Shown: piece after piece, positions 1 through 64,000 of the stretch
Position numbering within the stretch: position 1 is the first letter of the stretch
How the letters are laid out: every line of letters begins with the position of its first letter
Source: a virus
DNA length: 64,000 nt
Reading direction: 5' to 3' (one strand)
Virus record (IMG/VR): IMGVR_UViG_3300045971_000577
Location: 305,146 to 369,145 of that record
Program-made: the position numbers and the translations under genes
Notes under the pieces: generated by a model
Database searches by the model: none
What the model saw: the letters and a program-made list of their open reading frames with translations, nothing else
Told to the model about the DNA's origin: nothing

Positions 1-336
1 ACCAACTGTTGAAGTTGTACCATAAATACCGGCATTCACTCCAGTGTCTGATAGAGTGGTCGTTACAGGAGAAATTCCCGATCCAGTAATATCACCGACA
101 AGAGTAATAGGACCGTCTACAGGATCTTGCCAGGTTGTGGTACCAACACCGTCGGTTGTTAGGACTTGTCCTGGATTACCAGCGATTAGTGGATAACTAT
201 TTCCGGTAATTATTACCGGATTGCCGCCGTTAACAATCGGAAAGTTATTTGTTGTAAGTGGACCGCCGAGAGTCGGTGACGTATCAACTACAACATCGGT
301 ATTGGCTTTTAACAGTGTGCTGACTTTGATTACCAT
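1..336 (-). CDS. Tail-fibre-like protein, N-terminal 112 residues (runs off the left edge)
   Basis: The gene starts at an ATG at 336 on the minus strand with an AGGAA ribosome site and stays open to base 1, so only the N-terminus is present. The translation begins MVIKVSTLLKAN and contains LTTDGVGTTTWQDP, a short motif common in phage tail-fibre and collar proteins of the T4 superfamily. A late-type box GATAAATA lies 28 bp upstream. It heads a minus-strand adhesin cluster, so a virion surface role is likely. The exact class is unknown because the C-terminus lies outside the window. Confidence 0.75.
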   Translation of the reverse strand, partial: MVIKVSTLLKANTDVVVDTSPTLGGPLTTNNFPIVNGGNPVIITGNSYPLIAGNPGQVLTTDGVGTTTWQDPVDGPITLVGDITGSGISPVTTTLSDTGVNAGIYGTTSTVG

Positions 337-364
337 GCGTTCCGATTCCTAATAGGCTTTTTCA

Positions 365-372
365 TATTTATC
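365..372 (-). promoter_or_regulatory. Late promoter box
   Basis: GATAAATA on the minus strand, inside TGATAAATATG, 28 bp before the start of the partial tail-fibre gene. It matches the octamer found before other virion genes in this window and resembles the T4 late box TATAAATA. Confidence 0.55.
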
Positions 373-456
373 ACAAATGTGAAAAATTTACACCCGTTTA
401 TTGTATGTCGGGTGAATCGAGTCGCTATATACCGGCGGGCATACCCTGCCACACTA

Positions 457-1029
457 TTATCCTATAACTATTCTGCCCGACATTTGAACTCCGTTCAATA
501 TGGATCGGCCCGGGGATGAAGATCCGATACCAGAAAATCCGGCAGCACTGTCAACATCGACTTCTACACTAAATGTTCCAGGACCGGAATAAGTATGTGT
601 AGGATTTTGCAAGGTACTTGTGCCTCCGTCGCCAAATCTCCAAGCCCATTGTGTTATGCCACCACCCGAGGGACCGCTGAATGCCCATGTCTGTGTAGTC
701 GATGGAACGTATACAGAAGAGGTTATTGTTGTACTGGCGGTCGGGTCAACTGTAATAGTAAAACTTGATGTTACCGGGGTTATGATATTAACATCAGTGT
801 TATATGTCATCACAGGATAATATATACCAGCTAACGAATATATATGGGCGGTAGTGAACTGTGTTGTACCAATTCCTCCGCTCTGGGTATAATCGGTAGA
901 TCCATCGCCGAAGACAATCCGAATGTTATAGATATAGCTGGCTGCAAAACTAGCCTGGCCATGATATGTTACGTCGAGTGGCACGGCGCCACTCGACGGT
1001 GTTGCTGTATTGAGTATTGCTACTGGCAT
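457..1029 (-). CDS. PKD-domain adhesin/tail-fibre protein
   Basis: 190 residues. Two PKD-like beta-sandwich modules are visible: one around VFGDGSTDY (residues 39-47), the other around WRFGDGGTSTLQNPTHTY (about residues 128-146). FGDG followed by the HxY strand is the PKD signature. The C-terminus ends GRIVIG, echoing GRVVLS and GRVIMG near the N-termini of the neighbouring glycine-rich adhesins. PKD folds mediate protein or sugar binding on surfaces, so a host-recognition or decoration role is inferred. Start ATG at 1029 has AAGGA upstream. The SET-domain gene ends just before it and the two are probably co-transcribed. Confidence 0.75.
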   Translation of the reverse strand: MPVAILNTATPSSGAVPLDVTYHGQASFAASYIYNIRIVFGDGSTDYTQSGGIGTTQFTTAHIYSLAGIYYPVMTYNTDVNIITPVTSSFTITVDPTASTTITSSVYVPSTTQTWAFSGPSGGGITQWAWRFGDGGTSTLQNPTHTYSGPGTFSVEVDVDSAAGFSGIGSSSPGRSILNGVQMSGRIVIG

Positions 1030-1030
1030 G

Positions 1031-1432
1031 TCAATCCTTTATTATTATGTCATAGCAAATTCTAAAAACTTGTCTATAATCGGCTGTTATTTCTTCATCT
1101 ATATGTATATCTCTAATAGCGATTAATAAATAATCGCCAGTAGCGTAAATATATGCGTTAGCGTCCAATGAATGATTTAGATACCGACCGGCCTGTGTTG
1201 TATAATTATCAATAGTAGCAGATTCTATAATACTACCCATTTCAATAAAGTTCTTTGCAAAAAGTCCTAATCCCTCAATATTACTATTTCTAACTTCGGT
1301 ATTCAATAACCTGCATTCTTTATAAAACGTTGGATTTTTTAGTTTGTCTTCGGCGATGTCCTTAGATAGGCTGAGCGATTCTATTATGCGAATATAGTCT
1401 TGATGATTTACATCAAGCATGTCATGCTGCAT
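1031..1432 (-). CDS. SET-domain protein (putative lysine methyltransferase)
   Basis: 133 residues. The three core SET motifs are in order: EGLGLFAKNFIEMGSII (about residues 53-69, the G-x-G-L-F-A strand and I-x-x-G-x-x-I), RYLNHSLDANAYI (about 83-95, the N-H-S cofactor/pseudoknot motif) and IRDIHIDEEITADY (about 105-118, the eE-I-T-x-D-Y motif). SET enzymes transfer methyl groups from S-adenosylmethionine to protein lysines. The protein is close to the minimal size for a SET fold, with no post-SET cysteine cluster. It overlaps the 3' end of the upstream glycine-rich adhesin gene by 11 bp, so translation is probably coupled. The substrate is unknown: virion adhesins or host proteins are both possible. 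Confidence 0.8.
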   Translation of the reverse strand: MQHDMLDVNHQDYIRIIESLSLSKDIAEDKLKNPTFYKECRLLNTEVRNSNIEGLGLFAKNFIEMGSIIESATIDNYTTQAGRYLNHSLDANAYIYATGDYLLIAIRDIHIDEEITADYRQVFRICYDIIIKD

Positions 1433-2288
1433 TATTAGGAAACGATCTACCAGAACCCCATATTACTCTGACGGCGCCGTGAGCACCGTTGCCGCCAGTA
1501 TATGTAGGTTGTAAACGAGTTCCTCCTGCGCCAACCACAACAGTGTAGTCACTACCGGGTGTTACAGAAATATTATTATACCATCCTAGTCCGCCGCCAC
1601 CACCACCGTAACCGACCGCGAAGCCGCCTGAACCGCCGCCGCCGTAGAGTCCGCCGTCGCCGGTGTGACGACCTGCAGAGTTTCCCGAATCAGCAGCAGA
1701 ACCCGTTGCGCCGGCAGAACCGCCTTCGCCCGGTGAGCCAAAACTGCCGGATCCTGCAGCGCCGCCGGCGCCGTTAGTTCCCTGCCCATACAATCCTACA
1801 CCACCACCACCACCGCCCCATCCGGTGGTGGTGGTGGCTGGACCGCAACCCGCACCACCACCACCACCACCGGATCCTGATTGCCCTGCAGAGTTATATG
1901 TTGTACCATTGCCACCATTGCCGATATATCCGCCGGCACCAGCACCGGTTACAGGACCACCATGGCCCCCATTACCGCCGCCCTGCCCGGTATATGATCC
2001 ACCTGCGCCGCCGCTGGGTGAAACACCTTTAAGGCCGCCGGTGCCGGAAACTATAGCCGAATCCCAAAAATATGATATACTGCCATCACTACCGCCGGTG
2101 GTGCCGGTGGCACCACCTCCCCAGCCGCCGCCACCGATACAGACAGCACATACTGATGTTACCCCCGCTGGTACAGTAAACGTATATGTACCCGGTGTTG
2201 TGAATAATTGTTCAGATGATAGTGGTGCAGATTCTGCTGATAATACAACTCTGCCCGATGTGAAGATGCTATTTAGATTTACCGACAT
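1422..2288 (-). CDS. Glycine-rich adhesin / tail-fibre tip protein
   Basis: 288 residues. After a short N-terminus (MSVNLNSIFTSGRVVLS), residues 25-50 read FTTPGTYTFTVPAGVTSV, the usual entry to the phage glycine-rich domain. About 200 residues of glycine-rich loops follow (GGGGAGCGP, GGYGGGG and similar), then the closing strand VRVIWGSGRSFPNNAA. This architecture is known from receptor-binding adhesins of T4-superfamily phages, where the loops determine host specificity. The same fold recurs at 14355-15521 and 44572-46074. Start ATG at 2288 lies 22 bp after a GATAAATA box. Confidence 0.85.
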   Translation of the reverse strand: MSVNLNSIFTSGRVVLSAESAPLSSEQLFTTPGTYTFTVPAGVTSVCAVCIGGGGWGGGATGTTGGSDGSISYFWDSAIVSGTGGLKGVSPSGGAGGSYTGQGGGNGGHGGPVTGAGAGGYIGNGGNGTTYNSAGQSGSGGGGGGAGCGPATTTTGWGGGGGGVGLYGQGTNGAGGAAGSGSFGSPGEGGSAGATGSAADSGNSAGRHTGDGGLYGGGGSGGFAVGYGGGGGGLGWYNNISVTPGSDYTVVVGAGGTRLQPTYTGGNGAHGAVRVIWGSGRSFPNNAA

Positions 2289-2310
2289 ATATGTCCTTTA
2301 AGAGTCTGTA

Positions 2311-2318
2311 TATTTATC
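2311..2318 (-). promoter_or_regulatory. Late promoter box
   Basis: GATAAATA on the minus strand (CGATAAATATAC context), 22 bp upstream of the glycine-rich adhesin start; spacing leaves room for the ribosome site TTAAAGGA. Confidence 0.6.
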
Positions 2319-2400
2319 GCGCAAAGGTAAAAAGAAGTACCGTGGACAGAAGAAAGAAAAGCTGCTCGAAGAAAATTACTAGCAGAAAAATTTAGCCAAG

Positions 2401-2427
2401 AAAAAAGCCCCGATTAAGGGGCTTTTT
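2401..2427. terminator. Bidirectional intrinsic terminator after the major capsid gene
   Basis: A-tract, AGCCCC stem, GATTAA loop, GGGGCT stem, T-tract. The palindrome gives a run of T on either strand. It lies 40 bp past the stop of the minus-strand capsid gene and would separate capsid transcription from the adhesin genes. Confidence 0.85.
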
Positions 2428-2466
2428 GTTTCTATTACACTTTCCGTAATATCAATCCAATGCAGA

Positions 2467-3639
2467 TTAATAAAACTTCAATGTCGAGCTGTCAATACCA
2501 ACCTTCGACAAATAGTCAGCTGCGTTACCGAAGCTGTTTGCTGTGTTAGTAAGTTCTAGGTAGCCGTAACGTGTCATGAACGATACAACTGGTTCGAACG
2601 TTTGTGGATCCATAACTGGACCGACGCTCATCAATGGAATGTATGGGCAGTAGTAAGCTGCGGCGTCAGTTTCTGTAGGACCCTTGTAACCCATAAGGAT
2701 TGGGTCGCCATCGCTAGCGTACTGGTTGACATACACGCGCATTGTGCTGTTCAATGTACCAACAAACTTTGTGTTTGTAGGTGCTTCGAATGTACCTTCT
2801 GTGGTACGAGCAAACGACGATGTTGTTGCAGACTGAAGAATTGTCAACGCTGTTGGCGAAACAACTGCCCAGTTAGCAGCACCACGACGTGTGCGTGCAG
2901 CAATCAAGTTGGCCTGCTGGTTGATCATAACTGCTAGCGCAGCCATTTCATCACCAACGTATGTAGCTGTACCAGATACAGCGGCTTGGTTGAATGTTGT
3001 TGGAGCGACAGGAACTAGAGCGCCTAGCTTGTAGAGCATTTCCTGGTCGATTTCAACTGTGATTTCTTGTGCAAGAGCTTGCATGATTTCAGCTTCGATG
3101 TCGATACCGTGAATAGCATTAGCATCTTGAGCGGCTTCGAATGTCCAACGAGCAGATAGTCTGCGTGTCTTAGCTTCGACAGTCTCTTTCAAGATCTGAA
3201 TGCTCATCTTGTTACCTGGTACACCTTCCATACGTGCTGTAGAAGCAGCAGCAGGGTCAGCTTGAACTTCGTTACCCGAATATGCCTTAGCAATTTCGAA
3301 TGGACCAAGAGCTTCTGTACCAGCTGTTACACCAGCGGCTGTGTTTGCATAGCGAACACGAAGAGTGTGGATCTGACCGACGGGGCCTGTCATTGGCTGA
3401 ACGCCCATGATTTCGTTAGCGATAACGGTAGGCATAACACGACGGATTAGGGGTAGCATCACCTTGTTTAGTACAGCGATGTTACCAGCTTGTGTAGCAC
3501 CTGCGGTTGCCGATTCAGCCAAGTAACGACGAGTGTTTTCAAACACGACGTCCATGGACTGTCTACGGGTACCCGAAAGGCCTTCTAGAAGGGCTTCTTT
3601 TGTTGCGCCCCAGTTTGATTCAAATAGCTTTGTTGCCAT
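2467..3639 (-). CDS. 23: Major capsid protein, T4 gp23-like
   Basis: 390 residues, shorter than T4 gp23 (521). The N-terminal third carries the hallmark stretch PTVIANEIMGVQPMTGPVGQ (about residues 90-110), near-invariant in gp23 proteins, and WTFEAAQDANAIHGIDIEAE (about 165-185). It builds the HK97-fold hexamers of the head. Prohead protease would normally trim the N-terminus. It sits directly downstream of the gp22- and gp21-like genes in T4 order and is followed by a strong terminator. Start ATG at 3639 is preceded by TAGGAG. Confidence 0.97.
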   Translation of the reverse strand: MATKLFESNWGATKEALLEGLSGTRRQSMDVVFENTRRYLAESATAGATQAGNIAVLNKVMLPLIRRVMPTVIANEIMGVQPMTGPVGQIHTLRVRYANTAAGVTAGTEALGPFEIAKAYSGNEVQADPAAASTARMEGVPGNKMSIQILKETVEAKTRRLSARWTFEAAQDANAIHGIDIEAEIMQALAQEITVEIDQEMLYKLGALVPVAPTTFNQAAVSGTATYVGDEMAALAVMINQQANLIAARTRRGAANWAVVSPTALTILQSATTSSFARTTEGTFEAPTNTKFVGTLNSTMRVYVNQYASDGDPILMGYKGPTETDAAAYYCPYIPLMSVGPVMDPQTFEPVVSFMTRYGYLELTNTANSFGNAADYLSKVGIDSSTLKFY

Positions 3640-3655
3640 TGTAAAATTCTCCTAT

Positions 3656-4777
3656 TTACTTTCTGATTCCGGCTAAGGATAAAATCTTCTTTAGATCCGA
3701 AGAGTCCGATTCGGCATCTTCGACTTGAGCGACCTCCGCTCTATTACCTGTCTTTGCAGACAATGTTGCTTCGTTCAACTGTGGCTTTGCAGCTACAGGT
3801 TTACGTTCTACAGCTTCATTTAGAACGCTTGGTAGGTATTTGTTGTACTGACCTTGCAAATTCTTTGTCTGAACTGATTCAAGCAATTCCTTCATTACAG
3901 CCTTCTTGTCTTTCGACAATGGGGCCAGTAACTCGCTCATAACTTTTTGTCTTTCAACTAGGTCCTGAGTTGCCTTCAACTTGGTGTCCATGCCTTCCAT
4001 TACTGTCTTTGTCTTCTTTACCGACTCTTTTAGGGTCGACAATTCAGCAGTCTTGGACTCTAGAACCTTCTGCATCTTGCGTAGTTCAGTGCCTTCGTTT
4101 AGATACGAAGTCATGAATTCAGCTGCGAAGCTTTCAAACATCTTGCGACCGAACTCGTTTTCGCGGGCGACACGAATGTCATCCTTAAATTGACCGATTT
4201 CAGAACGCAGAGTCTTTTCAATGTTAGACTCGACGATTGTTGCTGCACGCTTGATAAACTGTGCCTTTGTTTCTTGTAGCTTCTTGTTACCTTCGGCAAC
4301 CATCTTGACTTTCTGTTCCACTAGGGACTTCTTGTCAGCACGGAACTCGCGAATTTCTTCTGCAAGTTGCTTCAATAGGAAGTTCTCAAGCTTCTTGAAG
4401 TTTTCCTTCATTGCTGACTTCTCAGCGTGAAACTCTTTCATTTCCTTAGCTACGGCTTCTGTAACGAACTTGTTTAGCATTCCTGTGTGTTCGACGAGTT
4501 TGCTCTTGTAAGCAACACGTTCTTCGACAAGTTTTCTCTTGTCACTGGCGAATTCTTCGAGTTCAACGCGGACCTTGTCTGTCAAGAAACGATCCATTGA
4601 CTCAACCAAAACTCCCTTGTCATGTTCAAACTTGCGTGCAAATTCCTCGCGGAGTGTTGCAGCAACTTCTTCACGTGCTTCGGTGATCTTTGATTCCCAC
4701 AATCCAACGATCTGATTGCGGATGTCTTCGGATAGCCCAACGCTTTCGCTCAAGATCTCATCTATTTTTTTTGCCAT
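3656..4777 (-). CDS. 22: Prohead core scaffolding protein, gp22-like
   Basis: 373 residues, mostly charged helix with long coiled-coil segments (from about residue 25 to 290, many E/K/L heptads). The start MAKKIDEILSESVGLSED and the C-terminal DLKKILSLAGIRK are typical of gp22 proteins. The protein forms the internal core around which gp23 assembles and is then cleaved and expelled by the prohead protease. It lies between gp21- and gp23-like genes with 16 bp to gp23. Start ATG at 4777 has AGGAG upstream. Confidence 0.9.
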   Translation of the reverse strand: MAKKIDEILSESVGLSEDIRNQIVGLWESKITEAREEVAATLREEFARKFEHDKGVLVESMDRFLTDKVRVELEEFASDKRKLVEERVAYKSKLVEHTGMLNKFVTEAVAKEMKEFHAEKSAMKENFKKLENFLLKQLAEEIREFRADKKSLVEQKVKMVAEGNKKLQETKAQFIKRAATIVESNIEKTLRSEIGQFKDDIRVARENEFGRKMFESFAAEFMTSYLNEGTELRKMQKVLESKTAELSTLKESVKKTKTVMEGMDTKLKATQDLVERQKVMSELLAPLSKDKKAVMKELLESVQTKNLQGQYNKYLPSVLNEAVERKPVAAKPQLNEATLSAKTGNRAEVAQVEDAESDSSDLKKILSLAGIRK

Positions 4778-4788
4778 CTTGAGTTCTC

Positions 4789-5424
4789 CTATTGTATCTT
4801 TAACTCTTGAATAAATCGATGAAGGTCCTTAACAAGCTGTTTTTGTGCGGTGGCTTCTGTAAGTGCTTCCCTTGCGGTTGTCACAATACGCGAACCACCC
4901 TTCATGTTAAAAAGACTTTCGTATATCGTTCTTGGAAATGCATTTGGTGCACTTGGTTGTGCCACGATGTCAACAGTTACAATTTCAAAATCTGAAACTG
5001 CACCATCGTCACCAACATTACCAGAACCACGGGATGAAACCCCCAACTTTGCACCCGAAAGTAACAATGTCTTAACTATGTTACCCATCGGAGTTGGAAC
5101 AATCTTCAACTTACCGTATCCATCAGCACCTTCAATCCACATTTCTGTGATAAGGTGTGCGACGCGGTCAAGGTTAATAGAGAGCTCTTCCGGATGGTCG
5201 AGTTCTCCCATTACTGTATGACCGGTACTTAACTTTTCTGTGATAGAGTTTACAGCGCGGGCAATCTCTCGGGCTGGATAAACACGCTGGTTTTGGTTTC
5301 TTACGTCACCCTGGATAAAGATCCCTTTCATGCAGAGATCCTTACCACCAGCTTTGTTATCTTCTTCAAGAAGTTGAACGTGTGCCTTGTCGAAAGACAG
5401 GAACTCGTACAGTTTATTTGCCAT
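4789..5424 (-). CDS. 21: Prohead maturation protease, gp21-like
   Basis: 211 residues, about the size of T4 gp21. Visible hallmarks are FIQGDVRNQNQRVYP (about 32-46), the catalytic-histidine motif MGELDHPEEL (about 71-80) and the catalytic-serine motif GVSSRGSGNV (about 127-136). The enzyme is a herpesvirus-assemblin-type serine protease that cleaves scaffold and capsid proteins inside the prohead and then itself. It is encoded between the prohead-core gene and gp22, as in T4. Start ATG at 5424. Confidence 0.93.
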   Translation of the reverse strand: MANKLYEFLSFDKAHVQLLEEDNKAGGKDLCMKGIFIQGDVRNQNQRVYPAREIARAVNSITEKLSTGHTVMGELDHPEELSINLDRVAHLITEMWIEGADGYGKLKIVPTPMGNIVKTLLLSGAKLGVSSRGSGNVGDDGAVSDFEIVTVDIVAQPSAPNAFPRTIYESLFNMKGGSRIVTTAREALTEATAQKQLVKDLHRFIQELKIQ

Positions 5425-5438
5425 TTCTGTTTTCTACC

Positions 5439-6488
5439 TTACGCTGGCTTCTTCGAAAGAGGAGACTTTGTAAATCCTGGACCTGCAGCCTTACCACCAG
5501 TAAACTTAGCAGTTGTGTCAGCCTTTACGCCATTCTTCTTTGGCTCTAGACCCACGTTGTCAGTGATTGTTTCGTCCTTAGCAGAGTCACCATGGTACTT
5601 GCCGTATTCGCCGCCAGTTCCGCCGTTGCCGCCGATCTTGGTTGGGCTTCCGCCGTAGTCCTTACGAGCAGGAATGCTTGTGTAAGGTGACTTACCTTGT
5701 TCGGCACCAAGAGTCATACCCTTGCCTGTACCTACTAGCTTTGCGGTGCCGCGTTGGCCGGTATCAGCAACCTTGTTCAGGAACTTGGTTTCTTCGTCGA
5801 CCTTCTTTTCGCCCTTCTTCTTTAGCTCGCCCTTCTTTACTTCGGGGGCCTTCTTTAGTTCAGGCTTCTTTTTCTTTTCGAACATTGTGGCAACTACTTC
5901 GCCGACAACTTTTTCTTCGCCGCCCATTCCGCCCATGCCTGGTGCGTCGCCCATTTCGTCCCCGCCGAAATCATCAGCTGGTTCTACTTCGTCTTCTCCG
6001 CCAAACTCGTCATCCATGCCCATATCGGCGTGGTTAGGTTCTTGCATTTCTTCGCCCATTAGTGCGTCGAATTCTGCACGAAGATCAGCAAGTTGAGACT
6101 CTAGGTCTTCAATGCGATCTTCTGTGGAACCTTCGCTTTCCTCGCCGCCGAATGGGTCATCACCCTCGTCATCGCTTTCTTCGTCGCTTTCTTCGTCGTC
6201 GAATTCGCTGTCGTCGCCACCGGCTTCGCCAGCGTTCTGTTCGTCTGCGTCGATTTCTTCTTTGTCTGATCCGATTTCGTCTGTGAAATCTTTATTTGGT
6301 TCGCCACCGACTTCATCTGCTTCATCAAGCTTTTCATCTTCATCTTCGACTTCTTCTTCGTCGACAATGCTTTCATAGATGACACGAGCTTTTTCTACAA
6401 TGATCTGATGGAGAATTTCAGCGGCTTGTTCTGAGTCTTCCGATAGTAGAAGATCCAAAACCTGTTCAAGCTTTTGTTGTTGTGACAT
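5439..6488 (-). CDS. Acidic prohead core protein (gp67/gp68 position)
   Basis: 349 residues from the ATG at 6488, chosen because AAGGAG lies a suitable distance upstream. Residues about 45-135 are extremely acidic (runs of D/E), followed by a helical segment (DRIEDLESQLADLRAEFDAL), a Gly/Met/Asp-rich part and a basic Lys-rich C-terminal half. T4 encodes small charged core proteins gp67 and gp68 between portal and protease, and this gene occupies the same place. Homology beyond position and composition is not evident. Much of it is probably degraded in the mature head. Confidence 0.7.
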   Translation of the reverse strand: MSQQQKLEQVLDLLLSEDSEQAAEILHQIIVEKARVIYESIVDEEEVEDEDEKLDEADEVGGEPNKDFTDEIGSDKEEIDADEQNAGEAGGDDSEFDDEESDEESDDEGDDPFGGEESEGSTEDRIEDLESQLADLRAEFDALMGEEMQEPNHADMGMDDEFGGEDEVEPADDFGGDEMGDAPGMGGMGGEEKVVGEVVATMFEKKKKPELKKAPEVKKGELKKKGEKKVDEETKFLNKVADTGQRGTAKLVGTGKGMTLGAEQGKSPYTSIPARKDYGGSPTKIGGNGGTGGEYGKYHGDSAKDETITDNVGLEPKKNGVKADTTAKFTGGKAAGPGFTKSPLSKKPA

Positions 6489-6598
6489 GCCCAATCTCTC
6501 CTTGGTTGTTAGTTCAAAGTACCACTTCTGTGGTATTCTAGGTATTTAACCCGGAGAGAGGGATTGGGTGGTGATATAGCCGAAAAAGAGGCTGAAAT

Positions 6599-7162
6599 TT
6601 AGATATAGAAGAATTTGTCGGGATATTTATTAACCCAACTACTAATTGTCTTAGGACTAATTTTATAAAATTCGGCTGCCGATTTTCTGCTATCAAACTT
6701 TCCAACAGGTGTAGAAATATACTTACTGTTCTTACCTATGGAATTTTTACTCATTAAGTCTCGAGTCATTGCAGATTTAGTCTTACCTAAATCTCTCCCT
6801 TTACTTAATTTACTAAGAAATTGTTTAGTATCATCACTATGTCTGAATGTTTTCATTCTTTCGCGCTGAAGATTACTGAACTTTTTCTTTAACCATCCAT
6901 ATCGTTTATTGCTACTTCTTTGCCCCTGTAAATTTAGGCACATCATATTAGCGGCGTATATTAATTTAGAACAAAATGGATAAATCTTTATCAGTAGAAG
7001 ATGGGCAGTATAATGTTCCTCCGGCGTTAACTCTACTATATTATCTGGTGCATTATTTCCTCCCATACATCTGGGAATAATATGATGTCTTTCGACATAA
7101 CTATCCAAAGTTCTACGTTTGGCTCTGTCTATCAGAGTTGTGTAGTGCATTAAATAATTCAT
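6599..7162 (-). CDS. HNH homing endonuclease with helix-turn-helix (NUMOD-type) tail
   Basis: 187 residues. The N-terminal HNH core reads ERHHIIPRCMGGNNAPDNIV followed by LTPEEHYTAHLLL (about residues 24-56), containing HH, N and H metal/catalytic residues. The C-terminal segment FDSRKSAAEFYKISPKTISSWV is a NUMOD-type DNA-binding helix-turn-helix. It lies between the two prohead-core genes without disrupting either, as free-standing homing endonucleases do. Two paralogues occur at 7476-8117 and 16096-16755, all starting with MNY. Confidence 0.85.
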   Translation of the reverse strand: MNYLMHYTTLIDRAKRRTLDSYVERHHIIPRCMGGNNAPDNIVELTPEEHYTAHLLLIKIYPFCSKLIYAANMMCLNLQGQRSSNKRYGWLKKKFSNLQRERMKTFRHSDDTKQFLSKLSKGRDLGKTKSAMTRDLMSKNSIGKNSKYISTPVGKFDSRKSAAEFYKISPKTISSWVNKYPDKFFYI

Positions 7163-7201
7163 AAATATTTAGCTCTGGACAGCGCCAGATAAAAAACTGC
7201 T

Positions 7202-7441
7202 TTATAGGCCAGGGAGGCCGCCGGCGCCACCGCCTGCATCGCCTTCTGCGGATGCGCCGTACATATCGGGCAAGAAGTTGAGGTGCTGAGCTTTTTCATA
7301 TTTCTCAGCATCTCTAGATTTTCTCAACTTCTGAATGTGCATCATTGTTAGACGTGGTCGGCGCGTATCGTCCATATGAGCCTGTCCGAGTTCATCGTCG
7401 GAAGGATCGTAAAATTCTACTAAAAGTTCGGCAGCCCGCAT
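7202..7441 (-). CDS. Small conserved prohead-core-type protein (gp67 position)
   Basis: 79 residues: basic and helical in the middle (LTMMHIQKLRKSRDAEKYEK), then a conserved-looking LNFLPDMYG and a glycine-rich C-terminus. It lies immediately downstream of the portal gene in the position of T4 gp67, now separated from it by an inserted homing endonuclease gene in opposite orientation. A core or portal-associated assembly role is inferred from position. The start ATG at 7441 lies 24 bp after a GATAAATA box. Confidence 0.7.
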   Translation of the reverse strand: MRAAELLVEFYDPSDDELGQAHMDDTRRPRLTMMHIQKLRKSRDAEKYEKAQHLNFLPDMYGASAEGDAGGGAGGLPGL

Positions 7442-7465
7442 AAATATACCTTATAACATCACAAG

Positions 7466-7473
7466 TATTTATC
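7466..7473 (-). promoter_or_regulatory. Late promoter box
   Basis: GATAAATA on the minus strand, 24 bp before the small prohead-core gene. It restores late transcription downstream of the inserted plus-strand homing endonuclease gene. Confidence 0.5.
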
Positions 7474-7475
7474 AT

Positions 7476-8117
7476 ATGAACTATCAAAAAATTTACGAAC
7501 AAATAATAATGCGTGCCAAAAGTAGAATTCTTAATGAATATAGCGAAACGCATCATATCACCCCGAAGTGTCTTGGCGGGAATAATGATAAGAGTAATCT
7601 AGTAAATCTTACACCCGAAGAGCATTTTATTGCTCATCAGTTACTTGTAAAAATGTATCCAACACACGAGGGATTATTATTCGCCCTAAGATTTATGGCT
7701 ACAAAAAATGCAAAACATAAAAGAAATAATAAAGAATATGGTTGGATCAAAAGACGAATTTCTGCACTAAGAAAAGATCATACATTATCTGTTGGCGAAA
7801 AGAACGGTATGTTCGGTAAAAAGCATACTCAAGAAACTAAACAAAAGCAATCAGAAAAGGCTAAAGAGAGAGATCCATCGTTCTATGATTTTGCAAGATT
7901 GCCTAAAGCAGATTCACATAAGAAAAGTATGCAGAAATCTAGACAGGTATGTCGATATATTCTTACAGATCCTGCCGGTAAGGAACATATATTTGACAGA
8001 ATAGCAGACGCAAGTAAGTTTTGCGGAATATCTAATTCAGTTTTAGTAAAGCTCGCCGGAAATCGATATATGTTTGATCATTGCAGAAATTGGAAAATTT
8101 CTGCAATGCCTCTATAA
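7476..8117 (+). CDS. HNH homing endonuclease, inserted opposite to the capsid operon
   Basis: 213 residues. The HNH core is ETHHITPKCLGGNNDKSNLV and LTPEEHFIAHQLL (about residues 24-57). The middle (EKNGMFGKKHTQETKQKQSE) is a NUMOD3-type repeat, and the C-terminal part (HIFDRIADASKFCGISNSV) is a DNA-binding helix-turn-helix. It lies on the plus strand between minus-strand genes and its stop abuts the portal gene's stop codon. Insertion between portal and the gp67-like gene is typical of homing endonucleases that target conserved virion genes. Confidence 0.88.
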   Translation: MNYQKIYEQIIMRAKSRILNEYSETHHITPKCLGGNNDKSNLVNLTPEEHFIAHQLLVKMYPTHEGLLFALRFMATKNAKHKRNNKEYGWIKRRISALRKDHTLSVGEKNGMFGKKHTQETKQKQSEKAKERDPSFYDFARLPKADSHKKSMQKSRQVCRYILTDPAGKEHIFDRIADASKFCGISNSVLVKLAGNRYMFDHCRNWKISAMPL

Positions 8118-9830
8118 TCACTGATCTCCGAAACTATCTACTTCAGGTGTCGATACATCCGGTGTAGTCGGATCTTCCATTTCACCATCATCTGGCGTCA
8201 TGTCGTCGATACCGGAGCTTGTAATACCTACATCAGATAGTCCGCCTGCAGCACTTCCACCGCCGCCACCTGCATTTTCATCAGGGAATGTCTTTGTAAG
8301 TCTGCTACGCTCTTCCTTCCACATACGCTCATTCTCGGCAAGTTCGCCTTCTGTCCAACCTAAGTAACGCTTCAAGATGAAACGCTTAGATACAAACGAA
8401 ATATCTGTCAATGCGGTAAACGTGTTGATCTTTGCAGAATCAAGTTCAAGCTGACGATATTCAGAGAACGATTGTGGTGGTGTAAATTCAAGTTCAAACA
8501 AACTGTTGTCAATTGTCACACCACGGTGCTTCAAAAACAACTTGAACTCTTGATCGATAGGTTCAATCACCTGCTGCTGGTAACGAGATACAACCTTAGC
8601 AAATCTAAATTCTTGAATAAATGCTGTACCTACTTTACCATCAGTAATAGCTGCGGTTCCATCCTCCGGACCTGTCGGCAAGTACGAACTAGGAACTCCT
8701 AACGCACGCATCATCTTATTGTTGAAATAACGCAAGTCATCAATGTCGCCTAGGTTTTCGCCACCTGGGAGAACTTCAACCTTAGATCCGCGGCCTTCGC
8801 TAGTTACAGCAAAGAAATAGTCTTCCAAGATAGACATAGGATTATAGGTAGAATCTACTACGTTGGCGCCGCCACCGGTTCTACTTGGAATACGCTTTTG
8901 TTGAACTTCATAACGAATACGTTCTAGGTACTGATTTGCCTTATTAGGTGGCATAGTACCTACGTCAATAAAGAATACACGACGCTCAGGGGCGCGGTGT
9001 ACACGATAGATAAGAATAGCGTCTTCGAGCAGTTCTTTCTGCTTGTAAACCTTGTAAATTTGCTCAAGTATGCTGAGGCCAAAGGGCCATGCAGCATTCA
9101 TACCTTCTGTCAGGGACAGTTGCACAATATGTTCGGCATCTACAGCCACGGCTCCACCGTCTTGATGGTTTGCTGTGCCTGCACCGCCGAAACCGCCGGA
9201 CACATAGTTCATATTACCTGCCATCGGCGGGGAGAAAACAATACTATTGGATCCAAATGCTTCATTTGAGAGCTTGTTAAGTTGATTTGTTGCAACCAGA
9301 CTTTTCATATTTAAGTCAATGTCTTTAACAAAATAACTTTCAATTTTCTTACCGTCAGATTCGTTTACGATTACTTTTTCAACCTTAGCTGGATCAATCC
9401 AGTACAACTTGAAAGATTCTGGATCGCGGATAAAAAATTGGTCGCCATAGACTAGAGTAGATCTGAAAATTCGCCATAGGCGTTTTGTCATCTTGTTCAG
9501 GCGGCACCATTGGCCTAGAGTTTTTTCTAGAATCTGTATTTCTGACGGAGTAGGTTCGTCGTTAAACTTCAACACAAGAGGAAGTTTTGTTACCTCGTCG
9601 CACTCTGTTCCAAAGTCAGCAATGGTATCTAATGCAGCACTAATTTCGTGATCGTAATTCATCTGATCGTAAACAGAATATCTCTGCAAACGATCAGGTG
9701 GGCCCGAATATACTTCCGGAAGCCAATTACTATATTTCGAAATAGATGCATAGGCAGAGGTTGAATCAACCGCTCTCTGTGCAACCGGTAACACCGAGTT
9801 AACGGGCTTGAAAAACTTACGCCAAGTCAT
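8118..9830 (-). CDS. 20: Portal protein, gp20-like
   Basis: 570 residues (T4 gp20 has 524). Typical portal segments include YDQMNYDHEISAALDTIADF (about 54-74), YGDQFFIRDPESFKLYWIDP (about 128-148) and RAPERRVFFIDVGTMPPNKA (about 280-300). The dodecameric portal forms the DNA gate at the head vertex and starts prohead assembly. The C-terminus is Gly/Asp-rich and probably disordered. It heads the capsid block in T4 order. Start ATG at 9830. Confidence 0.95.
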   Translation of the reverse strand: MTWRKFFKPVNSVLPVAQRAVDSTSAYASISKYSNWLPEVYSGPPDRLQRYSVYDQMNYDHEISAALDTIADFGTECDEVTKLPLVLKFNDEPTPSEIQILEKTLGQWCRLNKMTKRLWRIFRSTLVYGDQFFIRDPESFKLYWIDPAKVEKVIVNESDGKKIESYFVKDIDLNMKSLVATNQLNKLSNEAFGSNSIVFSPPMAGNMNYVSGGFGGAGTANHQDGGAVAVDAEHIVQLSLTEGMNAAWPFGLSILEQIYKVYKQKELLEDAILIYRVHRAPERRVFFIDVGTMPPNKANQYLERIRYEVQQKRIPSRTGGGANVVDSTYNPMSILEDYFFAVTSEGRGSKVEVLPGGENLGDIDDLRYFNNKMMRALGVPSSYLPTGPEDGTAAITDGKVGTAFIQEFRFAKVVSRYQQQVIEPIDQEFKLFLKHRGVTIDNSLFELEFTPPQSFSEYRQLELDSAKINTFTALTDISFVSKRFILKRYLGWTEGELAENERMWKEERSRLTKTFPDENAGGGGGSAAGGLSDVGITSSGIDDMTPDDGEMEDPTTPDVSTPEVDSFGDQ

Positions 9831-9875
9831 GTTTATTCTTCTTCATGGTTTATGCATCATGTCGGGCCTGTGTTA

Positions 9876-11960
9876 TCATGCACGGGCTCTTGTATATTTC
9901 AATATATCTTTATTTACACTGAGCAAGGCATTTGTTGATTCCAATACCTGTGCCATAATCTTAGCCTGATTGCCGAGTAAGCTATTTACCTCGGCATCGG
10001 CACCGGGTCTCTCTATTGCAGGGCTAGTCGCTGCAGATGCGGTCGGGGCGTCGGATCCATCTGTAGAAGATTTAGCGGGTTTGCCTGCCGGTACGGCCGA
10101 CGGGCTATCAATAGTCGTTGCTGCTGGTGATTTCGGAACAGATATTTCAGTAGACTTTTTAGGTGCTACAGCAGTTCCAGGGGATAGGTTCATCTTTTCT
10201 ACTTGTGCATTAACTTTTCGCCGGTGGGCAGCATCTTCACCACCGAAAATATTATCCATTACCCAGTCTGATACACCACCAACCACATCCTGTACATTTT
10301 CCCGGCCTTTATCATTTAATATACTGTTATATAATACTGTACCGGCCTGATATCCAAGATATGCTGCTCCTGCAAGAGCTATTAGCGAGCCACCGGCTGA
10401 TATTAATCGTGAAGTTACGGATGCTGTACTCTTTGCAAAAGCTTCACTACTACCTGTAAGTATCGATATGGTGCTGCTTATCTTAGGACCGATCACTGCC
10501 AAGCCACCTAACACCATTGCAGCAATAGCAAGATTACTGCGAACTTGCGCATCGGTCGATTTTATCCCACCATACACTGCATCATTAAATAGTTTTAGTG
10601 CAGATGTGGCGGCGTTTACCTGTCCAATCATCGGAAAGAATGCCGCCTCTACAATTGCCTTGGTCCGCTCTATCTGCTGATTTAACCCGGCAAGTGATGC
10701 CTGTGTTTTCTGTGCATTATCCATCTGGCCTTCAGTTGCCTGTGATGTTGCTCTACTCTGCTGAATTACTGCATTCACAAGGCCGCCGGCGGCCTTTCCG
10801 CCCTTATCCCATATAGGTGCTAAGCCGGCAATTTTGCCGCCGGCATTATTAAACTGTTTACCTAGAGAATCAAGTCGTGCGGTAAGTTCTTTAGGTGTTA
10901 TATGAAGCATATCGTGCGCTAATCGATTCAACTGCTCAGCTTCGGCGCCGAACCCGGCTGACACCAAGTCCAGATATCCCTTCACTTGTGCCGGGTTCGC
11001 TGCGCCGGCAAGTTCGGTAAACATTTCTCGAAGGCCGGCATCTTTGACTCCAGCCGCGGCCTTTGAAAAGTTGCCGGCGGCGTCTGTACCATATCGAGAT
11101 GCAATAAGCATAGCGTCAGAGGACTTCGCAGTGGCTTTCATATTCTCCTGGACTTGCTGCTCAGACATACCCATAGTTTTTGATAATCTACTTAGTTGTC
11201 CTGCAAGTTTTACCGAGTCTGCAGCAATCGCTTCCGAGCTCTTTCCGCGAATATCCATATATCCCATCTCGGATTCTATAAGAGTTCCGATCATGTCTCC
11301 AGCGGACTCGCCATAATAACCGAGTTGATTAAGTTTAGGTGTGGCAGAGGCCAACGCCTTAGTAAACTTTGTTGCACCGATAGCATTTACGCTAGAAGAA
11401 TATTTTTCCATTATCTTCTGCAGAGTTTCTAGACGTAGGCCGGTTTGTATAACCATCTGATTTAGTGATTCAAACCCATCAGTAGTTGAATTATTACCGT
11501 TCAGTAAGTTTATACCCGATGTGTACAACGAGTCATACACATCGAGATATTTTGTTTCGGCGGCGAATACCTTGCCGCCGACGGCGGCAATCATTCCTAG
11601 TATCTTATTGACTTTTTCGTCTTTGCCGAGTTTATCTTTAGCTAATCCTGCTTCGCGCTTCTTGCGGCGCTTTTCTAGCTCGTCATCAGCATTTCGTGTA
11701 TGTAGATTTCTGGCAAGCTTTTCTAGCTCGTCATTTACTTTCTTTGCGTCGGCGGGCGATAGTCCGCCACCTGCTCCGCCGCCAATCCCTTTCAGCTTAT
11801 TTAGACCTTCAAGGGTCTTCCCTTGAATTCTCATCGACTTTTCTAGAAACTCGGATATATCACTTAGTGTATCTTCAGTAGCCCACGCCGGTAGCTTACG
11901 GATTTCGTTAGCAAGAGTGTCTTCTGCGATGCCTGTAATAAAAACTGAGTTATCAGCCAT
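9876..11960 (-). CDS. Probable tail tape-measure protein (gp29-like role)
   Basis: 694 residues, helical and Ala/Gly-rich. A charged N-terminal coiled coil (about 75-125) is followed by long amphipathic helices and a hydrophobic patch near residues 475-545 (LAIAAMVLGGLAVIGPKIS; LIALAGAAYLGYQAG), as in tape-measure proteins whose hydrophobic segments interact with membrane. It is divergent from the gp26-like gene, its T4 hub partner. I see no enzymatic motif. Assignment rests on architecture and context, not on a recognised signature. Confidence 0.65.
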   Translation of the reverse strand: MADNSVFITGIAEDTLANEIRKLPAWATEDTLSDISEFLEKSMRIQGKTLEGLNKLKGIGGGAGGGLSPADAKKVNDELEKLARNLHTRNADDELEKRRKKREAGLAKDKLGKDEKVNKILGMIAAVGGKVFAAETKYLDVYDSLYTSGINLLNGNNSTTDGFESLNQMVIQTGLRLETLQKIMEKYSSSVNAIGATKFTKALASATPKLNQLGYYGESAGDMIGTLIESEMGYMDIRGKSSEAIAADSVKLAGQLSRLSKTMGMSEQQVQENMKATAKSSDAMLIASRYGTDAAGNFSKAAAGVKDAGLREMFTELAGAANPAQVKGYLDLVSAGFGAEAEQLNRLAHDMLHITPKELTARLDSLGKQFNNAGGKIAGLAPIWDKGGKAAGGLVNAVIQQSRATSQATEGQMDNAQKTQASLAGLNQQIERTKAIVEAAFFPMIGQVNAATSALKLFNDAVYGGIKSTDAQVRSNLAIAAMVLGGLAVIGPKISSTISILTGSSEAFAKSTASVTSRLISAGGSLIALAGAAYLGYQAGTVLYNSILNDKGRENVQDVVGGVSDWVMDNIFGGEDAAHRRKVNAQVEKMNLSPGTAVAPKKSTEISVPKSPAATTIDSPSAVPAGKPAKSSTDGSDAPTASAATSPAIERPGADAEVNSLLGNQAKIMAQVLESTNALLSVNKDILKYTRARA

Positions 11961-11983
11961 AAAAACCTTCGATTATGTCCCGT

Positions 11984-11991
11984 GATAAATA
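11984..11991 (+). promoter_or_regulatory. Late promoter box for the gp26-like operon
   Basis: GATAAATA on the plus strand, 49 bp before the gp26-like start. It faces an equivalent minus-strand box at 12012-12019, so the two late promoters overlap head to head in the divergent intergenic region. Confidence 0.55.
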
Positions 11992-12011
11992 AGTGAAAGA
12001 GTAGTCAAGAC

Positions 12012-12019
12012 TATTTATC
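12012..12019 (-). promoter_or_regulatory. Late promoter box for the tape-measure gene
   Basis: GATAAATA on the minus strand, 51 bp before the start at 11960. It pairs with the plus-strand box 20 bp to its left. Confidence 0.55.
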
Positions 12020-12040
12020 AAATACTTTTCAGAGGCAAAT

Positions 12041-12880
12041 ATGGATCAAAATGTAAATCCGCTAAAACAATATTTCAGAGCAATCAAAATGTATATGCAA
12101 CTTCCTAGTGGAACGAGCTATTACACTCCGGGAATTATCGACTTCACAGATAAGGGCGAAGTTGCAGTTTATCCGATGACCGGAAAAGATGAGATTGCGC
12201 TCAAGAATCCCGACGCATTGCTAAACGGCGAAGCATTGATCGAGGTGCTTATAAGTTGCGTGCCAGCGGTAAAAGACCCACGCAAACTGCTTACAAACGA
12301 CATCGATGCATTGATTACTGCTGTCAGATATGCTACATACAATGATTCCTTAGAAACCACAATACATTGTCCAAAATGCAATCACGAGAATACATATAAG
12401 CTCGATCTGCAATACGCACTCGATAACATGGCATCGCTAGAAACTGAATATGTAGTAAATCTAGATTCCGGTGTATCGGTATTTCTAACACCATACCGAT
12501 TTCCCGAACTACTCAAAAGTCTACATGCTCAGTTTGAGCGAAACAAACTTGCACGGGCCGTAGATAGCGAAACATTATCGGATGAACAGAGATCAGGTAT
12601 TTTCAGAAAAGCATTTAAGGAAATGGCCGTAACAAAGTTTTCTCTTATGTGTGGTGCTGTGGATAAGGTAGTAGACGAGAATAACAATGTAAATGTAACC
12701 GATAAATCGTTTATTCATGAGTTCCTTCAGAATATTGATAAAAAAAGTGCAGACAAGATTAGCGACATGATTGACGAAATCAATGCGGTAGGAATCAAAC
12801 GAACATTTACAGCAACATGCGAAAAGTGTACCCATCAGTGGGATAGCGAGATTGACTTTAATCCTGTAAATTTTTCATAA
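12041..12880 (+). CDS. 26: Baseplate hub assembly protein, gp26-like (T4_baseplate family)
   Basis: 279 residues. The segment LLNGEALIEVLISCVPAVKD, followed by DIDALITAVRYATYND (about residues 61-108), is the core of the T4_baseplate family. Two CxxC pairs (CPKC near residue 110; CEKC near 265) could bind zinc. The family assists assembly of the central baseplate hub. RBS AGAGG lies before ATG 12041. It begins a three-gene plus-strand operon. Confidence 0.88.
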   Translation: MDQNVNPLKQYFRAIKMYMQLPSGTSYYTPGIIDFTDKGEVAVYPMTGKDEIALKNPDALLNGEALIEVLISCVPAVKDPRKLLTNDIDALITAVRYATYNDSLETTIHCPKCNHENTYKLDLQYALDNMASLETEYVVNLDSGVSVFLTPYRFPELLKSLHAQFERNKLARAVDSETLSDEQRSGIFRKAFKEMAVTKFSLMCGAVDKVVDENNNVNVTDKSFIHEFLQNIDKKSADKISDMIDEINAVGIKRTFTATCEKCTHQWDSEIDFNPVNFS

Positions 12881-12888
12881 GGTCACTA

Positions 12889-13107
12889 ATGACTTACCCG
12901 GCCGAGAAGTTGGGTGACCTTATCGAATCATACATCAAGGACGGGTTACTACTCAAAGAGCAGATAGCTGATATTTGTTATCATATGGAAGGTGGCATTG
13001 AGTGGAATTCTGCGTGGGGTATGAGCTTCGAGGATAGAGAAATTGTTGTCAAAGTTATAAACAGACGTAATAAGGAAAAAAATCCGGGCGGCAAGGATTA
13101 CATATAA
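12889..13107 (+). CDS. Small conserved baseplate-operon protein
   Basis: 72 residues, 9 bp after the gp26-like gene, with AAGG eight bases before ATG. IEWNSAWGMSFEDREIVVKV (about 40-60) resembles short proteins encoded next to gp26 in other T4-superfamily phages. A hub-assembly role is possible from position (T4 has small hub-assembly factors such as gp51), but no signature proves it. Confidence 0.65.
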   Translation: MTYPAEKLGDLIESYIKDGLLLKEQIADICYHMEGGIEWNSAWGMSFEDREIVVKVINRRNKEKNPGGKDYI

Positions 13108-13117
13108 GGATTGTATC

Positions 13118-13690
13118 ATGCAAAAGAAAGATATACACGATGTAGAGTTACCAGGAGATGATATCGATTGCTGGGAGAAGTATCCTAAACATAGGTGGGT
13201 GTACGATCTATCACGCTTACTCGATGCACAACATATTAAGTGGAGTCCGTACAAGACTGATGAAATGACTTCTGAAATTCAGAATATGGAATTTGAAAGT
13301 GCTAAACCGGTGGTTTATGATCCCGCGCAGATATTCATCAAGGAACCTACAGAAATATGTGTGTGGACAGAGGTGTTTATTGTAAAAGGAGAGATCAAAC
13401 TAATGCGCAAAGTCGATATCAACACACGTAAAGAAATCGACGGAATCATCGGCAGTATAGAACTTCGCATAAATGCCTTTGTCACTCTGTACTTCCAGAA
13501 GTTTACCGGTGTAATATCAGTGGGATCGGTAGGCGCAGATATATACTCAATCCGACTACGGCCAGTGTCAGAATTAGCCTTAGAGGCTAATGTAGACGTT
13601 GTGAAGCTCGGTAAGCGGATTTATAAGAGAACTGGCATTACGTTACATGGTCTTACAGACCAAGAACTTCACGAATCACTCGCTTCGTGA
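13118..13690 (+). CDS. Hypothetical protein, gp26 operon
   Basis: 190 residues. The N-terminus has CWEKYPKHRWVYDLSRLLDA, then strand-rich sequence (FIKEPTEICVWTEVFIVKGE) and a helical C-terminus. No transmembrane segment or catalytic motif is seen. It follows the small gene by 10 bp with AAGGA before ATG, so it is co-expressed with baseplate genes. Function unknown. Confidence 0.7.
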   Translation: MQKKDIHDVELPGDDIDCWEKYPKHRWVYDLSRLLDAQHIKWSPYKTDEMTSEIQNMEFESAKPVVYDPAQIFIKEPTEICVWTEVFIVKGEIKLMRKVDINTRKEIDGIIGSIELRINAFVTLYFQKFTGVISVGSVGADIYSIRLRPVSELALEANVDVVKLGKRIYKRTGITLHGLTDQELHESLAS

Positions 13691-13755
13691 ACTCAGCTCG
13701 CATTCGTTCGTCCTAGACACTTCGTGAACAATTTTGTAACACAGTGATTGTGTTT

Positions 13756-13787
13756 AGTATGATGACGGAGGAGTATGATGACGGAGG
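13756..13787. repeat. 16-bp tandem duplication
   Basis: AGTATGATGACGGAGG occurs twice back to back. The unit contains a Shine-Dalgarno-like GGAGG and two ATGs, but only a 14-codon frame follows. Confidence 0.85.
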
Positions 13788-14316
13788 AGTCAGACCAAGG
13801 GTATCCAAAACCTGGATAAGGAAATACATGACAGTATCACCAGATCTGAACCGAAATATTTTTGTAGTGTTGGATTGATTATGTCAACTACACGCGTCAA
13901 TAGCGTTTCGGAAGGGGCCTTGCGGCTCATTGCATTTGTAATCACTTTCAGATAGCAATTACGCAACCGGCGGGCCATACCCTGTTTTCACATACCCACC
14001 GCAAACTTAAACTCGATTATCTTACTCGCCACAATGGTGACATTCTTATAACCTTGCCCCTGCACACCCAGAGGTCTTGGCTGTTGCTCTCCATTCCGAA
14101 AGACACGCCAGCGAAAAGTTGTCTAGGCTCGCTAACCTAATGTGTTGTAGAAATACTGCTTTTTGGAGTTAAATGAGATTTGGGCTTGTGTGCTTGGTAG
14201 TTTTGATGTGTAAACCTATACGCTTTGATCTTATACGTTCACAGGGCGCGTCAGTCCTGCTATCTAATGATTTTCTAGTTTTGCTTGAACAGTGTTTGCT
14301 GTTAGCAGTAGTTATA

Positions 14317-14340
14317 TCGCAGCGTCGCGCGACGCTGCGA
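14317..14340. repeat. 24-bp perfect palindrome
   Basis: TCGCAGCGTCGC followed directly by its reverse complement, no loop. It is flanked by outer inverted arms AGTAGTT (14307-14313) and AACTACT (14347-14353). It sits at the 3' end of the minus-strand adhesin gene without a following T-run, so it could be an atypical terminator or a protein-binding or recombination site. Confidence 0.85.
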
Positions 14341-14354
14341 TTCTTGAACTACTA

Positions 14355-15521
14355 TTAAGCTGCGTTAGATGGGAAAGATTTGCCTTCACCCCATATGACT
14401 CTAACTCCGCCATTACCACCGACACCACGAGTCGCGTCGACCCCTAGTCCGCAGCCGCCGCCACCGTATAATCCCCCATAACCGCCGGGCGCGGCCGATG
14501 CGTATGCGTTACCTGCATCGCCACCGGATCCTCCGTCACCGCCTGCACCGCTCGTGCTGCCGCCAGCGCCTGCAGCGCCTACACCAAATAATCCCACTCC
14601 GCCGCCGCCGCCAGCTAAGGAGCCGCCAGCACCACCACCAGCACCGCCACCTGTCCCGCTACCACCGGTAGTCAATGCAGTTCCGGAAAGGCTGGCGCCA
14701 GCACCACCGTTTCCAGAATATCCGCCAGCACCGGCACCGCCCGCAGCACCTGTGCCACTGGCCATACCTCCGTTTCCTCCGTTTCCACCTGTGCCGCCAG
14801 TTCCGCCACCACCTGTCGCAATATATCCGCCGTCGGCCAAACTTCTCTTAGACGCGCCCTGCCCGCCTGCTGCTATTAGTATTGTTGCCCCGCCTATGTC
14901 GTTAACAACTATAGAGTTAGTCCCTGAGAACCCGTTATTATTGGTACTACCTGACCAAGTGGTGTTATTTGCTGCCCGCCCGCCTTGTCCGACAGTAATA
15001 GACAGCGTTTGGCCAGGCGTAACTGATATATTGTTCACATATCTCAATCCACCGCCGGCGCCACCGTTTCCGTAGTTGGCCGGAATATTAGTTCCACGAA
15101 ATGCACAGCCACCGCCGCCACCACCTACTGCGACTATAGAAACAGCCGTAACACCTGCCGGTACAGTAAACGATCCTGTCGAGTTAAATAGTTGGGAACC
15201 TGTAGCAACAGTTACAGTGATATAATCTGTCTTTACTATAATATCCGATCCTGCAGAATTTGTTACTGTTAGCTTCACAGTATATGTTCCACCGACTGTG
15301 TACACATATGTTGGGTTTTGGGAAGTAGATGTTGCTGTGCCGTCATTTTTAAAATCCCACAACCAGGATGTTGGGCTATTTGTTGAGGTATCAGTGAAGT
15401 TTATGGTTAGCGGAGAATTGCCGCTAGCAGTATCAGCTGTGAAATTAGCCACCGGTACAACGGCTATCGATCCCATAATAACGCGACCGTCAATGATAAT
15501 ATTATTTAAACTTGTCGACAT
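14355..15521 (-). CDS. PKD plus glycine-rich adhesin
   Basis: 388 residues. N-terminal MSTSLNNIIIDGRVIMG shares the NxxxxxGRV element of the adhesin at 1422-2288. Residues 25-100 form a PKD domain (WLWDFKNDGT, NPTYVYTVGGTYTVKLTV). FNSTGSFTVPAGVTAVSIV then opens a glycine-rich domain that closes with VRVIWGEGKSFPSNAA. The gene looks like a fusion of the two adhesin types at the left end of the window. A receptor-binding role is inferred. The endolysin gene lies immediately upstream, its stop abutting this start. Confidence 0.85.
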   Translation of the reverse strand: MSTSLNNIIIDGRVIMGSIAVVPVANFTADTASGNSPLTINFTDTSTNSPTSWLWDFKNDGTATSTSQNPTYVYTVGGTYTVKLTVTNSAGSDIIVKTDYITVTVATGSQLFNSTGSFTVPAGVTAVSIVAVGGGGGGCAFRGTNIPANYGNGGAGGGLRYVNNISVTPGQTLSITVGQGGRAANNTTWSGSTNNNGFSGTNSIVVNDIGGATILIAAGGQGASKRSLADGGYIATGGGGTGGTGGNGGNGGMASGTGAAGGAGAGGYSGNGGAGASLSGTALTTGGSGTGGGAGGGAGGSLAGGGGGVGLFGVGAAGAGGSTSGAGGDGGSGGDAGNAYASAAPGGYGGLYGGGGCGLGVDATRGVGGNGGVRVIWGEGKSFPSNAA

Positions 15522-16103
15522 TTAGAAATTTTCCATATTATTAGTTGTGAATACACGCAGTTCACTCGAACGACGTAGCCAACCTGTGAGGAATCTTGAT
15601 TGAGATGGATTGCGTGCAACAATATCGCGATAGAACTTATCTCTGACATCGCACACCTTATTGCATAAATCTATAGGATCAAATCCTGCCAACGCTGTAA
15701 GTGTTTGTTTACCGATAATGCCGTCGGCGTCGACGCCTGCAGCCGTTTGCAAGAACTTCTTAGCGCGGCCGACCCCGTGGTTGACACAGCAGTCAAAATG
15801 TAGAACTGCTACACGTGGGTCAAGTCTATCACACAAACCGGCAATCCAGTATCTATCGTAATAAACCGCCTCTGCGTCTTCCCATGTTAGTGCAGTAATG
15901 TCTAGGTCAGTATTGGCATTCTTTGCGACGCCAAATTTTGTTTCGCCGCCGCGGTCGAGTGGATCATCAACGTAACCCACTGCCTTTCGCTGTGCTGGTG
16001 TATCAATAAGTCCTGCTTCTACGTCTGGTGTTAACTTAAAATTAGATCCCACTTCATACAACATGGCATGTAACACTGCTGATTCAAATGCTGCACTATA
16101 CAT
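15522..16103 (-). CDS. Endolysin, GH108-type muramidase with C-terminal binding domain
   Basis: 193 residues, normal for the family. DDPLDRGGETKFGVAKNA (about residues 46-63) is the GH108 core. The probable catalytic Glu is E17 in LYEVG, separated from the core by an insertion seen in related endolysins. FDCCVNHGVGRAKKFLQTAA and DGIIGKQTLTAL form the C-terminal PG_binding_3-type part. The enzyme would cleave peptidoglycan glycan strands at lysis. No signal peptide is visible, so a holin elsewhere is expected. RBS GGAG lies before ATG 16103. Its start overlaps the stop of the upstream HNH gene. Confidence 0.88.
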   Translation of the reverse strand: MYSAAFESAVLHAMLYEVGSNFKLTPDVEAGLIDTPAQRKAVGYVDDPLDRGGETKFGVAKNANTDLDITALTWEDAEAVYYDRYWIAGLCDRLDPRVAVLHFDCCVNHGVGRAKKFLQTAAGVDADGIIGKQTLTALAGFDPIDLCNKVCDVRDKFYRDIVARNPSQSRFLTGWLRRSSELRVFTTNNMENF

Positions 16104-16755
16104 AATTTTTCTCCTTGTTTTTACAATTATTACCGTGCGATCGAGAAAAATTACCGGGATCTGATACTCCGCGGCAATATATACAAGAAATTTTTGGACG
16201 GTTAAATGCTTTTATAGATTTTCTTTCCTTTGTTTCTGCAGAATCTGCCTTACCGGTGTTAGGCGAAGGTTTTCCGAACATTGGATTATGTTCCCCGGAT
16301 AGTTTTTCTGATATCTTCTTTTTTACAGATAGCGGTGTTTTTCTATGTTGAGAAAGTTTTGTATCTGATATTTTAGATTTTGTCTCAACTGTGTGCGCAA
16401 TATTGCGATTCGGTGCGGGTCGACCATAGTTGTGATGATTAGTTCCTGTCTTAGATTTTAGATTACTTATTAATCTTCGTCTTAACCACCCGTACACTTT
16501 ATTATTTCTTTTATGTTTCTGCGTGCCAGCAGACATCATTATTGCCGCATAAACTAATTTAGGTTCTGTGGGATGTATCTTAATTAATAATTGATGCGCT
16601 ACATAATGTTCTTCGGGTGTAAGAGACACAATGTTATCAGCTATGTCTAGCCCACCTATACACTTCGGTACAATATGATGTCTCTCTGTATATTCGCACA
16701 AGATCCTATTCTTTGCACGATTAATAAGTCGATCATAGTGATTAAGATAGTTCAT
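16096..16755 (-). CDS. HNH homing endonuclease (third copy)
   Basis: 219 residues from the ATG at 16755 (MNYLNHYDRLIN), chosen because the other two copies start the same way; the longer frame to 16806 runs into the divergent gene's start region. HNH core: ERHHIVPKCIGGLDIADNIV and LTPEEHYVAHQLL. The middle has NUMOD3-like GEHNPMFGKPSPNTGKA. The C-terminus, unlike its relatives, has a possible zinc knuckle, CIYCRGVSDPGNFSRSHGNNC. It lies directly upstream of the endolysin gene and overlaps its start by 8 bp. Confidence 0.85.
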   Translation of the reverse strand: MNYLNHYDRLINRAKNRILCEYTERHHIVPKCIGGLDIADNIVSLTPEEHYVAHQLLIKIHPTEPKLVYAAIMMSAGTQKHKRNNKVYGWLRRRLISNLKSKTGTNHHNYGRPAPNRNIAHTVETKSKISDTKLSQHRKTPLSVKKKISEKLSGEHNPMFGKPSPNTGKADSAETKERKSIKAFNRPKISCIYCRGVSDPGNFSRSHGNNCKNKEKNYV

Positions 16756-16766
16756 GATATATTTAT

Positions 16767-16774
16767 GATAAATA
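16767..16774 (+). promoter_or_regulatory. Late promoter box
   Basis: GATAAATA on the plus strand, 16 bp before the start of the Holliday-resolvase-like gene, with AGGGG ribosome site between. Confidence 0.55.
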
Positions 16775-16790
16775 ATAAAAAGGGGACATA

Positions 16791-17354
16791 ATGCCATCCA
16801 AATCAAAAGCTAAGGGAAATGCCTGGGAACTCGATGTAGCGAAGTTCTTGACAGAAACCTATAAAGAGTCTTTCATAAGGATTCCATCATCGGGCGCGTT
16901 CGTTGGTGGGAAAAATACATTCCGCAAGTCGCAAATCGACGCAGCCCAACTGCAAGGTAAGAAGGGCGATATTCATCCGCCCGAAGCGTGGAAACATTGG
17001 AATATTGAGTGTAAGTCGTATGCCGACTTTCCTTTTCACCAGCTCTGGTACGCAGACGTGAAAATCCTCGACGCTTGGATTCAACAGCAGAAGGACGTCG
17101 AGGATGAGGGAGACTTGAACCTAATTCTTATAAAGATATCACGGAAAGGCCAGTGGGTTGTGTATCCCCAAAATCTAGGCTTTGTTGCGAATCGCTATCT
17201 TCCGTATAAGGGATGGATGTTTGTTGCATGGGATCATTTTTGGTCAAGCACAATAAACCAGCAGCTAGTAAAACGTCTTTCGGTTGAGTCGACCAATCAA
17301 ACATCTCCATTGACCGCTGCCCATCTTCAGTTCGAAGAAATTCTACAGTCTTAG
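16791..17354 (+). CDS. PD-(D/E)XK nuclease, Holliday-junction-resolvase-like
   Basis: 187 residues. KGNAWELDVAKFL (E13) is the N-terminal helix; GKKGDIHPPE (D60) and NIECKSY (E73-x-K75) make the PD-(D/E)XK active site in the order and spacing of archaeal-type Holliday junction resolvases. It would cut branched DNA before packaging, the job of endonuclease VII (gp49) in T4. It is preceded by a late box, which fits that timing. The last 227 bp overlap the 3' end of the nuclease-like gene on the minus strand. Confidence 0.8.
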   Translation: MPSKSKAKGNAWELDVAKFLTETYKESFIRIPSSGAFVGGKNTFRKSQIDAAQLQGKKGDIHPPEAWKHWNIECKSYADFPFHQLWYADVKILDAWIQQQKDVEDEGDLNLILIKISRKGQWVVYPQNLGFVANRYLPYKGWMFVAWDHFWSSTINQQLVKRLSVESTNQTSPLTAAHLQFEEILQS

Positions 17355-18102
17355 AATTTGATCTATCTATAGCATACTGTGCTTCGCTTCCTTTACTTAA
17401 TATAGCGACGCGCAGTCGTAGAGCTATCTCCCAATTGGCGTAGCCGCTGCCATCAAAATCTACTCTTGTGCTATTGGATTCCATTGTGGCATATTTTATA
17501 CCAATAGATCTTGCAGTAGACGAATCCCACTTCTTGCCCTTGCTTTCTGCAGCTTCTTTTTGATTTTGAATCTTTTCAAGCAGAATATCATACATGTCTT
17601 TTGCTTCAACTCGCCGAGACTCAATTATACTAGGAAAAGACGATCCATGCAGATCTTCCATTAACACAATAATTGTAATCATATTCTTTGTTGCTAAATT
17701 ATCTTCGCTTACTGAATATTTTGCTTCGTGTGATGACTTTAGCGTTGATTTCTTATTTTTCTCGTTCTTTTTCCCGGTGTACAACGTACCGTCTTTGCTC
17801 TGCCAAATAGTATGAAATGACACAAACGATGATTTTAATTCAACAGGTACTAATTTATTATCTTCAACTATATATGCGTCTACCCCGTGTTTTTCTGTTA
17901 GAATAGGTAATGCATTTACTGCTACAGCAGAAATTAAATCTTCCATTTTACCACTAAGAGATGCCCATGATATTTCTTTAGGTGTAGCATCATACCAATA
18001 ATATTCTGTAGGATTAAATTTGTTTTCTGATTTTTGTTTAAGCCAGGTTTTCTTATTTAACGCTATTCTATGTTGTGCTTCTGCAATGCTTTTTATTTTC
18101 AT
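17128..18102 (-). CDS. PD-(D/E)XK endonuclease-like protein in the gp46 operon
   Basis: 324 residues. GKMEDLISAVAVNAL (E54) followed by GVDAYIVEDN (D75) and LVPVELKSSF (E88-x-K90) fits a PD-(D/E)XK core. The rest, including a long Lys-rich region, gives no family name. The start ATG at 18102 overlaps the stop of gp46 by 4 bp, so it is translationally coupled to the recombination genes. Its last 76 codons lie antisense to the resolvase-like gene. It could be a DNA-processing or host-DNA-degrading nuclease; the specificity is unknown. Confidence 0.7.
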   Translation of the reverse strand: MKIKSIAEAQHRIALNKKTWLKQKSENKFNPTEYYWYDATPKEISWASLSGKMEDLISAVAVNALPILTEKHGVDAYIVEDNKLVPVELKSSFVSFHTIWQSKDGTLYTGKKNEKNKKSTLKSSHEAKYSVSEDNLATKNMITIIVLMEDLHGSSFPSIIESRRVEAKDMYDILLEKIQNQKEAAESKGKKWDSSTARSIGIKYATMESNSTRVDFDGSGYANWEIALRLRVAILSKGSEAQYAIDRSNSKTVEFLRTEDGQRSMEMFDWSTQPKDVLLAAGLLCLTKNDPMQQTSIPYTEDSDSQQSLDFGDTQPTGLSVISL

Positions 18103-19883
18103 TCTTCTGTATCCGCAGTTTCTAGTGTTGTAAATCCACCTTCCTTTACTACCTTGAGTACGTTTGTTACTCTACCCATTAGTTCGTCTCTGTGCGAGAT
18201 AAGGAAAATATTTCTCTTGTTTTCTCTTCCCATCTTCTTAAGGATTCCGAGTGCTGCTTCCACACCACTTGTATCCAATCCAGAGTCAATCAATTCGTCA
18301 ATAAATAGCAAGTTGATCTTATCATTCATGCTCTCATAGACATCACGGAACGCCCAGCTCAATGATAGGATTAGTCGTGTGCGCTCTCCTCTACTGAGAT
18401 TATCAAAGTCGAACTCTTTACCGTATAGGGCAATTTCGACCTCCAAATCGCTTTTGAACTTCACCGCATGTGGCAGGCCAATATCTGTAAGATAATGTGC
18501 AAGACGGTGATTCAGCAAAGTCAAATTCTGATCGATAATCTTCTTTCTAATGAAACTATCTTTGCTTGTGAGCAATTTCATTAGAAATTCTTGATGGTCG
18601 CGCAGCTTAACAAGTTCGTTGAGCTTTGTAAAGTCGATGTCCTGTAAACCATCACGACGCAGGCTTTCGATCTGGTCGATGAACGGGTTTACACTGTCCA
18701 TTTCTTGTGCAAGGTTGTTACCAAGATTATCGAGTGTAGACTTGTGGTTGTATGCTTCGTCGATGGTTCTGTAGAATGTTTCTGGAACTTTCGGAATAAT
18801 TGATGAGACAGACTCCGCGAGAGTCTTTATTTCATCTCTTTTAGAAGATTTTTCTAAAAGTCTCTTCACTGCATCGTCGTGATCTTCTTTATCTTCGTCA
18901 TGCAGTTTCTTGTGAGTCTCCGCATCCATAGGCTGATTACACTTAGGGCAGATATCGTCTGAATAACTTGTTAAGTTTTTCTCGAGCCTGTTTTTGACCC
19001 GCGTGATCTCCGCAATCTCCTTATCGTACCCGGAGATTTCTTTTGTGAGGGATCTGTATTCTGCGGTAAGGTCTTCAATCTCTTTCTTTGTTTTGTGGAG
19101 CGCGATTTCAGAATCAATTTCGACTGAGAGCATCTCCATAATAGAGCTCTGCAAAACTTCAATCCTAGATACCTTAGCAGTTTCCCATGCTTTGGATTTA
19201 GTTTCAAGACCCTTAATATTCGTTTCGATTCGGCGGTTTGCTTCTGTAGCCGCCGTAATCCTAAACTCTTCTTCTTTGATTTCATCTCTCGTAACCTTTG
19301 CTTCTTCCTTTAGCTTTTCTGCTTTCTCAGAAAGTTTAGTGATACCGAGCAGTTGTTCAATGATGACACGTTGGTCATTGGTGCGCAATGCAAGAAATGG
19401 TTCGACATAAGTGTTTAGCGCAAGGATATGTTTGAACATATCATGCGAAACACCAATTAGACGTTCAATCTCTTCTTGCGTATGGCGATTTTCACCTTGT
19501 GCTTCGTTCGTATCTTTTTCTTCGCCGTCGTCTTTTTCTTCATCACCGTCTTTGATGAATTTGAAAATGCCAGGCTTACGCCCGCGTTCAATCTTATACC
19601 CAATACCGCTGACCTCAAAGGTCAGCGTGACCAACATGTGTTTCATGTTGGTTGCATTTATGAGATTATCCTTACGAATATTAGTAAGTGCCGATCCGTA
19701 TAGTCCGTACGATAATGCATTTACTATTGCTGATTTCCCGACACCGTTGCGATTATCGTTACCACCCAGATCTAGATTCTCCCCTAATACCAGCACAAGA
19801 TCAGCGTTAGTAAATACAAGTGACTGAGTAACATTTCCCACTGAGAGGAAATTTTTCATTGTTAGTGATTTTAGTTGGAACAT
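18099..19883 (-). CDS. 46: Recombination endonuclease subunit gp46 (Rad50/SbcC-like ATPase)
   Basis: 594 residues (T4 gp46 has 560). MKNFLSVGN starts the SMC-type head. Walker A is NRNGVGKS (K50, S51). A long coiled coil is broken near the middle by the zinc-hook CPKCNQPM. The C-terminal half has the signature LSRGERTRLILSLSWAF and Walker B LLFIDELID. With gp47 it resects DNA ends for recombination-dependent replication. Its start overlaps the gp47 stop by one base. Confidence 0.96.
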   Translation of the reverse strand: MFQLKSLTMKNFLSVGNVTQSLVFTNADLVLVLGENLDLGGNDNRNGVGKSAIVNALSYGLYGSALTNIRKDNLINATNMKHMLVTLTFEVSGIGYKIERGRKPGIFKFIKDGDEEKDDGEEKDTNEAQGENRHTQEEIERLIGVSHDMFKHILALNTYVEPFLALRTNDQRVIIEQLLGITKLSEKAEKLKEEAKVTRDEIKEEEFRITAATEANRRIETNIKGLETKSKAWETAKVSRIEVLQSSIMEMLSVEIDSEIALHKTKKEIEDLTAEYRSLTKEISGYDKEIAEITRVKNRLEKNLTSYSDDICPKCNQPMDAETHKKLHDEDKEDHDDAVKRLLEKSSKRDEIKTLAESVSSIIPKVPETFYRTIDEAYNHKSTLDNLGNNLAQEMDSVNPFIDQIESLRRDGLQDIDFTKLNELVKLRDHQEFLMKLLTSKDSFIRKKIIDQNLTLLNHRLAHYLTDIGLPHAVKFKSDLEVEIALYGKEFDFDNLSRGERTRLILSLSWAFRDVYESMNDKINLLFIDELIDSGLDTSGVEAALGILKKMGRENKRNIFLISHRDELMGRVTNVLKVVKEGGFTTLETADTEE

Positions 19884-20902
19884 TATAGCCTATTGTATAT
19901 TTCGATGAGCTTGTTTGGATCAAATGCATCGCTATCGATATTTGTCAACTGCTCGATCACAATCTGATCCACAGTCTTAAATGTAATATCGCCTGCATAA
20001 TCCTTTGCTAGCTCATCTTCCTGATTGCGTACTAACTTGAACTCTCGAACATCGTACGAACCCACAAATGTTTCTCTCAGAAACGTTGCCTCTTCGTAGG
20101 TTATATCTAAGTCTAATGTCACCTGAAGGTATGTTTTAGGCTTTAGATACAGGTCTGGATTAGCTAGTAATGCAGCAAGATTGATTGTGATAAAACGTGG
20201 ACCTTCGGTATAATCAATCAACTCCGGTACGCCGTCCCACTCTAAAAACATTCCGCCACGTTCAAAATCCCACACGTCAGAATAGTTGTGGCCGAACGGG
20301 TTGCCGATGTAGTTGATTTTACCCTTTGTTTGTCTCTTATGGAAGTGCCCAGAAAACACGTACTCTTGATGCGGGAAATGATCAGCATTTAGATTTCCGT
20401 GATCGGGCATTTCGACCATAGCATTCATTTTGAAACCCGGTAGCTCTAAGTGTCCAAAGAGATACTTTGTTTCAATATCAGCAACAGTCTTCCATTCTTC
20501 TTCAACAAGCCAAGGAATCAGTGCAACATCTCCACTGATAAATGGTTGGTCAACGAGTACAATATTAGGAAACTCGCTACCAACAATCATTGAATGAATT
20601 TCACGCTTCTCACGATAAAACAAATCGTGATTACCTACCATAATGTAGACTTTCTTAAAGGCAGCATTTAGCTTCCTAAGAGCCTGCATTGTGTAGTCAA
20701 GCGTAAGGATGTTGATATTAGATCTGTGGTGGTGCCAGTCGCCTAGAAAGAAACACGTTTCCGCACCCCTTTCCTTAGCAACTGAAATGATCCACTCAAC
20801 AAATTCGAGACAGTCTTGGTTATGCTCTCTCGAATTGTGTCTTAGTCCAAAGTGAATATCGGTGAAACAAACAGCTTTTTCGAATAGATTAATCGTGGTC
20901 AT
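19883..20902 (-). CDS. 47: Recombination endonuclease subunit gp47 (Mre11/SbcD-like)
   Basis: 339 residues, same size as T4 gp47. Metallophosphoesterase motifs appear in order: FTDIHFGLRH (D15, H17), FFLGDWHHHR, VGNHDLFYR, FGHLELPG and FSGHFHKR. It is the nuclease partner of gp46. The gene overlaps gp55 by 14 bp upstream and gp46 by 1 bp downstream, forming one operon. Confidence 0.96.
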   Translation of the reverse strand: MTTINLFEKAVCFTDIHFGLRHNSREHNQDCLEFVEWIISVAKERGAETCFFLGDWHHHRSNINILTLDYTMQALRKLNAAFKKVYIMVGNHDLFYREKREIHSMIVGSEFPNIVLVDQPFISGDVALIPWLVEEEWKTVADIETKYLFGHLELPGFKMNAMVEMPDHGNLNADHFPHQEYVFSGHFHKRQTKGKINYIGNPFGHNYSDVWDFERGGMFLEWDGVPELIDYTEGPRFITINLAALLANPDLYLKPKTYLQVTLDLDITYEEATFLRETFVGSYDVREFKLVRNQEDELAKDYAGDITFKTVDQIVIEQLTNIDSDAFDPNKLIEIYNRL

Positions 20903-21803
20903 CTTTGATAGATTCCTGTGCGTCTTCTCTCAAGCGACGGATCTCACCTTCGAGGGCAAGTTGTCGCGAAAAACTCGGGCTTGCGCCACTATCGATAAGC
21001 ATGTCATCACGCAAATCTTGGTTCTTCTTTTCTAAGTTGAGCACACGGGTAAAGCTATTCGAGACGCTTGCTGTGTAATACGAGAATGGGTTGTCGGACT
21101 TATATTCGTCGAACTGTAATCCCATTTGTGCAAGTTGAAGCAACGCCTGTCCCTTCATTTCATCAATGTAGGTATAGCCGCGCCAGTTGCCACGCTGGCC
21201 ATACTTATTCACCATAAGAATAAACATCTTTGCTAGCTTGTTTGTAATGGATCCGTGTTCGGAACTGAATTTACCCTTCTTTGAATGCGATCTGCCAACT
21301 TCTTTCGCTTGACCATTTTCAATTACATAATGCTTGAAGGGATAGAAGTTTAGCTTCATATAGCTGTCTGCTGTACTCTTTGGTGTCTTCTTTCTACCCG
21401 GCGCAAGAGGGATATGATCAAATCCCAGTACGCGGAATACAAGATCGTCGACCGGTACAGTGGTAGGGCTAATCTTATACTCAGCCAGACGTGGCTTGTC
21501 AGCCTTTGTCATCACTACTGTATTCGCTACCGCAATCTCGAATGCGGCAACAGCAATCCGTGCTGCGCGAGTTGCTTTACCCTTTTCTTGGATTTCTGGA
21601 AGGAATATGTCTTGCAGATCTTCTACGATTACATCGTAATCGCTGTACTTAGGATCAATATATTCACAAAACGAATTTTTGCTCCGGTGAATCTCCTTCA
21701 ACATATCCTTATTGTTTAGATAGTTAATTTTCTTTACAGGTGCAATTGTCATCATTACTGGTGCTGCTTCTTGTTTGTCATCATCATCGAATTCGTCGAT
21801 CAT
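20889..21803 (-). CDS. 55: Late-promoter sigma factor gp55-like
   Basis: 304 residues, longer than T4 gp55 (185). NYLNNKDMLKEIHRSKNSF (about 27-45) and the sigma region-2-like stretch RGYTYIDEMKGQALLQLAQM to FSYYTASVSNSFTRVLNLEKK (about 208-260) match gp55 proteins. Inserted sequence between them accounts for the extra length. gp55 directs RNA polymerase to late promoters; the GATAAATA boxes in this window are its likely targets. It is first in an operon with gp47 and gp46 behind a strong sigma70-type promoter. RBS TAGGAG lies upstream of ATG 21803. Confidence 0.88.
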   Translation of the reverse strand: MIDEFDDDDKQEAAPVMMTIAPVKKINYLNNKDMLKEIHRSKNSFCEYIDPKYSDYDVIVEDLQDIFLPEIQEKGKATRAARIAVAAFEIAVANTVVMTKADKPRLAEYKISPTTVPVDDLVFRVLGFDHIPLAPGRKKTPKSTADSYMKLNFYPFKHYVIENGQAKEVGRSHSKKGKFSSEHGSITNKLAKMFILMVNKYGQRGNWRGYTYIDEMKGQALLQLAQMGLQFDEYKSDNPFSYYTASVSNSFTRVLNLEKKNQDLRDDMLIDSGASPSFSRQLALEGEIRRLREDAQESIKDDHD

Positions 21804-21829
21804 TGATTGGTCTCCTAAGGGTTTCGTGA

Positions 21830-21858
21830 AGTATAAAGCATTCGCCGTCGAATGTCAA
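21830..21858 (-). promoter_or_regulatory. Sigma70-type promoter of the gp55-gp47-gp46 operon
   Basis: Minus strand: TTGACA (21858-21853), 17 bp, TATACT (21835-21830). The spacer contains the inverted repeat CATTCG-ACGG-CGAATG, a possible operator. It lies 27 bp before the gp55 start. Confidence 0.8.
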
Positions 21859-21892
21859 GAATTTCTGGATAAAAGCATATGTTTATGACTAA

Positions 21893-21900
21893 GATAAATA
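21893..21900 (+). promoter_or_regulatory. Late promoter box of the baseplate operon
   Basis: GATAAATA on the plus strand, 20 bp before ATG 21921, with AAGGAG between. Divergent from the gp55 operon promoter. Confidence 0.65.
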
Positions 21901-21920
21901 AGCAAAGCAAGGAGAATAGT

Positions 21921-22592
21921 ATGCCAGCAGTAGATTTTAGAGCAAGGTTACAACCGAAAAGTATAATTAATGCTGTAGATATTCTCGGACCACGAGATAA
22001 CACAAATATTCTTTTTCCTTTATATCGGACTAACGGCGTTCTATTTCCGTATACCCCGACAGTGTCAACCGGAGCAACAGCCGAATATGATCAGATGCCA
22101 TTTGTACACTCTAACTATTCGTATAACTCGTATATAAGATCTTTTCCAAAACCTATCAGTATATCTGCTGAGTTCACTGCACAGTCAAACGATGAAGCAT
22201 TGTATTTATTAGCTGTGATACATTTCTTTCGGTCCGTTACGAAATCTTATTTTGGCATCACCCCCTATAATAAGGCCGGCACCCCACCACCTACACTCTT
22301 ATTCAACTACCTTGGCCAATATCAGTTCAATAATGTACCTGTTATTGTCAAGTCATTTGATTACTCGTACGAAGCAACAGTCGATTATGTACCTGTAAGT
22401 ACCACCACTCCTCAAATTTATAGTGCCGGCCTTGGAGTAAATCTCCCGGGAAGTACCGGGTTTACCTATGTGCCGACACACATAAAGGTGACTGTAGAAC
22501 TAGACACGCAATACATACCTATCAAGATAAGAAATGAATTCAATCTCGATAAGTTTAGACAGGGAAAACTAATGGATAAGGGTTATATCTAA
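21921..22592 (+). CDS. 48: Baseplate tail-tube cap protein, gp48-like
   Basis: 223 residues from ATG 21921, picked for its AAGGAG site; in-frame ATGs upstream overlap the late promoter. GVLFPYTPTVSTGATAEYD, followed by LVAVIHFFRS-like helix (LLAVIHFFRSVTKSYFG) and PPPTLLFNYLGQYQFNNVPV, is the pattern of T4-superfamily gp48 proteins from cyanophages and relatives. The C-terminus reads FNLDKFRQGKLMDKGYI. The cap joins baseplate hub to tail tube. It overlaps the gp53-like gene by one base (TAATG). Confidence 0.75.
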   Translation: MPAVDFRARLQPKSIINAVDILGPRDNTNILFPLYRTNGVLFPYTPTVSTGATAEYDQMPFVHSNYSYNSYIRSFPKPISISAEFTAQSNDEALYLLAVIHFFRSVTKSYFGITPYNKAGTPPPTLLFNYLGQYQFNNVPVIVKSFDYSYEATVDYVPVSTTTPQIYSAGLGVNLPGSTGFTYVPTHIKVTVELDTQYIPIKIRNEFNLDKFRQGKLMDKGYI

Positions 22593-22879
22593 TGGCACAA
22601 AACTTCAAAGATACAAGTCAATATTTTCAGACACCGGTGTCGAACTGGTATCTAGATTTATGGGTGCCGCGTACAGTGCCGGCGAGCGACTTTGATAAGA
22701 TAGTCGCTATTCCACCGGAGTTCGACCAAAGACCAGATTTAATGAGCCAGCAGGAATATGGTACTCCGCGGCTATGGTGGGTATTTTGCGTAAGAAATCC
22801 AAATCTAATGGCAGACCCCATTAACGACTTTATTTCGGGATTAGAAATCTATGTCCCGGCTAACATTCTAAAACAATAA
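22592..22879 (+). CDS. 53: Baseplate wedge protein gp53-like
   Basis: 95 residues, shorter than T4 gp53 (196). WYLDLWVPRTVP, RPDLMSQQEYGTPRLWWVF and DPINDFISGLEIYVPANIL give the gp53 pattern: a small wedge protein with a LysM-like end. It lies between the gp48-like and hub genes. Confidence 0.82.
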   Translation: MAQNFKDTSQYFQTPVSNWYLDLWVPRTVPASDFDKIVAIPPEFDQRPDLMSQQEYGTPRLWWVFCVRNPNLMADPINDFISGLEIYVPANILKQ

Positions 22880-22880
22880 T

Positions 22881-25517
22881 ATGGCAGCAAGCGGCGCATC
22901 ACAGAGTAGCAAGGGGTTCGGGTCCGGTGGCAAGGTCATCGACAAGTCGGTTGCTGGTGGAATAAGACCACCAGCAACACCGGGTGCGGCGAGACCACCT
23001 GCATCCGCACCCCCGGTAGTACAGGGTAATTCCTTTGCCCATAAACCAGGAAACGTAGTCTCAGATGATAAGTTTCAACTAAATCTTGCATTCCAACCAA
23101 ATATATTAGATAACTTCGATGTGTATACATATCATTGGAAACTATTTATAGTAGATCCAGAAAGTGCTGCCACCGGCAAGATTCTAGAAACAAAGAACCA
23201 AACTATCATTGCGGAATCTGGCGTAACTGATCTTACAATCGATAAGGTCGACATTCGCGGAATAACAACACCCTCTATCGAAACGGGCACTGGTGTAGCA
23301 ACAAACGTAAAGTTTGAAATCACCGAACCATCGGGTGCTGGCCTTATTGATAAGATATTCTATCAAGCAATAGGGCTCGGTATAGGAAACTGGTCGGTTA
23401 TGCCAGTGTATTTGCAGCTTCAGTTTCGTGGTAGAGATCCCACTACATCGGAATCGTTGATCGACGGTGCAGCCGGTAGTATTGCCACACTAAAATGGGT
23501 ATGGCCATTGAAACTAACAACAATTAAGGCCAACGTGACCACGGTAGGCACTAGATATGATTTCGAAGCAATCATATATAACGAACTTGCACAATCCAAT
23601 GCATATTTTACTATGATGAGCAGCGTGGTACTTAGTAATCTAAAAAATGTTACAGATGCGCTAAATGAACTACAAGATAAGCTGAATGCTGATCAAATGC
23701 TAAAACTGATTGACAACTATAGCATACCCGATATATTCAAGATTGTTGTTGATCCTGCCATTGCAGGCGAAGAACTATTTGCATTCAACAGTAACGAAGA
23801 TTCTTCAAGAAGTGGATCAATGACTGCGCTCGATAAAAAGGATGCTACGTTTGGTCCGGGCACCTCTGTAGATAAGATTATCGACACCATTTTGGCCCAT
23901 ACTCCTAAGTTTCAGAAAAGTATGGTGGGATCGGATACACCCGGTGCAGAAGGTAAACCGTCGACATCGGATCCTTCGCAAATGAAAAAGATGTGGAGAA
24001 TCATCACCGAATCTCGTCCATTACAGTTCGATCCACGACGATTAGACGATGCAAGAGAGTTTACGATATTTGTGATAGAATATGATGTTGGAGTCCTTGA
24101 ATCTAACGTATTTCAAGAAGCAAACGGCAAAGACTCAATTGCCGCTGAACGTAAGCGACTTATTTCTTATCTTGATAAGAGTATATTAAAGAAAAAATAT
24201 AATTACATATTCACCGGCCTAAACGATCAGATTATCAATTTTGATCTAACTGTGAATAATGCATTTGCGGTATCGCAATCCAGAATGGGTGGCATATATA
24301 GTAATCTAGCAATGTCGAGTAAAGGTATTATTACACAAGATAATGCAGCAGCCGAAGCAGCCATTACAGAGAGACTGAGCGCGGCAATATCATTCAATAA
24401 TACAGCACAGCCGGGCATTCATAATGTGAAATCTATAAAAGACAGTCAAGCATCCATAACCTCTGCGATAAATGCATCCTCGTTATCGGAAGATACAAAG
24501 AACAGATATATTACTTTATTGGAACAATCAAAACCAGAAAACAGAACAAACTTTCTAAATCAAAGTGCATACGGTGGTATAAATAATGACGGCAAGTTAG
24601 GTGTCGCACGAGCTAAGGCAACAAATCTTGCCAAACCGCAGTCTGAACAAATAACTAATCAACAGTTGAATTTTATATCTGATGTAAATACAAATCTAAA
24701 AGATCCAAAAAACGCCGCCACTGTCGGTGCATATAATGCCTATCTTGAAGGAGTAAAGGGTAAGCTAAGGCCTATCGCCCACATCGAGCAACTGCAAGAT
24801 AAACAAATCGGCCAGAGTATAGAATCGAGCAGTAATTCCGGGATTCAGAAACTATCTAGTATGTTTTCTGTAGCAATGCACAGTAGTCTAGATTCGTCAT
24901 TTCAGTCAATAAAACTTACAATCAAGGGAGATCCATTCTGGCTATTCCCACAACCGTTCTCTGGAGATAATAGGCCGATATATAACACATTGAAAGATCC
25001 AGTTATTGCTATAGATTGGATCAAGAATGCCCATTTTAGGGCAGCAGGCGAGTATGCTAACTATTATGGCACAGATAACTTTTTGATTATACGATTTAGA
25101 ACCCCGCGTATATATACTTCAGAAGAGACATCGGCTGAGACCACTATGTTCAACGAAGTAGCTACATTCAGCGGCGTGTATAAGGTGACCCGAGTTTCCA
25201 GCAGCTTTGCATCAGGTAAATTTACCCAAGAACTAGAATGTATATTAGACCCATTTATCAATATCGTGAACTTCTCAGCTGAGATTGAAGGAAATGCCGA
25301 GAAGAAAGATGTTGCAACATCGGAAGCCGAACCAAGAACTTATTCGGATATTCCGCCCACCGCAGTAAAAACACAGAAGCTTGCTACTCTGCCAACAACT
25401 AACGGTAAGGGTGTAGTAAGCGAAGGTGCGAATGCCAATGATCTAAGTACACGATTGGCAAATGATGCGAAACTTGCTAAGACAGTAACAATGAACGATC
25501 TCCTGGGTAAAAAATGA
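22881..25517 (+). CDS. Large baseplate hub/structural protein (unassigned)
   Basis: 878 residues. The N-terminal 60 residues are low-complexity (Ser/Gly/Pro/Ala). From about residue 65 it is strand-rich (FQPNILDNFDVYTYHWKLFI), and a C-terminal part around YYGTDNFLIIRFRTPRIYTS and FTQELECILDPFINIVNF looks like a tail-hub fold. It lies between gp53 and gp5, a place where a gp27-type hub protein would be logical, but I see no proof of homology. It overlaps the gp5-like gene by 4 bp. Confidence 0.65.
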   Translation: MAASGASQSSKGFGSGGKVIDKSVAGGIRPPATPGAARPPASAPPVVQGNSFAHKPGNVVSDDKFQLNLAFQPNILDNFDVYTYHWKLFIVDPESAATGKILETKNQTIIAESGVTDLTIDKVDIRGITTPSIETGTGVATNVKFEITEPSGAGLIDKIFYQAIGLGIGNWSVMPVYLQLQFRGRDPTTSESLIDGAAGSIATLKWVWPLKLTTIKANVTTVGTRYDFEAIIYNELAQSNAYFTMMSSVVLSNLKNVTDALNELQDKLNADQMLKLIDNYSIPDIFKIVVDPAIAGEELFAFNSNEDSSRSGSMTALDKKDATFGPGTSVDKIIDTILAHTPKFQKSMVGSDTPGAEGKPSTSDPSQMKKMWRIITESRPLQFDPRRLDDAREFTIFVIEYDVGVLESNVFQEANGKDSIAAERKRLISYLDKSILKKKYNYIFTGLNDQIINFDLTVNNAFAVSQSRMGGIYSNLAMSSKGIITQDNAAAEAAITERLSAAISFNNTAQPGIHNVKSIKDSQASITSAINASSLSEDTKNRYITLLEQSKPENRTNFLNQSAYGGINNDGKLGVARAKATNLAKPQSEQITNQQLNFISDVNTNLKDPKNAATVGAYNAYLEGVKGKLRPIAHIEQLQDKQIGQSIESSSNSGIQKLSSMFSVAMHSSLDSSFQSIKLTIKGDPFWLFPQPFSGDNRPIYNTLKDPVIAIDWIKNAHFRAAGEYANYYGTDNFLIIRFRTPRIYTSEETSAETTMFNEVATFSGVYKVTRVSSSFASGKFTQELECILDPFINIVNFSAEIEGNAEKKDVATSEAEPRTYSDIPPTAVKTQKLATLPTTNGKGVVSEGANANDLSTRLANDAKLAKTVTMNDLLGKK

Positions 25518-27925
25518 CATATCTAAATACAAATGAACGAACTGTTTCTGCCACTGCTAATGAGCGGTTCCAGGGACTTGGCAGACAACCTGCACTGTTC
25601 GGGCTCTTCATCGGGTTCGTAAAGAACGCCGATGATGTACAAAGAAACGGCCGTCTGCAAGTGTGGATTCCAGATTTTGGATCAGCACCTACTGAACAGC
25701 AAAGCTGGATTACCGTAAATTATTGTTCTCCATTTGCTGGCGCCACAAACGTAGCCACAACAAGTAAGTCCGATATAAAAACATTCGACGGCACACAAAC
25801 CTCCTACGGTATGTGGATGATTCCTCCCGACATAAACAACGAAGTAGCGGTGATGTTCATCGGTGGTGACCCATCAAAAGGTATTTGGATCGGTTGCTTG
25901 TATAATCAGTATATGAATAATATGGTTCCGGGTATGGCAGCCGACACAAAAAGTTGGCAATATCCGGGCAAGCCAGTGCCTGTTGCCGAATATAATAAGA
26001 ATGATAGTAGTATAACTAGGCCAGATGCAGCATATAGTCCCTATCAGAAAACAAAGTTCAAGGGATTAGGTAATCAAGGGCTAATCAGGGATGAGGGCAG
26101 AGGCATTACCACTTCCAGCGCACGTCGTGAATCGCCGAGTAATGTATTTGGTATTATTACTCCGGGCCCGGTGGTCGACATAAATGCTACTCCAGAAAAT
26201 ATCAGACGTAAAGGTGGTTCGTCATTCATAATGGACGATGGCGCCGGTTCTGAATATGTTCAACTAACAACAAAGACTGGAGCACAGATTAGACTAGATG
26301 AAACAAACGGATTTGTGTATCTAATCAACCGTGACGGAACATCGTGGGTGCAAATGGATCAACACGGTAACATCGACATATTCGGTGCCAACAATATCTC
26401 GATGAGATCGCAACGAGATTTCAATATCAGAGCCGATCGAAATATCAACATAGAAGCCGGTCAGAATATATTCATTAAGGCAGCAAAAGACACAATTGAA
26501 GAGACTACATCATTCACCTATGATGTAAATAATGCGCCCGAATCACTGACTATTCCTGTTTACGCATATAAGGGCGAAGGTAAAGGTGCTGGCGGAAATA
26601 TCGTTATGCAGGCGCTAAACAACTGGCATAGCACGACTCAGAGCAATGCATTTCTGACAGTAGTTGACAACAATATGGATATCAAAATCGGTAATGCTCT
26701 TGGGATGACTACCACAAACGGTGGACAAGATTTCAACTCAAAATTGGGTATAAAGATAACCACTGATGCTGCATTTGACTTAGCAGTAACAGGTAACATT
26801 CGTGCAGGATCAAAAGGTTCTGTTTCTATAGTAGGGACAAGCGATGTTATTGTGTGTTCTTCCGCAGGCATTTCTATAAACTCTCAGGGCGATATCAAAG
26901 AAGTTGCTGCCGGAAATCTGCTAATGACATCCGGTAATATTATAACTTCCGCCAGCGCGCTGAGTTTCGGGGGTACAGCAAGTATTGCAGGTATGACTAC
27001 CCTTGCAGGCGGATTAATGGCTGCGGGTCCTGTTTCGTTAGGAGGCGCCGCACCATTTACACCTGCAGGCGATACAAATCCTACAGCGAGTGAGGGCGCA
27101 TTATCAGCATCTACGGCACGTCCTGCTGAAGTAAAACCACTAAACGATAAGATCAATATTCTTGCAACCTGGGAAAACGAAGAAAATAAGTTCAAGAGAA
27201 ATGCACTTTCGGTAAGAACTACAGTCTCGAGATATCCTACATACGAACCGTGTCCCGAACATGAAAAGTTTGTGTTTGGTGATATAGCAGGATTCGCACC
27301 AGAGATAACCGAAAGTGACAAAACATACGAAGGATCAAGTGGAGTAGGAAACTCAGCAACAGTTGCACCTGCAGGCTCCACTACCCCTGGCGCAAATAAC
27401 ACGTCAATCGAGGGTGATCCAGTAACAGATAGCAGTACTGGGAAAGATATAAACATGAATGCACTTCGTAACCAATTGATTATTCACGAAGGAAAGAAGG
27501 ACAAAGTATATCTAGACACCGGCGGATTATTACATAGCGGGATAGGTCATTTATTACGCGCAGGCGAAGCAGCCCAGTTCCCATTAGACTCGCCTATTTC
27601 AGAGACACAAATCGAATCATGGTTTACACAAGATTCGACATCAGCAATAAAGATTTCCCAGGAACTACTCGGGGATACGTGGAGTGAACTGTCCGATATT
27701 AGAAAACGAGCAATGGTTGATCTTTCCTATAATATAGGCAAGGCCAGGCTGTCAAAGTTTACTAAGTTTATTTCAACAATGAAGTCAGCAGATTTTAATG
27801 CTGCGGGCGATGCTCTACGCAGCTCGAAATGGTTTGTACAGGTAGGCCGTCGTGGGCTTAGTGTGGTCTCAATGATTGTCAACAACATCGATCCAACAGG
27901 ATCTGATAAAAAGTTTCCGAGATAA
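25514..27925 (+). CDS. 5: Baseplate hub and tail lysozyme gp5-like
   Basis: 803 residues (T4 gp5 has 575). An N-terminal OB-fold (FGLFIGFVKNADDVQRNGRL, about 30-50) is followed by a gp5/VgrG-like beta-helix part (FIMDDGAGSEYVQLTTKTGA, about 238-258; DGTSWVQMDQHGNIDIFG). The C-terminal 150 residues form a GH24 lysozyme: IHEGKKDKVYLDT-x4-HSGIGHLL from about 657. Unlike T4, the lysozyme lies at the C-terminus, after the beta-helix. Aligned ungapped to T4 lysozyme, Glu11 and Asp20 are kept but position 26 is His instead of Thr. It would pierce and digest the cell wall at injection. Confidence 0.9.
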   Translation: MTYLNTNERTVSATANERFQGLGRQPALFGLFIGFVKNADDVQRNGRLQVWIPDFGSAPTEQQSWITVNYCSPFAGATNVATTSKSDIKTFDGTQTSYGMWMIPPDINNEVAVMFIGGDPSKGIWIGCLYNQYMNNMVPGMAADTKSWQYPGKPVPVAEYNKNDSSITRPDAAYSPYQKTKFKGLGNQGLIRDEGRGITTSSARRESPSNVFGIITPGPVVDINATPENIRRKGGSSFIMDDGAGSEYVQLTTKTGAQIRLDETNGFVYLINRDGTSWVQMDQHGNIDIFGANNISMRSQRDFNIRADRNINIEAGQNIFIKAAKDTIEETTSFTYDVNNAPESLTIPVYAYKGEGKGAGGNIVMQALNNWHSTTQSNAFLTVVDNNMDIKIGNALGMTTTNGGQDFNSKLGIKITTDAAFDLAVTGNIRAGSKGSVSIVGTSDVIVCSSAGISINSQGDIKEVAAGNLLMTSGNIITSASALSFGGTASIAGMTTLAGGLMAAGPVSLGGAAPFTPAGDTNPTASEGALSASTARPAEVKPLNDKINILATWENEENKFKRNALSVRTTVSRYPTYEPCPEHEKFVFGDIAGFAPEITESDKTYEGSSGVGNSATVAPAGSTTPGANNTSIEGDPVTDSSTGKDINMNALRNQLIIHEGKKDKVYLDTGGLLHSGIGHLLRAGEAAQFPLDSPISETQIESWFTQDSTSAIKISQELLGDTWSELSDIRKRAMVDLSYNIGKARLSKFTKFISTMKSADFNAAGDALRSSKWFVQVGRRGLSVVSMIVNNIDPTGSDKKFPR

Positions 27926-27928
27926 TAT

Positions 27929-28705
27929 ATGTCATGCGCTCCTCCAACAATCACCGTAGGTGGTGTAACAATATCCACAAGCGATTTTCAGAATGCGAAA
28001 GATCTTATCGATCTTGTCAGTGGTGACGGTGGCGATCCTACTCTTGACGGATATGATGAAAATATTGCTGGCGGAAACAATACATCTGGACGCCGCGGAG
28101 TTCAGCTAGGTAGCATATCTACTCAGACAAGTTTACCATCGAGTATCGCACATTCATCATCTATGACCGATATGACTCCGGCTAAAGGCGGGAATGGTTC
28201 ACCTATCCCCGCCACAATATGGAATCGTAACTATGATTATCTGCTTAGTACCAACTTCACAGTGAAGAGTCTAACCGTAGGCACACTATTTCCAAATCAA
28301 CTATCTAATTATATGTCATACACACAGGATGCAAGATTTTGTAATCTGCAGAATCTATCTGTGAATATTTTAGAACCATTATTGGCAAAGTTTGGAAAGA
28401 TAACAGTTAACTCCGGTATTAGAAATGCAACATCAACCCCATCTGGTGTAAGCCAACATATTACCGGCCAGGCATGTGACATTCAAGTGCAGGGATGGAC
28501 ATATGCAAGATATTGGGATGCAGCAATATGGATAAAGAATAACATTCCGTTTGACCAGTTTATCTTCGAACACAGTGATAAGACCGGACTCGCATGGTTT
28601 CATTTGAGTTATAACAAAGACGGAAACCGACCTGTTTCTGCACCTACAAAAGTAATGACAATGTATAGAAACCAATACGATGCTGGACTAAAACGCTTCG
28701 GATAA
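27929..28705 (+). CDS. M15-type (VanY/D-Ala-D-Ala) peptidase-like baseplate-operon protein
   Basis: 258 residues. The C-terminal 120 residues hold the M15_3 zinc-site pattern: KITVNSGIRN, SQHITGQACDIQV (His-x6-Asp), FDQFIFEH and LAWFHLSYN (the final W-x-H). The N-terminal half (about 1-110) is unrelated and may anchor it to the virion. It lies between gp5 and gp25, so it is probably a virion-borne endopeptidase that cuts the peptide crosslinks complementary to the gp5 glycan cleavage. Confidence 0.8.
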   Translation: MSCAPPTITVGGVTISTSDFQNAKDLIDLVSGDGGDPTLDGYDENIAGGNNTSGRRGVQLGSISTQTSLPSSIAHSSSMTDMTPAKGGNGSPIPATIWNRNYDYLLSTNFTVKSLTVGTLFPNQLSNYMSYTQDARFCNLQNLSVNILEPLLAKFGKITVNSGIRNATSTPSGVSQHITGQACDIQVQGWTYARYWDAAIWIKNNIPFDQFIFEHSDKTGLAWFHLSYNKDGNRPVSAPTKVMTMYRNQYDAGLKRFG

Positions 28706-28734
28706 CAAACAATAAAGCATCATATAATATCCCT

Positions 28735-28742
28735 GATAAATA
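28735..28742 (+). promoter_or_regulatory. Late promoter box before gp25
   Basis: GATAAATA, plus strand, 16 bp before ATG 28759; GGGAG ribosome site between. Confidence 0.65.
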
Positions 28743-28758
28743 AAGAAAAGGGAGTATT

Positions 28759-29178
28759 ATGGCATCAAATCAAAAAGGGTTTGTTCAACAACAGCGAATA
28801 ACTAGAAAGCCGTATTTCGTTGGATTCAATACTGTTGGGCAGCCTAATCCCCCATATTCGTTAACAAACCTCGAACTTGTAAAGAGGGACATTCTCAATC
28901 AATTTGCCACCCCGATAGGTTCGCGATTGATGCTTCCGTCGTTTGGCACGCGGATTTATGATCTTCTATTTGACCCGTTTGATGAAATAACAAAAAATGC
29001 CATAGTCGATGATGCTGTGCGAGTAGTCGGTGATGATCCACGAGTTCAACTTGTAAACATTGATGTGTTTCAGGAAGACCAATCACTCAACGTATCAATA
29101 GACCTATTATTTGTACCCGAATCAGTAACAGACAACCTATTTGTGTCTTTCTCGCTGAAAGATAAGGAAACATTCTAA
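28759..29178 (+). CDS. 25: Baseplate wedge protein gp25-like
   Basis: 139 residues, T4 gp25 size. LELVKRDILNQFATPIGSRL-MLPSFGTRIYDLLFDPFDE (about 37-75) is the GPW_gp25 family core. It forms part of the conserved wedge core with gp6. The gene abuts gp6 with a TAATG overlap. Confidence 0.93.
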   Translation: MASNQKGFVQQQRITRKPYFVGFNTVGQPNPPYSLTNLELVKRDILNQFATPIGSRLMLPSFGTRIYDLLFDPFDEITKNAIVDDAVRVVGDDPRVQLVNIDVFQEDQSLNVSIDLLFVPESVTDNLFVSFSLKDKETF

Positions 29179-32100
29179 TGTCAGAAAGTGTAAGACAGTC
29201 CTCGCTCTTTGCAGCAGAGGATTATAAAAAAGTATTTAAAGCATATCAGTTTATTGATTATACCGCCTACGACTTCGACACGTTGAAGCAGGCACTAATG
29301 AATTATATCCAGACATATTATCCCGAAGATTTCAACGACTATATCGAAAGTTCGGAGTTCGTTGCTATTATTGAACTACTTGCGTACTTCGGCACAAGTC
29401 TTGCATTCAGGACTGAATTAAATAGTCGTGAAAACTTTATCGACACTGCAGAACGCAGAGAAAGTATTATCCGCCTTGCTCAGATGGTAAACTATGTTCC
29501 GCGCAGAAATATACCTGCGAGCGGACTATTTAAAATATCATCTGTACAAACCGATCAGCCACTCACCGATGCCAATGGTGTCAATCTAAATGATGTATCT
29601 ATTTTCTGGAATGATCCTAATAATCCAGATTGGTTTGATCAGTTTATTCAAATAGCAAATGCAGCATTCAGTACACTAAATCCATTTGGCCGACCAACAA
29701 AGAGTGGCACAATCGGTAGTATTCCTACTGATCTTTATCAACTGAACAATATTCTTAGACTGACTGTTGCATATCAGTCATCTATAACAATTAACGCTCA
29801 ACAGTTCCCTATCGATATCTGCAATCCAGATTTTGTAACGAACGAAACAATATTCGAAAGAGATCCAGATCCTGCCACACCATTCAATTTCATTTACCGA
29901 AATGATAGTTTAGGTGTAGCATCTGCTAATACAGGATTCTTCTTGTACTTCAAGCAGGGTACATTAATGAACGTCGACACCAATTTTGATTTTCCTGTGC
30001 CTAATAGAGTATTCCCTATAGCCATCAGCAACATCAACCAGGATGATGTATATGCGCAAGAAACAGATCAAAACGGAAATGTAATTTCTAAGTGGAAGAA
30101 AGTTCCCGCACTTGCCGGCGAAAATATCATTTACAACAGCATTCAGTTCTCTGAAAGAAATATCTTTGATGTTATTTCTGGCGCCAGCGACACTGTGTCT
30201 ATTCGATTCGCCGACGGTAATTTCGGCAATGTACCAACTGGATTATTTAGATTCTGGGTACGTACCAGTGCAAACCAAGCTCTTGTAATTCGTCCAGACG
30301 ATGCACAAGGTCTGCAAATTAATATTCCATATATCGGTGCAGATCAACAACAATATACACTTCGTGTGGTATTCAATCTAGAGCAAACAATCGGAAATGC
30401 TGCCGCCACCGAAACTGACGAACAAATTAAACTTCGCGCACCTGAGGTATTCTCAACACAGTCACGTATGGTAAATGGAAGTGACTATAATGTTCTTCCA
30501 TTGATCTACGGAAATCAGATTTCTAAGATTCAGGCAGTAAATAGAACATTTAGCGGACAGAGCAGATATATTGATTTGAATGATCCAACTGGCTTTCATA
30601 AGGATCTGATTATCTTTGGCCAAGACGGCGCATTGTATCGCGAAGACCAAAATCTACTTGCAGAAGTAGTACGTGATGCATCTAACCTCGGAAATATTCA
30701 GACTGTAATTGTAAACACAATTCAGGAAATGCTCAGAAGCGACCGTGTATCAAAATTCTTCTATGACGAATATATTCCACAGTTCGAAGAGAAAGTTAGA
30801 GTAAATCAGACTGCATTTCCGGTCGGCCCAGGTGCTTCACTAGCAGGCAAATCTTTACTTGATCTTTCTAACTCTGCACAGCTACAGCTATATTGGAAGA
30901 CAAGCCCGCAAAAGTTCAAAAACGATACTGGTTATTTTGCTAACGCGCCAGCGTCTACCGCTGCGGTAGCATTAGTGAATACATTCACAGATAACGTGTT
31001 AGTCGGAACAAATCAGGCGTGGGGATTTATTCGCACAGGAGCAACTGTTGAATTTGCTGACCCGACGAATATTGATAAAACTCGAAACACCGCCGGGGTA
31101 TCAAGTGTAATACAAAACGGTCTTCAGCTAGTTGTAAATCCTGCAAATCAATTCTCAGCAATAGGACCAGTCGAATTGAGTATTGAAGAGCAAAACTCGA
31201 CTGCACTTAATCCGTATAGGGCCATAAAGGTATATCCTATATTTAGAAACGAGTTGTCATCCACGGAAGTACAGGAAGTTATCAGTAGAGTTGCTGCAGG
31301 ATCATCTTTCTGGATGTATTACGATCTGCTCGATGATGTGTGGAAAACTACATTAGGAACTATGCCAGCGCCACCGTTTGTATATCCACCAACAACGGGA
31401 ACAGGAATCTATTCCGATTGGGCATTATATCCTGCAAGTGGCCTGGTATATGTAAATATAAATTCTGTAAGTAGCACGGTTACCTATGATGTGACAGTGC
31501 GCGGTAGATCATATGTGTTCGAATCCTACAGAGATGTTAGATTCTATTGGGAACCTAACCAGAGTGTGATTGATAATGCCACAGGCCTGGCGCTACAAGA
31601 TACCATTGAAATCATGCCAGGCATAAACACAAATAAAACTGTTGACAATAACGAACCTATTCCACTATCACTAGTAAACATGCTGCCGAAGCAAGTTAGT
31701 TTCAATATCACAGGTGTGTTCACACAGGACGATGGATATGTGGATAACTCGAAGGTCGAGGTATCGCTAGTTGATTCCAACGACGACGGAGTTACAGATA
31801 GTCCAGAAGGATTTAACGAAATAGTTTCGTCAACCGATAGAGTGGTATTCGAGTATTACGCCAACGAAGTCACTGGTTATCAATCTACACGCCCATGGGT
31901 GTCTAAGTGGAATATCCTACTAGAGAACGATGATCCATTGGTTGTAAATCCGCCCACACTACCGGCAGTAGGGGTTATTAATGGTACAATCAGTGGAACA
32001 TCCGGTGCAGTCGATATGGCTGGTGTAGATCTATTGTTTGTCAAAGATGCAGGAATACTTACATCCATAGCAGCTCAACTAACTGCTGCATTCATAGTCG

Positions 32101-32936
32101 ATGGTAGTGTAGATAAGGTAGAAACATATAATCAATTTTTCCTAAACAAGACTTATGTTGTCAAGAACGAACCCGGTTATGGCGTGTATTACTCCTTATC
32201 ACTTACCTATCCTTTAAGCAATCCATCGGGACTTATATCTGTTGTAGTTGACGCAACTCACTATGATAGAAATGGTAAAGTCTTCACGCAGAACACAACC
32301 TATAATACCGATCAACAGTTACCGCTATATTTCAAGTGGAGTCACTATTCGCCAATTGATCAAAGAGTCGATCCATCGCCGATGAACATCATTGATATGA
32401 TTGTTATTACAGATGGATATTATCGAGATGTGACTATCTGGAAGAACACCAACGGCACTCTTGCAACTTTCCCTGCTGCACCTACAACTGAAGAACTTAG
32501 AATTCAATTCCAAGATCTAAATCAGTATAAGATGCTCAGCGATAGCATGATTTGGAATTCAGGAAAATTCAAATTACTATTCGGATCACAAGCACAACCA
32601 GAGTTGCAGGCTACTTTCAAGGTAGTTAAGGCTCCATCAAACAACATCAGTGATAACGAAGTTAAGACAAAGGTTATTCAAGCAATCGACACATACTTTG
32701 ATATCAGAAACTGGGACTTCGGTGAAAAGTTCTTCTATACTGAACTTGCGGCATTCATCCACCAACAACTATCGAGAGTTATTAGCTCGGTGGTTATTGT
32801 TCCAAATAATGCAAGTTCTGTATTCGGCGACCTATTTGAAATTATTGCATCTACAGATGAAATATTCATGTCAACTGCGACGGTAAGTAATGTACAGATA
32901 GTAAGTAATCTCACAAATCAAAATCTGAGAACATAA
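29178..32936 (+). CDS. 6: Baseplate wedge protein gp6-like
   Basis: 1252 residues, about twice T4 gp6 (660). The N-terminus contains YTAYDFDTLKQALMNYIQTYY and FNDYIESSEFVAIIELLAYFG with RENFIDTAERRESIIRLAQMV (about 24-100), the gp6 signature. The C-terminal part (FDIRNWDFGEKFFYTELAAF, about 1170) resembles the J-domain of baseplate wedges. Extra central domains explain the length. It follows gp25 directly. Confidence 0.9.
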   Translation: MSESVRQSSLFAAEDYKKVFKAYQFIDYTAYDFDTLKQALMNYIQTYYPEDFNDYIESSEFVAIIELLAYFGTSLAFRTELNSRENFIDTAERRESIIRLAQMVNYVPRRNIPASGLFKISSVQTDQPLTDANGVNLNDVSIFWNDPNNPDWFDQFIQIANAAFSTLNPFGRPTKSGTIGSIPTDLYQLNNILRLTVAYQSSITINAQQFPIDICNPDFVTNETIFERDPDPATPFNFIYRNDSLGVASANTGFFLYFKQGTLMNVDTNFDFPVPNRVFPIAISNINQDDVYAQETDQNGNVISKWKKVPALAGENIIYNSIQFSERNIFDVISGASDTVSIRFADGNFGNVPTGLFRFWVRTSANQALVIRPDDAQGLQINIPYIGADQQQYTLRVVFNLEQTIGNAAATETDEQIKLRAPEVFSTQSRMVNGSDYNVLPLIYGNQISKIQAVNRTFSGQSRYIDLNDPTGFHKDLIIFGQDGALYREDQNLLAEVVRDASNLGNIQTVIVNTIQEMLRSDRVSKFFYDEYIPQFEEKVRVNQTAFPVGPGASLAGKSLLDLSNSAQLQLYWKTSPQKFKNDTGYFANAPASTAAVALVNTFTDNVLVGTNQAWGFIRTGATVEFADPTNIDKTRNTAGVSSVIQNGLQLVVNPANQFSAIGPVELSIEEQNSTALNPYRAIKVYPIFRNELSSTEVQEVISRVAAGSSFWMYYDLLDDVWKTTLGTMPAPPFVYPPTTGTGIYSDWALYPASGLVYVNINSVSSTVTYDVTVRGRSYVFESYRDVRFYWEPNQSVIDNATGLALQDTIEIMPGINTNKTVDNNEPIPLSLVNMLPKQVSFNITGVFTQDDGYVDNSKVEVSLVDSNDDGVTDSPEGFNEIVSSTDRVVFEYYANEVTGYQSTRPWVSKWNILLENDDPLVVNPPTLPAVGVINGTISGTSGAVDMAGVDLLFVKDAGILTSIAAQLTAAFIVDGSVDKVETYNQFFLNKTYVVKNEPGYGVYYSLSLTYPLSNPSGLISVVVDATHYDRNGKVFTQNTTYNTDQQLPLYFKWSHYSPIDQRVDPSPMNIIDMIVITDGYYRDVTIWKNTNGTLATFPAAPTTEELRIQFQDLNQYKMLSDSMIWNSGKFKLLFGSQAQPELQATFKVVKAPSNNISDNEVKTKVIQAIDTYFDIRNWDFGEKFFYTELAAFIHQQLSRVISSVVIVPNNASSVFGDLFEIIASTDEIFMSTATVSNVQIVSNLTNQNLRT

Positions 32937-32939
32937 TAA

Positions 32940-35900
32940 ATGACTCAATACATAAAGAAACTGCCAGCCGTTTTTCAAACGGTAACAGAAAAGAAATTCT
33001 TCGACGCAACATTTGATCAAGTGTTGTCAAAGAAGGACAGTGATCTATTGAATGGTTATCTAGGACGTCGTAATCCGGGTAACTATAACCCGATTACTGA
33101 CTTCTATCTACCCGAATCTAACAAGAATAGAACCTGGTGGCAGTTGGAAGCAACAGCATTCGCACGTACAGAAGATTCGACTAAATCTAACATTTTCTTC
33201 TACGAAGACCTGTTGAACCGTATTACATCATTAGGTGGTAATACTCTAAACCAGGACAGGCTATTTGAATCAGAATACTACAGCTGGGCCCCTCCTATTG
33301 ATGTTGATATGTTTATGAACTATCAAAATTATTACTGGATTGAACAAGGGCTGCCTGCTATTACGATTACAGGTACAACCTGGGCAGCAATCAAGGCCAA
33401 CGATATGGTTACACCTGTTGGTGCCACACCTGCTGGGGTAACATTGTCATCGGGGATGACTCTAGTTCTTCCAGATGATCCAGCATACCCCGACAGTATG
33501 GTTATTGAAAACTTCGGTGGTTGTCGCGGCTTCGAACTGATTACACAGAATACAGGCACCACTGCGGGAACCATATACGAGTTCTTGCCATGGGACGGTA
33601 TTATCGAGTTGTCTACAGGCAGAGTTATCCAAAACCTAATATGGGACGCAACAACCTGGGATACCCAGCCACAACCAGCAACAGGTGATTATATCACTAT
33701 TCAGCGAGGATCCGCAGATTCCAACAGCTGGTCAACAACAAACAGATGGTTTAATATTCAAACTATTAGTCAGGCAATGGCTATTACCAACACAACCTTC
33801 CCACAGAATGCTACACGTGGCCTAAGACCTATCATTCAATTTATTGCTGATCTCGTATTGTATCCTCTTGGTAATACAAAGGTCTCGGTAAATCAGGCAC
33901 CACTATTTCAATTATACGATCACGAAGGCATTGAACTAGATAATGTAACAACCTATCCTAACAGTACATTCGCTGGCAGCAAGATTTTTTCGTATAAAGA
34001 AAATACAGTTGCTGGCGCGTCAATAGATTCTATTCTAAAATTTCCGCTGACATATGGTGAGTCAGGTCAGACCACTGATATTATATTTCAAAATAATCTT
34101 ATTACTGATAGATATACATACAACGAAATAGATCCAGTCGCTGGATACTATTATTACCGTACAATTTCGACACTTGCCGATCCTCTCCCGTTACTCTTCA
34201 ACAACTGGAATCTTTATAATTTGTGCGATTGCGCAGATATTTCTCCAACACCTCCGGCAAATTGTATCGAAAAAAGTAAGCAAAGAGTTATTGATAAGTT
34301 TGTTGTTGGGTATGGTACACAATATCAGTTTAGGCTTAGTGTCACTCCCTACGGCTACACGGCCGGCGGCGGTACAGTTCAACCGGCGTCGGATATCATT
34401 GTATCAGTAAATGATAAAGAAATCTTTCCATATTCAATAGCCAATACGAACGGATATACCCTAGAAGAAATCAACAACGAGGTGTATGTTGTACTTTCAT
34501 CATATCTAACCAATCTACTTACTATTACACAAAGTCGCGCGCCAGTTGTGGAAGTGCAAACCTATACCCACTCCAATCTAAATCCGGAAGCGTCGGGCTA
34601 CTTTGAAATCCCGCAACAGCTCGAGGCAAATCCTAATCAAGAGGAAGTGGGCGATATAGGTATCGGAAGCCTAATTCAACAATTTTCATCAATCATCTCT
34701 AATCAGATTGGATTTGCTGGAACAGCATTTGGTGGTAATAATAACTACAGCGAACTTAGAAAAAACAGATCAATTGGTTCTTATATTCTGCAGAATACAG
34801 CGCCATTGCTAAAAGCAATGTTGGTGTCCTCTAGCGACGATTTAGATTTCATTATTGCTGAAAGATTTAGCCAGGACGAATACACAAAGTTCAAGAATAA
34901 GTTCTTAAGAGTTGCAAAGCAACTTATTGATCAAGGATTCAATCCTACACAACTCAACAACGGGACTATTCTGACTAGCGAATGGGTTGGCGAAATTATT
35001 CGTATACTCGGTATATCTAAAGAATTCTCAAGTGCGTTTGCGTATTCACACATGATTGCAAACGGTGCCCCTGACACAATTCAGAATGTGTCTGTACCGG
35101 CATTGTTACAAACTACTCTTGCCAATTATGCAGATCTCTTGAATGTGCAAAATGCGTTGTATGTATACAACACAACCGGTACTGAAAAGATTTTGATGAT
35201 TGGTAGGGACTATACCGTAGCTACTACCAGCACCACTATTACTGTAGATTTTATACCTACCGGTGGCAATGTTGCCATAGGCGATTCAGTATATTTCTAC
35301 ATCTATAAGAATCCGCTACCTGCATATATTCCGTCTACTCCGACAAAGCTCGGTATGTATCAGACATACATTCCACGCACAGAACTCGATACTTCATATG
35401 CAATTCCATCAAATGTAATCATTGGCCACGACGGCTCAAAGACTATTGCTTATGGTGACTATCGCGATAACCTATTGCTTGATCTAGAAACAAGAATCTA
35501 CAACCTTTTGAACAGCAAGTTCCACAATCAGTATACTCCGCCAGTTCGCCTGGAATCTGTCAAGCCTGGTTACTTCAGACAGACAAGATATTCTCGCCAA
35601 GAGTTTTTAGATATCACAGAGTCTTATCTCAACAAATGGTCTGCAAAGAACAAGGCAAACTATCGTGCAAATGATTGGGTAAGTGCATCTGCGGTAACTC
35701 CAGTAAATCAGCTATGGAAGTTGTATAACTACAGTGCGGTTGACTTGCCTGGCAACTGGAAGGGCATCTATCAATACTATTACGATACCATCTTCCCTAA
35801 TACACGTCCGTGGGAAATGCTAGGGTTCAGTTCACAACCATCGTGGTGGACCGCAGAGTACGGCACTGACTACACTCCGACAAATGCTCATATGTGGGCA

Positions 35901-38900
35901 GACTTAGAGAACGGTATTATCCGTCAAGGACCCACAGCTATATACAATCCAGTAACTGGACTACCACAAGAACAGCCAATGTGGGCTCGTCCGGGATTGG
36001 CAGCAATCATTCCTGTAGATGCGCTAGGTGATATTGTTCCTGTCCCTGCATTGTTTAGCATTCCTATTGCAAGCGATTATGCACCATTTGATTACTTTGA
36101 TGCAGACTGGAAGTACGGTGACGGATCTCCAGTAGAACAGGCGTGGATGTCAACATCCGGTTATGCATTTACCGTACAAGAATTTTTGTACCTAATGAAG
36201 CCTGCAGAGTTTGGTGAGCTTCTATGGGACACAGTCGGAACAGAACTATCGCCGGGTATGATTTCAGATCCCACTGGACTTCCACCGGGTATAGACTTAC
36301 CTGTAAGATCATCAGTGAACTGGCAATATGTTCAGAATGATCAATACACAAATGATGATCCATTCTTTACATGGATGCGCCCTAAGAACAAAGATCAACT
36401 GGTTCATGCGGAATCAATTGACGGAGTTATTCAGGTTCGTTATGGATATCAGCGTTGGATCAGTGATAGAGTTCTATTTCTTGGTATGGATGTAACATCT
36501 ACATTTGGTCAGAAGATCCGGACATTAGATGTCAACCTAGCTAATAAGTTCGGCGGCTTCACAAATAAGGATACGTCAACAACCTATATTGAGTCAGTAA
36601 CATCAGGAGCAACCAATAGTACATTGCTTGTGCCGAGTAATAACTTCGACGTTATTTTGCATAAAAGTCCACCGGTCGATACCTATGCTTATAGCGGAAT
36701 AGTAGTTCGTAGTCTTGCTGATGGCACTTTTGTGATTTATGGTTACGACTTACAGAACTCTGAATTCATCACACTGGATAGATCGAATGCAAAACTAATA
36801 GATATAACTATTGGCGGAACACCAGACAAATTCTCCCAATTTATTTCGGGAGAAACATATAATAAGGGCGACATTGTAAGATACAACGGGGTATTCTATC
36901 TTGCAGTAATAACTCATGTTGCAACAAAGTTTACAACAACCAACTGGCAAAAGCTTAGGGCACTACCGATAGCCGGCGGTATTTCTGTTACATATAAGCC
37001 CGTGTCGGAATCAACTATTACGAAGTATCCTTATGGATCTATACTAAAGTCGGCACAGGAAGTGTTTGACTTGATGATTGGATGGGGTGCATATCTTGAA
37101 TCACGTGGGTGGGACTTTACAGACGTAAATCAGGACACAAATATTGTTAGCGATTGGTTATATTCAGCGAAACAGTTTTTATTTTGGTTAAATACCGCAT
37201 GGGCACCCGATGCAGCCATTCAGTTGAGTCCACTTGCAAATACCGCAAAGCTGACTGTAAAGACTGGATATCCTAACGATGTAGAAAACATCTATAACGG
37301 TGTATACAGCATACTTGATAAGTTCGGCGTAGCTATTCCTACTGATCAGACAGTTACAGATAGAGACGGACAGACGATCACTGTGTCGCCAGTGGATGTG
37401 TCTGCCGGCGGTATTTTCTTCTTACAAGTATCGACATCCGAGACAGAACATGTTCTTATCTTTGATAACTCGACAAACTTCGGTGATGTTGTTTATTCGC
37501 CACTCCTAAGAACTAGGCAACAAAGATTGCGATTCAATGGATTCAGAAGTAACGGCTGGTATGGTAAGATGGAAGCACCGGGCTACCTTGTAATCGACAA
37601 CCAGCTTGTACCTAACTTCGATACAATCGTCGAAGCTATGAGATATTACTACGATCCTAATATCACAATTGATAACCCAAGTCTCGAAGACCTCGGCCGC
37701 CATTTGATTGGGTACGAAAGCAAGAGCTATCTCGATAACCTTGAACTAGCCAACGACGTTCAATATCTATTCTATCAAGGCGCTATCCGTCAGAAGGGAA
37801 CAAAGCAAGCGTTCGACAAGCTATTCAGATCTACTAAGATTCAGAATGATGATGTTATCGAAGTATATGAAGAATGGGCACTAAAGGTTGGCGATTTCGG
37901 CAACACAGTTGAGCAGGTGTCTACAGAGTTCAAGCTTCAGCCGGAGCAGAATACCGGCGAAGTTATTGTTGCACGCCTAAACTTTGTGGCATCGTCTATC
38001 GGAATGGTAAAACAGATTAACATCCTAAATGCAACACAAATTTACAAGACCGTTCCAATAATTACTATTGCTTCGCCCGACACCTCTATCGTCGGATGGA
38101 GACAAGCAAAAGCATATGCAGTTCTGGATTCAATCGGCCGTATTTCTCGGGTTGATATTTCAGACTCTGGTTACGGCTATCTATCAGCCCCATCTGTTAT
38201 TGTATCAACTCCTATTTCTACAGACGAACTGTATGCTGTATGGCAGGGAGAGATTATCAAGGATACATCTGTCGATAACATTATTAACATTGATATTGAC
38301 CAAACTGATGTGTGGACTGTTCGTCCCACTGATCCCGAATATGCGCTAGAGTTTCCGGTCACACCACAGCTAGATTATCCTGTACCAAACGCAGGTTATG
38401 TAAACTTCGACGATGTTGACTTGTATTCGTTTGATGCTGCATCAATGAAGGCTGCGTGGGGTTCACGTGCGTTTAATCCTGTAGAGGACAACACACTTTG
38501 GATTGCAAATACCTTTACACAAGACTGGGGTGTTTACAACCTCGTCAAGTATGCAAATGATTTTGCAGTAGTGGATGCCGGCGGCGGCAACCTACAACTT
38601 CTAACAAAGAAAACAGATCCACTAATCACACCGCAATTCTCTACCACAGGCGAAACAACTGATTTTGGTAACATGTTGGTAATGCAAGTTATTGAAGCTA
38701 CAGCTACAGCAGTTATTGATTCTCCAGGTAGTCAAGCTGCGGGAACAGTAGATATCATCGGCCCTACTCTTGCTGAACTATCGGCAAACGTAGCCGGCGG
38801 CGGAGTAATATCACTCACTATTGTCGAGCCTGGTTCCGGATATCTATCGTTGCCTGCTATCACTACTATCACTATTGATCCTCCTGTAAAGGAAGATGCA

Positions 38901-41900
38901 TCAATGTCCTGCGTGGTTGTGAATGGTGTTGTTACAACCGTGAATATCGATAACGGCGGCATGGGTTATGATCAAACTGGAACAACAGTTGTTGTAACTC
39001 CGCCAGTTCTCACAAACGCATTCGCAACAGCGACGGTTATTGGTAACGAAGTTACCGAGCTAACACTAACCAATCCAGGAAGTGGATATGCTGTTGCACC
39101 AACTGTTGTAATCGATTCTCCACGCAGACAAGCGGTAGCGAGTGCTGAGATTTCCGGCGGATTAGTTACGGGAGTATCAGTTATAAATAACGGCTCCGGA
39201 TACCTTGCGAGTGTAACTACTAGCATATCAATCGATCCCCCGATACCTAACACGGCCACGGCAACCGTGATAATCGGCGGTGTTAGCGGGACAGGTATTG
39301 AATCAATAACTATGACAAATCAGGGCGCCGGATATATATCGACGCCAGGATTTACTATTATATCTGCCGGCGGCCCCGGAGTTGCTGCCAATATATCCCC
39401 GATAATAGCATCCGGTAAGGTTACCGGATTCTCAGTAACTAGTCAAGGATCGGGATATATTTTACCGGTAACTATTATAATTGATGCACCCCCAGCGGGA
39501 GTTACCGCGACAGGTACCGCCACTATTATCGAAGGTAAGGTATCGGAAATTATTATTACAAACCCTGGTACATCATATATTTCGGAACCACAGATAACTA
39601 TTGACCCACCAACCGGGATTACCCCAATTGCAACCGCAACAATAGCAAATGGGACGGTGGCAACAGTGTCATACGCCTCGGCTGGATTATCCGGATATGC
39701 ATTTATTCCTACAGTAACTATTGACCAACCTACTGGTGTAGTTGCTACTTTTGTGCCTACGGTAGTCGATGGTATCATTACTGGCCACGGAGCAATATCT
39801 GGCGGAACAGGATACACATCTATCCCCGCTATAACAGTAAGTAAACCAAATGGAGTTCAGGCACAGGGTGTCGCAACGATAGTGAGCGAATCTATCTTTT
39901 CTGTATCAACTGTTGGCACAGAAGGATCGGGGTATGTTAGTGCGCCAAACGTAACTGTTTCCAGCCCGACAGGTGCAGGTAGACTAACCAACCCTGTTGT
40001 TACAGACGGCGGATTTGGATATAGTATTCCACCGATTATTGCAATCAGTGGAGATGGCGCCGGCGCCACTGCTCACACAGTTCTTACAGGCGATAAGGTA
40101 ACAAGTATTGTTATTGACACGGTCGGTCTCGGCTATACCAGTGCTACCCTTGTTATAGCTCCGCCCGATGGAATTATCGGAGACATTATTCTCGACAAGG
40201 TAGGTTCGAACTATACTGTTGTTCCAGAGGTTGAAATTATTGCAGATCTGCTCGATTTCACCGGCGCAGGCGCCGAAGCCATTGCTACGATAGCAGGCGG
40301 AGTTGTCACAGGTATTACGATCACAAATCGTGGAAGTGGATATACTTTTACTCCTACCGTAAAAATTAAACCTCCTACAACAATTGGCGGTAGTACAAAC
40401 TTTGCGCTTGGATTCTCATACAACAGTGCAGATTCCGACAGCGATCTAACATACTACCACTACGATTTGTTGAATATCGACGATACGAATATTACCTCAG
40501 ACGAAATAGCCGATTATGTAAACTTCACTAATCTTATGTTATTCAAGACAATGCGCTTTGCTGAAATATCCGATGCCAATCTAATCGGTACATATGTTTC
40601 TCTAGATGATAAGGTGTGGATTGACGGTATCGCCGCACAACAATGGTCAGTCAAGAAATATGTTTCGCCAGGTGTGTGGACAGATTATAGAGTCCAGGAA
40701 GATCTAATCAATAGTTCTCTATTCCAGAGTGCATCTGTATTCTCGACAAATACACAGAACGAACTTGTTCGCTTGCCTGTTTACGATCCATTCAAGAATA
40801 TCCTTCCGGGTATGGCAAGACAAAACATTTCGTACATGTCGCTTCAGGATCCAGCAAGATACAATATCACAAGTAATGATAGACTGCGTGCTGATACAAT
40901 CACTTTCGGACCTGCACAAGTAGGTAAGTTGTGGTGGGATCTATCTCAAACCAAGTACGTGTATTACGAGCAACCTATAGCACTCGATGCAAGACCTCTT
41001 GCAGAAAGAGAGATTGAAAACCTAGTTTACAGACGCGACCAATGGGGACAAATTTTCCCAGGAAGCACCGTTGCCATTTACGAATGGGTGCAGAGTGATG
41101 TAGTTCCTACGGAGTACACCGGTACAGGTACACCACGTGATGTTACAAGCTATGTTCAGTTAGTGACATCTAACAGATTTACAGATATTGTCGAAACTAA
41201 GTATTACTTCTGGGTACTCAATACTACTGATAAACCTAACACAGAAAACAGAACTCTTGCTGCACTCGAAACATCGAGACTGCTACAAAGCCCTAAGAGT
41301 CAGGGTTATGCATTCTTTGCACCTATCCAGCAGACTGCTACAAACAATTCTTACATGTTCTTTAACGTGCAGGAAATTTTGGCATATCAAGGAAACAACA
41401 TTCAGATTCAGTATAGAGTTACTGAGAGAAATGATCAACAGCATACCCAGTGGGCATTCTTCAGAGAAGGTGATACCTCGTCGTTCGTTACTGATCAGTT
41501 CTGGAACAAAATGGTTGATAGCTTGTGTGCATACACAAGACCACTTCCTTTGTCAGACGAATATAGCAACAGTATTGATATGGGTGACGGTACAGAAATC
41601 CTACCAGTTCCAGATCCAACACTAAGCTCTGGCGAGAAGTACGGAGTTCAATATCGTCCACGCCAGAGTATGTTTACCAACTTGGCCAATGCAAGAAAAA
41701 TATTCACGCAATCAGCAAACTCTCTGTTGCAATATATTCCTATTAGGGATACCGATCCATCGTGGAATGCTGATATTGCAACCAGCATCTACTGGATATA
41801 TACAAACTGGGTGGAAGTCGGGTACGAGACCACTACACCCGATTATGCATATCAGACATTAGCAGAAGCCAGTGCTGCTATAACAAATATCGCAGTTGGA

Positions 41901-42515
41901 AAAATTGTTAAGGTATTACAAGGAACTGCGGACGGCAGGTACGTTTACTATGTTGTAGAACAATTAAATCCAAATGTTGCTGTAAAGAGTTATAAGGCAG
42001 TTACTATAGAAAACAGTGCAATCAAACTCCTTGACACTATCTACAGTGTTCAGAATGTATATGGGTTATCTACCGAACTAAGGGCATTGCTAAACGCATT
42101 CAGATCTCAAGTAATGATTGACAGTTATATTGTTGATCAGAATGAATTGTTCTTTTCTATGCTGAATTATGTTGTAAGCGAACAAAGAAATCCAGACTGG
42201 GTGTTCAAGTCATCATATATCTTTGTTAAGGAAAATAACAAACCATTATCGCAGAGTAAGATTACGGTGCCGAGCCAAATCAGTAACGTCATTGCGTATA
42301 TTACTGACTCGAAGCCATATCACACTCAAGTTAGAGATTATACCAGCACATATAACACGGCTGATACCGCAACTGGTACTGTTACAGAAGGAATAGTCAT
42401 AGAATCGATAGATTACGAGCCATGGGATGAAAATCTAACATTAGCGTGGGAATCCACTGCATGGGATAATACTACTGCACCGGTAGTATTATTAAATCTA
42501 CCGCTACCCACTTAG
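32940..42515 (+). CDS. Giant baseplate wedge/tail structural protein (gp7 position)
   Basis: 3191 residues, three times T4 gp7. The N-terminus (LPAVFQTVTEKKFFDATFDQ; GRRNPGNYNP; YYSWAPPIDVDMFMNYQNYY) matches very large structural proteins encoded after gp6 in cyanophage- and pelagiphage-type T4 relatives. Residues about 1915-2490 are a run of short beta repeats each carrying GxGY followed by xxP and a Val/Ile-rich strand. The C-terminal 600 residues are again globular. It probably initiates wedge assembly and reaches outward as a fibre-like arm. It starts 3 bp after the gp6 stop. Confidence 0.8.
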   Translation: MTQYIKKLPAVFQTVTEKKFFDATFDQVLSKKDSDLLNGYLGRRNPGNYNPITDFYLPESNKNRTWWQLEATAFARTEDSTKSNIFFYEDLLNRITSLGGNTLNQDRLFESEYYSWAPPIDVDMFMNYQNYYWIEQGLPAITITGTTWAAIKANDMVTPVGATPAGVTLSSGMTLVLPDDPAYPDSMVIENFGGCRGFELITQNTGTTAGTIYEFLPWDGIIELSTGRVIQNLIWDATTWDTQPQPATGDYITIQRGSADSNSWSTTNRWFNIQTISQAMAITNTTFPQNATRGLRPIIQFIADLVLYPLGNTKVSVNQAPLFQLYDHEGIELDNVTTYPNSTFAGSKIFSYKENTVAGASIDSILKFPLTYGESGQTTDIIFQNNLITDRYTYNEIDPVAGYYYYRTISTLADPLPLLFNNWNLYNLCDCADISPTPPANCIEKSKQRVIDKFVVGYGTQYQFRLSVTPYGYTAGGGTVQPASDIIVSVNDKEIFPYSIANTNGYTLEEINNEVYVVLSSYLTNLLTITQSRAPVVEVQTYTHSNLNPEASGYFEIPQQLEANPNQEEVGDIGIGSLIQQFSSIISNQIGFAGTAFGGNNNYSELRKNRSIGSYILQNTAPLLKAMLVSSSDDLDFIIAERFSQDEYTKFKNKFLRVAKQLIDQGFNPTQLNNGTILTSEWVGEIIRILGISKEFSSAFAYSHMIANGAPDTIQNVSVPALLQTTLANYADLLNVQNALYVYNTTGTEKILMIGRDYTVATTSTTITVDFIPTGGNVAIGDSVYFYIYKNPLPAYIPSTPTKLGMYQTYIPRTELDTSYAIPSNVIIGHDGSKTIAYGDYRDNLLLDLETRIYNLLNSKFHNQYTPPVRLESVKPGYFRQTRYSRQEFLDITESYLNKWSAKNKANYRANDWVSASAVTPVNQLWKLYNYSAVDLPGNWKGIYQYYYDTIFPNTRPWEMLGFSSQPSWWTAEYGTDYTPTNAHMWADLENGIIRQGPTAIYNPVTGLPQEQPMWARPGLAAIIPVDALGDIVPVPALFSIPIASDYAPFDYFDADWKYGDGSPVEQAWMSTSGYAFTVQEFLYLMKPAEFGELLWDTVGTELSPGMISDPTGLPPGIDLPVRSSVNWQYVQNDQYTNDDPFFTWMRPKNKDQLVHAESIDGVIQVRYGYQRWISDRVLFLGMDVTSTFGQKIRTLDVNLANKFGGFTNKDTSTTYIESVTSGATNSTLLVPSNNFDVILHKSPPVDTYAYSGIVVRSLADGTFVIYGYDLQNSEFITLDRSNAKLIDITIGGTPDKFSQFISGETYNKGDIVRYNGVFYLAVITHVATKFTTTNWQKLRALPIAGGISVTYKPVSESTITKYPYGSILKSAQEVFDLMIGWGAYLESRGWDFTDVNQDTNIVSDWLYSAKQFLFWLNTAWAPDAAIQLSPLANTAKLTVKTGYPNDVENIYNGVYSILDKFGVAIPTDQTVTDRDGQTITVSPVDVSAGGIFFLQVSTSETEHVLIFDNSTNFGDVVYSPLLRTRQQRLRFNGFRSNGWYGKMEAPGYLVIDNQLVPNFDTIVEAMRYYYDPNITIDNPSLEDLGRHLIGYESKSYLDNLELANDVQYLFYQGAIRQKGTKQAFDKLFRSTKIQNDDVIEVYEEWALKVGDFGNTVEQVSTEFKLQPEQNTGEVIVARLNFVASSIGMVKQINILNATQIYKTVPIITIASPDTSIVGWRQAKAYAVLDSIGRISRVDISDSGYGYLSAPSVIVSTPISTDELYAVWQGEIIKDTSVDNIINIDIDQTDVWTVRPTDPEYALEFPVTPQLDYPVPNAGYVNFDDVDLYSFDAASMKAAWGSRAFNPVEDNTLWIANTFTQDWGVYNLVKYANDFAVVDAGGGNLQLLTKKTDPLITPQFSTTGETTDFGNMLVMQVIEATATAVIDSPGSQAAGTVDIIGPTLAELSANVAGGGVISLTIVEPGSGYLSLPAITTITIDPPVKEDASMSCVVVNGVVTTVNIDNGGMGYDQTGTTVVVTPPVLTNAFATATVIGNEVTELTLTNPGSGYAVAPTVVIDSPRRQAVASAEISGGLVTGVSVINNGSGYLASVTTSISIDPPIPNTATATVIIGGVSGTGIESITMTNQGAGYISTPGFTIISAGGPGVAANISPIIASGKVTGFSVTSQGSGYILPVTIIIDAPPAGVTATGTATIIEGKVSEIIITNPGTSYISEPQITIDPPTGITPIATATIANGTVATVSYASAGLSGYAFIPTVTIDQPTGVVATFVPTVVDGIITGHGAISGGTGYTSIPAITVSKPNGVQAQGVATIVSESIFSVSTVGTEGSGYVSAPNVTVSSPTGAGRLTNPVVTDGGFGYSIPPIIAISGDGAGATAHTVLTGDKVTSIVIDTVGLGYTSATLVIAPPDGIIGDIILDKVGSNYTVVPEVEIIADLLDFTGAGAEAIATIAGGVVTGITITNRGSGYTFTPTVKIKPPTTIGGSTNFALGFSYNSADSDSDLTYYHYDLLNIDDTNITSDEIADYVNFTNLMLFKTMRFAEISDANLIGTYVSLDDKVWIDGIAAQQWSVKKYVSPGVWTDYRVQEDLINSSLFQSASVFSTNTQNELVRLPVYDPFKNILPGMARQNISYMSLQDPARYNITSNDRLRADTITFGPAQVGKLWWDLSQTKYVYYEQPIALDARPLAEREIENLVYRRDQWGQIFPGSTVAIYEWVQSDVVPTEYTGTGTPRDVTSYVQLVTSNRFTDIVETKYYFWVLNTTDKPNTENRTLAALETSRLLQSPKSQGYAFFAPIQQTATNNSYMFFNVQEILAYQGNNIQIQYRVTERNDQQHTQWAFFREGDTSSFVTDQFWNKMVDSLCAYTRPLPLSDEYSNSIDMGDGTEILPVPDPTLSSGEKYGVQYRPRQSMFTNLANARKIFTQSANSLLQYIPIRDTDPSWNADIATSIYWIYTNWVEVGYETTTPDYAYQTLAEASAAITNIAVGKIVKVLQGTADGRYVYYVVEQLNPNVAVKSYKAVTIENSAIKLLDTIYSVQNVYGLSTELRALLNAFRSQVMIDSYIVDQNELFFSMLNYVVSEQRNPDWVFKSSYIFVKENNKPLSQSKITVPSQISNVIAYITDSKPYHTQVRDYTSTYNTADTATGTVTEGIVIESIDYEPWDENLTLAWESTAWDNTTAPVVLLNLPLPT
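38690..40395 (+). repeat. Coding repeat: about 14 GxGY beta repeats inside the giant baseplate protein
   Basis: Units of roughly 35-45 residues follow a pattern such as TNPGSGYAVAPTVVIDSP. GSGY, GAGY, GTGY, GFGY, GLGY or SGY variants recur at least 13 times. An isolated GYGYLSAP lies earlier, near 38170. The pattern suggests a beta-solenoid spike. Confidence 0.85.
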
Positions 42516-42538
42516 TAAAGTATGTATATATTTTCAGT

Positions 42539-42546
42539 GATAAATA
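42539..42546 (+). promoter_or_regulatory. Late promoter box
   Basis: GATAAATA, plus strand, 22 bp before ATG 42569. Confidence 0.6.
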
Positions 42547-42568
42547 AGCAAATACAATAAGGTAAGAT

Positions 42569-43255
42569 ATGCTCTTAGACGTAGTAAAAATGTCAATTCA
42601 GGGTTTTGTAAAGATTGTCGACAAGGACACAGGCGAAGTTCTTGTCGATACTCATAACGACGTACTTTATGGAAACATGTCGGTGGCCCTAGCGCATGCG
42701 CTCGTCGGTAATCCGGACAGCTTTCTGTATTATATGGCATTTGGTGATGGTGGTGCGTACGATACGCTAGGCGTAAATTATAGGCAGACAATGGGCGAAT
42801 TATCAGGCTCAGCAAAAAATCCTGTAGCTAATCTATATAACACACTATACGTCAAAAAAATATCTAACGATGCTACTTCCTCCGGCAGCTATAATCAACT
42901 ATCACGAGCTTATATTCCTATCGAAAACTTCTCAACTGATTACGAAGATATCACCATCGATGTTATCATAAGTGCCAGTGAACCCCCTACCGGAGTAATA
43001 CAGGATGCTGCAACAAATACTATAAAATTTAACGAGATTGGATTATTTGCGGGATCTGATAATTTGTTTGCCGGCGCATTTACCCAAACGCTCGGCGATG
43101 TAACAAATTTTCAAAATCAGACACCTAACTTTTCAAATGCCTCTGGCACAAAATCAAAATTGATGCTAACTCATGTTATCTTCAATCCTATCATCAAAGT
43201 AGCGATTCAGTCGCTCGAAATCATTTACACTTTACGCATCCAAATGGGTGCATAA
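42569..43255 (+). CDS. Tail/baseplate structural protein
   Basis: 228 residues. It has a strand-rich N-terminus (GFVKIVDKDTGEVLVDTHND), then YYMAFGDGGAYD and a mid-region FNEIGLFAGSDNLFAGAF. This resembles small conserved tail proteins placed between wedge and fibre genes in this phage group. No enzyme motif. ATG 42569 was chosen over an internal ATG at 42590 because it has AAGG upstream. A fibre-attachment role is inferred from position. Confidence 0.65.
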   Translation: MLLDVVKMSIQGFVKIVDKDTGEVLVDTHNDVLYGNMSVALAHALVGNPDSFLYYMAFGDGGAYDTLGVNYRQTMGELSGSAKNPVANLYNTLYVKKISNDATSSGSYNQLSRAYIPIENFSTDYEDITIDVIISASEPPTGVIQDAATNTIKFNEIGLFAGSDNLFAGAFTQTLGDVTNFQNQTPNFSNASGTKSKLMLTHVIFNPIIKVAIQSLEIIYTLRIQMGA

Positions 43256-43271
43256 ACCAAGGACTTATAAC

Positions 43272-44570
43272 ATGCCCTACACAATATATCATGCAGACGG
43301 ATTACAAGTAACTGTTCCAGACAATGCAATTTCCGCAAGTTTCTATAGCGGAATAATGCCGTCGTCGGGCGGCGCCGGAGTGGGTATCGGTTTAGTCGGA
43401 CAGAATGCGGTAAGCTATGGTGCCATTACAGCACAGAACTTCTTACAGATAACTGAAAACTTCGCCAACACAACTGCACCAACCAATGCTATTACTGGGC
43501 AGACCTGGTTCAATACAACAACCGGGTTACTTGAAGTGTACAACGGCTCGTGGGATCATGTTGGAGGAGTAAGGCGATTCAACACCAGAACCGGTGATAT
43601 TACTCTGCTCGATACTGATGTAATATCCGCGTTAGGATATACACCGGGTTCTGGTGGTGGAACAGTGTCGTCTGTTGACGCGTCGGGCGGCACAACTGGA
43701 TTATCATTTACTGGTGGCCCAATTACAACATCGGGAACATTGACACTCGGTGGTGTGCTCGGTGTGTCAAATGGCGGAACTGGGCAGACAACGCAAGGCG
43801 GCGCAGCCAATGCAGTTCTTCCATCGCAATCAAGCCACAGTGGGCAGTTTCTAACAACAGATGGAACAAATGCATCCTGGGCTGCCGTTAGCGGCGGTGG
43901 CGGCGGAGTGGTAACCGCTATAAGCGCGCTCGGCACACAGGGTGTGACAGCTTCGGTAACCGGCACCGCAGCAATTCCAGTTATCAATATCGGACTCGGA
44001 TCTATTACCCCTATCTCTGTGACTACCTCGGGCGACGTTGTATCGGGAGAACTAGGCGTCGCTGGCAGCGCCCAGTTACACCCGGGTGGATCACTCAATT
44101 CGGGAGAAATAGCATTTTATAGTCCTGCCGGAGTACGCCAAGGCCGCATTGGCTTGGCATCGATAGCTGCCGGGGTTGACTTAGGAACCATTCCGTATGT
44201 GGCTGGAACTCATCAATTTGTCGGTGACATCACTGCAACTGGCAACATTACTGCATCCGCTTCTGATCGTCGCTTGAAGACAAATCTCACAAGAATCGGC
44301 GAAGCAGTAGCCAAAGTCCAGCAGCTCACGGGCTACACGTATAACTGGGATCAACAAGTATGTAAAGAGGCAGGTTTCATATATAGTACAGAACGACAAG
44401 TCGGTGTTGTTGCACAGGACGTGCAATCTGTACTTCCCGAGGCAGTTGCTCCTGCACCGGCAAATCACGATTACCTAACTGTTAGATATGAAAAGCTTGT
44501 TGCACTGCTTATCGAAGCAGTTAAAGAACAGGCAGAAGAAATAGCAGCAATCAAAGAACTACTGAAGTAA
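43272..44570 (+). CDS. Tail fibre with C-terminal peptidase S74 chaperone domain
   Basis: 432 residues from ATG 43272 (AAGGA eight bases upstream; the frame opens earlier but would overlap the previous gene). The shaft has fibre motifs such as TWFNTTTGLLEVYNGSWD and GGTGQTT. Residues about 328-432 form an intramolecular chaperone: SDRRLKTNLTRIG (conserved Ser for autocleavage), YNWDQQV, QVGVVAQDVQSVLPEAV and a terminal coiled coil. The chaperone trimerises the fibre and is then released by self-cleavage. Confidence 0.88.
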   Translation: MPYTIYHADGLQVTVPDNAISASFYSGIMPSSGGAGVGIGLVGQNAVSYGAITAQNFLQITENFANTTAPTNAITGQTWFNTTTGLLEVYNGSWDHVGGVRRFNTRTGDITLLDTDVISALGYTPGSGGGTVSSVDASGGTTGLSFTGGPITTSGTLTLGGVLGVSNGGTGQTTQGGAANAVLPSQSSHSGQFLTTDGTNASWAAVSGGGGGVVTAISALGTQGVTASVTGTAAIPVINIGLGSITPISVTTSGDVVSGELGVAGSAQLHPGGSLNSGEIAFYSPAGVRQGRIGLASIAAGVDLGTIPYVAGTHQFVGDITATGNITASASDRRLKTNLTRIGEAVAKVQQLTGYTYNWDQQVCKEAGFIYSTERQVGVVAQDVQSVLPEAVAPAPANHDYLTVRYEKLVALLIEAVKEQAEEIAAIKELLK

Positions 44571-44571
44571 T

Positions 44572-46074
44572 ATGACATTACCAATTTATCCAAATTCAAT
44601 CTCCCTAAGTCAGATTCGTGACGAGTTTGGCCAAACCGGCGTCGCATCCTTGATGAGTTATTATGCAGGTGGTGGTATAGTACCACTTGGCACAATAGGC
44701 TATCCCGACGGTGTTACACCCACACCGGTCCCCACTAGTGGTGCAATTTCGTTTAGAAGTTTCTATGGAACCTCCTTAATTACTATATTCATTTATTATT
44801 CTAGTGGTACTTTTTCTGTTCCCAGCACTGTCACCAATATGCAGATTCTAACTGTTGGTGGTGGTGGTGGCGGTGGTGGCGCACCACCATTCTCGGGAGA
44901 TGGCGCAGGTGGTGGCGGCGCCGGAGGCGCAAACTACTTTAGAAATTTTTCAGTAACACCTAGTTCTACTCTTAACATTACTATAGGTGGCGGCGGCCCA
45001 GGCGCCTTCACCGGTGGCGGCACATCGGGTACCGGCACAATTATACTCGGCACCGGCGTTGATGTCAGCGCATTGGGCGGCGGTGGTGGCGGCGGTGGCA
45101 ATACTGGCGAGAGACAAGGTCTAAATGGTGGCAGTGGTGGTGGTGGCTGCGGATATGCAGGTGGCCCGTCATTCAGCGGCGGCAAACCGGTAACCCCACT
45201 CAATTATGCCGGGCCGCAACTAGCAAGTTTCGGCTGCGCTGGTGCATATGCTAGTATTAATGCACCAGGTGGTGGTGGCGGTGGTGCGTTTTCCGAAGGT
45301 ATACCGTCGAATTCTAACACCGACGGTCCTAACACCGACGGTGGCGGTGGCATGGCTATAACTATCGCCAGTCAAACATTTAGTGTCGCCGGTGGCGGTG
45401 GTGGAGGCGCAAACGGCAACCTGCTAGGCAATGGCACCGGAACCTACGGTGGAGGTAACGGAGGAGACGGATTTACTGCACCCGGTGCCGGCGGTGTCGG
45501 CACCGGTGGCGGTGGCGGCGGTGGTGTAGCATCCACCGGTGGTTCCACCGGTGGAAATGGCGGCAGTGGACTTGTTGTATTAGCATTTACTGAAACATTC
45601 CCGTCGAGCACAGTGTATCCAGTAATCAACACTGGTGTCAACTGCGTATCGGCTCTGCCCGGATTTAATAATGTAACAGCTACCGCATCAGTCAATAACG
45701 ACGGCTCAATCACGACGACAACAGCCGGCTCCGGAACTATAGTATCGAATACAGTTGGTGATCTAAACTGGTACTCCTCCCCGGGAGTTGGCGTTGGAAA
45801 TGCATACTGGATTAGATTTGCAGTCACTGATGTCGGTGACAGTCCTGTTACGCATAGCACTACACCTAATGTATGGTATCCATTAACCACAGGCTACACT
45901 TTTACAGCCAATGTGGTAGTTACTACTGGCGGTGTGATCACATCAGCTGCTACTATTCTCTATGCGATATCGACTACAAATGATGAGTCGGGTAGGGTAA
46001 GTACCGGAAATATCGGAATGCATGTCGAAGCAGAAGGCGGTGGCGGTGGCGGTGGCGGTGGCCCCGAGCCATAA
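44572..46074 (+). CDS. Glycine-rich adhesin with tail-attachment N-terminus
   Basis: 500 residues. The N-terminus SISLSQIRDEFGQTG and GAISFRSFYGTS is a recognisable phage tail-protein start. A glycine-rich domain (about 85-335) opens with YSSGTFSVPSTVTNMQILTV and contains long poly-Gly loops. A further strand-rich C-terminal domain ends with a short poly-Gly run and PEP. A receptor-binding role is inferred. It starts one base after the S74 fibre gene. Confidence 0.82.
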   Translation: MTLPIYPNSISLSQIRDEFGQTGVASLMSYYAGGGIVPLGTIGYPDGVTPTPVPTSGAISFRSFYGTSLITIFIYYSSGTFSVPSTVTNMQILTVGGGGGGGGAPPFSGDGAGGGGAGGANYFRNFSVTPSSTLNITIGGGGPGAFTGGGTSGTGTIILGTGVDVSALGGGGGGGGNTGERQGLNGGSGGGGCGYAGGPSFSGGKPVTPLNYAGPQLASFGCAGAYASINAPGGGGGGAFSEGIPSNSNTDGPNTDGGGGMAITIASQTFSVAGGGGGGANGNLLGNGTGTYGGGNGGDGFTAPGAGGVGTGGGGGGGVASTGGSTGGNGGSGLVVLAFTETFPSSTVYPVINTGVNCVSALPGFNNVTATASVNNDGSITTTTAGSGTIVSNTVGDLNWYSSPGVGVGNAYWIRFAVTDVGDSPVTHSTTPNVWYPLTTGYTFTANVVVTTGGVITSAATILYAISTTNDESGRVSTGNIGMHVEAEGGGGGGGGGPEP

Positions 46075-46084
46075 CAGCTACGCA

Positions 46085-46092
46085 AATAAATA
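46085..46092 (+). promoter_or_regulatory. Possible weak late promoter box
   Basis: AATAAATA (one mismatch to the local GATAAATA box), plus strand, 40 bp before ATG 46133. Confidence 0.35.
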
Positions 46093-46132
46093 GTAGTTAA
46101 TAAAACAGTCACTAAGCCGTAACGGGAGTATA

Positions 46133-46705
46133 ATGTCGCATTTTGCTAAAATAGAAAATAATTCAGTAACACAAGTAATAGTCGCAGAGCAGTCTTTTAT
46201 CGACACTATGTCTGGTACATGGATTCAAACATCATATAATACTCGTGGTGGAATACACTACGGATCTGATAATCAACCCGACGGTGGTATAGCACTACGG
46301 GGAAACTACGCAGGTATCGGGTATGTTTACGATAGCATACTAGATGTCTTTTATCCGCCCAAGCCCAACAATTTATATCAGTTAAACGAGACTGTCTTCT
46401 TATGGGAACTAAAACCGGAGTATAGTCCGTTAGTTACTGCCGTAACACAGTCGCCGTTACCTACACTACCTACCGGTGTAATCGATAATACTATTGTTGT
46501 GAACGGAGTAACTATTAAAGATGGTCAGTATGTGTTATTCCCGGATCTTACAGTCGAATCTGGTGTATACAAATATACAACCGCAACCGGGATATTTACT
46601 CGAGTACCGTATAACGATTTTTCAGTGGTGGTAGTCGGCGAAGATTATTCAATTGTGTACAAATATGTAAATATAGATTGGGTAGGTACTGCGGTACAGC
46701 CATAA
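46133..46705 (+). CDS. Conserved tail-associated protein
   Basis: 190 residues. MSHFAKIENNSVTQVIVAEQ, TWIQTSYNTRGGIHYG and RGNYAGIGYVYDSILDVFYP form a pattern seen in virion-associated proteins of cyanophage-like T4 relatives; I know no function for it. RBS GGGAG lies before ATG. It is the last gene of the plus-strand virion block and is followed immediately by a terminator. Confidence 0.72.
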   Translation: MSHFAKIENNSVTQVIVAEQSFIDTMSGTWIQTSYNTRGGIHYGSDNQPDGGIALRGNYAGIGYVYDSILDVFYPPKPNNLYQLNETVFLWELKPEYSPLVTAVTQSPLPTLPTGVIDNTIVVNGVTIKDGQYVLFPDLTVESGVYKYTTATGIFTRVPYNDFSVVVVGEDYSIVYKYVNIDWVGTAVQP

Positions 46706-46706
46706 T

Positions 46707-46728
46707 AAAAGGAGCCTAGGCTCCTTTT
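46707..46728. terminator. Bidirectional terminator between convergent operons
   Basis: AAAAGGAGCC-TA-GGCTCCTTTT, perfect 10-bp arms with A/T tails on both sides. It overlaps the stop codon of the minus-strand gene at 46727. Confidence 0.88.
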
Positions 46729-47224
46729 ATCTTCTCATCTTTGCCGCATCCTCTGCGGCTTCCTTGCTAAACACCGGCTGCAAACAACTCTTGTGCATCA
46801 CCGTGATACCTATAATTTCCGACCCTGTATAAGTTGGCGACGGTTTAGACGAACACGGTCCGGTGATCCAAACATTGCGAGCCCCCACTTTACCGACACG
46901 TTGCGTGCTGGTGCCGCTATTGTCTGCCGAACTATTGCCAGTGATGGGAATCGCAACCGCGAGTGTAGTTTCGCAGCCCTGACGTGGTTTGGCATAGGCC
47001 GTCTTAGCTTCTTGAGTGACAGTCGCTTTTTCTTTCGTCTTTTTGCCGCGCCCATATATCCATTCTAGAAACTGTTCAAATGTTTCTTTAGGTAGTCCTA
47101 TTTCCCTGAGACGTTGATTTCTAGCACGCCAATCTCTTTCAAGTTCGGCTTGCTTAGCCTTTGTTATCTTTTCTTTACGCTTCTTATACGAAGTGGTAGT
47201 CAATGCCGGACTTGCTAGACTCAT
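46727..47224 (-). CDS. Conserved phage protein of unknown function
   Basis: 165 residues: a Lys/Arg-rich helical N-terminal third (KKRKEKITKAKQAELERDWR), a low-complexity middle and a conserved C-terminal patch YTGSEIIGITVMHKSCLQPV with AAEDAAKMRR. I recall this C-terminal patch from hypothetical proteins in many tailed phages, without a known function. It is last in a minus-strand operon; the start overlaps the upstream stop by 4 bp. Confidence 0.75.
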   Translation of the reverse strand: MSLASPALTTTSYKKRKEKITKAKQAELERDWRARNQRLREIGLPKETFEQFLEWIYGRGKKTKEKATVTQEAKTAYAKPRQGCETTLAVAIPITGNSSADNSGTSTQRVGKVGARNVWITGPCSSKPSPTYTGSEIIGITVMHKSCLQPVFSKEAAEDAAKMRR

Positions 47225-47457
47225 TTCTTGATTGAAAATCTCTTTAGATATTCTTGTGCATCGGGTATCAGATTATCGAGATTTACTTCCTCGACCGCAT
47301 AAAATCTCTGCTTCATTGCTAATTCTGTTGAATACTGTGCCATTAGTTCAGATGCGTATTTGTGATCATCTTCACTAACATTATTATACCAATCCAGCAG
47401 TGTCTCTGGATCACAGCCGAGTAAGAAGTTTAGATTTCCCCTATCGTACTCATTCAT
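47221..47457 (-). CDS. Small conserved phage protein
   Basis: 78 residues from ATG 47457 (MNEYDRGNLNFLLG). The core CDPETLLDWYNNVSEDDHKYA with a following helix resembles short phage proteins of unknown role. It overlaps the upstream gene by 8 bp; the longer frame (to 47487) overlaps that gene further and begins with a non-ATG-supported stretch. Confidence 0.68.
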   Translation of the reverse strand: MNEYDRGNLNFLLGCDPETLLDWYNNVSEDDHKYASELMAQYSTELAMKQRFYAVEEVNLDNLIPDAQEYLKRFSIKK

Positions 47458-47632
47458 CTTTGACACCAATAGTTTTAGCATATACACGAATAGCGTGTGC
47501 TGCCCTATAACAACCTGCCCCTTCGTTATGTTCGCCGGAATATACTCTTGCTTGCTCTTCTGCTATCTCAGCACATCTTTCGGCAACAAGTTTAGCGAGT
47601 ACTATCCATTCAGGATGAGATGTTTTATCCAT
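47450..47632 (-). CDS. Small hypothetical helical protein
   Basis: 60 residues, helical (VLAKLVAERCAEIAEEQARV; YRAAHAIRVYA), two cysteines. It overlaps neighbours on both sides by 8 bp in a compact operon. Function unknown. Confidence 0.62.
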   Translation of the reverse strand: MDKTSHPEWIVLAKLVAERCAEIAEEQARVYSGEHNEGAGCYRAAHAIRVYAKTIGVKDE

Positions 47633-47852
47633 GAGTTAGTATCCAATCATCGTCATCTGTTATATCTTCGTAGTCAATATTTTCGGGAGTAAAATCATCC
47701 TGATATCCATTCCTGAACATAGTTACCGCTTCAATTAAATCCAAGGCTTCTCGCTTTGTAAGATACAGCCGTGCATTATTTCGTTCAATCTCAATAATAA
47801 CCGTATTGCCACTGGCCCATTTGATTGTTGTAAGTTTTGACGGGGTTAGCAT
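47625..47852 (-). CDS. Small acidic hypothetical protein
   Basis: 75 residues: an N-terminal beta part (TTIKWASGNTVIIEIERN), a helix (TKREALDLIEAVTMFR) and an acidic tail (YEDITDDDDW). It overlaps the exonuclease-like gene by one base. Function unknown. Confidence 0.62.
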   Translation of the reverse strand: MLTPSKLTTIKWASGNTVIIEIERNNARLYLTKREALDLIEAVTMFRNGYQDDFTPENIDYEDITDDDDWILTHG

Positions 47853-48370
47853 TACTTACCTTGTTTCGTTCTTGCCAACATCTTCAGCAATGCTTCGGCA
47901 TTACCCTTTGCATCATCCACAGGATTGTGCGTGTGCTTTGTTTCACGAAGATGTTTGAATGTGGCGTATAGATCTCGTTCCATGCCCTTGTAGAAAGAAC
48001 CCATATTAGCAGATGACCAACCAAACGGATTACGTCCAAGTTGATGCCAGAAGTAATAATTCATGAAAGCATAATCGAACCCGTTATTATCTGCCCAGAA
48101 AATTGGGCGCTTGCCAGGAATTTCTTTTTGCAACCATGCTTCGAAGTTCTGCATCGCATCCCGCGGGTCAGGAAACTTCATGGTTTGTTCTCGAGAGAAG
48201 CCACTAATTGCGAGAGCTTCAGGAATGTAGATCTCGGAGATAGGCTTCAGTTCAGCGTAAAAGGTTCGCTGAAATCCTGCTTCGACAATGACTGCACCAA
48301 AACAAATCATTGAGTGCATACCAGGACACGGACCGTCGGATTCGATATCTACCATTACATTTTGTGACAT
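47852..48370 (-). CDS. DEDD-type 3'-5' exonuclease (DnaQ/RNase T-like)
   Basis: 172 residues. VMVDIESDGPCPGMHSMICF gives Exo I (D8, E10), FWADNNGFDYAFMNYYFW gives Exo II (D98 region) and THNPVDDAKGNAEAL gives Exo III (H/D). The order and spacing fit a DnaQ-like 3'-5' exonuclease acting on DNA or RNA ends. The gene is first in its operon behind a near-consensus sigma70-type promoter, suggesting early expression. Confidence 0.85.
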   Translation of the reverse strand: MSQNVMVDIESDGPCPGMHSMICFGAVIVEAGFQRTFYAELKPISEIYIPEALAISGFSREQTMKFPDPRDAMQNFEAWLQKEIPGKRPIFWADNNGFDYAFMNYYFWHQLGRNPFGWSSANMGSFYKGMERDLYATFKHLRETKHTHNPVDDAKGNAEALLKMLARTKQGK

Positions 48371-48397
48371 AGTCTACTTTCTATTAGTTACTGTACA

Positions 48398-48426
48398 ATT
48401 ATACAGCAAATACAAAGAGATGTCAA
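48398..48426 (-). promoter_or_regulatory. Sigma70-type promoter of the exonuclease operon
   Basis: Minus strand: TTGACA (48426-48421), 17 bp, TATAAT (48403-48398); fully consensus. The -35 overlaps the stop codon of the upstream gene. Confidence 0.85.
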
Positions 48427-48788
48427 TACGGAATAATGGTTCCGTTTAGTTTCGAAGCTAGTGTAATGTTTGGAAGAATCAGGAACTGTAGATCAATCTG
48501 ACTACGTGGGAAAGGCTCAAATAGAATTTGATAGATAGATGTTGCTGCACCATACCGTACCATATAGCTTGCTAGGCCAAGTGTCGTAGTCTTATCAAAT
48601 ACTGTGTAGATGATATTGCCTAATCCATTGTTCATTGTGGAGAAATAGTAAACACTAGACCCACCATAATCACCGTAAGGTATAACGGAGTTTGTTTTGA
48701 TTGCATTGATTACCTGAGCCACGTTAGCCGAAATAGCAACTGTATTGTCGGTGGTGCTTACGCCGGTAGATGGATATGGATATTGCAT
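48423..48788 (-). CDS. Hypothetical protein
   Basis: 121 residues, no membrane segment. Tyr/Ser/Thr-rich N-terminus (MQYPYPSTGVSTTDNT), then TVFDKTTTLGLASYMVRYGA. No motif recognised. Its stop codon forms part of the next gene's -35 box. A GATAAATA sequence lies 4 bp upstream of the start, but it also encodes the end of the upstream gene. Confidence 0.6.
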   Translation of the reverse strand: MQYPYPSTGVSTTDNTVAISANVAQVINAIKTNSVIPYGDYGGSSVYYFSTMNNGLGNIIYTVFDKTTTLGLASYMVRYGAATSIYQILFEPFPRSQIDLQFLILPNITLASKLNGTIIPY

Positions 48789-48791
48789 CTA

Positions 48792-49061
48792 TTATTTATC
48801 AGGATCGAGCTTCAGTATACGCTCTTCGATCACCAGTTTTGTTTTGTCCGCACCGACCGCAAGATGTCCAAGCACGTACACCAATCCACCGCATGCAACA
48901 TATGTAAATAAATTACCCACAATCAGTGCGACCAGAATTAACAAGATTCCGAATGCAGAAATAAACCGTCCAGTAGTTGTGGCGGTAGTATGAATTACCC
49001 ACAGCTCGCCAAGATTCATCTTGTTGATCTTTTCAATCAAATCATTCTTTGCATCACTCAC
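48792..49061 (-). CDS. Small membrane protein with two transmembrane segments
   Basis: 89 residues if started at the GTG at 49061, which overlaps the upstream stop by 8 bp. Two hydrophobic helices: FGILLILVALIVGNLFTYVA (about 37-56) and a shorter VACGGLVYVLGHLAVGA. The tail is charged (VIEERILKLDPDK). No family recognised; an inner-membrane host-interaction protein is plausible. Confidence 0.6.
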   Translation of the reverse strand: MSDAKNDLIEKINKMNLGELWVIHTTATTTGRFISAFGILLILVALIVGNLFTYVACGGLVYVLGHLAVGADKTKLVIEERILKLDPDK

Positions 49062-49749
49062 AGATTTCGCCCTTCAGTTTATAGAAATCTAACATCTCAA
49101 AAAATACACCAGGACAGTGTAAAAAATGACATCCTATCTGTTCCTCTAATATATCACGCGGAATACTAGGTACCAGCGATGTATCTTTTACTGCTTGTAC
49201 ATAATACGAAAATAAATCAGATAATGCGACCGGATCCATCCTTACGTTTCTAAAAGTATCAAATCTATATCTATGATTACGCACAATAGAATGTTGTCTG
49301 TATAACACGTGATTAGTAATGAACTCGACTACAGCAGCCTGAAAATCTATTAGTTCATTATTAAATAATATCAAATTATAAACAGATAGATCTTCATACG
49401 CTGCTCGCTCAAATGCATCAAATGGTAAAAATCCTATCCAATCACATCTATTGTCAGAACACATATTGCCTGATAATTTGTTGAACTTTGGGATGACCTT
49501 AGTAACACATTCTGCCATTACCTGCTCAAACATGGAGTTACATTCGAAGCTCCATCCGAAACTAACACGTAGAGATGCATTCTGTTCGATTATTTTCTTT
49601 ATACTCCGATCATCACCGGATTCAGAAGATCTAGGATATAGCCTACGACGATTTAATTGAGATAGTATCGGCCTATGGAGATCAACTATAATGTGATCAT
49701 GAAACCCAACCGGGCATGAAGTTGCTCTTGAAAGAATGAATCGATCCAT
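49054..49749 (-). CDS. Hypothetical protein
   Basis: 231 residues with several cysteine and histidine residues (CSDNRCDW; CHFLHCPGVFFEML) and aromatic-rich helices. No recognised domain. ATG 49749. A hairpin ATCAGATA-TT-TATCTGAT containing GATAAATA covers 49749-49766 at the very start. Confidence 0.6.
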   Translation of the reverse strand: MDRFILSRATSCPVGFHDHIIVDLHRPILSQLNRRRLYPRSSESGDDRSIKKIIEQNASLRVSFGWSFECNSMFEQVMAECVTKVIPKFNKLSGNMCSDNRCDWIGFLPFDAFERAAYEDLSVYNLILFNNELIDFQAAVVEFITNHVLYRQHSIVRNHRYRFDTFRNVRMDPVALSDLFSYYVQAVKDTSLVPSIPRDILEEQIGCHFLHCPGVFFEMLDFYKLKGEICE

Positions 49750-49782
49750 CAGATATTTATCTGATAGATGATTAGTTAGGTG

Positions 49783-49965
49783 TTAGTCAGCTTTACTCAT
49801 CAGACTCCATACCAATAGTGGTATCCACCCAATTATAGTCCACCCGACTAGTAAGTTTACCCATATACACACGGTCTTGTGTTTATGATTTCGTGACCGT
49901 GCAATAAAGGTTGGCAGAAACATTACCAACAACAGTAAAATCAGAACAATGACTTCCCCGAACAT
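49783..49965 (-). CDS. Superinfection-immunity-like membrane protein (T4 Imm-type family)
   Basis: 60 residues with two transmembrane helices. FLPTFIARSRNHKHKTVCIW followed by NLLVGWTIIGWIPLLVWSL is the pattern of the superinfection-immunity family, which includes T4 Imm and many short bacterial and phage proteins. T4 Imm blocks DNA entry from superinfecting T-even phages at the inner membrane. The gene lies downstream of an early-type promoter at 50223-50251, with one small gene between. Confidence 0.8.
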   Translation of the reverse strand: MFGEVIVLILLLLVMFLPTFIARSRNHKHKTVCIWVNLLVGWTIIGWIPLLVWSLMSKAD

Positions 49966-49967
49966 GA

Positions 49968-50147
49968 TTAGCCCTCGTATTCGTCACGCTGAACAATATC
50001 GAAGTAGTCGTAGCATAACACACGATGTCCGTACTTCACTTCAATCTTGCGTGAGTTTGGATCCGTAAAACCGCCGGCAGTTATCTCCACAGTTATCTTA
50101 CACAACTCAACCTCAATGATGCGTTCTATATCTGCTCTTGTCAACAT
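49968..50147 (-). CDS. Small hypothetical protein (59 residues)
   Basis: ATG 50147 to TAA 49968. The sequence starts MLTRADIERIIEVELCKITV and ends YFDIVQRDEYEG; KIEVKYGHRVLCYDYF forms a beta hairpin. It ends 2 bp before the immunity-like gene and shares its promoter. AAGAAAG lies upstream of the start. Function unknown. Confidence 0.62.
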   Translation of the reverse strand: MLTRADIERIIEVELCKITVEITAGGFTDPNSRKIEVKYGHRVLCYDYFDIVQRDEYEG

Positions 50148-50181
50148 TTTGTTCTTTCTTGGCTGTTAGTTTGGTCGGTAT

Positions 50182-50204
50182 AATCGTCAGAAATTCTGAC
50201 GATT
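50182..50204 (-). promoter_or_regulatory. Leader hairpin (perfect 11-bp inverted repeat)
   Basis: AATCGTCAGAA-A-TTCTGACGATT in the untranslated leader between the promoter at 50223-50251 and the 59-residue gene. There is no T-run after it, so an mRNA-stability, attenuation or protein-binding role is more likely than termination. Confidence 0.75.
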
Positions 50205-50215
50205 AAATAGATCTC

Positions 50216-50223
50216 TATTTATA
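50216..50223 (-). promoter_or_regulatory. Late promoter box TATAAATA next to an early promoter
   Basis: Exact T4-type late octamer TATAAATA on the minus strand. It is separated from the early -10 TACAAT by no bases (they share one), so the operon could be expressed both early and late. Confidence 0.45.
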
Positions 50224-50251
50224 TTGTAGCGGCCAGCATGTACATAGTCAA
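50223..50251 (-). promoter_or_regulatory. Sigma70-type promoter of the immunity operon
   Basis: TTGACT (50251-50246), 17 bp, TACAAT (50228-50223) on the minus strand. The -35 overlaps the stop codon of the last array gene. Confidence 0.75.
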
Positions 50252-50541
50252 CCGCCAGGCACCAATCCGTTTGCAAGTCTGAATGCCAGCAGGTCCTCTT
50301 CGTATCGGAATCTAAACTCTAGTGGTGTCTTCTTATGGATACCAAAATAACACCATCTGTCATCTTTTGTACCTAACGTGTGCTTACACCAACTATAGCA
50401 TTCCCTTGCTTTCTTTATTTCAGCCTCTGTTGCCCTACCGTAACCGGTTGCTTCAGTAAATACCGGAGTATTCCACCATGTCCATGTTGAGGTAGTCGGG
50501 GCAAGTGGTGTGACAGGAAGAATATACCTATACGGCATCAT
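50248..50541 (-). CDS. Array paralogue 16 (last gene), FKLRFG-tail family
   Basis: 97 residues. The C-terminal signature is EEDLLAFRLANGL followed by a short VPGG tail. The N-terminal 45 residues are Pro/Thr/Trp-rich and longer than in relatives. The start overlaps the upstream stop by 4 bp (ATGA). The core pattern is helix with Trp/Cys, beta hairpin (WCYFGIHKKTPLEFRFRY), then the signature helix. Function unknown. Confidence 0.75.
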   Translation of the reverse strand: MMPYRYILPVTPLAPTTSTWTWWNTPVFTEATGYGRATEAEIKKARECYSWCKHTLGTKDDRWCYFGIHKKTPLEFRFRYEEDLLAFRLANGLVPGG

Positions 50542-50753
50542 ACGCCGTTAGCCAACCTAAATATAGTTGCATCCTGTGCGGTAGCAAATAGGAATATCCA
50601 GTTCGATGTGTCGTCATGCTTCCACAGATGTCCGTATGAACTTAGATTACATTCACACCAAGAACGAAGTTGACGTAACAATTCGTTCTGTTGTTTATAT
50701 TGTCGATCGGTAAGATTCGTGTTGATATGAACTATATGCCAGGGCGAAATCAT
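50538..50753 (-). CDS. Array paralogue 15, FKLRFG-tail family
   Basis: 71 residues ending ATAQDATIFRLANGV. The middle is NELLRQLRSWCECNLSSYGH (helix) and WIFLFAT (strand). ATGA overlap with the upstream member. Function unknown. Confidence 0.75.
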   Translation of the reverse strand: MISPWHIVHINTNLTDRQYKQQNELLRQLRSWCECNLSSYGHLWKHDDTSNWIFLFATAQDATIFRLANGV

Positions 50754-50971
50754 ACGTTATAAGTTAGTTTGAAGGCCAATGCAGATTCCTGTTCTGAAAT
50801 GATTAGAGCTGTCGGGTAATAGTGGCCTATATCGTCCCATGTGAACCTATGGTCTACTTCATTCATAAACAGCCATGCTCTCATTGCTGCATATCGTTCA
50901 TAGATGGCACGGTTAGTGGTGTTACCCGTGAGTTCAAATACTTTGTGTAATGAAATACATTCTTCGTTCAT
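50750..50971 (-). CDS. Array paralogue 14, FKLRFG-tail family
   Basis: 73 residues ending SEQESALAFKLTYNV. Helix YERYAAMRAWLFMNEVDHRF precedes a short hairpin (YYPTALIIS). ATGA overlap with the upstream member. Function unknown. Confidence 0.75.
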   Translation of the reverse strand: MNEECISLHKVFELTGNTTNRAIYERYAAMRAWLFMNEVDHRFTWDDIGHYYPTALIISEQESALAFKLTYNV

Positions 50972-51183
50972 AATCCAAATCTCAATTTAAACATTAGTGC
51001 ATCTTCATTTCGCATATTTATTCCAGTTGCCCATGGAGCCCATTGCGGATACTTCACAAACGAATATTTAATATTTTGTTCTTTCAGCCAAGCTTCATAC
51101 ACCTTCAGCTCTGCTATGTGCGCCTTTACACGCAACATAATAGGATATGGAAATTGGATAGTAATATTATCGGGCCTAATCAT
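50968..51183 (-). CDS. Array paralogue 13, FKLRFG-tail family
   Basis: 71 residues from ATG 51183 (MIRPDNITIQFPYPIM), which keeps the overlap with the upstream gene to 8 bp. The frame is open to 51231. It ends RNEDALMFKLRFGL, after helix ELKVYEAWLKEQNIKYSF and a short hairpin. Function unknown. Confidence 0.75.
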   Translation of the reverse strand: MIRPDNITIQFPYPIMLRVKAHIAELKVYEAWLKEQNIKYSFVKYPQWAPWATGINMRNEDALMFKLRFGL

Positions 51184-51406
51184 ACTGATATCCTTGTTGG
51201 CATATATCGCCAAAGGCAAGTCTGAACGCAAGTAGGTCTTCTTCGCTATATATTTTCACCAATGCAAGATATGTTTCGCCGTTGATCCATGATACTCCGC
51301 CCTGCGGATCGAGCCAGGCCCTGCCATTGGTTCTAATCCATTCTATCATTTGCTGATATAGCTTAGGATGATTCCAACAACCTACTAGACGTTGATTTAT
51401 TATCAT
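51176..51406 (-). CDS. Array paralogue 12, FKLRFG-tail family with extended C-terminus
   Basis: 76 residues. The signature SEEDLLAFRLAFGD is followed by ICQQGYQYD, a 9-residue extension absent from most members, suggesting loss of the usual stop. Helix LYQQMIEWIRTNGRAWLDPQ lies upstream. ATGA overlap with the upstream member. Confidence 0.75.
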   Translation of the reverse strand: MIINQRLVGCWNHPKLYQQMIEWIRTNGRAWLDPQGGVSWINGETYLALVKIYSEEDLLAFRLAFGDICQQGYQYD

Positions 51407-51639
51407 ATGTTGAACTTTAGTTTGAATGCAATAGCATCCTGATCTTCAAGGAATACACCGACCCGCCTTCCGTCACGTATACCCCATTCTATGTCTGTGC
51501 CAACCGTAGAAAATAGCCATTCCTGTACCTCATACGGAATACCCGAATATGATTGTATGTCCGGGAATGCTACATATATCTTCTGCGGGTTAATTTCAAA
51601 GATATTAAACATCCCTAATCTTGTATCTCTGTATATCAT
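51403..51639 (-). CDS. Array paralogue 11, FKLRFG-tail family
   Basis: 78 residues with the clearest family layout: helix VQEWLFSTVGTDIEWGI, strand RRVGVFLED, signature QDAIAFKLKFNI. ATGA overlap with the upstream member. Function unknown. Confidence 0.78.
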   Translation of the reverse strand: MIYRDTRLGMFNIFEINPQKIYVAFPDIQSYSGIPYEVQEWLFSTVGTDIEWGIRDGRRVGVFLEDQDAIAFKLKFNI

Positions 51640-51863
51640 ACACCGGCCTTTATCCTAAATACAACAATAGATTCCGGATCCGGAAAGATAACCGTTCCAA
51701 TAATGCTGTATATCTCGCCGCCCAACTCCTTTATTATACACCGTTGGGCCGCAGACATTCTTAAATGAATCCATATACTATCGGACAGTGGATAATTAAC
51801 TGTGGCAGGGTTACCGACACAAAGCCTCCACATCTCATTTACTTCAACAAAGTCTGAACTCAT
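51636..51863 (-). CDS. Array paralogue 10, divergent FKLRFG-tail family
   Basis: 75 residues ending DPESIVVFRIKAGV, a diverged signature. It contains SIWIHLRMSAAQRCIIKELG (helix) and IIGTVIFPD (strand). ATGA overlap with the upstream member. Function unknown. Confidence 0.72.
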   Translation of the reverse strand: MSSDFVEVNEMWRLCVGNPATVNYPLSDSIWIHLRMSAAQRCIIKELGGEIYSIIGTVIFPDPESIVVFRIKAGV

Positions 51864-52063
51864 AAATCAAACGTCAATCTAAAAGCAAGTGCATCAGTGT
51901 CGTGGAAGAAAATAATAGCGACCGGAACTTCATCTTCGTATATCCAACGCCAAGGTGACTTACTTTCTTTTGAATATACATTTTCAATCAGCCACGGCGA
52001 ATACATGTAGTATGCATTATTATATTTTTCATCGAAGAGGATATTTAATTTTACTCGTACCAT
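51860..52063 (-). CDS. Array paralogue 9, FKLRFG-tail family
   Basis: 67 residues ending HDTDALAFRLTFDL. Hairpin WRWIYEDEVPVAIIFF precedes it. Unlike its neighbours it is not overlapped by an upstream gene: a decayed member and 25 bp lie in front, with a TATAAT-like sequence 13-18 bp before ATG. Confidence 0.72.
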   Translation of the reverse strand: MVRVKLNILFDEKYNNAYYMYSPWLIENVYSKESKSPWRWIYEDEVPVAIIFFHDTDALAFRLTFDL

Positions 52064-52088
52064 TAGCGTTGCATTATAGTCTTACAAA

Positions 52089-52157
52089 TTATATACTGAA
52101 CGTTAGCTTAAAAGCTAACAATTTCAAATACCGGTTGATAGTACGGTCCGAGATATT
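52089..52157 (-). pseudogene. Remnant of an array paralogue (C-terminal fragment only)
   Basis: In a different frame from the overlapping gene, the sequence reads INRYLKLLAFKLTFSI and a stop (TAA at 52091-52089). LLAFKLTFSI is the family C-terminal signature. No normal start or N-terminal half is left, only a weak GTG at 52157. It appears to be what remains after a deletion that joined the previous member to it out of frame. Confidence 0.65.
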
Positions 52158-52341
52158 TTCCACCAAACTTCAATATGAACGCCGCAGCATCGGGTTCATC
52201 ACGGAATGCATACACCAACATATTATTTAATGCATTTAATGGAACTGCTTGATAATAGGCACGAAAGCAGTTGTCCGTCATCCACCTAGCATGGCTACCA
52301 GAAAATTCAACCTTAACATGATGTTCGAATAGTCTTGTCAT
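52108..52341 (-). CDS. Array paralogue 8, FKLRFG-tail family with read-through tail
   Basis: 77 residues. The signature EPDAAAFILKFGG is followed by 17 foreign residues (KYLGPYYQPVFEIVSF) encoded by the out-of-frame remains of the next paralogue. ATG 52341 overlaps the stop of the GTG-start member by 4 bp. It may have lost function or gained a new tail. Confidence 0.7.
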   Translation of the reverse strand: MTRLFEHHVKVEFSGSHARWMTDNCFRAYYQAVPLNALNNMLVYAFRDEPDAAAFILKFGGKYLGPYYQPVFEIVSF

Positions 52342-52517
52342 CCAAACCTTAACTTATATAGTACGCAATGTTCTTCTTCCATAAACCAAACTAAGCCAAA
52401 GGAGAACTCAATAGGAATGTTGTTGTCCATTGCCCATTCTAGAATTTCGACGCTGGTCAGGTTCGTTATCGCCCCGAGGGGCGCCGAAGCCACAAATTTT
52501 GACAGATCCTGTATCAC
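52338..52517 (-). CDS. Array paralogue 7, GTG-start FKLRFG-tail family member
   Basis: 59 residues from GTG 52517, which overlaps the upstream stop as GTGA, exactly mirroring the ATGA overlaps elsewhere. The protein reads IQDLSKFVASAPLGAITNLT, then VEILEWAMDNNIPIEF, strand FGLVWFME and signature EHCVLYKLRFG. Without it a 170-bp hole would interrupt an otherwise continuous array. Function unknown. Confidence 0.72.
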   Translation of the reverse strand: MIQDLSKFVASAPLGAITNLTSVEILEWAMDNNIPIEFSFGLVWFMEEEHCVLYKLRFG

Positions 52518-52774
52518 ACATTAAACCTTAACTTAAAGGCTAAGGCATCCTCAGAGAATCGAAACATATACACAACCATATTCTTATCTGGGAAGTTATT
52601 TACTATGTACCAATTATACTTGCAATGTTCGTTCAGCCATTCGTGGAGCTCGTCTCTGGTGCTTGCGACTAGGTAACGCTTCGTAGTAACCATATAGTTA
52701 AACGTTTCGAGTAAATGTATCGATTCGCTTACAGAATGTACTTCTACCTTGTCATAAGGTTTTGGATTACTCAT
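52514..52774 (-). CDS. Array paralogue 6, FKLRFG-tail family
   Basis: 86 residues. Helix STRDELHEWLNEHCKYNWYI, strand NMVVYMFRF, signature SEDALAFKLRFNV. ATGA overlap with the upstream member. Function unknown. Confidence 0.78.
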   Translation of the reverse strand: MSNPKPYDKVEVHSVSESIHLLETFNYMVTTKRYLVASTRDELHEWLNEHCKYNWYIVNNFPDKNMVVYMFRFSEDALAFKLRFNV

Positions 52775-52974
52775 AATCCAAACCTAAGCTTTATCATAGT
52801 AGCATATTCGGGATTGGTAAAGACGTAGCTTCCACCATGTTGGTCCCATCCGTTCGCCAATGCCGGCGCGCCGAAAGTTCTCCAACAGTAGATATAGAAC
52901 TCCATTTCTACATCCTGCGGAGACACATAGATCTCCCACCGCTTCCTATCTTCCCTATAAGTCAAAGGTCTCAT
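52771..52974 (-). CDS. Array paralogue 5, FKLRFG-tail family
   Basis: 67 residues ending NPEYATMIKLRFGL. Aromatic-rich middle (FYIYCWRTFGAPALANGWDQ). ATGA overlap with the upstream member. Function unknown. Confidence 0.75.
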   Translation of the reverse strand: MRPLTYREDRKRWEIYVSPQDVEMEFYIYCWRTFGAPALANGWDQHGGSYVFTNPEYATMIKLRFGL

Positions 52975-53162
52975 ACACCAAACTTCAACTTAAAGGCAGT
53001 AATGTTTTCTGGGTTGTTATAGAAGAATAGTTCCCACACCCCAGTCCTCGGGCCACTCAGTTCCCAGTTATAATCTATGCCCTGTGTTAGATTTTCATCC
53101 AGCCATCTCAACATAGCATTAGGCGCATAGCCTACAGCAGAATATATAGGACCGTATATCAT
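52971..53162 (-). CDS. Array paralogue 4, FKLRFG-tail family
   Basis: 63 residues, near the minimal unit: helix NAMLRWLDENLTQGIDYNWE, strand GVWELFFYN, signature NPENITAFKLKFGV. ATGA overlap with the upstream member. Function unknown. Confidence 0.78.
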   Translation of the reverse strand: MIYGPIYSAVGYAPNAMLRWLDENLTQGIDYNWELSGPRTGVWELFFYNNPENITAFKLKFGV

Positions 53163-53377
53163 ACACCAAACTTCAGCTTAAAGGCAACCAAATCTTCCTT
53201 GCTATGCAAGTATACGTTTAGAATTTCGACATGCATCTCTACCTGCCACTCCATACTAACAGAAGTAGAAGATTCTTCAATCCACCTTCTAATGCCATTG
53301 TGTAGTTGCCAAAGGTCACGCTTAATCACGCCACCGACGTATTCCCTATCAGCCACAGGATAACGATACATTGTCAT
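53159..53377 (-). CDS. Array paralogue 3, FKLRFG-tail family
   Basis: 72 residues. Helix LWQLHNGIRRWIEESSTSVS, strand MHVEILNVYLH, signature SKEDLVAFKLKFGV. A 15-bp gap separates it from the upstream member. Function unknown. Confidence 0.78.
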   Translation of the reverse strand: MTMYRYPVADREYVGGVIKRDLWQLHNGIRRWIEESSTSVSMEWQVEMHVEILNVYLHSKEDLVAFKLKFGV

Positions 53378-53392
53378 ATGAGTTCTTTCATA

Positions 53393-53662
53393 CTAGACAT
53401 TAAAAGTCAACTTGAATGCAACAAGGTCTTGATCGTCTTCAAAGTATACAGTCATACCTTCAAATGAGTATCTATCATTTAGTGGATCACTTATGCGTAA
53501 CTTCATTCTAATCTTGTTCTTGAGTGCCCATGCTTCTACTTCATACTTGAAAATCCTTACGCTGATATCTTTACTGTTAGATATAGTATAGGTATGATTG
53601 GGCTTGAACCCGTTATTGAATAGTGCCATTGTAGGCTTTGAACGTGTAGCTGAGTTATTCAT
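53393..53662 (-). CDS. Array paralogue 2, FKLRFG-tail family
   Basis: 89 residues from ATG 53662, which overlaps the upstream stop by one base (TAATG). Strand GMTVYFEDD and signature QDLVAFKLTFNV close a Lys/Arg-rich, longer N-terminal part. Function unknown. Confidence 0.76.
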   Translation of the reverse strand: MNNSATRSKPTMALFNNGFKPNHTYTISNSKDISVRIFKYEVEAWALKNKIRMKLRISDPLNDRYSFEGMTVYFEDDQDLVAFKLTFNV

Positions 53663-53931
53663 TATGTGTGTATTCCCCAAATCAGCCGGAACATTAGCAT
53701 ATCCTCTTCAGTAGCAAAGTATATACGCATAGAATAATATATATTAAACTTTCCGATCAGTATAGGAAATACTTCTGGTGCTGTAGACCAATAATGTTTA
53801 GATTTGGTTTCGCAAAGCCGTTGCATCATTTTCAATACCAGATCTCGAATATCAGATCCGGAAAGTTTTTTCACAATGATGAGATTGTGCAGATAATCAA
53901 CCTGATGTAGATAGGTGGTCTGGTCGTGCAT
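53662..53931 (-). CDS. Array paralogue 1 (first gene), FKLRFG-tail family
   Basis: 89 residues from ATG 53931 (MHDQTTYLHQ), preferred because an upstream in-frame start would lie inside the promoter. It ends FATEEDMLMFRLIWG plus IHT. Helix DIRDLVLKMMQRLCETKSKH. ATG lies only 10 bp after the -10 box, so the mRNA leader is very short or absent. Function unknown. Confidence 0.74.
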   Translation of the reverse strand: MHDQTTYLHQVDYLHNLIIVKKLSGSDIRDLVLKMMQRLCETKSKHYWSTAPEVFPILIGKFNIYYSMRIYFATEEDMLMFRLIWGIHT

Positions 53932-53940
53932 TATGCGACT

Positions 53941-53969
53941 ATAATACAAGATCAACTTGGTCAGATCAA
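53941..53969 (-). promoter_or_regulatory. Sigma70-type promoter of the paralogue array
   Basis: TTGATC (53969-53964), 17 bp, TATTAT (53946-53941) on the minus strand. It is the only clear promoter seen before the 3.7-kb array. A GTAA-type repeat array lies 60 bp further upstream. Confidence 0.65.
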
Positions 53970-54028
53970 GAGGGACCTATACAGTTTTGGTAAAAAATGG
54001 TTGCGCGGCTTGCCACCCTCGTCAAAAT

Positions 54029-54118
54029 GTTACATCTCTTACAAATCTGTGTGCTGACTGGGATTTTTACGAACTGTTACAACTGTTGCATTTGTTACGT
54101 TTCTTACACCTTTACTGG
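54029..54118 (-). repeat. GTAA/GTTAC repeat array A
   Basis: On the minus strand: GTAAAG, GTAAGA, GTAACA, GCAACA, GTAACA, GTAAAA at 8-10 bp steps, then after a gap GTAAGA and GTAACA followed by TTTTGACG. The outermost box includes the stop codon of the DUF4314-like gene. It carries the same boxes as the early promoters but no good -10. Confidence 0.75.
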
Positions 54119-54331
54119 TGCCTCGCCGTTGACTATCCATTGATCAACTGACGCCACGAGGCTAAGCGTTCGCCCACTGTCCCACTGCACAGCCACGTGC
54201 CACTGTCCCAGCACATGCCGTACGTCCAGCACCGTACCCGTTGACCATGGTGGTACGGGGTGGGGGTCGGGACCCATGCCAAGCAGGGTAATGCGTTGAC
54301 CTACGCGGGCGGGTGGAGTAAGCTGCATCAT
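54104..54331 (-). CDS. DUF4314-like small protein, probably leaderless
   Basis: 75 residues from ATG 54331 (MMQLTPPARVGQRITLLGMG). VGQRITLLGMG, then PHPVPPWSTGTVLDV and HVAVQWDSGRTLSLV match the DUF4314 pattern, a short beta-barrel-like protein found in phages and bacteria with unknown function. ATG starts 7 bp after the -10 box, so no ribosome site can be transcribed; an in-frame start further up would lie inside the promoter. GTAA arrays flank the gene on both sides. Confidence 0.75.
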   Translation of the reverse strand: MMQLTPPARVGQRITLLGMGPDPHPVPPWSTGTVLDVRHVLGQWHVAVQWDSGRTLSLVASVDQWIVNGEAPVKV

Positions 54332-54337
54332 GTGTAT

Positions 54338-54366
54338 ACTATAGCGCACACCACCCTACACGTCAA
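54338..54366 (-). promoter_or_regulatory. Early promoter (DUF4314-like gene)
   Basis: TTGACG (54366-54361), 17 bp, TATAGT (54343-54338). GTAACA begins exactly 10 bp upstream of the -35 and GTAAGC 10 bp beyond that. Confidence 0.82.
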
Positions 54367-54369
54367 TCA

Positions 54370-54435
54370 CTGTTACATATGCTTACACCTGTAAGCACCT
54401 GTAAGCAAACGTAAGCAGATGTAACAACGGTAAAG
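54370..54435. repeat. GTAA repeat array B with internal inverted symmetry
   Basis: Plus strand: GTTACATATGCTTAC, then GTAAGC, GTAAGC, GTAAGC, GTAACA, GTAAAG at steps of 10, 10, 10 and 9 bp. The left half mirrors the right (TGTTACAT.TGCTTAC against GTAAGCAGATGTAACA). The left half is the upstream region of the early promoter at 54338-54366. Confidence 0.8.
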
Positions 54436-54494
54436 GTCTCGCACTGTGCCCGTCATACCTTGGTGACGCTATGAGGCAACGGTGAGCAAACGAA

Positions 54495-54513
54495 AGGGGC
54501 GTTCGCCGCCCCT
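54495..54513 (-). terminator. Intrinsic terminator
   Basis: Minus strand AGGGGCG-GCGAA-CGCCCCT followed by TTCGTTT. It lies 20 bp after the stop of the gene at 54534. Confidence 0.75.
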
Positions 54514-54533
54514 TGTCTGTACCCGCGCTGGTC

Positions 54534-54737
54534 TTACTTGATGCTGACGAGGACACCGTCCTTCAGCGTGCCCGTGGCGTACCACTTATGGGGTTGCGGG
54601 TAGTGCGGGCCTTCCAGGGACACCTCGCCGTCTTTGGGGCAGGGGAACGGTCCCGGGCTGTGGCAACGGACTTGCTTGCCATCAGCAATGGCACGCTTCA
54701 CTTCGGCCTTGCTCTTGAAGTTGGTATCGGTGTACAT
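54534..54737 (-). CDS. Small early protein
   Basis: 67 residues: MYTDTNFKSKAEVKRAIADG, then VRCHSPGPFPCPKDG, EGPHYPQPHKWYATG and a beta end DGVLVSIK. I recall similar short phage proteins of unknown function. AAGGA before ATG; own promoter and own terminator. Confidence 0.75.
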   Translation of the reverse strand: MYTDTNFKSKAEVKRAIADGKQVRCHSPGPFPCPKDGEVSLEGPHYPQPHKWYATGTLKDGVLVSIK

Positions 54738-54763
54738 GGTGCATTCCTTGTTGCGATGTATGT

Positions 54764-54792
54764 ATTATGCAGCGTGGTGCGCTTGCTGTCAA
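54764..54792 (-). promoter_or_regulatory. Early promoter
   Basis: TTGACA (54792-54787), 17 bp, CATAAT (54769-54764). GTAACA 10 bp and GTAATA 20 bp upstream of the -35. Leader contains CATCGCAACAAGGA. Confidence 0.88.
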
Positions 54793-54924
54793 CCACTGTT
54801 ACATCTTATTACAGCTCGTGCCCGCCACACCAGACCAACCACCAAGTGCGGAAGTCCTCACACCCTGTCAGCGCTCCCTCCCGCATGTACGAGGCGTAGA
54901 AAGCTGGGCTTGCTTGGTGGATAC

Positions 54925-55140
54925 TCACATATCCCCGGGCAGGTAGTTGCAGCGGTTGCGGTAGCACTTGCCGTCCCACTCCGCCACGCTGATCGTATAG
55001 CCGATGCTGAGGAAGAACATCGCTTCGCCCATTGCCGCTGCTTGCCCAATCTCCATGCTGCGGTCTGGGTAGGCTGCGTCGTAGCTGACCGGGTCCCGGA
55101 TGCTGATGCGGGGCTGGGTCACATCGTATGTGGTGCGCAT
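54925..55140 (-). CDS. Small early protein
   Basis: 71 residues from ATG 55140 (MRTTYDVTQPRISIRD), with AAGGAG upstream. The middle helix QAAAMGEAMFFLSIGYTISV is followed by WDGKCYRNRCNYLPGDM with two cysteines. Longer frames upstream run through the promoter and are not genic. Function unknown. Confidence 0.72.
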   Translation of the reverse strand: MRTTYDVTQPRISIRDPVSYDAAYPDRSMEIGQAAAMGEAMFFLSIGYTISVAEWDGKCYRNRCNYLPGDM

Positions 55141-55168
55141 GATTGCTGCTCCTTGTTGCGATGTTGTT

Positions 55169-55197
55169 ACTATAATGCAACGAACAGGGGTTGTCAA
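55169..55197 (-). promoter_or_regulatory. Early promoter with -35 palindrome
   Basis: TTGACA (55197-55192), 17 bp, TATAGT (55174-55169). The -35 is centred in a perfect 23-bp inverted repeat (55183-55205, AACAGGGGTTG-T-CAACCCCTGTT). GTAACA 10 bp upstream. Confidence 0.88.
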
Positions 55198-55225
55198 CCC
55201 CTGTTACATCTGTCTCGCGTGCTGC

Positions 55226-55513
55226 TCAGCAGACCTTGGCGAAGTAATGCACGACCACAGTGTGCATCGTCTGGGTCTGCCCGTCGGCGTACACGGTGCC
55301 GGGTTGCACTTCACATTCCGCGTCGGGTGAGGCGCACAAATTACGTTCCAGCCGTTGCTTGATTCCCACGGCGCGGTAGGCGTTGTGCTGCTGCGGTGAC
55401 ATGCAACGGAACACAGTCGCGCCGCTTTCCTTCGTGACCAGCACGGCCACATCCGAGGCCTTGATTCCTTCCATCTTGTACGCGAGCAGGATGATTTGGA
55501 TGACGACTTGCAT
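55226..55513 (-). CDS. Small early protein
   Basis: 95 residues. A hydrophobic N-terminus (MQVVIQIILLAYKMEGIKAS), then beta-rich ASDVAVLVTKESGATVFRCM and a helix HNAYRAVGIKQRLERNL. Three cysteines. AAAGGA before ATG. Function unknown. Confidence 0.72.
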   Translation of the reverse strand: MQVVIQIILLAYKMEGIKASDVAVLVTKESGATVFRCMSPQQHNAYRAVGIKQRLERNLCASPDAECEVQPGTVYADGQTQTMHTVVVHYFAKVC

Positions 55514-55552
55514 GTTGTTTCCTTTGTGTTGCTGCGTTGTTGCAGTGTTTAA

Positions 55553-55581
55553 ACTATAACGCAGGTTGAATGCTTATGCAA
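55553..55581 (-). promoter_or_regulatory. Early promoter
   Basis: TTGCAT (55581-55576), 17 bp, TATAGT (55558-55553). GTAACA 10 bp and GTAAGT 20 bp upstream of the -35. Confidence 0.82.
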
Positions 55582-55620
55582 GCACTGTTACATTTACTTA
55601 CAAGCTGCCGGCCGGCATAA

Positions 55621-56125
55621 GCCTCGAGGTTAAGGTTAAAGACCTTAGCCCAGTGTCTAGCCCTAGTAGAGGCTTTTGCAACTTAGACTAATTTTTAGAT
55701 CGCAGCTTTAAGTCTGCTGCCGGCGAGCCTCGTGTATGCTCAAGGTCAACCGCGGTTACGTTATGAGGCTTATCGCAATAAGTCTTAGATTCTTGTTGAC
55801 CTGCCCGGACTTTTGCGATAAAATGACATTTATTGCTTGCGCAGAATGACCTACGGCTCTACACGAAAAATAGCCTCACAATGCAAAAGGCAACTACAAG
55901 TGGTCTATAGATCAACGTGTGAGGCTTTGCTGCAAAGCCCTAGATTCTTAGATCAGTTGTCTGTAAGCCTCACAGACGCGTTTTAAGATCACAAGCGGTC
56001 GCTTGCTCAGCTCTTGAGGCTTTGCGGGCAGAGCTCTGTCTGTGTGGTCAAGTGCGAGCAAACCCCTGTAAGCCTCACTTGTGGCCCAGTTACTGGGCAA
56101 AGACCTAATCTTTAGTTAGCGAGGC
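55621..56125. repeat. Array of five GCCTC/GAGGC inverted-repeat elements
   Basis: Elements 55621-55673, 55727-55769, 55873-55925, 55967-56020 and 56072-56125; lengths 53, 43, 53, 54 and 54 bp. The 55873 element has a perfect 8-bp outer stem (GCCTCACA/TGTGAGGC). The interiors differ but often contain GATC or GGTC. Confidence 0.75.
55796..55824 (+). promoter_or_regulatory. Possible rightward promoter into the repeat region
   Basis: TTGACC (55796-55801), 17 bp, TAAAAT (55819-55824), plus strand. It points through three GCCTC/GAGGC elements towards the hairpins at 56142-56201; no gene lies on this strand, so any product would be an RNA. It lacks the GTAACA box. Confidence 0.5.
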
Positions 56126-56141
56126 AGCGGTGGTCAAACGA

Positions 56142-56163
56142 CTGGGCACCCGTAAGTGCCCAG
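56142..56163. repeat. Strong hairpin
   Basis: CTGGGCAC-CCGTAA-GTGCCCAG, 8-bp perfect stem with a 6-base loop, no T-run. It is next to the terminator at 56184. Confidence 0.75.
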
Positions 56164-56183
56164 TGCTCAAAAGAACCGCTTGT

Positions 56184-56201
56184 AGGGGCGTTTAGCCCCC
56201 T
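56184..56201 (-). terminator. Intrinsic terminator (GC hairpin)
   Basis: Minus strand AGGGGGC-TAAAC-GCCCCT, just past the stop of the gene at 56206. The following T-run is poor. Confidence 0.6.
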
Positions 56202-56205
56202 TGCC

Positions 56206-56433
56206 CTACCAGGGCTCGCACATATTGGGAAACGTGTTCGTCTCCTCCAGCACCGTCAACGCCCGCGCCGCTGCTGCGTAGGCCTCGTCTTCCGTGTCCC
56301 AGATCGGCGCGCTGGCGCAGTTGTTGGCGAGGTATTCCTGGCCCGGGTCGCCAGCAAATGTGGAGAAGCACGAACGCCACTTGCCGTTGGCTGCCTGTTC
56401 GGGCGCGCTGACTTCGGTGCGGATCTTGATCAT
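56206..56433 (-). CDS. Small early protein
   Basis: 75 residues: MIKIRTEVSAPEQAANGKWR, a Cys, then IWDTEDEAYAAAARALTVLE, which looks like a beta-sheet plus helix. AAGGAG before ATG. Function unknown. Confidence 0.72.
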   Translation of the reverse strand: MIKIRTEVSAPEQAANGKWRSCFSTFAGDPGQEYLANNCASAPIWDTEDEAYAAAARALTVLEETNTFPNMCEPW

Positions 56434-56459
56434 GCTGTGCTCCTTGTTGCGATGTTGTT

Positions 56460-56488
56460 ACTATAACGGAGTTGGGAGGCTCCGTCAA
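56460..56488 (-). promoter_or_regulatory. Early promoter
   Basis: TTGACG (56488-56483), 17 bp, TATAGT (56465-56460). GTAACA 10 bp upstream; leader CATCGCAACAAGGAG. Confidence 0.87.
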
Positions 56489-56500
56489 GCACTGTTACAT

Positions 56501-56701
56501 CTATTTCTTCACAGCGTCAGCAACGGCTTCGTAGGAGTCAGTCGCCACCTCGATGGTCTTGTCCGTCGCCACCGAGATCGCCTTCGAGGCTTTCTTCACC
56601 TCGGACTGGTTGTCCTTGTAGAGGATGATGCCTTGGCCCGCCAGCAGCAGGGCAACGATGCTGGCGATGGCGCCCACAAACACATTCTTGAACGTCTTCA
56701 T
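56501..56701 (-). CDS. Small single-pass membrane protein
   Basis: 66 residues. NVFVGAIASIVALLLAGQGI (about 6-25) is a transmembrane helix or signal anchor; the rest is a charged amphipathic helix (EVKKASKAISVATDKTIEVA). The topology suggests an inner-membrane protein with a periplasmic or cytoplasmic helical tail. AAGGA before ATG 56701. Confidence 0.72.
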   Translation of the reverse strand: MKTFKNVFVGAIASIVALLLAGQGIILYKDNQSEVKKASKAISVATDKTIEVATDSYEAVADAVKK

Positions 56702-56728
56702 CTGTATTCCTTAAGTTGCAATGTCACA

Positions 56729-56757
56729 ATAATAGCTGCATACGGGCCGTCTGTCAA
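56729..56757 (-). promoter_or_regulatory. Early promoter
   Basis: TTGACA (56757-56752), 17 bp, TATTAT (56734-56729). GTAATA 10 bp and GTAAGC 20 bp upstream; the upstream gene's ATG-TAA end lies within the box. Confidence 0.86.
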
Positions 56758-56763
56758 CCCTTA

Positions 56764-56943
56764 TTACATCTGCTTACACCACTTCTCTTCCTCGCACAAC
56801 AGCTCGTCGTCAGTGGCGTCGTCATTGAGGTAACGCTCACCGTCTTCAAAATCGCCTTCCTCACCGTCAGCTTCGTACTGTTCACGCATTGCGTGGATGA
56901 TGCGCTCGGCCTTCAAGGCGCGCTCTTGCCTGGTGAGTGCCAT
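56764..56943 (-). CDS. Small acidic early protein
   Basis: 59 residues from ATG 56943 (MALTRQERALKAERII), AAGGAG upstream. Basic helix first, then a strongly acidic half (EADGEEGDFEDGERYLNDD) and a CKQM end. Its last codons, ATG TAA, form part of the next promoter's upstream box. Function unknown. Confidence 0.72.
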   Translation of the reverse strand: MALTRQERALKAERIIHAMREQYEADGEEGDFEDGERYLNDDATDDELLCEEEKWCKQM

Positions 56944-56970
56944 TGTTGGCTCCTTGCTGTTGATGTATGT

Positions 56971-56999
56971 ATTATGCAGGCTGGAACAGGGGCTGTCAA
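56971..56999 (-). promoter_or_regulatory. Early promoter with near-palindromic -35 region
   Basis: TTGACA (56999-56994), 17 bp, CATAAT (56976-56971). GTAACA 10 bp upstream. AACAGGGG-x-TGTCA-x-CCCCTGTT surrounds the -35, like the promoter at 55169. Confidence 0.88.
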
Positions 57000-57005
57000 C
57001 CCCTG

Positions 57006-57116
57006 TTACATCTTTCCAGTGACACGCTTCCACAGCTGGTGGAAGAAGCGCCTCACGCGGTTCTGCATCAGCTCGGCTGCGATTTCGAGGCGAAACTTCA
57101 TGTAGTCAGTGTTCAT
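57006..57116 (-). CDS. Very small basic early protein (36 residues)
   Basis: ATG 57116 to TAA 57006. The sequence starts MNTDYMKFRLEIAAELMQ and has basic helix RVRRFFHQLWKRVTG. It begins 1 bp after the stop of the upstream gene, and its own final ATG-TAA is part of the next promoter's GTAACA box. An amphipathic helix binding nucleic acid or membrane is possible. Confidence 0.55.
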   Translation of the reverse strand: MNTDYMKFRLEIAAELMQNRVRRFFHQLWKRVTGKM

Positions 57117-57117
57117 G

Positions 57118-57315
57118 TTAGGCCTGCTGGATGTGTTGCGCGACGATGCGGGCGGCGCAGTCCTCGCCCTGGGCCATGTCGATCGCGCCCTGCTCCACGA
57201 GGTTGTAGCACAAGTCGCCGCCGTCGTAGAAGCCGTACTGCTCCTCCACAATCTTGTCGACCTTCTCCGAGAAGTCGTGCATGACTGCGTGCTGTGCCAT
57301 TGTGGTGCGGGGCAT
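57118..57315 (-). CDS. Small acidic early protein
   Basis: 65 residues: MPRTTMAQHAVMHDFSEKVD, VEEQYGFYDGGDLCYN, helix GEDCAARIVAQHIQQA. AAGGAG before ATG. Function unknown. Confidence 0.72.
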   Translation of the reverse strand: MPRTTMAQHAVMHDFSEKVDKIVEEQYGFYDGGDLCYNLVEQGAIDMAQGEDCAARIVAQHIQQA

Positions 57316-57341
57316 GCTGTGCTCCTTGTTGCGATGTATGT

Positions 57342-57370
57342 ATTATGCGCGTAGAAGCAGCAGTTGTCAA
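57342..57370 (-). promoter_or_regulatory. Early promoter without the upstream box
   Basis: TTGACA (57370-57365), 17 bp, CATAAT (57347-57342). The -35 contains the stop codon (TGA) of the upstream gene; no GTAACA box. Leader CATCGCAACAAGGAG. Confidence 0.85.
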
Positions 57371-57612
57371 CCGTAAATCTTCAAGGCCTCATCCATGACG
57401 ATCGTCTCCACACCGCCATCCAGAGGCATCAGGTGGTGCTGCTGGAACAGGACTTCCACGCCGGCGGCCAGCAGCACAGCGGGCATGAGCTTGTACAGAG
57501 GCTGCTGGCCGTTATCCATTTCGCACATCAGGATGTGAGCAACGGTGCGGCACGACCCCACTGGGCAACGGGCGTCACCCAGAATCATTACACGTTGTCC
57601 TATTGCGAGCAT
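57367..57612 (-). CDS. Small early protein
   Basis: 81 residues from ATG 57612 (MLAIGQRVMILGDARC), AAGGAG upstream. The start recalls a small beta-barrel (IGQRVMILGD, VAHILMCEMDNGQQPLYKLM), somewhat like the DUF4314-type protein at 54104, followed by hydrophobic AVLLAAGVEVLFQQHHLMPL. Function unknown. Confidence 0.7.
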   Translation of the reverse strand: MLAIGQRVMILGDARCPVGSCRTVAHILMCEMDNGQQPLYKLMPAVLLAAGVEVLFQQHHLMPLDGGVETIVMDEALKIYG

Positions 57613-57637
57613 GTTTGCTCCTTGCTGCGATGTGTGT

Positions 57638-57666
57638 ACTTTATTATATAGTGGCTCCAGTGTCAA
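57638..57666 (-). promoter_or_regulatory. Early promoter
   Basis: TTGACA (57666-57661), 17 bp, TAAAGT (57643-57638); an overlapping TATAAT lies at 57648-57643. GTAACA 10 bp and GTAAGC 20 bp upstream of the -35. Confidence 0.78.
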
Positions 57667-57693
57667 GCACTGTTACATCTGCTTACGCCTGCA

Positions 57694-57779
57694 CTGCCTC
57701 ATTCATCGGTCCAAGACCATTGAGCCACTACATGCGAGGCTGCTGCTGCCTCATTCATCGGTCCAAGACCATTGAGCCA
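57694..57779. repeat. 34-bp direct repeat pair
   Basis: Copies at 57694-57727 and 57746-57779, identical, each holding CGGTCCAAGACCATTGAG. The first copy and the following GAGGC (57736-57740) also make a 45-bp GCCTC...GAGGC element. It lies in the divergent gap between minus- and plus-strand early genes. Confidence 0.85.
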
Positions 57780-57831
57780 ACGCGGTGAGACCGCGTGACG
57801 ATCCGCCAGATGTAACAAGGTGTAACAACGG

Positions 57832-57859
57832 TTGCATTGATGCGCAGTGGTGTTATAGT
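57832..57859 (+). promoter_or_regulatory. Rightward early promoter (outer)
   Basis: TTGCAT (57832-57837), 16 bp, TATAGT (57854-57859), plus strand. GTAACA begins about 10 and 20 bp upstream of the -35, as in the leftward promoters. Confidence 0.7.
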
Positions 57860-57865
57860 TATGAC

Positions 57866-57991
57866 ATGGAGACAGCAGTGCAACAGCAAGCAAACAAGCA
57901 AAACTGTTACACTTTAGTTGTTGTCCAAAGCGCCCCAAAGAGTTATAGTTTAGTCACTGCAACACACGCTGCAAAGCAGCAAGAAAGGTAG
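57866..57991 (+). CDS. Doubtful 41-codon frame or leader peptide
   Basis: ATG 57866 to TAG 57991, beginning METAVQQQANKQNCYTL. It starts 7 bp after the outer promoter's -10, like the leaderless early genes, but the inner promoter for the next gene lies inside it. It could be a leaderless peptide or a chance frame. Confidence 0.25.
   Translation: METAVQQQANKQNCYTLVVVQSAPKSYSLVTATHAAKQQER
57921..57949 (+). promoter_or_regulatory. Rightward early promoter (inner)
   Basis: TTGTCC (57921-57926), 17 bp, TATAGT (57944-57949), plus strand, 45 bp before ATG 57995. Confidence 0.65.
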
Positions 57992-57994
57992 ACC

Positions 57995-58534
57995 ATGGAC
58001 AAGGGAATCCGCCCGTACGTGAACGCCAAGTTCATCGAGCTCAACGCCCAGCGCAAGGCGGGCACGCTGACCAACACGCAGTTCCGCAAGAACGTGATGT
58101 GCGACGCGATGGAAGCGTTTGGCATCACCCTGGCGAGCGCCGCGACGCACTACAACCATGCGTTCCAGGCGGTGAAGGCGGCGACACCGACGGAAGTGGA
58201 AGGCCTGGGCCGCCCCGACGACAAGAAGGGCGGGCGCAAGCGCAAGGAAGTCGCAGCCCCGACGGTGGCCAGCGTCATCCCCGTGGACCCGGCCGCGCTG
58301 CTGCAAGGGCTGCTGAATGCCCCGGCTGCGGTGCAGGTGGAGACGGCGCAAGCCGTGGAAACGCCCGCAGCCGACCCCAACGACGCCGGCGAGACGGGCG
58401 AAGTGCAGACGGTGTTCAACGTGTGCAAGAAGTCCGACGGCAGCGTGGTGGCAGAAGGCGTGAGCCTGGAAGAAGCCAAGGCGCTGGTGGAAGCGGCGGC
58501 CAAGGCCAAGAAGGCCAAGCTGTACTGGGTCTAA
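57995..58534 (+). CDS. Early protein with MDKGIR domain and LEEAK C-terminal domain
   Basis: 179 residues. The N-terminal domain (1-90) has MDKGIRPYVNAKFIELNAQ, FRKNVMCDAMEAFGITLASAATHYNHAFQ and a basic GRPDDKKGGRKRKE end. It is shared with the 142-residue protein at 61642. After an Ala/Pro-rich linker, the C-terminal 45 residues (VFNVCKKSDGSVVAEGVSLE) form a second small domain. The helical N-terminus with basic tail suggests nucleic-acid binding. One of only two genes on the plus strand here; terminator follows. Confidence 0.78.
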   Translation: MDKGIRPYVNAKFIELNAQRKAGTLTNTQFRKNVMCDAMEAFGITLASAATHYNHAFQAVKAATPTEVEGLGRPDDKKGGRKRKEVAAPTVASVIPVDPAALLQGLLNAPAAVQVETAQAVETPAADPNDAGETGEVQTVFNVCKKSDGSVVAEGVSLEEAKALVEAAAKAKKAKLYWV

Positions 58535-58549
58535 GCACCCAAGGTGGGA

Positions 58550-58567
58550 AGGGGGCGCAAGCCCCCT
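58550..58567 (+). terminator. Intrinsic terminator
   Basis: AGGGGGC-GCAA-GCCCCCT then ATT, 15 bp after the stop of the MDKGIR-domain gene. Confidence 0.72.
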
Positions 58568-58613
58568 ATTCGCGCGACCAAACCCAGGTCAGAATGCAAG
58601 AGAGGAATCCAAA

Positions 58614-58808
58614 ATGATCAGTGTGATTCTGGTTGATGGAACTACCCGCATGCACATGCCGAGCAGCCGGTGGTCATTGGACGTGCAGGCCTCGTTGGCT
58701 CAGAAGGGCCACCAGCTGCAAGACCTCGGACCTGCTCCGGAGAACGACCCGCGCGATGAGGCCGAGAAGGCACGCGTCATGGAGCTTCTCGACTCCACAG
58801 GGCTGTAG
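58614..58808 (+). CDS. Small early protein
   Basis: 64 residues: beta start MISVILVDGTTRMHMPSSRW, then ASLAQKGHQLQDLGPAPEND and helix EKARVMELLD. AGAGGA before ATG. It lies after the terminator of the previous gene and has no clear promoter of its own, so expression may depend on read-through. Function unknown. Confidence 0.65.
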   Translation: MISVILVDGTTRMHMPSSRWSLDVQASLAQKGHQLQDLGPAPENDPRDEAEKARVMELLDSTGL

Positions 58809-58816
58809 CAAGATCA

Positions 58817-58860
58817 GCCTCGGAACACGTCGTGAGATCGCTGATCCGACCTTCCGAGGC
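58817..58860. repeat. GCCTC/GAGGC element, 9-bp stem
   Basis: GCCTCGGAA...TTCCGAGGC, 44 bp, perfect 9-bp outer stem, interior with GATCG and GATCCGACC. Confidence 0.85.
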
Positions 58861-58873
58861 TACCCTGCGACAT

Positions 58874-58918
58874 GCCTCGGGCGCGCTGTCGAGGCCCGTT
58901 GATCCTACCGCCCGAGGC
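58874..58918. repeat. GCCTC/GAGGC element, 9-bp stem
   Basis: GCCTCGGGC...GCCCGAGGC, 45 bp, interior with TTGATCCTACC. It is directly followed by the GTAAC repeats. Confidence 0.85.
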
Positions 58919-59133
58919 ATGTAACAAGATGTAACGGGGCAAGATGTAACTGGATGTAACAATCCAGTTCCGAGATTGAAACCCGTGCAGGCTTTCTACA
59001 CAGGAAACCTATTCAAGAGAAAAGGCCTATTAGGCCTAATCTCGTTTCCGAATCACACTACCCGGGATGCTTGCAGCTAGCGTTTAGCTATGCATTAGCC
59101 ATTTTCTGGCTAATACATTCGGCTACTTCGTGC

Positions 59134-59382
59134 TTACAGCACAAAGCCGTTGACGCACGGGGACGGGGCAAGCTCGGGGTCGCTAAACATGTCCGCCAGC
59201 ACCATGTCCATCTGGCAGTCATCCGTCTCGGGATCGTCAGCTGCCAGAACAGCATCGCCAAGGGCAGCGGCAACGCGCTTGCGTTGCCGCTCGTTGATCA
59301 CGATCGTGTACGTCCCGGGGTCGGGCATGCTGTGCTCGATGGGCATCTCGTAGGGCTTGAGCGTTGCGGGCGTGATGGGCAT
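59134..59382 (-). CDS. Small acidic early protein
   Basis: 82 residues: PGTYTIVINERQRKRVAAAL begins a strand-helix unit, then an acidic stretch DPETDDCQMDMVLADMFSDP. AGGAC before ATG 59382. The N-terminal 20 residues are Pro/Met-rich. Function unknown. Confidence 0.72.
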   Translation of the reverse strand: MPITPATLKPYEMPIEHSMPDPGTYTIVINERQRKRVAAALGDAVLAADDPETDDCQMDMVLADMFSDPELAPSPCVNGFVL

Positions 59383-59566
59383 GCTGTGTCCTAGTTGCTA
59401 TGCTTACAGTATAATGCAGAGCAGGAAGCAATGCAACCTGCTGTTTGATCTCAAGCTGCAAAGGCCTCTAGGCGTTTAGGCTCATAGGCCAAGATCCTGT
59501 GCGAGAACTTGTCGTAGGATTTGGACCTGTATTTCCAAATCTGGTCACGAATTTTAAATCGGAAAG
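59383..59566. other. Short gene-free stretch with hairpin
   Basis: Contains the promoter at 59408-59436 and hairpin GATTTGGA-x8-TCCAAATC (59518-59541). No gene seen. Confidence 0.65.
59408..59436 (-). promoter_or_regulatory. Early promoter without the upstream box
   Basis: TTGCAT (59436-59431), 17 bp, TATACT (59413-59408). No GTAACA box. Confidence 0.72.
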
Positions 59567-59812
59567 TTAGGCAGTGTCTTTTGACCGCATGCACTCGCAC
59601 TCGTGTTGCTCAAGCTGAGTAAGCGTATCCGGCTTTGCTTCGCGTGCATTCGCTGGGTCGTTAGCCCACTTGCGGTCTTGCTCTACAAAATGCTTCTCGC
59701 CGTACACACAAAGCCCGACCGCCAGCAGGGCGAGGAGTGCCCCGCCCATGTGTGCAGTTGTTAGACCGTACAGGGCAATGAAGCCAAACAGGAGTGCCAA
59801 GCTGCGCATCAT
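59567..59812 (-). CDS. Small membrane protein, two transmembrane segments
   Basis: 81 residues from ATG 59812, overlapping the upstream stop by 4 bp. SLALLFGFIALYGLTT and GGALLALLAVGLCVYG are adjacent membrane helices. The cytoplasmic tail is charged and carries CEC near the end. Function unknown; last of a three-gene operon. Confidence 0.72.
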   Translation of the reverse strand: MMRSLALLFGFIALYGLTTAHMGGALLALLAVGLCVYGEKHFVEQDRKWANDPANAREAKPDTLTQLEQHECECMRSKDTA

Positions 59813-60051
59813 GACTTCCTGAACACCACGATGTTGGGCGCGACCTGCTCGATGAAGTACCAGGCGCCAAACAAGAACGCCAGGATGTTGATCACAGGGC
59901 AGAGAGTTACTGTGAGTCCAATGAGCAGGTTTGACAGCGTCAAGGTCTTCTCGCTCTCCAGCGTGGCATGCTTCATCTCGTAATAGGTGCAGAAGCCGAG
60001 CATGCCACCAGTCAGCAGCACGCACGCCAGGTAGAGCAAAAAGAAGCTCAT
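59809..60051 (-). CDS. Small membrane protein, two transmembrane segments
   Basis: 80 residues from ATG 60051 (MSFFLLYLACVLLTGG), overlapping the upstream stop by 4 bp. Membrane helices at about 2-20 and 42-66 (LLIGLTVTLCPVINILAFLF). Paired with the following membrane protein gene. Function unknown. Confidence 0.72.
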   Translation of the reverse strand: MSFFLLYLACVLLTGGMLGFCTYYEMKHATLESEKTLTLSNLLIGLTVTLCPVINILAFLFGAWYFIEQVAPNIVVFRKS

Positions 60052-60326
60052 GCCATCAGCCCCTCGTAGATGTGCTTGTTGTTGTTGATCAGCGCCAGCA
60101 TCTCGCAAATTTGCTTGAACACACGCACGGCCTCCTCGTCGAACTCCTTGTACAAGAAGTCAACGTCGGTGATCTGCGCCCAAGGTACGTCGACATCGTA
60201 CCGGTTCCAATTGGGCCTGTGCAAGTCGTCAAGCATCACATTCACCCCGCGATGGTGGATGTCCATGACGATTACGCGAGTGTCGTCACTCAGCGTCACG
60301 TTCTCAGTGCGGGTGATTGTGTTCAT
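60048..60326 (-). CDS. Small early protein, probably leaderless
   Basis: 92 residues: MNTITRTENVTLSDDTRVIV, then DIHHRGVNVMLDDL and a helical acidic C-terminus (EEAVRVFKQICEMLALINNN). ATG begins 7 bp after the -10 box, so there is no room for a ribosome site in the transcript. Function unknown. Confidence 0.72.
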   Translation of the reverse strand: MNTITRTENVTLSDDTRVIVMDIHHRGVNVMLDDLHRPNWNRYDVDVPWAQITDVDFLYKEFDEEAVRVFKQICEMLALINNNKHIYEGLMA

Positions 60327-60332
60327 GTTTGT

Positions 60333-60361
60333 ATTGTATTAGTCCTGCTGCGGTTTGTCAA
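60333..60361 (-). promoter_or_regulatory. Early promoter for a leaderless gene
   Basis: TTGACA (60361-60356), 17 bp, TACAAT (60338-60333), then 6 bp and ATG. It lies within the 3' end of the upstream 41-residue gene. Confidence 0.82.
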
Positions 60362-60464
60362 CAGGCACTTCGGTTTGTTTGGGCTGTTCCTGACCTTCCA
60401 TTTGTTCCAGGAAGTCGTCAAGGTCATTGTCGGGAATGCTGCCGTGTTCTTGTTGTTTGGTCAT
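60339..60464 (-). CDS. Very small acidic early protein (41 residues)
   Basis: ATG 60464 to TAA 60339: MTKQQEHGSIPDNDLDDFLE, then Gln/Pro-rich tail ending PQQD. AGGAGAAGGAA directly before ATG and an own consensus promoter make it convincing despite its size. Function unknown. Confidence 0.7.
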   Translation of the reverse strand: MTKQQEHGSIPDNDLDDFLEQMEGQEQPKQTEVPVDKPQQD

Positions 60465-60484
60465 TTCCTTCTCCTGCTGTTAGT

Positions 60485-60513
60485 ATTATACTTAGCAGAA
60501 TGGAAATAGTCAA
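60485..60513 (-). promoter_or_regulatory. Early promoter without the upstream box
   Basis: TTGACT (60513-60508), 17 bp, TATAAT (60490-60485). Confidence 0.85.
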
Positions 60514-60908
60514 CGGCGGGCTATCTGATCCTGCGGCCACTTCGCCCTTACCTGGTAGCGGCGTAGCTCTGCAGGAGTGCTGAACTGTTGGTGTGCATTG
60601 TAGAACCAATACTGCTGAGCTTCACGCTCGTGCAGGATCACAATCGGCTCATACCGGAACTCGGGGAACTGGGTTGCCGTAACATCGACTACATGATCAG
60701 CAGTGATTACGAACACATGGGCGCCCACATCGTCTTCGGACATGTGCATCTCTGCCTCGATCCCTGCTACCTTGAGTCGCTTGTGCAACTCCGAGGAAGC
60801 GATTGCACAGAACCCGCAGAGCGTGTGCTTCGAGTACAGCGGGTCCTGCGCTTCGGCCCACTCACGCACCTCTTGCGCGATGTTGCGAATGCGTTGCAGC
60901 GTGCTCAT
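60510..60908 (-). CDS. Transglutaminase/papain-like fold protein
   Basis: 132 residues from ATG 60908, which overlaps the upstream stop by 4 bp. LCGFCAIASSELHKRLKVAG (Cys helix, about 35-55), GAHVFVITADHVVDVT (His and Asp, about 71-86) and ATQFPEF give the Cys-His-Asp order of transglutaminase-like enzymes. These act as peptidases, amidases or transglutaminases. The target is unknown; a host-modifying role in early infection is inferred. Confidence 0.65.
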   Translation of the reverse strand: MSTLQRIRNIAQEVREWAEAQDPLYSKHTLCGFCAIASSELHKRLKVAGIEAEMHMSEDDVGAHVFVITADHVVDVTATQFPEFRYEPIVILHEREAQQYWFYNAHQQFSTPAELRRYQVRAKWPQDQIARR

Positions 60909-61126
60909 CCGAAGCAGATGCCCTTCTTGACCATCGTGTCCGGCGACAGCGCGGAGCACACGATCTTGTGCTGGGTGGTATTGTAGAGCAGGTAGTCCTT
61001 CATGCAACCTGCAGCACGGTACAGCAGCACCATGCGCGATTCAGCGATGTCGACGCTCTCACCGCGGTGGATGAGTTTGTCCTTCTCCATGCTGTCGTCT
61101 GCATCGGTTTCGTAGACTTCGTACAT
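60905..61126 (-). CDS. Small early protein
   Basis: 73 residues from ATG 61126 (MYEVYETDADDSMEKD), AAGGAG upstream. VDIAESRMVLLYRAAGCMKD forms the core; several cysteines. It is co-transcribed with the transglutaminase-like gene. Function unknown. Confidence 0.72.
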   Translation of the reverse strand: MYEVYETDADDSMEKDKLIHRGESVDIAESRMVLLYRAAGCMKDYLLYNTTQHKIVCSALSPDTMVKKGICFG

Positions 61127-61152
61127 AGCCAACTCCTTGCTGCGATGTATGT

Positions 61153-61181
61153 ATTATGCAGGGACTAGCCCTGCATGTCTA
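61153..61181 (-). promoter_or_regulatory. Early promoter with palindromic spacer
   Basis: TAGACA (61181-61176), 17 bp, CATAAT (61158-61153). The spacer is TGCAGGG-CTAGT-CCCTGCA, shared in form with the promoter at 62466. No GTAACA box; AAAGTGG precedes the -35 instead. Confidence 0.82.
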
Positions 61182-61187
61182 CCACTT

Positions 61188-61469
61188 TTAGGCGGCCGGC
61201 CCCACGCCGCGGATGTAGTAGCTCAAGTACGTGGCCCGCGTGCTGAAGCCCTTTGCGGTCAGTTCCTTGTTGATTTCTTCCACCACAGGGCGGATGTGCT
61301 GGGCGCTGCCGACATCGAACGCCACGTAGCGGACGTTGCAACCGCGGCGCTCACGCGGGGCCAGGCCCACCGGCAAGTCGGTGTAGCTCTTCATGTACTT
61401 GATACGTGCGTTGTCCAACGCCTTGCGCACCACTGCGCGGAACTCCAGGGTAGTTGCAGGATAGGGCAT
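61188..61469 (-). CDS. Small early protein
   Basis: 93 residues from ATG 61469 (MPYPATTLEFRAVVRK). Helix-rich N-terminus, then CNVRYVAFDVGSAQHIRPVV and ATYLSYYIRGVG. AGGAC before ATG. Function unknown. Confidence 0.72.
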   Translation of the reverse strand: MPYPATTLEFRAVVRKALDNARIKYMKSYTDLPVGLAPRERRGCNVRYVAFDVGSAQHIRPVVEEINKELTAKGFSTRATYLSYYIRGVGPAA

Positions 61470-61497
61470 TGTGTGTCCTGTATGTTGCGATGTATGT

Positions 61498-61526
61498 ATT
61501 ATGCGCTGATAGGACACACAGGTCAA
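61498..61526 (-). promoter_or_regulatory. Early promoter
   Basis: TTGACC (61526-61521), 17 bp, CATAAT (61503-61498). GTAACA 10 bp upstream; leader CATCGCAACA. Confidence 0.86.
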
Positions 61527-61543
61527 CCTCTGTTACATCTCTG

Positions 61544-61587
61544 GCCTCACAGCATGTTTTGCGATCGATCAAGATGCATTGCGAGGC
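61544..61587. repeat. GCCTC/GAGGC element
   Basis: 44 bp, outer GCCTC/GAGGC, interior GCGATCGATCAAG. It lies between an early promoter and the terminator of the gene at 61642. Confidence 0.72.
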
Positions 61588-61603
61588 ATCTTAGGCCAAA
61601 CGA

Positions 61604-61623
61604 AAAGGGGCCGTAGCCCCTTT
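61604..61623 (-). terminator. Intrinsic terminator
   Basis: Minus strand AAAGGGGC-TACG-GCCCCTTT then TCGTTT, 18 bp after the stop of the gene at 61642. Confidence 0.82.
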
Positions 61624-61641
61624 GTGCCCTTGCTTGTTGCG

Positions 61642-62070
61642 TTAGGCTGCCGTGCCTTCCAGCACCACGGGCGTCACCGCCAGTTGCAGCAGCTCGCAAT
61701 CCGTCACATCGGACATCGTGGCTGGCGTGCCTTCCAGCAGCAGGGCAGCCGTTTCAGCCGGGTCCAGCGCGACGATCGGGATGCCAGCAGCGGTCTCGGT
61801 CTTCTTCTTGCGCCCGCCGTTGTTCTTGCCTTCCGGGCGGCCCAGGCCGCTGACCAGTTCCGGCGTCGCGGCCTTCACCAGTTGGAGCGCGTCGTTGTAG
61901 TGCGTCGCCGCGGATGCCAGCGTGCAGCCGAACTGTTCCATCAGCGTCGCCATGACGTGCTTGCGGAACGTGGTGTTGCCCTTGTCGCCAGTGAACGCCT
62001 GGCCCTTGCGGCGCAGTTCGTTTTGCTCGACGAACAGGTTGCGAGCGAAGCTGCGAATTCCCTTATCCAT
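61642..62070 (-). CDS. Early protein with MDKGIR domain (paralogue)
   Basis: 142 residues. Residues 1-92 are paralogous to the protein at 57995: MDKGIRSFARNLFVEQNELR, FRKHVMATLMEQFGCTLASAATHYNDALQLVKAATPE and GLGRP...GGRKKK. The C-terminal 50 residues differ (LDPAETAALLLEGTPA). A helical domain with a basic tail again suggests nucleic-acid binding. AAGGAG before ATG; own promoter and terminator. Encoded opposite to its paralogue. Confidence 0.78.
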   Translation of the reverse strand: MDKGIRSFARNLFVEQNELRRKGQAFTGDKGNTTFRKHVMATLMEQFGCTLASAATHYNDALQLVKAATPELVSGLGRPEGKNNGGRKKKTETAAGIPIVALDPAETAALLLEGTPATMSDVTDCELLQLAVTPVVLEGTAA

Positions 62071-62114
62071 TTGTGACTCCTTCTTGCTACTGTGTAGCGT
62101 GTTGCGATGTAGTT

Positions 62115-62143
62115 ACTATAGCAGCGGTGGGCCTAGTGGTCTA
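62115..62143 (-). promoter_or_regulatory. Early promoter
   Basis: TAGACC (62143-62138), 17 bp, TATAGT (62120-62115). GTGGT-AG-ACCAC covers the -35; GTAACA 10 bp upstream. Confidence 0.82.
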
Positions 62144-62158
62144 CCACTGTTACATCTT

Positions 62159-62437
62159 TTAGGCCAGCAGCACCACCGTGAGTTGCACGCGGAACGTGAT
62201 GCCCAGGTGGTTGAACAACTCCTCGAGGATGAAATCTGCAAGGTCGACGTCACAACGCATGAGGCTGTCGACGTACTGATCGAAACCCGGGATGTCGTCC
62301 TTCATCAGCGGGTCCCGCATGCAGTCGAGGCTGATGAGCACCTTCTGCTTGCCTTCCGGGCTGAAGCTGTTGCTGTCGTCCTGTTCGAAACGGCGACGCA
62401 GGTTGCTGATGCTGTGAATGACAGTGTCGACTGACAT
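62159..62437 (-). CDS. Small acidic helical early protein
   Basis: 92 residues: MSVDTVIHSISNLRRRFEQD, LISLDCMRDPLMKDDIPGFD and helix VDLADFILEELFNHLGITFR. Weak ribosome site. Function unknown. Confidence 0.7.
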   Translation of the reverse strand: MSVDTVIHSISNLRRRFEQDDSNSFSPEGKQKVLISLDCMRDPLMKDDIPGFDQYVDSLMRCDVDLADFILEELFNHLGITFRVQLTVVLLA

Positions 62438-62465
62438 GGCGTTGCTTTGTTGCTGCGATGTATAT

Positions 62466-62494
62466 ATTATGCAGGGCTGGTCCCTGCATGTCTA
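62466..62494 (-). promoter_or_regulatory. Early promoter with palindromic spacer
   Basis: TAGACA (62494-62489), 17 bp, CATAAT (62471-62466). Spacer TGCAGGG-ACCAG-CCCTGCA, as at 61153. AAAGTGG before the -35, no GTAACA. Confidence 0.82.
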
Positions 62495-62504
62495 CCACTT
62501 TATG

Positions 62505-63368
62505 TCAGCCCATGAAGCTCAACGGAATGCCAACCTTGGCGCAGTTTGCCTTGAAGGTCCCACGTGCCAGCTGGCGATCGTAGCCGTTGGCGGCAATCAT
62601 GGCAGCGATGATCGTTTCGTAACCGTGGCCAGCGCGGTAACCCTGCAGCATGATGCGACGGCTGATGCTCGCCTTGCTTTCACCTGCAGCGGGCAGCACG
62701 TTGGGCGCAGGCAGGATGCAGCGCGGAGCAGGGGGCAGCAAGCGCGGAGCAACAGCGGGCACATACACACGGGCTTGCACAGGCAGCGCAGGGGCCACGG
62801 TCATCGTGGGCTGCTTCACGATGGGTGCCGCAAGCGTCTGCCCACGCGCACCAACGATGCTGTACGCACAGGCTGCGTGGATGCTGCCCTTGTTGTGGCG
62901 CAGGCGGATGGTAGTGCCCAGCTGGATCTTGCGGTGGTGACGGTCACCAACGCGCACCGTGTGCCCCTTGTCGCTGGTGTATTCGTACGTGATGCCCTTG
63001 CCGTACACCACTTCCTCTTGGTGACGCGTGCGACCGCTGCCGCCCAGGGCGAGGCAGATGCGCTCCCAGCCCGCGTCGTGGTTCTTGCCCAAGTCCGGCT
63101 GGATGAAGCACAGGATGTGCGCGTATTCGTGCGGCACAGTGCTGTTGAGCACGTGATCGAAAGCTTCACGCGACAGCATGTCGGTGTTGAACTTCACGAT
63201 GTAGTTGGACATCACCGGGTCGCGGTACTTCAGCCCGTGTGCCTTGCCAGCCGCCTTGCCCTTCAGGTCGAAGCTGACGCGCACGCGGGACATGTCCACG
63301 TTGTAGAGCTGATACGCACGGGCAACGACTTCCTTGCACTTGGCAAGGATTTGTTCACGGGGCGTCAT
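62505..63368 (-). CDS. SprT-like zinc metalloprotease with C-terminal helical domain
   Basis: 287 residues. NSTVPHEYAHILCFI holds HExxH (His-Glu-x-x-His, about residues 74-78) and NHDAGWERICLALGG the third ligand region, as in SprT/Spartan proteases. QEEVVYGKGITYEYTSDKGH follows. After a Pro/Ala-rich linker, the C-terminal 55 residues (ISRRIMLQGYRAGHGYETII) form a helix-turn-helix-like domain. SprT proteases digest DNA-bound proteins; here it could remove host DNA-binding proteins or crosslinks. CAGGAG before ATG. Confidence 0.82.
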   Translation of the reverse strand: MTPREQILAKCKEVVARAYQLYNVDMSRVRVSFDLKGKAAGKAHGLKYRDPVMSNYIVKFNTDMLSREAFDHVLNSTVPHEYAHILCFIQPDLGKNHDAGWERICLALGGSGRTRHQEEVVYGKGITYEYTSDKGHTVRVGDRHHRKIQLGTTIRLRHNKGSIHAACAYSIVGARGQTLAAPIVKQPTMTVAPALPVQARVYVPAVAPRLLPPAPRCILPAPNVLPAAGESKASISRRIMLQGYRAGHGYETIIAAMIAANGYDRQLARGTFKANCAKVGIPLSFMG

Positions 63369-63400
63369 TTTTGCTTGCTCCTGTTTGCTGCGATATATGT

Positions 63401-63429
63401 ATTATGCAGTCAGGAACCGGTCTGGTCGA
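63401..63429 (-). promoter_or_regulatory. Early promoter
   Basis: TCGACC (63429-63424), 17 bp, CATAAT (63406-63401). TGGTCGACCA covers the -35; GTAACA 10 bp upstream. Confidence 0.78.
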
Positions 63430-63446
63430 CCACTGTTACATCTGCC

Positions 63447-63554
63447 TCACACTGTGTCGTCAATGCTCGTGAGCAGGAACAAGAGGCCAAAGACCCAGTG
63501 CCCTGTGTAGAAACAGAACACCGCCATCAGCAGAGGAGTGGTTTGAAACTTCAC
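63447..63554 (-). CDS. Membrane micropeptide with TGHWV motif (GTG start)
   Basis: 35 residues from GTG 63554, AAGG upstream: LMAVFCFYTGHWVFGLLFLL is a membrane helix. It shares TGHWV and the following hydrophobic run with the next gene, so the two appear to be a duplication. Function unknown. Confidence 0.55.
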   Translation of the reverse strand: MKFQTTPLLMAVFCFYTGHWVFGLLFLLTSIDDTV

Positions 63555-63564
63555 GTGCCTTGCC

Positions 63565-63666
63565 TTAGATGCTTGCGGCAATGACAAAGCACACGAGGGC
63601 GATCACCCAGTGTCCAGTGACAAGGGCGATGACGCCAGCGAAAACCAATGCTACGGATGTGCTCAT
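63565..63666 (-). CDS. Membrane micropeptide with TGHWV motif
   Basis: 33 residues from ATG 63666: FAGVIALVTGHWVIALVCFV is nearly all membrane helix. GAGG lies before ATG and the gene starts 2 bp after the upstream stop. Paralogue of the GTG-start peptide at 63447. Confidence 0.6.
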   Translation of the reverse strand: MSTSVALVFAGVIALVTGHWVIALVCFVIAASI

Positions 63667-63668
63667 GC

Positions 63669-63923
63669 TTACCTCGGGCTGCTAACACGGAAGTGGAAAT
63701 CACGCGGGGCACGACCTTCGAGACGTGCCAGCTGACGTTCGATGGCCTGAACATCAGCGATCTGCGATTGGATGCGGACCATGGCGCCGGGCCACGAATC
63801 ACCGAAGCGGGCCACCTCGCCGTTGTGCTCCGAGATGACTTCGTAGAGACCCTCCAGGGCTTCCCAGTCAGTCGCTTCGTTGGCGTAACGGATGAACTCG
63901 TCACGCGTCATCGGCTTCGACAT
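63669..63923 (-). CDS. Small early helical protein
   Basis: 84 residues from ATG 63923 (MSKPMTRDEFIRYANE), AAGGAG upstream. EATDWEALEGLYEVISEHNG and IQSQIADVQAIERQLARLEG are helical, possibly a coiled coil. It leads an operon with the two TGHWV peptides. Function unknown. Confidence 0.72.
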   Translation of the reverse strand: MSKPMTRDEFIRYANEATDWEALEGLYEVISEHNGEVARFGDSWPGAMVRIQSQIADVQAIERQLARLEGRAPRDFHFRVSSPR

Positions 63924-63951
63924 GTTGTTGGCTCCTTGCTGCGATGTCTGT

Positions 63952-63980
63952 ATTATGCACGCAAGGAGCCACCCTGTCAA
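63952..63980 (-). promoter_or_regulatory. Early promoter
   Basis: TTGACA (63980-63975), 17 bp, CATAAT (63957-63952). No GTAACA box within the visible sequence; leader CATCGCAGCAAGGAG. Confidence 0.86.
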
Positions 63981-64000
63981 CCGCTAGTTGAACGCCTGCC

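Follow-up and report, generated by a model that had tools for sequence, protein, structure and literature searches.

The window, a 64,000-nucleotide stretch at the end of a T4-like jumbo-phage contig of 369 kb, carries 16 consecutive minus-strand genes (50248-53931) that all belong to one protein family. Ten phage contigs hold arrays of this family at the same locus, with a conserved gene of 120 aa and an exonuclease downstream. We consider it about an even call that these arrays are a multigene family evolving by birth and death, whose products are early accessory proteins, each with its own binding partner in host or phage. In this proposal, the family would be specific to one clade, a single lineage of T4-like jumbo phages, and the product of each gene would be a single small globular domain, beta-alpha-beta-beta-alpha, some 60-90 aa long. 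The array would be expressed as one operon behind a dedicated DNA leader of ~98 nt, its genes translationally coupled through ATGA overlaps. Tandem duplication, fast divergence, gene loss and gene conversion at the conserved 3′ ends would drive its evolution; most turnover would take place near the leader, and purifying selection would maintain the function of each protein. Built on the same scaffold, each accessory early product would contact a different host (or phage) macromolecule, so that the array would serve as an adaptable toolkit in host takeover or counter-defence, probably directed at different host bacteria. Of these elements, the family, its locus, the leader, selection, turnover and position bias are observed; fold and promoter are predictions; and the operon with its coupling, gene conversion, early expression and the binding and host-interaction role are conjectured. 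The array comprises the following genes, each assigned by the family profile.

53662..53931, (-): array gene 1, 89 aa from ATG
53393..53662, (-): array gene 2, 89 aa
53159..53377, (-): array gene 3, 72 aa
52971..53162, (-): array gene 4, 63 aa
52771..52974, (-): array gene 5, 67 aa
52514..52774, (-): array gene 6, 86 aa; AF2 model, pLDDT 79.8, predicted beta-alpha-beta-beta-alpha
52338..52517, (-): array gene 7, 59 aa, GTG start
52108..52341, (-): array gene 8, 77 aa, C-terminal extension
51860..52063, (-): array gene 9, 67 aa
51636..51863, (-): array gene 10, 75 aa, weakest member
51403..51639, (-): array gene 11, 78 aa; orthogroup also in three other arrays
51176..51406, (-): array gene 12, 76 aa; orthogroup also in two other arrays
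50968..51183, (-): array gene 13, 71 aa; G009 ortholog, 51%
50750..50971, (-): array gene 14, 73 aa
50538..50753, (-): array gene 15, 71 aa; G008 ortholog, 38%
50248..50541, (-): array gene 16, 97 aa; orthogroup spanning five arrays

The more likely start of gene 1 is ATG 53931 (89 aa) rather than TTG 53955, because a promoter candidate, TTGATC-17-TATTAT, ends at 53941. ATG 51183 (71 aa) and position 53377 are the more likely starts of genes 13 and 3.

The initial annotation had read the 16 genes as paralogs, and this is borne out: they are consecutive on one strand, end in variants of the FKLRFG signature, and are recovered 16 of 16 by their own profile (E 4e-21 to 1e-8 in their own genome). 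After iteration, searching 6,847 ORFs with the family profile yields 113 members at E<1e-3. The same ORFs, reversed or shuffled, give no match at E<0.1 (best 0.3), so the family lies far beyond chance.

The C-terminal signature is common to all members as first described, but the shared part is not limited to the last 25 residues. It is a whole domain of ~61 aa, predicted as beta-alpha-beta-beta-alpha, in which FKLRFG forms the final helix; members also have a Trp helix and a Trp/Phe strand in common. The strongest column of the profile is a W (5.2 bits), and the Phe and Leu of FKLRFG are conserved together with the Trp and Phe of the first helix and strands. For gene 10, the AF2 model is confident only in the C-terminal beta-beta-alpha half. 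A fold core, a dock and a degradation tag had all been suggested for the common element. Only the first survives, as the predicted fold itself; we dropped docking and degradation tags because FKLRFG is integral to that fold and scattered members run past it. Residues beyond the signature are also present in genes 8, 12, 16 and 1. The residues conserved across the family look structural, and therefore give no sign of a common binding site or activity.

A conserved end with a diverged front had also been noted, and paralog DNA is indeed more similar on average over the last 75 nt than over the 90 nt preceding. One pair within one array matches at 88% over the last 75 nt and at 26% over the preceding 90, ungapped; with gaps allowed, its 5′ part reaches 49%. 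The fronts are nevertheless not unrelated, since orthologs of individual members can be recognised between phages. We count such mosaic-looking paralogs with common 3′ ends in favour of the proposed multigene family.

The family appeared undescribed at first reading, and searches of Pfam, PHROGs, NCBIfam, PADLOC and the PDB returned no relative. Ten array proteins gave no family match in Pfam (best E 0.08) or PHROGs (best E 0.01), nor did 104 members in PHROGs (best E 0.0087), and 81 members had zero matches in PADLOC and NCBIfam. In the PDB, neither the sequence profile (best E 0.11) nor Foldseek (best E 0.31) gave a significant match. Foldseek placed Atx1/ATOX1 and EF-G domains at non-significant E (TM 0.36-0.48), and the domain model has only the first five of the six elements of a ferredoxin-like fold (beta-alpha-beta-beta-alpha-beta). 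Profile database searches revealed no likeness to known anti-defence, host-takeover or defence proteins, which tells against the toolkit proposal.

A search for other arrays had been suggested, and such arrays do exist. They were located by DNA patterns combining the C-terminal end with the ATGA overlap; single array proteins as queries gave no matches in viral contigs and one non-significant match in phages. Twelve pattern matches in genome_contigs are attributable to chance, as none of the 12 encodes a family member by profile, and there is therefore no evidence for the family in bacterial genomes. In phages 121Q and KVP40, weak matches of the first round disappeared with the improved profile. 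The phrog_4074 genes lie within two arrays, yet fall outside the family.

Arrays range from 6 to 31 members in contigs whose leader end was sequenced. One profile matches all members, and the arrays have the same neighbours and the same leader. In the window, the downstream genes are:

49054..49749, (-): gene of 231 aa without family, downstream of the array; orthologs of 44-51% flank some other arrays
48423..48788, (-): anchor gene of 121 aa, conserved but without family; 60-73% across the other array loci
47852..48370, (-): RNase_T/Rv2179c-like exonuclease, 172 aa, conserved anchor; 73-88% identity

Ten neighbouring or embedded proteins were scanned, and none belongs to an HTH family (as the Aca gene of an anti-CRISPR locus would). 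Upstream of the array lie its leader and a putative promoter, and at its far end a second putative promoter:

53970..54067, (-): array leader, conserved non-coding element of ~98 nt, seen before arrays in 7 phages
53941..53969, (-): putative sigma-70-type array promoter, TTGATC-17-TATTAT (consensus scan, 9/12)
50223..50251, (-): putative promoter of the next operon, TTGACT-17-TACAAT (consensus scan, 10/12)

The leader is built of blocks (GTCAGC ... GGCAAGCC ... CTATAGGTCCCTC) and is present once per genome, directly before the array and nowhere else; it had gone unnoticed at first reading. Its model, R1, has a single match in the 369-kb contig, at the array head (E 3.4e-20), and matches other genomes at array heads only. 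Built from seven phages, the model predicted the leader of an eighth, the held-out G027 (E 1e-12). No RNA structure is predicted for it, and Rfam has no match across 49500-54500. CTATAG-type sites occur at chance level across the whole window, and the leader is specific only as an extended element. Such a unique leader would be a regulatory or a recombination element. The promoter call is weak, because 21 promoter-like sites were found against 16.2 +/- 3.2 in shuffles; that one promoter drives the whole array, as first proposed, is plausible if weakly supported. The array adjoins, and is co-directional with, a block of genes at 54-64 kb bearing repeated promoter elements, and on this basis we infer that it may be expressed early.

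The genes were said to be mostly linked by 4-bp overlaps. This holds for 11 of the 15 junctions (10 ATGA, one GTGA) but not for the other four: genes 1 and 2 are joined by TAATG, genes 12 and 13 overlap by 8 nt, and gaps of 15 bp and 44 bp separate genes 2/3 and 8/9. Across eight arrays, 4-nt overlaps occur at 72 of 135 junctions. Translational coupling at such overlaps is established (PMC6728339), and products of coupled gene pairs are often subunits of heteromeric complexes (PMC10666635). With ATGA coupling so dense and one fold core common to all members, the array products might instead assemble into one complex or a small number of them by packing via the shared core, with coupling setting the stoichiometry of the subunits. 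We think this unlikely: subunit number would vary from 6 to 31 among phages with near-identical capsids, most members have no ortholog, and the scattered singletons described below would have to function alone.

The accessory-protein proposal draws on the contrast between array and core. Major capsid proteins are 96-97% identical (loci L092, L097 and L140) and the anchor exonucleases 73-88%, whereas array orthologs have a median identity of 44.5%, and 39 of 149 members have any ortholog. Arrays that differ between otherwise near-identical viruses look like a fast-changing toolkit, and the contrast with a frozen core suggests that the array is where these phages adapt. Low paralog identity and variable number could also describe relaxed, nearly neutral debris without function. 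That reading is highly improbable, because dN/dS is below 1 (~0.16-0.6 for the best-conserved array ortholog pairs, against ~0.08 for both flanking genes of the two closest phages), frames and overlaps are kept in eight arrays, ortholog order is collinear between arrays (31:3), and the leader is retained.

Members with orthologs lie far from the leader (mean relative position 0.69 vs 0.44, within-array permutation p<5e-5; 0.87 with the two closest arrays left out), and all 11 recognisable recent duplicate pairs fall within the first 19 of the 31 genes of the G001 array. Together with the unique conserved leader, this polarity could mean that new paralogs are added or generated beside the leader, which itself participates, and that old ones persist distally. 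We find this account doubtful, and have similar doubts that it equips every phage with an individual set of binding domains built on one scaffold, as a protein-coding counterpart of CRISPR arrays and integrons. The proteins scanned around the array include no recombinase, and apart from the coding 3′ end, no boundary sequence common to array units was seen. In the two most similar arrays the position bias is not significant, and in the held-out G027 array, whose far end is cut off, orthologs stand at positions 3, 4, 8 and 17 and collinearity is poorer. Duplication with stronger constraint on distal genes accounts for the bias without a special mechanism. If the leader does drive array growth, this would be a new route for a virus to evolve a repertoire.

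Small, numerous and variable phage proteins, some of them very acidic (pI down to 4.1), might also mimic DNA and draw off host nucleases or CRISPR effectors as nucleic-acid-like decoys. As a family-wide function this is most improbable given the charge spread: pI values span 4.1-10.1 (medians: window array 6.3, other arrays 5.2), and uniform mimicry, with its strong uniform negative charge, was dropped.

Among known systems, the multigene families of African swine fever virus consist of tandem paralogs that share one fold, turn over quickly and differ in number between lineages. The phage arrays share these traits as a likeness of working only; the virus and its proteins are unrelated, and the phage array would be a coupled operon with a unique leader and a presumed host-interaction role. 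SPO1-type host-takeover modules contain many small co-directional early genes, mixed and unrelated. They too resemble the array only in how they work, as many small co-directional genes, but the array is one paralogous family and its early expression is presumptive. In integrons and CRISPR arrays, one end is fixed as a leader or attachment region and units shared between lineages lie distally; the parallel is one of polarity. In contrast, the scanned neighbours include no recognised integrase or Cas genes, repeats or attC-like sites did not come to notice, and all units of the phage arrays come from one protein family, as would be expected from duplication.

Most jumbo-phage genes lack an assigned function; more than 100 of them are here brought together by one family, a common predicted fold, a conserved locus and a unique element. 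The family also extends beyond the arrays. Some 17 further members are scattered over the 369-kb contig, several of them slow-evolving single genes amid nucleotide-metabolism genes, a setting that speaks for housekeeping, at least in their case, and against the accessory-protein proposal. A few members each occur in the PA5oct-group jumbo phages (Wroclawvirus; PA5oct, Paride, Callisto, MIJ3) and in Agrobacterium phage Atu_ph07. The PA5oct members gp209 (YP_010679005.1), gp210 (YP_010679004.1) and gp237 (YP_010678977.1) are annotated 'hypothetical protein'. A scattered gene of the window's genome shares ~50% identity with gp210, and both lie near dCMP deaminase, MazG-like and exonuclease genes. 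This group differs in having single genes only, without array or leader. Since PA5oct, Paride and Callisto are cultured and carry conserved single members, the family is testable there. Atu_ph07 has eight profile matches among its small proteins (e.g. AUZ95034, AUZ95037), which differ from the array in being scattered and without leader, and one of its proteins is the best structural match of the predicted fold (BFVD A0A2L0UZT1; probability 1.00, TM 0.65, E 0.013).

The 16 consecutive minus-strand small genes described in the initial annotation are present as claimed, with corrected starts for gene 1 (53931), gene 3 (53377) and gene 13 (51183). The IMG/VR virus record that holds them (369,145 bases, of which the window is positions 305146-369145) matches PA5oct-group Pseudomonas jumbo phages at ~74% DNA identity over portions of the region that encodes its capsid and portal.

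50248-53931, minus strand: array of 16 consecutive small genes
53970-54067: leader element, directly before the candidate array promoter; sole match of the leader sequence model R1 in the 369-kb genome

The array genes form a single paralogous family, as had been proposed. A protein profile built from them (A1) recovered all 16 in their own genome, plus ~11 weaker places, all on the same strand, and an iterated profile found 113 members (E<1e-3) among 6,847 ORFs of fetched DNA, against none in reversed or shuffled versions of the same ORFs (best E 0.3). The family consensus of ~61 residues comprises a strand, a Trp helix, a Trp/Phe strand, a strand with Phe at its end and a helix; its first helix reads EIIEWLEENVG, with a nearly invariant Trp, and its last helix EEDALAFKLKFG. 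From 98 aligned members, AlphaFold2 predicts a beta-alpha-beta-beta-alpha domain (pLDDT 79.8, pTM 0.67), preceded in the modelled member by an extra N-terminal part. In gene 10, the weakest member, confidence of the structure prediction is confined to the C-terminal beta-beta-alpha half. FKLRFG is accordingly a portion of the last helix of the predicted domain and not a detachable tag.

Neither Pfam nor PHROGs matched any of ten array members; a PHROGs search with 104 members (best 0.0087), PADLOC and NCBIfam searches with 81, a search of PDB sequences and a Foldseek comparison of the predicted structure with the PDB (best E 0.31) likewise gave no match. The top structural matches in BFVD (probability up to 1.00, but all at E 0.01 or above) are phage proteins without characterisation, led by one from Atu_ph07. 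The family, array locus and leader are absent from all libraries searched, and we found no description of them in the open literature. Because viral multigene families of accessory proteins are a broad kind already known elsewhere, we regard the array as a variant within it.

A search of IMG/VR with the C-terminal signature as a DNA pattern (F-K-L-[KR]-F-G-x-stop overlapping an ATG) returned further arrays. Whole contigs carry 31 (G001), 45 (G004), 15 (G006), 21 (G008) and 21 (G009) members, and our own genome (G000) 33; further contigs within this capsid clade likewise carry arrays or scattered members, and a 347-kb contig with a 79% identical capsid has one member. Two of 17 named phages searched contain members, PA5oct (4) and Atu_ph07 (8); T4, KVP40, RaK2, CBB, 121Q, XacN1, P-SSM2 and others have none. 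One scattered member (G000:134808-135074; L011:12809-13075 in the fetched locus) is kept at 63-100% in 33 contigs and at ~50% identity in eleven PA5oct-group records, and its PA5oct ortholog has a similar kind of gene neighbourhood. This gene and another scattered member (G000:130456-130755; L011:8457-8756) reach 74-75% to G004, far above array conservation, and both adjoin genes resembling MazG, dCMP deaminase, ClpP and a lipase-like hydrolase.

The arrays occupy a single locus. In the first six phages compared, the array keeps one orientation, and just downstream of it come a gene of 120 aa and an RNase_T-type exonuclease of 172 aa. Across the 14 loci returned by an exonuclease search, with the window, G001 and G004 then added, ten phages have an array there, of 31, 27, 21, 21, 16, 13, 8 and 6 members and, in two contigs, of 3 close to the contig end; in G009 the start of the contig may likewise have truncated the head of the 21-member array. 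No array is present at the four loci with an exonuclease at most 59% identical and at three others (73-81%), one of which has almost no upstream sequence. Contig G014 (362,810 b) has several small clusters in place of one large array (about 4.5-5.7, 40-44, 97, 245-247, 314-319 and 342-345 kb), and its leader, at 247.7 kb, heads the cluster adjoining the exonuclease. Two arrays (L079:5654-6010 in G008; L078:993-1382 in G009) contain an inserted gene of phrog_4074 (E 2.5e-8); this family, of unknown function, also gives a match in the control genome, Bacillus subtilis.

A dedicated leader of ~98 nt stands upstream of the arrays in seven phages, with three blocks (GTCAGC, GGCAAGCC and CTATAGGTCCCTC) at nearly constant spacing. 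Full-length R1 matches in 17 other records fall only at array heads, and R1 matches the array head of G027, a contig outside the model, at E 1e-12; there a lipoprotein-like gene follows, then an array of at least 19. That gene (MLRIILLTILLTGCATKFEKG...; from ~1660 on in the fetched locus L236) separates the leader from the first member recognised. PA5oct and Atu_ph07, neither of which has arrays, gave no R1 match. A leader match is also missing in G009, G013 and G037, as expected because their arrays reach or approach the contig end. Since no RNA structure was predicted and Rfam gave no match, we read the leader as a DNA element, a putative promoter/operator or recombination site.

Array content turns over against a slow core. 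Capsid proteins are 96-97% identical among the window, G001, G004 and G009; orthologs of array genes, taken as reciprocal best matches that beat every paralog and score 45 bits or more, exist for only 39 of 149 members, at a median identity of 44.5%. Coding capacity is kept: dN/dS is about 0.16 to 0.6 in ortholog pairs with measurable dS (silent sites are saturated in many), whereas in the closest pair the 120-aa gene and the exonuclease give about 0.08, so array genes are under purifying, but relaxed or accelerated, selection. The expected conserved end and more diverged front hold on average, the last 75 nt of paralogs being more alike than the preceding 90 nt. In G001 genes 8 and 19, these stretches are 88% and 26% (ungapped) identical, and the 5′ part 49% in a gapped alignment. 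Such alike 3′ ends and unlike 5′ parts suggest gene conversion or recombination at 3′ ends, with a contribution from a rate that differs along the gene.

In arrays whose leader is sequenced, ortholog-bearing members are distant from that element (mean relative position 0.69 vs 0.44; within-array permutation p<5e-5), and ortholog order is collinear 31:3. The polarity is present singly in the window, G008 and G001, and is stronger without the two most similar arrays, within which it is not significant. All 11 recent duplicate pairs found lie in the leader-side part of G001. In G027, a held-out array whose far end is missing from the contig, orthologs occupy positions 3, 4, 8 and 17 and are less collinear. 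Judged from these comparisons, polarity relative to the leader is likely but not established; that arrays grow in an order set by the leader seems rather unlikely.

The predicted array promoter (TTGATC-17-TATTAT) is a weak candidate, promoter-like sites being barely in excess. Of the 135 junctions examined across eight arrays, 72 are 4-nt overlaps, which, together with the coupling described at such overlaps (PMC6728339), suggests one translationally coupled operon. Early expression is suggested by its location beside a promoter-rich block (54-64 kb) that runs in the same direction. We infer that the products are accessory proteins, each binding a different partner. Coupled gene pairs often encode subunits (PMC10666635), as would suit members of a fixed complex, but array copy number differs between phages, which argues against that reading. 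Uniform DNA mimicry is likewise at odds with pI values of 4.1 to 10.1.

The minus-strand block at 54100-64000 has a G+C of 0.52-0.63, against 0.40 in the array and 0.43 at positions 1-48000. A promoter/leader element (TGTAACA..TTGAC... and TGCATAATACATACATCGCAACAAGGA) recurs there in about a dozen similar copies, seemingly one for each small gene; these would be individually promoted and probably early genes that differ in composition. An exact 34-bp direct repeat lies at 57694-57727 and 57746-57779 (52 bp start to start). Three related proteins (6599-7162, 7476-8117, 16096-16806) lie among head and tail genes and look by eye like inserted HNH homing endonucleases. PKD-like and Gly-rich proteins (457-1029, 1422-2288, 14355-15521) are scattered among structural genes, the latter two with similar starts (MSVNLNSIFTSGRVV and MSTSLNNIIIDGRVI), and a structural protein of 3,191 aa (32940-42515) contains many degenerate GSGY..xPTVTI-type beta repeats.

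What the first reader, a model, noticed from the sequence alone, without database searches (positions are those of the whole stretch)
54338..63429. Early promoters carry a GTAACA box phased exactly 10 bp upstream of the -35
At least 12 early promoters (54338, 54764, 55169, 55553, 56460, 56729 with GTAATA, 56971, 57638, 57832, 61498, 62115, 63401) have GTAAC(A) starting 10 bp before the -35. Several have a second GTAA 10 bp further up. One helical turn between boxes and -35 suggests a DNA-binding protein contacting the same face as RNA polymerase, or a sequence-specific extended promoter element. It is not a typical A/T-rich UP element.
Basis: seen in the sequence. Interest (0 to 1): 0.78.

Follow-up and report, generated by a model that had tools for sequence, protein, structure and literature searches.

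The report
Phage early promoters with paired boxes
A giant uncultured bacteriophage and its relatives place a short GTAAC-type DNA word, often doubled exactly one DNA turn apart, in front of a subset of their early-type promoters, which looks like the docking site of an as yet untested regulator, perhaps one made by the phage itself.

Summary
All 12 listed promoters carry GTAA(C/T)A starting exactly 10 bp before the -35; 6 of 12 have a second GTAA 10 bp further up. Promoters chosen without using the box show it at that offset in 10 of 18 within a 13.6-kb island and in 0 of 15 elsewhere.

It extends beyond this genome. In eight related jumbo-phage records, TGTAA peaks 32/33 and 42/43 bp upstream of -10 hexamers (28, 38, 26, 20; background about 9), and TGTAA pairs peak at 10-bp spacing (44 against 4-12). 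A few T5-like phage contigs show it too. Two positions one helical turn apart argue for a protein on RNA polymerase's face, not a fixed RNA polymerase element.

Best candidate reader: a phage gene (57995-58534) of a new family. All 9 group-1 genes have the box in their own upstream region; 0 of 19 paralogs have the tandem. This suggests autoregulation. Against it: T5-like phages have the box but no such gene, and the motif resembles OmpR/CpxR-type host sites. Binding, direction of control and timing are untested.

The parts
54338..54386 (-). boxed promoter: GTAAGC-N4-GTAACA-N4-TTGACG-N17-TATAGT
54764..54812 (-). boxed promoter, second box GTAATA; TTGACA, CATAAT
55169..55207 (-). boxed promoter, single box; TTGACA, TATAGT
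55553..55601 (-). boxed promoter, second box GTAAGT; weak -35 TTGCAT, TATAGT
56460..56498 (-). boxed promoter, single box; TTGACG, TATAGT
56729..56777 (-). boxed promoter, proximal GTAATA, second box GTAAGC; TTGACA, TATTAT
56971..57009 (-). boxed promoter, single box; TTGACA, CATAAT
57638..57686 (-). boxed promoter, second box GTAAGC; TTGACA, TAAAGT
57812..57859 (+). boxed promoter of the candidate regulator gene: GTAACA-N4-GTAACA-N4-TTGCAT ... TATAGT
57906..57911 (+). inverted box GTTACA upstream of a second promoter-like site (-35 at 57921) of the same gene; a GTTACA also lies upstream of the second promoter-like site in L011
57995..58534 (+). group-1 gene, 179 aa: predicted N-terminal three-helix domain, GGRK linker, C-terminal b-b-a-b domain; candidate reader of the box
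58921..58961 (+). array of four GTAAC boxes (steps 10, 15, 10) without a recognisable promoter
54029..54098 (-). array of GTAAC boxes at the left border of the island, without a recognisable promoter
61498..61536 (-). boxed promoter, single box; TTGACC, CATAAT
61642..62070 (-). second group-1 gene (142 aa), driven by the boxed promoter at 62115-62153
62115..62153 (-). boxed promoter, single box; TAGACC, TATAGT
63401..63439 (-). boxed promoter of the SprT-like gene 62505-63368; TCGACC, CATAAT
57342..57370 (-). comparison: unboxed early-type promoter (others at 60513, 61181, 62494, 63980)

Best explanation
The GTAAC(A) box is half of a tandem, 10-bp-period direct-repeat operator. A sequence-specific DNA-binding protein sits there on the same DNA face as host sigma-70 RNA polymerase and helps it, most likely as an activator, at a subset of early-type promoters. 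One box (near -46) supports a good -35; two boxes (near -46 and -56) go with several poor -35 sequences. When the pair sits one turn further out (42/43 bp from the -10), the same face is kept. Shown: the boxes, their phasing, their conservation in relatives, and the association with group-1 genes.
For: Offset exactly 10 in 10 of 18 box-blind island promoters, 0 of 15 outside. TGTAA counts at 32/33/42/43 bp upstream of 5,781 -10 hexamers in eight related records are 28/38/26/20, against about 9 per offset and a downstream maximum of 16. TGTAA pairs: 44 at 10-bp period against 4-12 at the other nine spacings tested; 45 against 6 for the reversed pattern in 10 whole records. Group-1 genes: 9 of 9 have a box or tandem within 260 bp upstream (7 of 9 tandem); paralog groups 2-4: tandem 0 of 19, single box 1 of 19 (related genomes, so the Fisher values 3e-5 and 1.4e-6 overstate independence). 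In the group-1 upstream alignment of seven phages the first TGTAA is the only invariant run. Some tandem-boxed promoters lack a usable -35 (G005 229094 and 230308). A strict tandem-plus-promoter pattern hits 17 viral stretches but only 2 stretches in 84,980 bacterial and archaeal species genomes, and those two look like chance. No RNA polymerase beta' family hit in four jumbo records, so host polymerase is expected.
Against: T5-like phage contigs carry the same boxed promoter but no group-1 gene by the same profile (0 of 19 records). The N-terminal domain of the group-1 protein finds no confident fold match (best VIA Z 8.3, within the noise range), and no Pfam, PHROG or NCBIfam family. Most own boxed promoters keep a good -35 and should not need an activator. 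The link between tandem boxes and weak -35 is only suggestive: weak in 7 of 11 tandem, 3 of 11 single, 39 of 120 unboxed; Fisher p 0.05, rank test p 0.10. A protein made after infection could not act at the first moments. Repression is not excluded.
Confidence: 0.45

Rival explanations
1. The reader is a host response regulator of the OmpR/PhoB type (CpxR-like), and the phages borrow it to strengthen early promoters as soon as DNA enters.
For: OmpR-family proteins typically bind direct repeats, and OmpR uses two tandem 10-bp half-sites (passages of PMC7380067). The CpxR site is GTAAA-(N)4-8-GTAAA (passages of PMC5063474), and record G005 has it literally, four times at N5. YycF sites look like TGTAAC-N5-TGTAAT (PMC5405149). 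PhoP activates from boxes shifted by one or two turns on the same face (PMC3335776). Two phage lineages without a shared regulator have the box. Early timing fits.
Against: The strict arrangement is essentially absent from bacterial genomes (2 chance-like stretches), though the pattern demanded a phage-like promoter. A host factor does not explain why group-1 genes are always boxed (9 of 9) while few other promoters are. The own island has GTAAC/GTAAG, not GTAAA.
Confidence: 0.3
2. The box is an extended promoter element read directly by RNA polymerase (alpha C-terminal domain or sigma region 4), as a G/C-containing variant of the UP element.
For: Positions near -46 and -56 match the two known UP subsites (recalled). 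Unboxed promoters of the same phages have A-rich DNA at the same place.
Against: GTAACA is not an A-tract. 14 bases upstream of the -35 are nearly invariant in own boxed promoters, against loose conservation in unboxed ones. Only a subset of promoters carries it. PA5oct, a relative by its baseplate hub protein, has none of the tandem pattern.
Confidence: 0.12
3. The box-binding protein is a repressor or late shut-off factor that closes these promoters after the first minutes, with autoregulation as negative feedback.
For: The group-1 genes are boxed; own boxed promoters mostly have good -35 and -10 sequences, as repressible promoters do.
Against: The boxes lie upstream of the -35 rather than over it or the start; some tandem-boxed promoters in relatives have no usable -35.
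Confidence: 0.12

Closest known systems
OmpR/PhoB-family operators, in particular CpxR boxes (GTAAA-N4-8-GTAAA) and OmpR tandem 10-bp half-sites
   Same: Direct repeat of a GTAA word at about one helical turn, upstream of sigma-70 promoters; positions shifted by whole turns are tolerated, as for PhoP (PMC3335776, PMC5063474, PMC7380067).
   Different: The own boxes are GTAAC/GTAAG at exactly 10 bp; no PF00486 protein was found in the phage; the strict arrangement is not a bacterial promoter class.
Lambda CII and its TTGC direct repeats
   Same: A phage regulator reading a direct repeat on the face of RNA polymerase to activate promoters with poor -35s (the straddling of the -35 is stated in PMC3335776; the rest is recalled).
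   Different: Here the repeats lie upstream of the -35 instead of straddling it; the candidate protein has no detectable match to named families.
UP elements
   Same: Same distance from the -35 as the proximal and distal subsites (recalled).
   Different: Sequence-specific GTAAC words instead of A-tracts.
Phage dispersed operator regulons such as the stoperators of mycobacteriophage L5 (recalled)
   Same: One short word repeated at many phage promoters, probably under one phage regulator.
   Different: Placed at a fixed helical phase upstream of promoters; no sign of lysogeny was looked for or found.

Membership tests
CpxR/OmpR-type operator | direct repeat matching GTAAA-(N)4-8-GTAAA | tested here: not met
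   own early region (block window plus 40 kb): GTAAA-N5-GTAAA 0, GTAAC-N5-GTAAC 4; met in relative G005 (4) and G001 (3)
CpxR/OmpR-type operator | phage encodes an OmpR-type winged-helix regulator (PF00486) | tested here: not met
   0 matches at E 0.1 in the whole record, controls ring in 11 of 14
CpxR/OmpR-type operator | bound by the host's response regulator | not testable with these tools
   host unknown; no binding assay
Lambda CII-type activated promoter | direct repeats straddle the -35 hexamer | tested here: not met
   boxes start 10 and 20 bp upstream of the -35
UP element | A/T-tract subsites at about -46 to -38 and -57 to -47 | tested here: not met
   position fits, sequence is AGATGTAACAGTGG
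Extended RNA polymerase promoter element | single fixed distance to the core promoter | tested here: not met
   two distances from the -10, 32/33 and 42/43
Autoregulated phage regulator and its regulon | the regulator's own gene carries the operator | tested here: met
   9 of 9 group-1 genes; tandem in 0 of 19 paralogs
Autoregulated phage regulator and its regulon | regulator has a DNA-binding fold | tested here: inconclusive
   confident three-helix domain (pLDDT about 90), no clear fold match
Autoregulated phage regulator and its regulon | regulator occurs wherever the operator occurs | tested here: not met
   absent from the T5-like and other boxed contigs, 0 of 19; many of these are fragments
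Autoregulated phage regulator and its regulon | protein binds the box | not testable with these tools
   needs a binding assay

The most novel reading that the evidence does not exclude
A previously undescribed family of phage regulators (three-helix N-terminal domain, GGRK linker, L7/L12-like C-terminal domain), with several paralogs per jumbo phage, reads a tandem 10-bp GTAAC repeat on the RNA polymerase face and runs an autoregulated early regulon. The word differs between phages (GTAAC in this one, GTAAA in G005), so the family may be a natural series of related specificities.
Probability: 0.38. Interest if true: 0.65.

Novelty: new variant of a known kind. Interest (0 to 1): 0.52.

Why it matters
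Jumbo phages without their own RNA polymerase must steer the host enzyme, and how they divide their many sigma-70-type early promoters into classes is little known. Here a conserved, testable operator and a candidate regulator sit in one 13.6-kb island, shared with relatives and partly with an unrelated phage lineage. If it is host-made, it shows phages from two lineages exploiting the same host signalling protein.

Tried and rejected
Rejected as a stand-alone story: the single 16-base pattern. With up to 3 mismatches it gives 107 matches against 66 expected, so the evidence rests on box-blind tests instead. Rejected as reader: a phage OmpR-type winged helix and the D5/GcrA-like HTH of the T5-like phages, which is in 6 of 6 of those T5-like records but in 0 of 8 jumbo records. 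Comparing all open frames of the T5-like contigs with the jumbo frames found shared genes but no shared regulator. Scanning bacterial genomes for group-1 relatives found none; tblastn in phage records found none. Fold searches gave no confident match; absence from these lists excludes nothing. Weak -35 as a mark of tandem boxes was tested and is only suggestive. PA5oct as a relative with the same boxes: none. Rfam: nothing at gathering scores. Paper searches for an existing description gave no paper on this element. The library holds open-licence papers only, so this is not proof of absence. Papers seen: passages of PMC7380067, PMC5405149, PMC11773190 (not relevant), PMC7824862, PMC13282480, PMC5063474 and PMC3335776; all others as search listings only. 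Recalled and not from a call: UP-element subsite positions, details of CII, L5 stoperators. An earlier count gave the control as 9; the table adds to 6, and the report uses 6.
Full report
Setting. The window is bases 305146-369145 of a 369,145-base virus record. Its last 127 bases repeat the first 127 of the record, so the record closes on itself. Tail, baseplate-hub and SbcC-like genes mark it as a tailed phage, and the hub protein's best match is the Pseudomonas jumbo phage Paride (44% identity; PA5oct close behind). From about 54,000 to 3,300 bases past the origin, GC rises to 54-63%, against about 42% before it. This 13.6-kb island holds short, mostly minus-strand genes, each with a sigma-70-type promoter and a shared leader (TGCATAATACATACATCGCAACAAGGAG and variants).

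The observation. Six of 12 have a second GTAA at 20 bp. Three more boxed promoters follow past the window end. Choosing promoters without looking at the box gives 18 in the island. GTAA[CT] occurs upstream of them at offset 10 in ten cases, at offset 20 in one, and nowhere else in 40 bp; 15 promoters outside the island have none. AGATGTAACA occurs 16 times in the genome, 14 of them in the island, and 10 of the 16 have a -10 in register. It does also occur in three arrays without a recognisable promoter, at both borders and in the middle of the island (54029-54098, 58921-58961, and record positions about 3234-3258).

Two promoter classes. Own unboxed promoters carry TTTCAAA-like A-rich DNA at the place of the box. 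Boxed ones carry AGATGTAACAGTGG nearly without variation. The box therefore replaces, rather than adds to, the usual upstream DNA of a subset.

Relatives. A protein of the island (57995-58534) led to related contigs. In ten whole records TGTAA-N5-TGTAA occurs 45 times against 6 for the reversed pattern. In 961 kb from eight records (five whole, three in part, chosen around their early regions), TGTAA was counted upstream of 5,781 -10-like hexamers: 28 and 38 at 32 and 33 bp, 26 and 20 at 42 and 43 bp, about 9 elsewhere, and at most 16 in the downstream control. TGTAA pairs show 44 cases at 10-bp period against 4-12 at the nine other spacings tested. Record G006 has a series of boxed promoters with weak -35s such as TTGCA or TTGTG, and G005 has two boxed promoters with no recognisable -35. 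Taken over all leader-defined promoters the link of tandem boxes with weak -35 is only suggestive (7 of 11 tandem, 3 of 11 single, 39 of 120 unboxed).

The candidate reader. The 57995 protein belongs to a family with five copies in this genome (a sixth, marginal match at E 0.02 covers only the C-terminal part) and several in each relative. It has a confident three-helix N-terminal domain with the invariant stretch AATHYN on the third helix, a GGRK linker, and a C-terminal domain resembling that of ribosomal protein L7/L12 (VIA Z 5.6, rmsd 1.5 over 45 residues, weak). No family library names it, and fold searches of the N-terminal domain are inconclusive. Nine group-1 genes in seven phages were checked: all nine have a box, seven of them a tandem, within 260 bp upstream. 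Nineteen genes of the other paralog groups have no tandem and one single box. In five relatives (G001-G005) the box nearest the -10 of the group-1 gene sits at 42/43 bp; in the own phage it sits at 32 with a partner at 42. The alignment of seven group-1 upstream regions leaves the first TGTAA as the only invariant run. An operator that always sits before one regulator-like gene, while few other promoters in the same phages have it, is the usual sign of autoregulation. The phages are related, so the counts are not independent.

Evidence that does not fit. A scan of viral contigs for TGTAACA-N3-TGTAACA-N4-TTG gave 55 stretches, of which 21 have a -10 in register. Twelve of these are one T5-like lineage: L115, one of them, matches Vibrio phages at 49% by its terminase, and six of six records tested carry a D5-like HTH. 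L080, which has a terminase small subunit resembling that of L115 by eye, has three boxed promoters. Nineteen boxed records, including this lineage, have no group-1 gene, and the D5-like protein is absent from eight jumbo records. So either the box is read by a host protein, or different phage proteins read the same word. In favour of a host protein: the word resembles sites of OmpR-family regulators. CpxR sites are GTAAA-(N)4-8-GTAAA (PMC5063474, passages), OmpR uses two tandem 10-bp half-sites (PMC7380067, passages), and PhoP works from boxes moved by whole turns (PMC3335776, passages). Against it: a strict tandem-plus-promoter pattern gave only two stretches in 84,980 bacterial and archaeal species genomes, both AT-rich and chance-like, and a host protein does not explain the group-1 association.

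Verdict. The best reading is a tandem direct-repeat operator for a same-face regulator of host sigma-70 RNA polymerase, most likely an activator, with the phage group-1 protein as first candidate (confidence about 0.45) and a host OmpR-type protein as the main rival (0.3). Binding, direction of control and timing need experiments. As a kind of system it is a variant of known direct-repeat activator promoters. The regulon, its phage distribution and the candidate regulator family appear undescribed in the open-licence papers searched.

Noticed in passing
window 49968-53955 (-): About 16 short tandem open frames share a C-terminal tail like (D/E)xxAFKLKFGV; another tandem paralog family lies at L009 4200-6060.
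   Followed up: no
window 57995-58534, residues 140-179: The predicted C-terminal domain resembles the C-terminal domain of ribosomal protein L7/L12 (VIA Z 5.6, rmsd 1.5); weak evidence.
   Followed up: partly
window 55197, 61181, 62494 (-35 positions): Some early promoters hold an inverted repeat with 8-bp arms around the -35 or in the spacer up to the -10 (shuffles reaching it: 0 or 1 of 200); most promoters do not.
   Followed up: partly
L115 13035-13085 (-), and the same place in G010 and G011: In T5-like phages the conserved boxed promoter lies between two D5-like HTH genes and points against them, as if making an antisense or small RNA.
   Followed up: no
record G000 230564-230692 (-): A sigma-70 region 4 match over the curated cut-off: the phage seems to encode its own sigma factor for later promoters.
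   Followed up: no
window 54029-54098, 58921-58961; L009 about 3234-3258: GTAAC arrays without a recognisable promoter at both borders and the middle of the island.
   Followed up: partly
G010-G012 and jumbo records: T5-like and jumbo phages share several genes at 45-56% identity (for example G012 11813-12844 with G003 34381-35394, 56%), suggesting gene exchange and perhaps a common host group.
   Followed up: no
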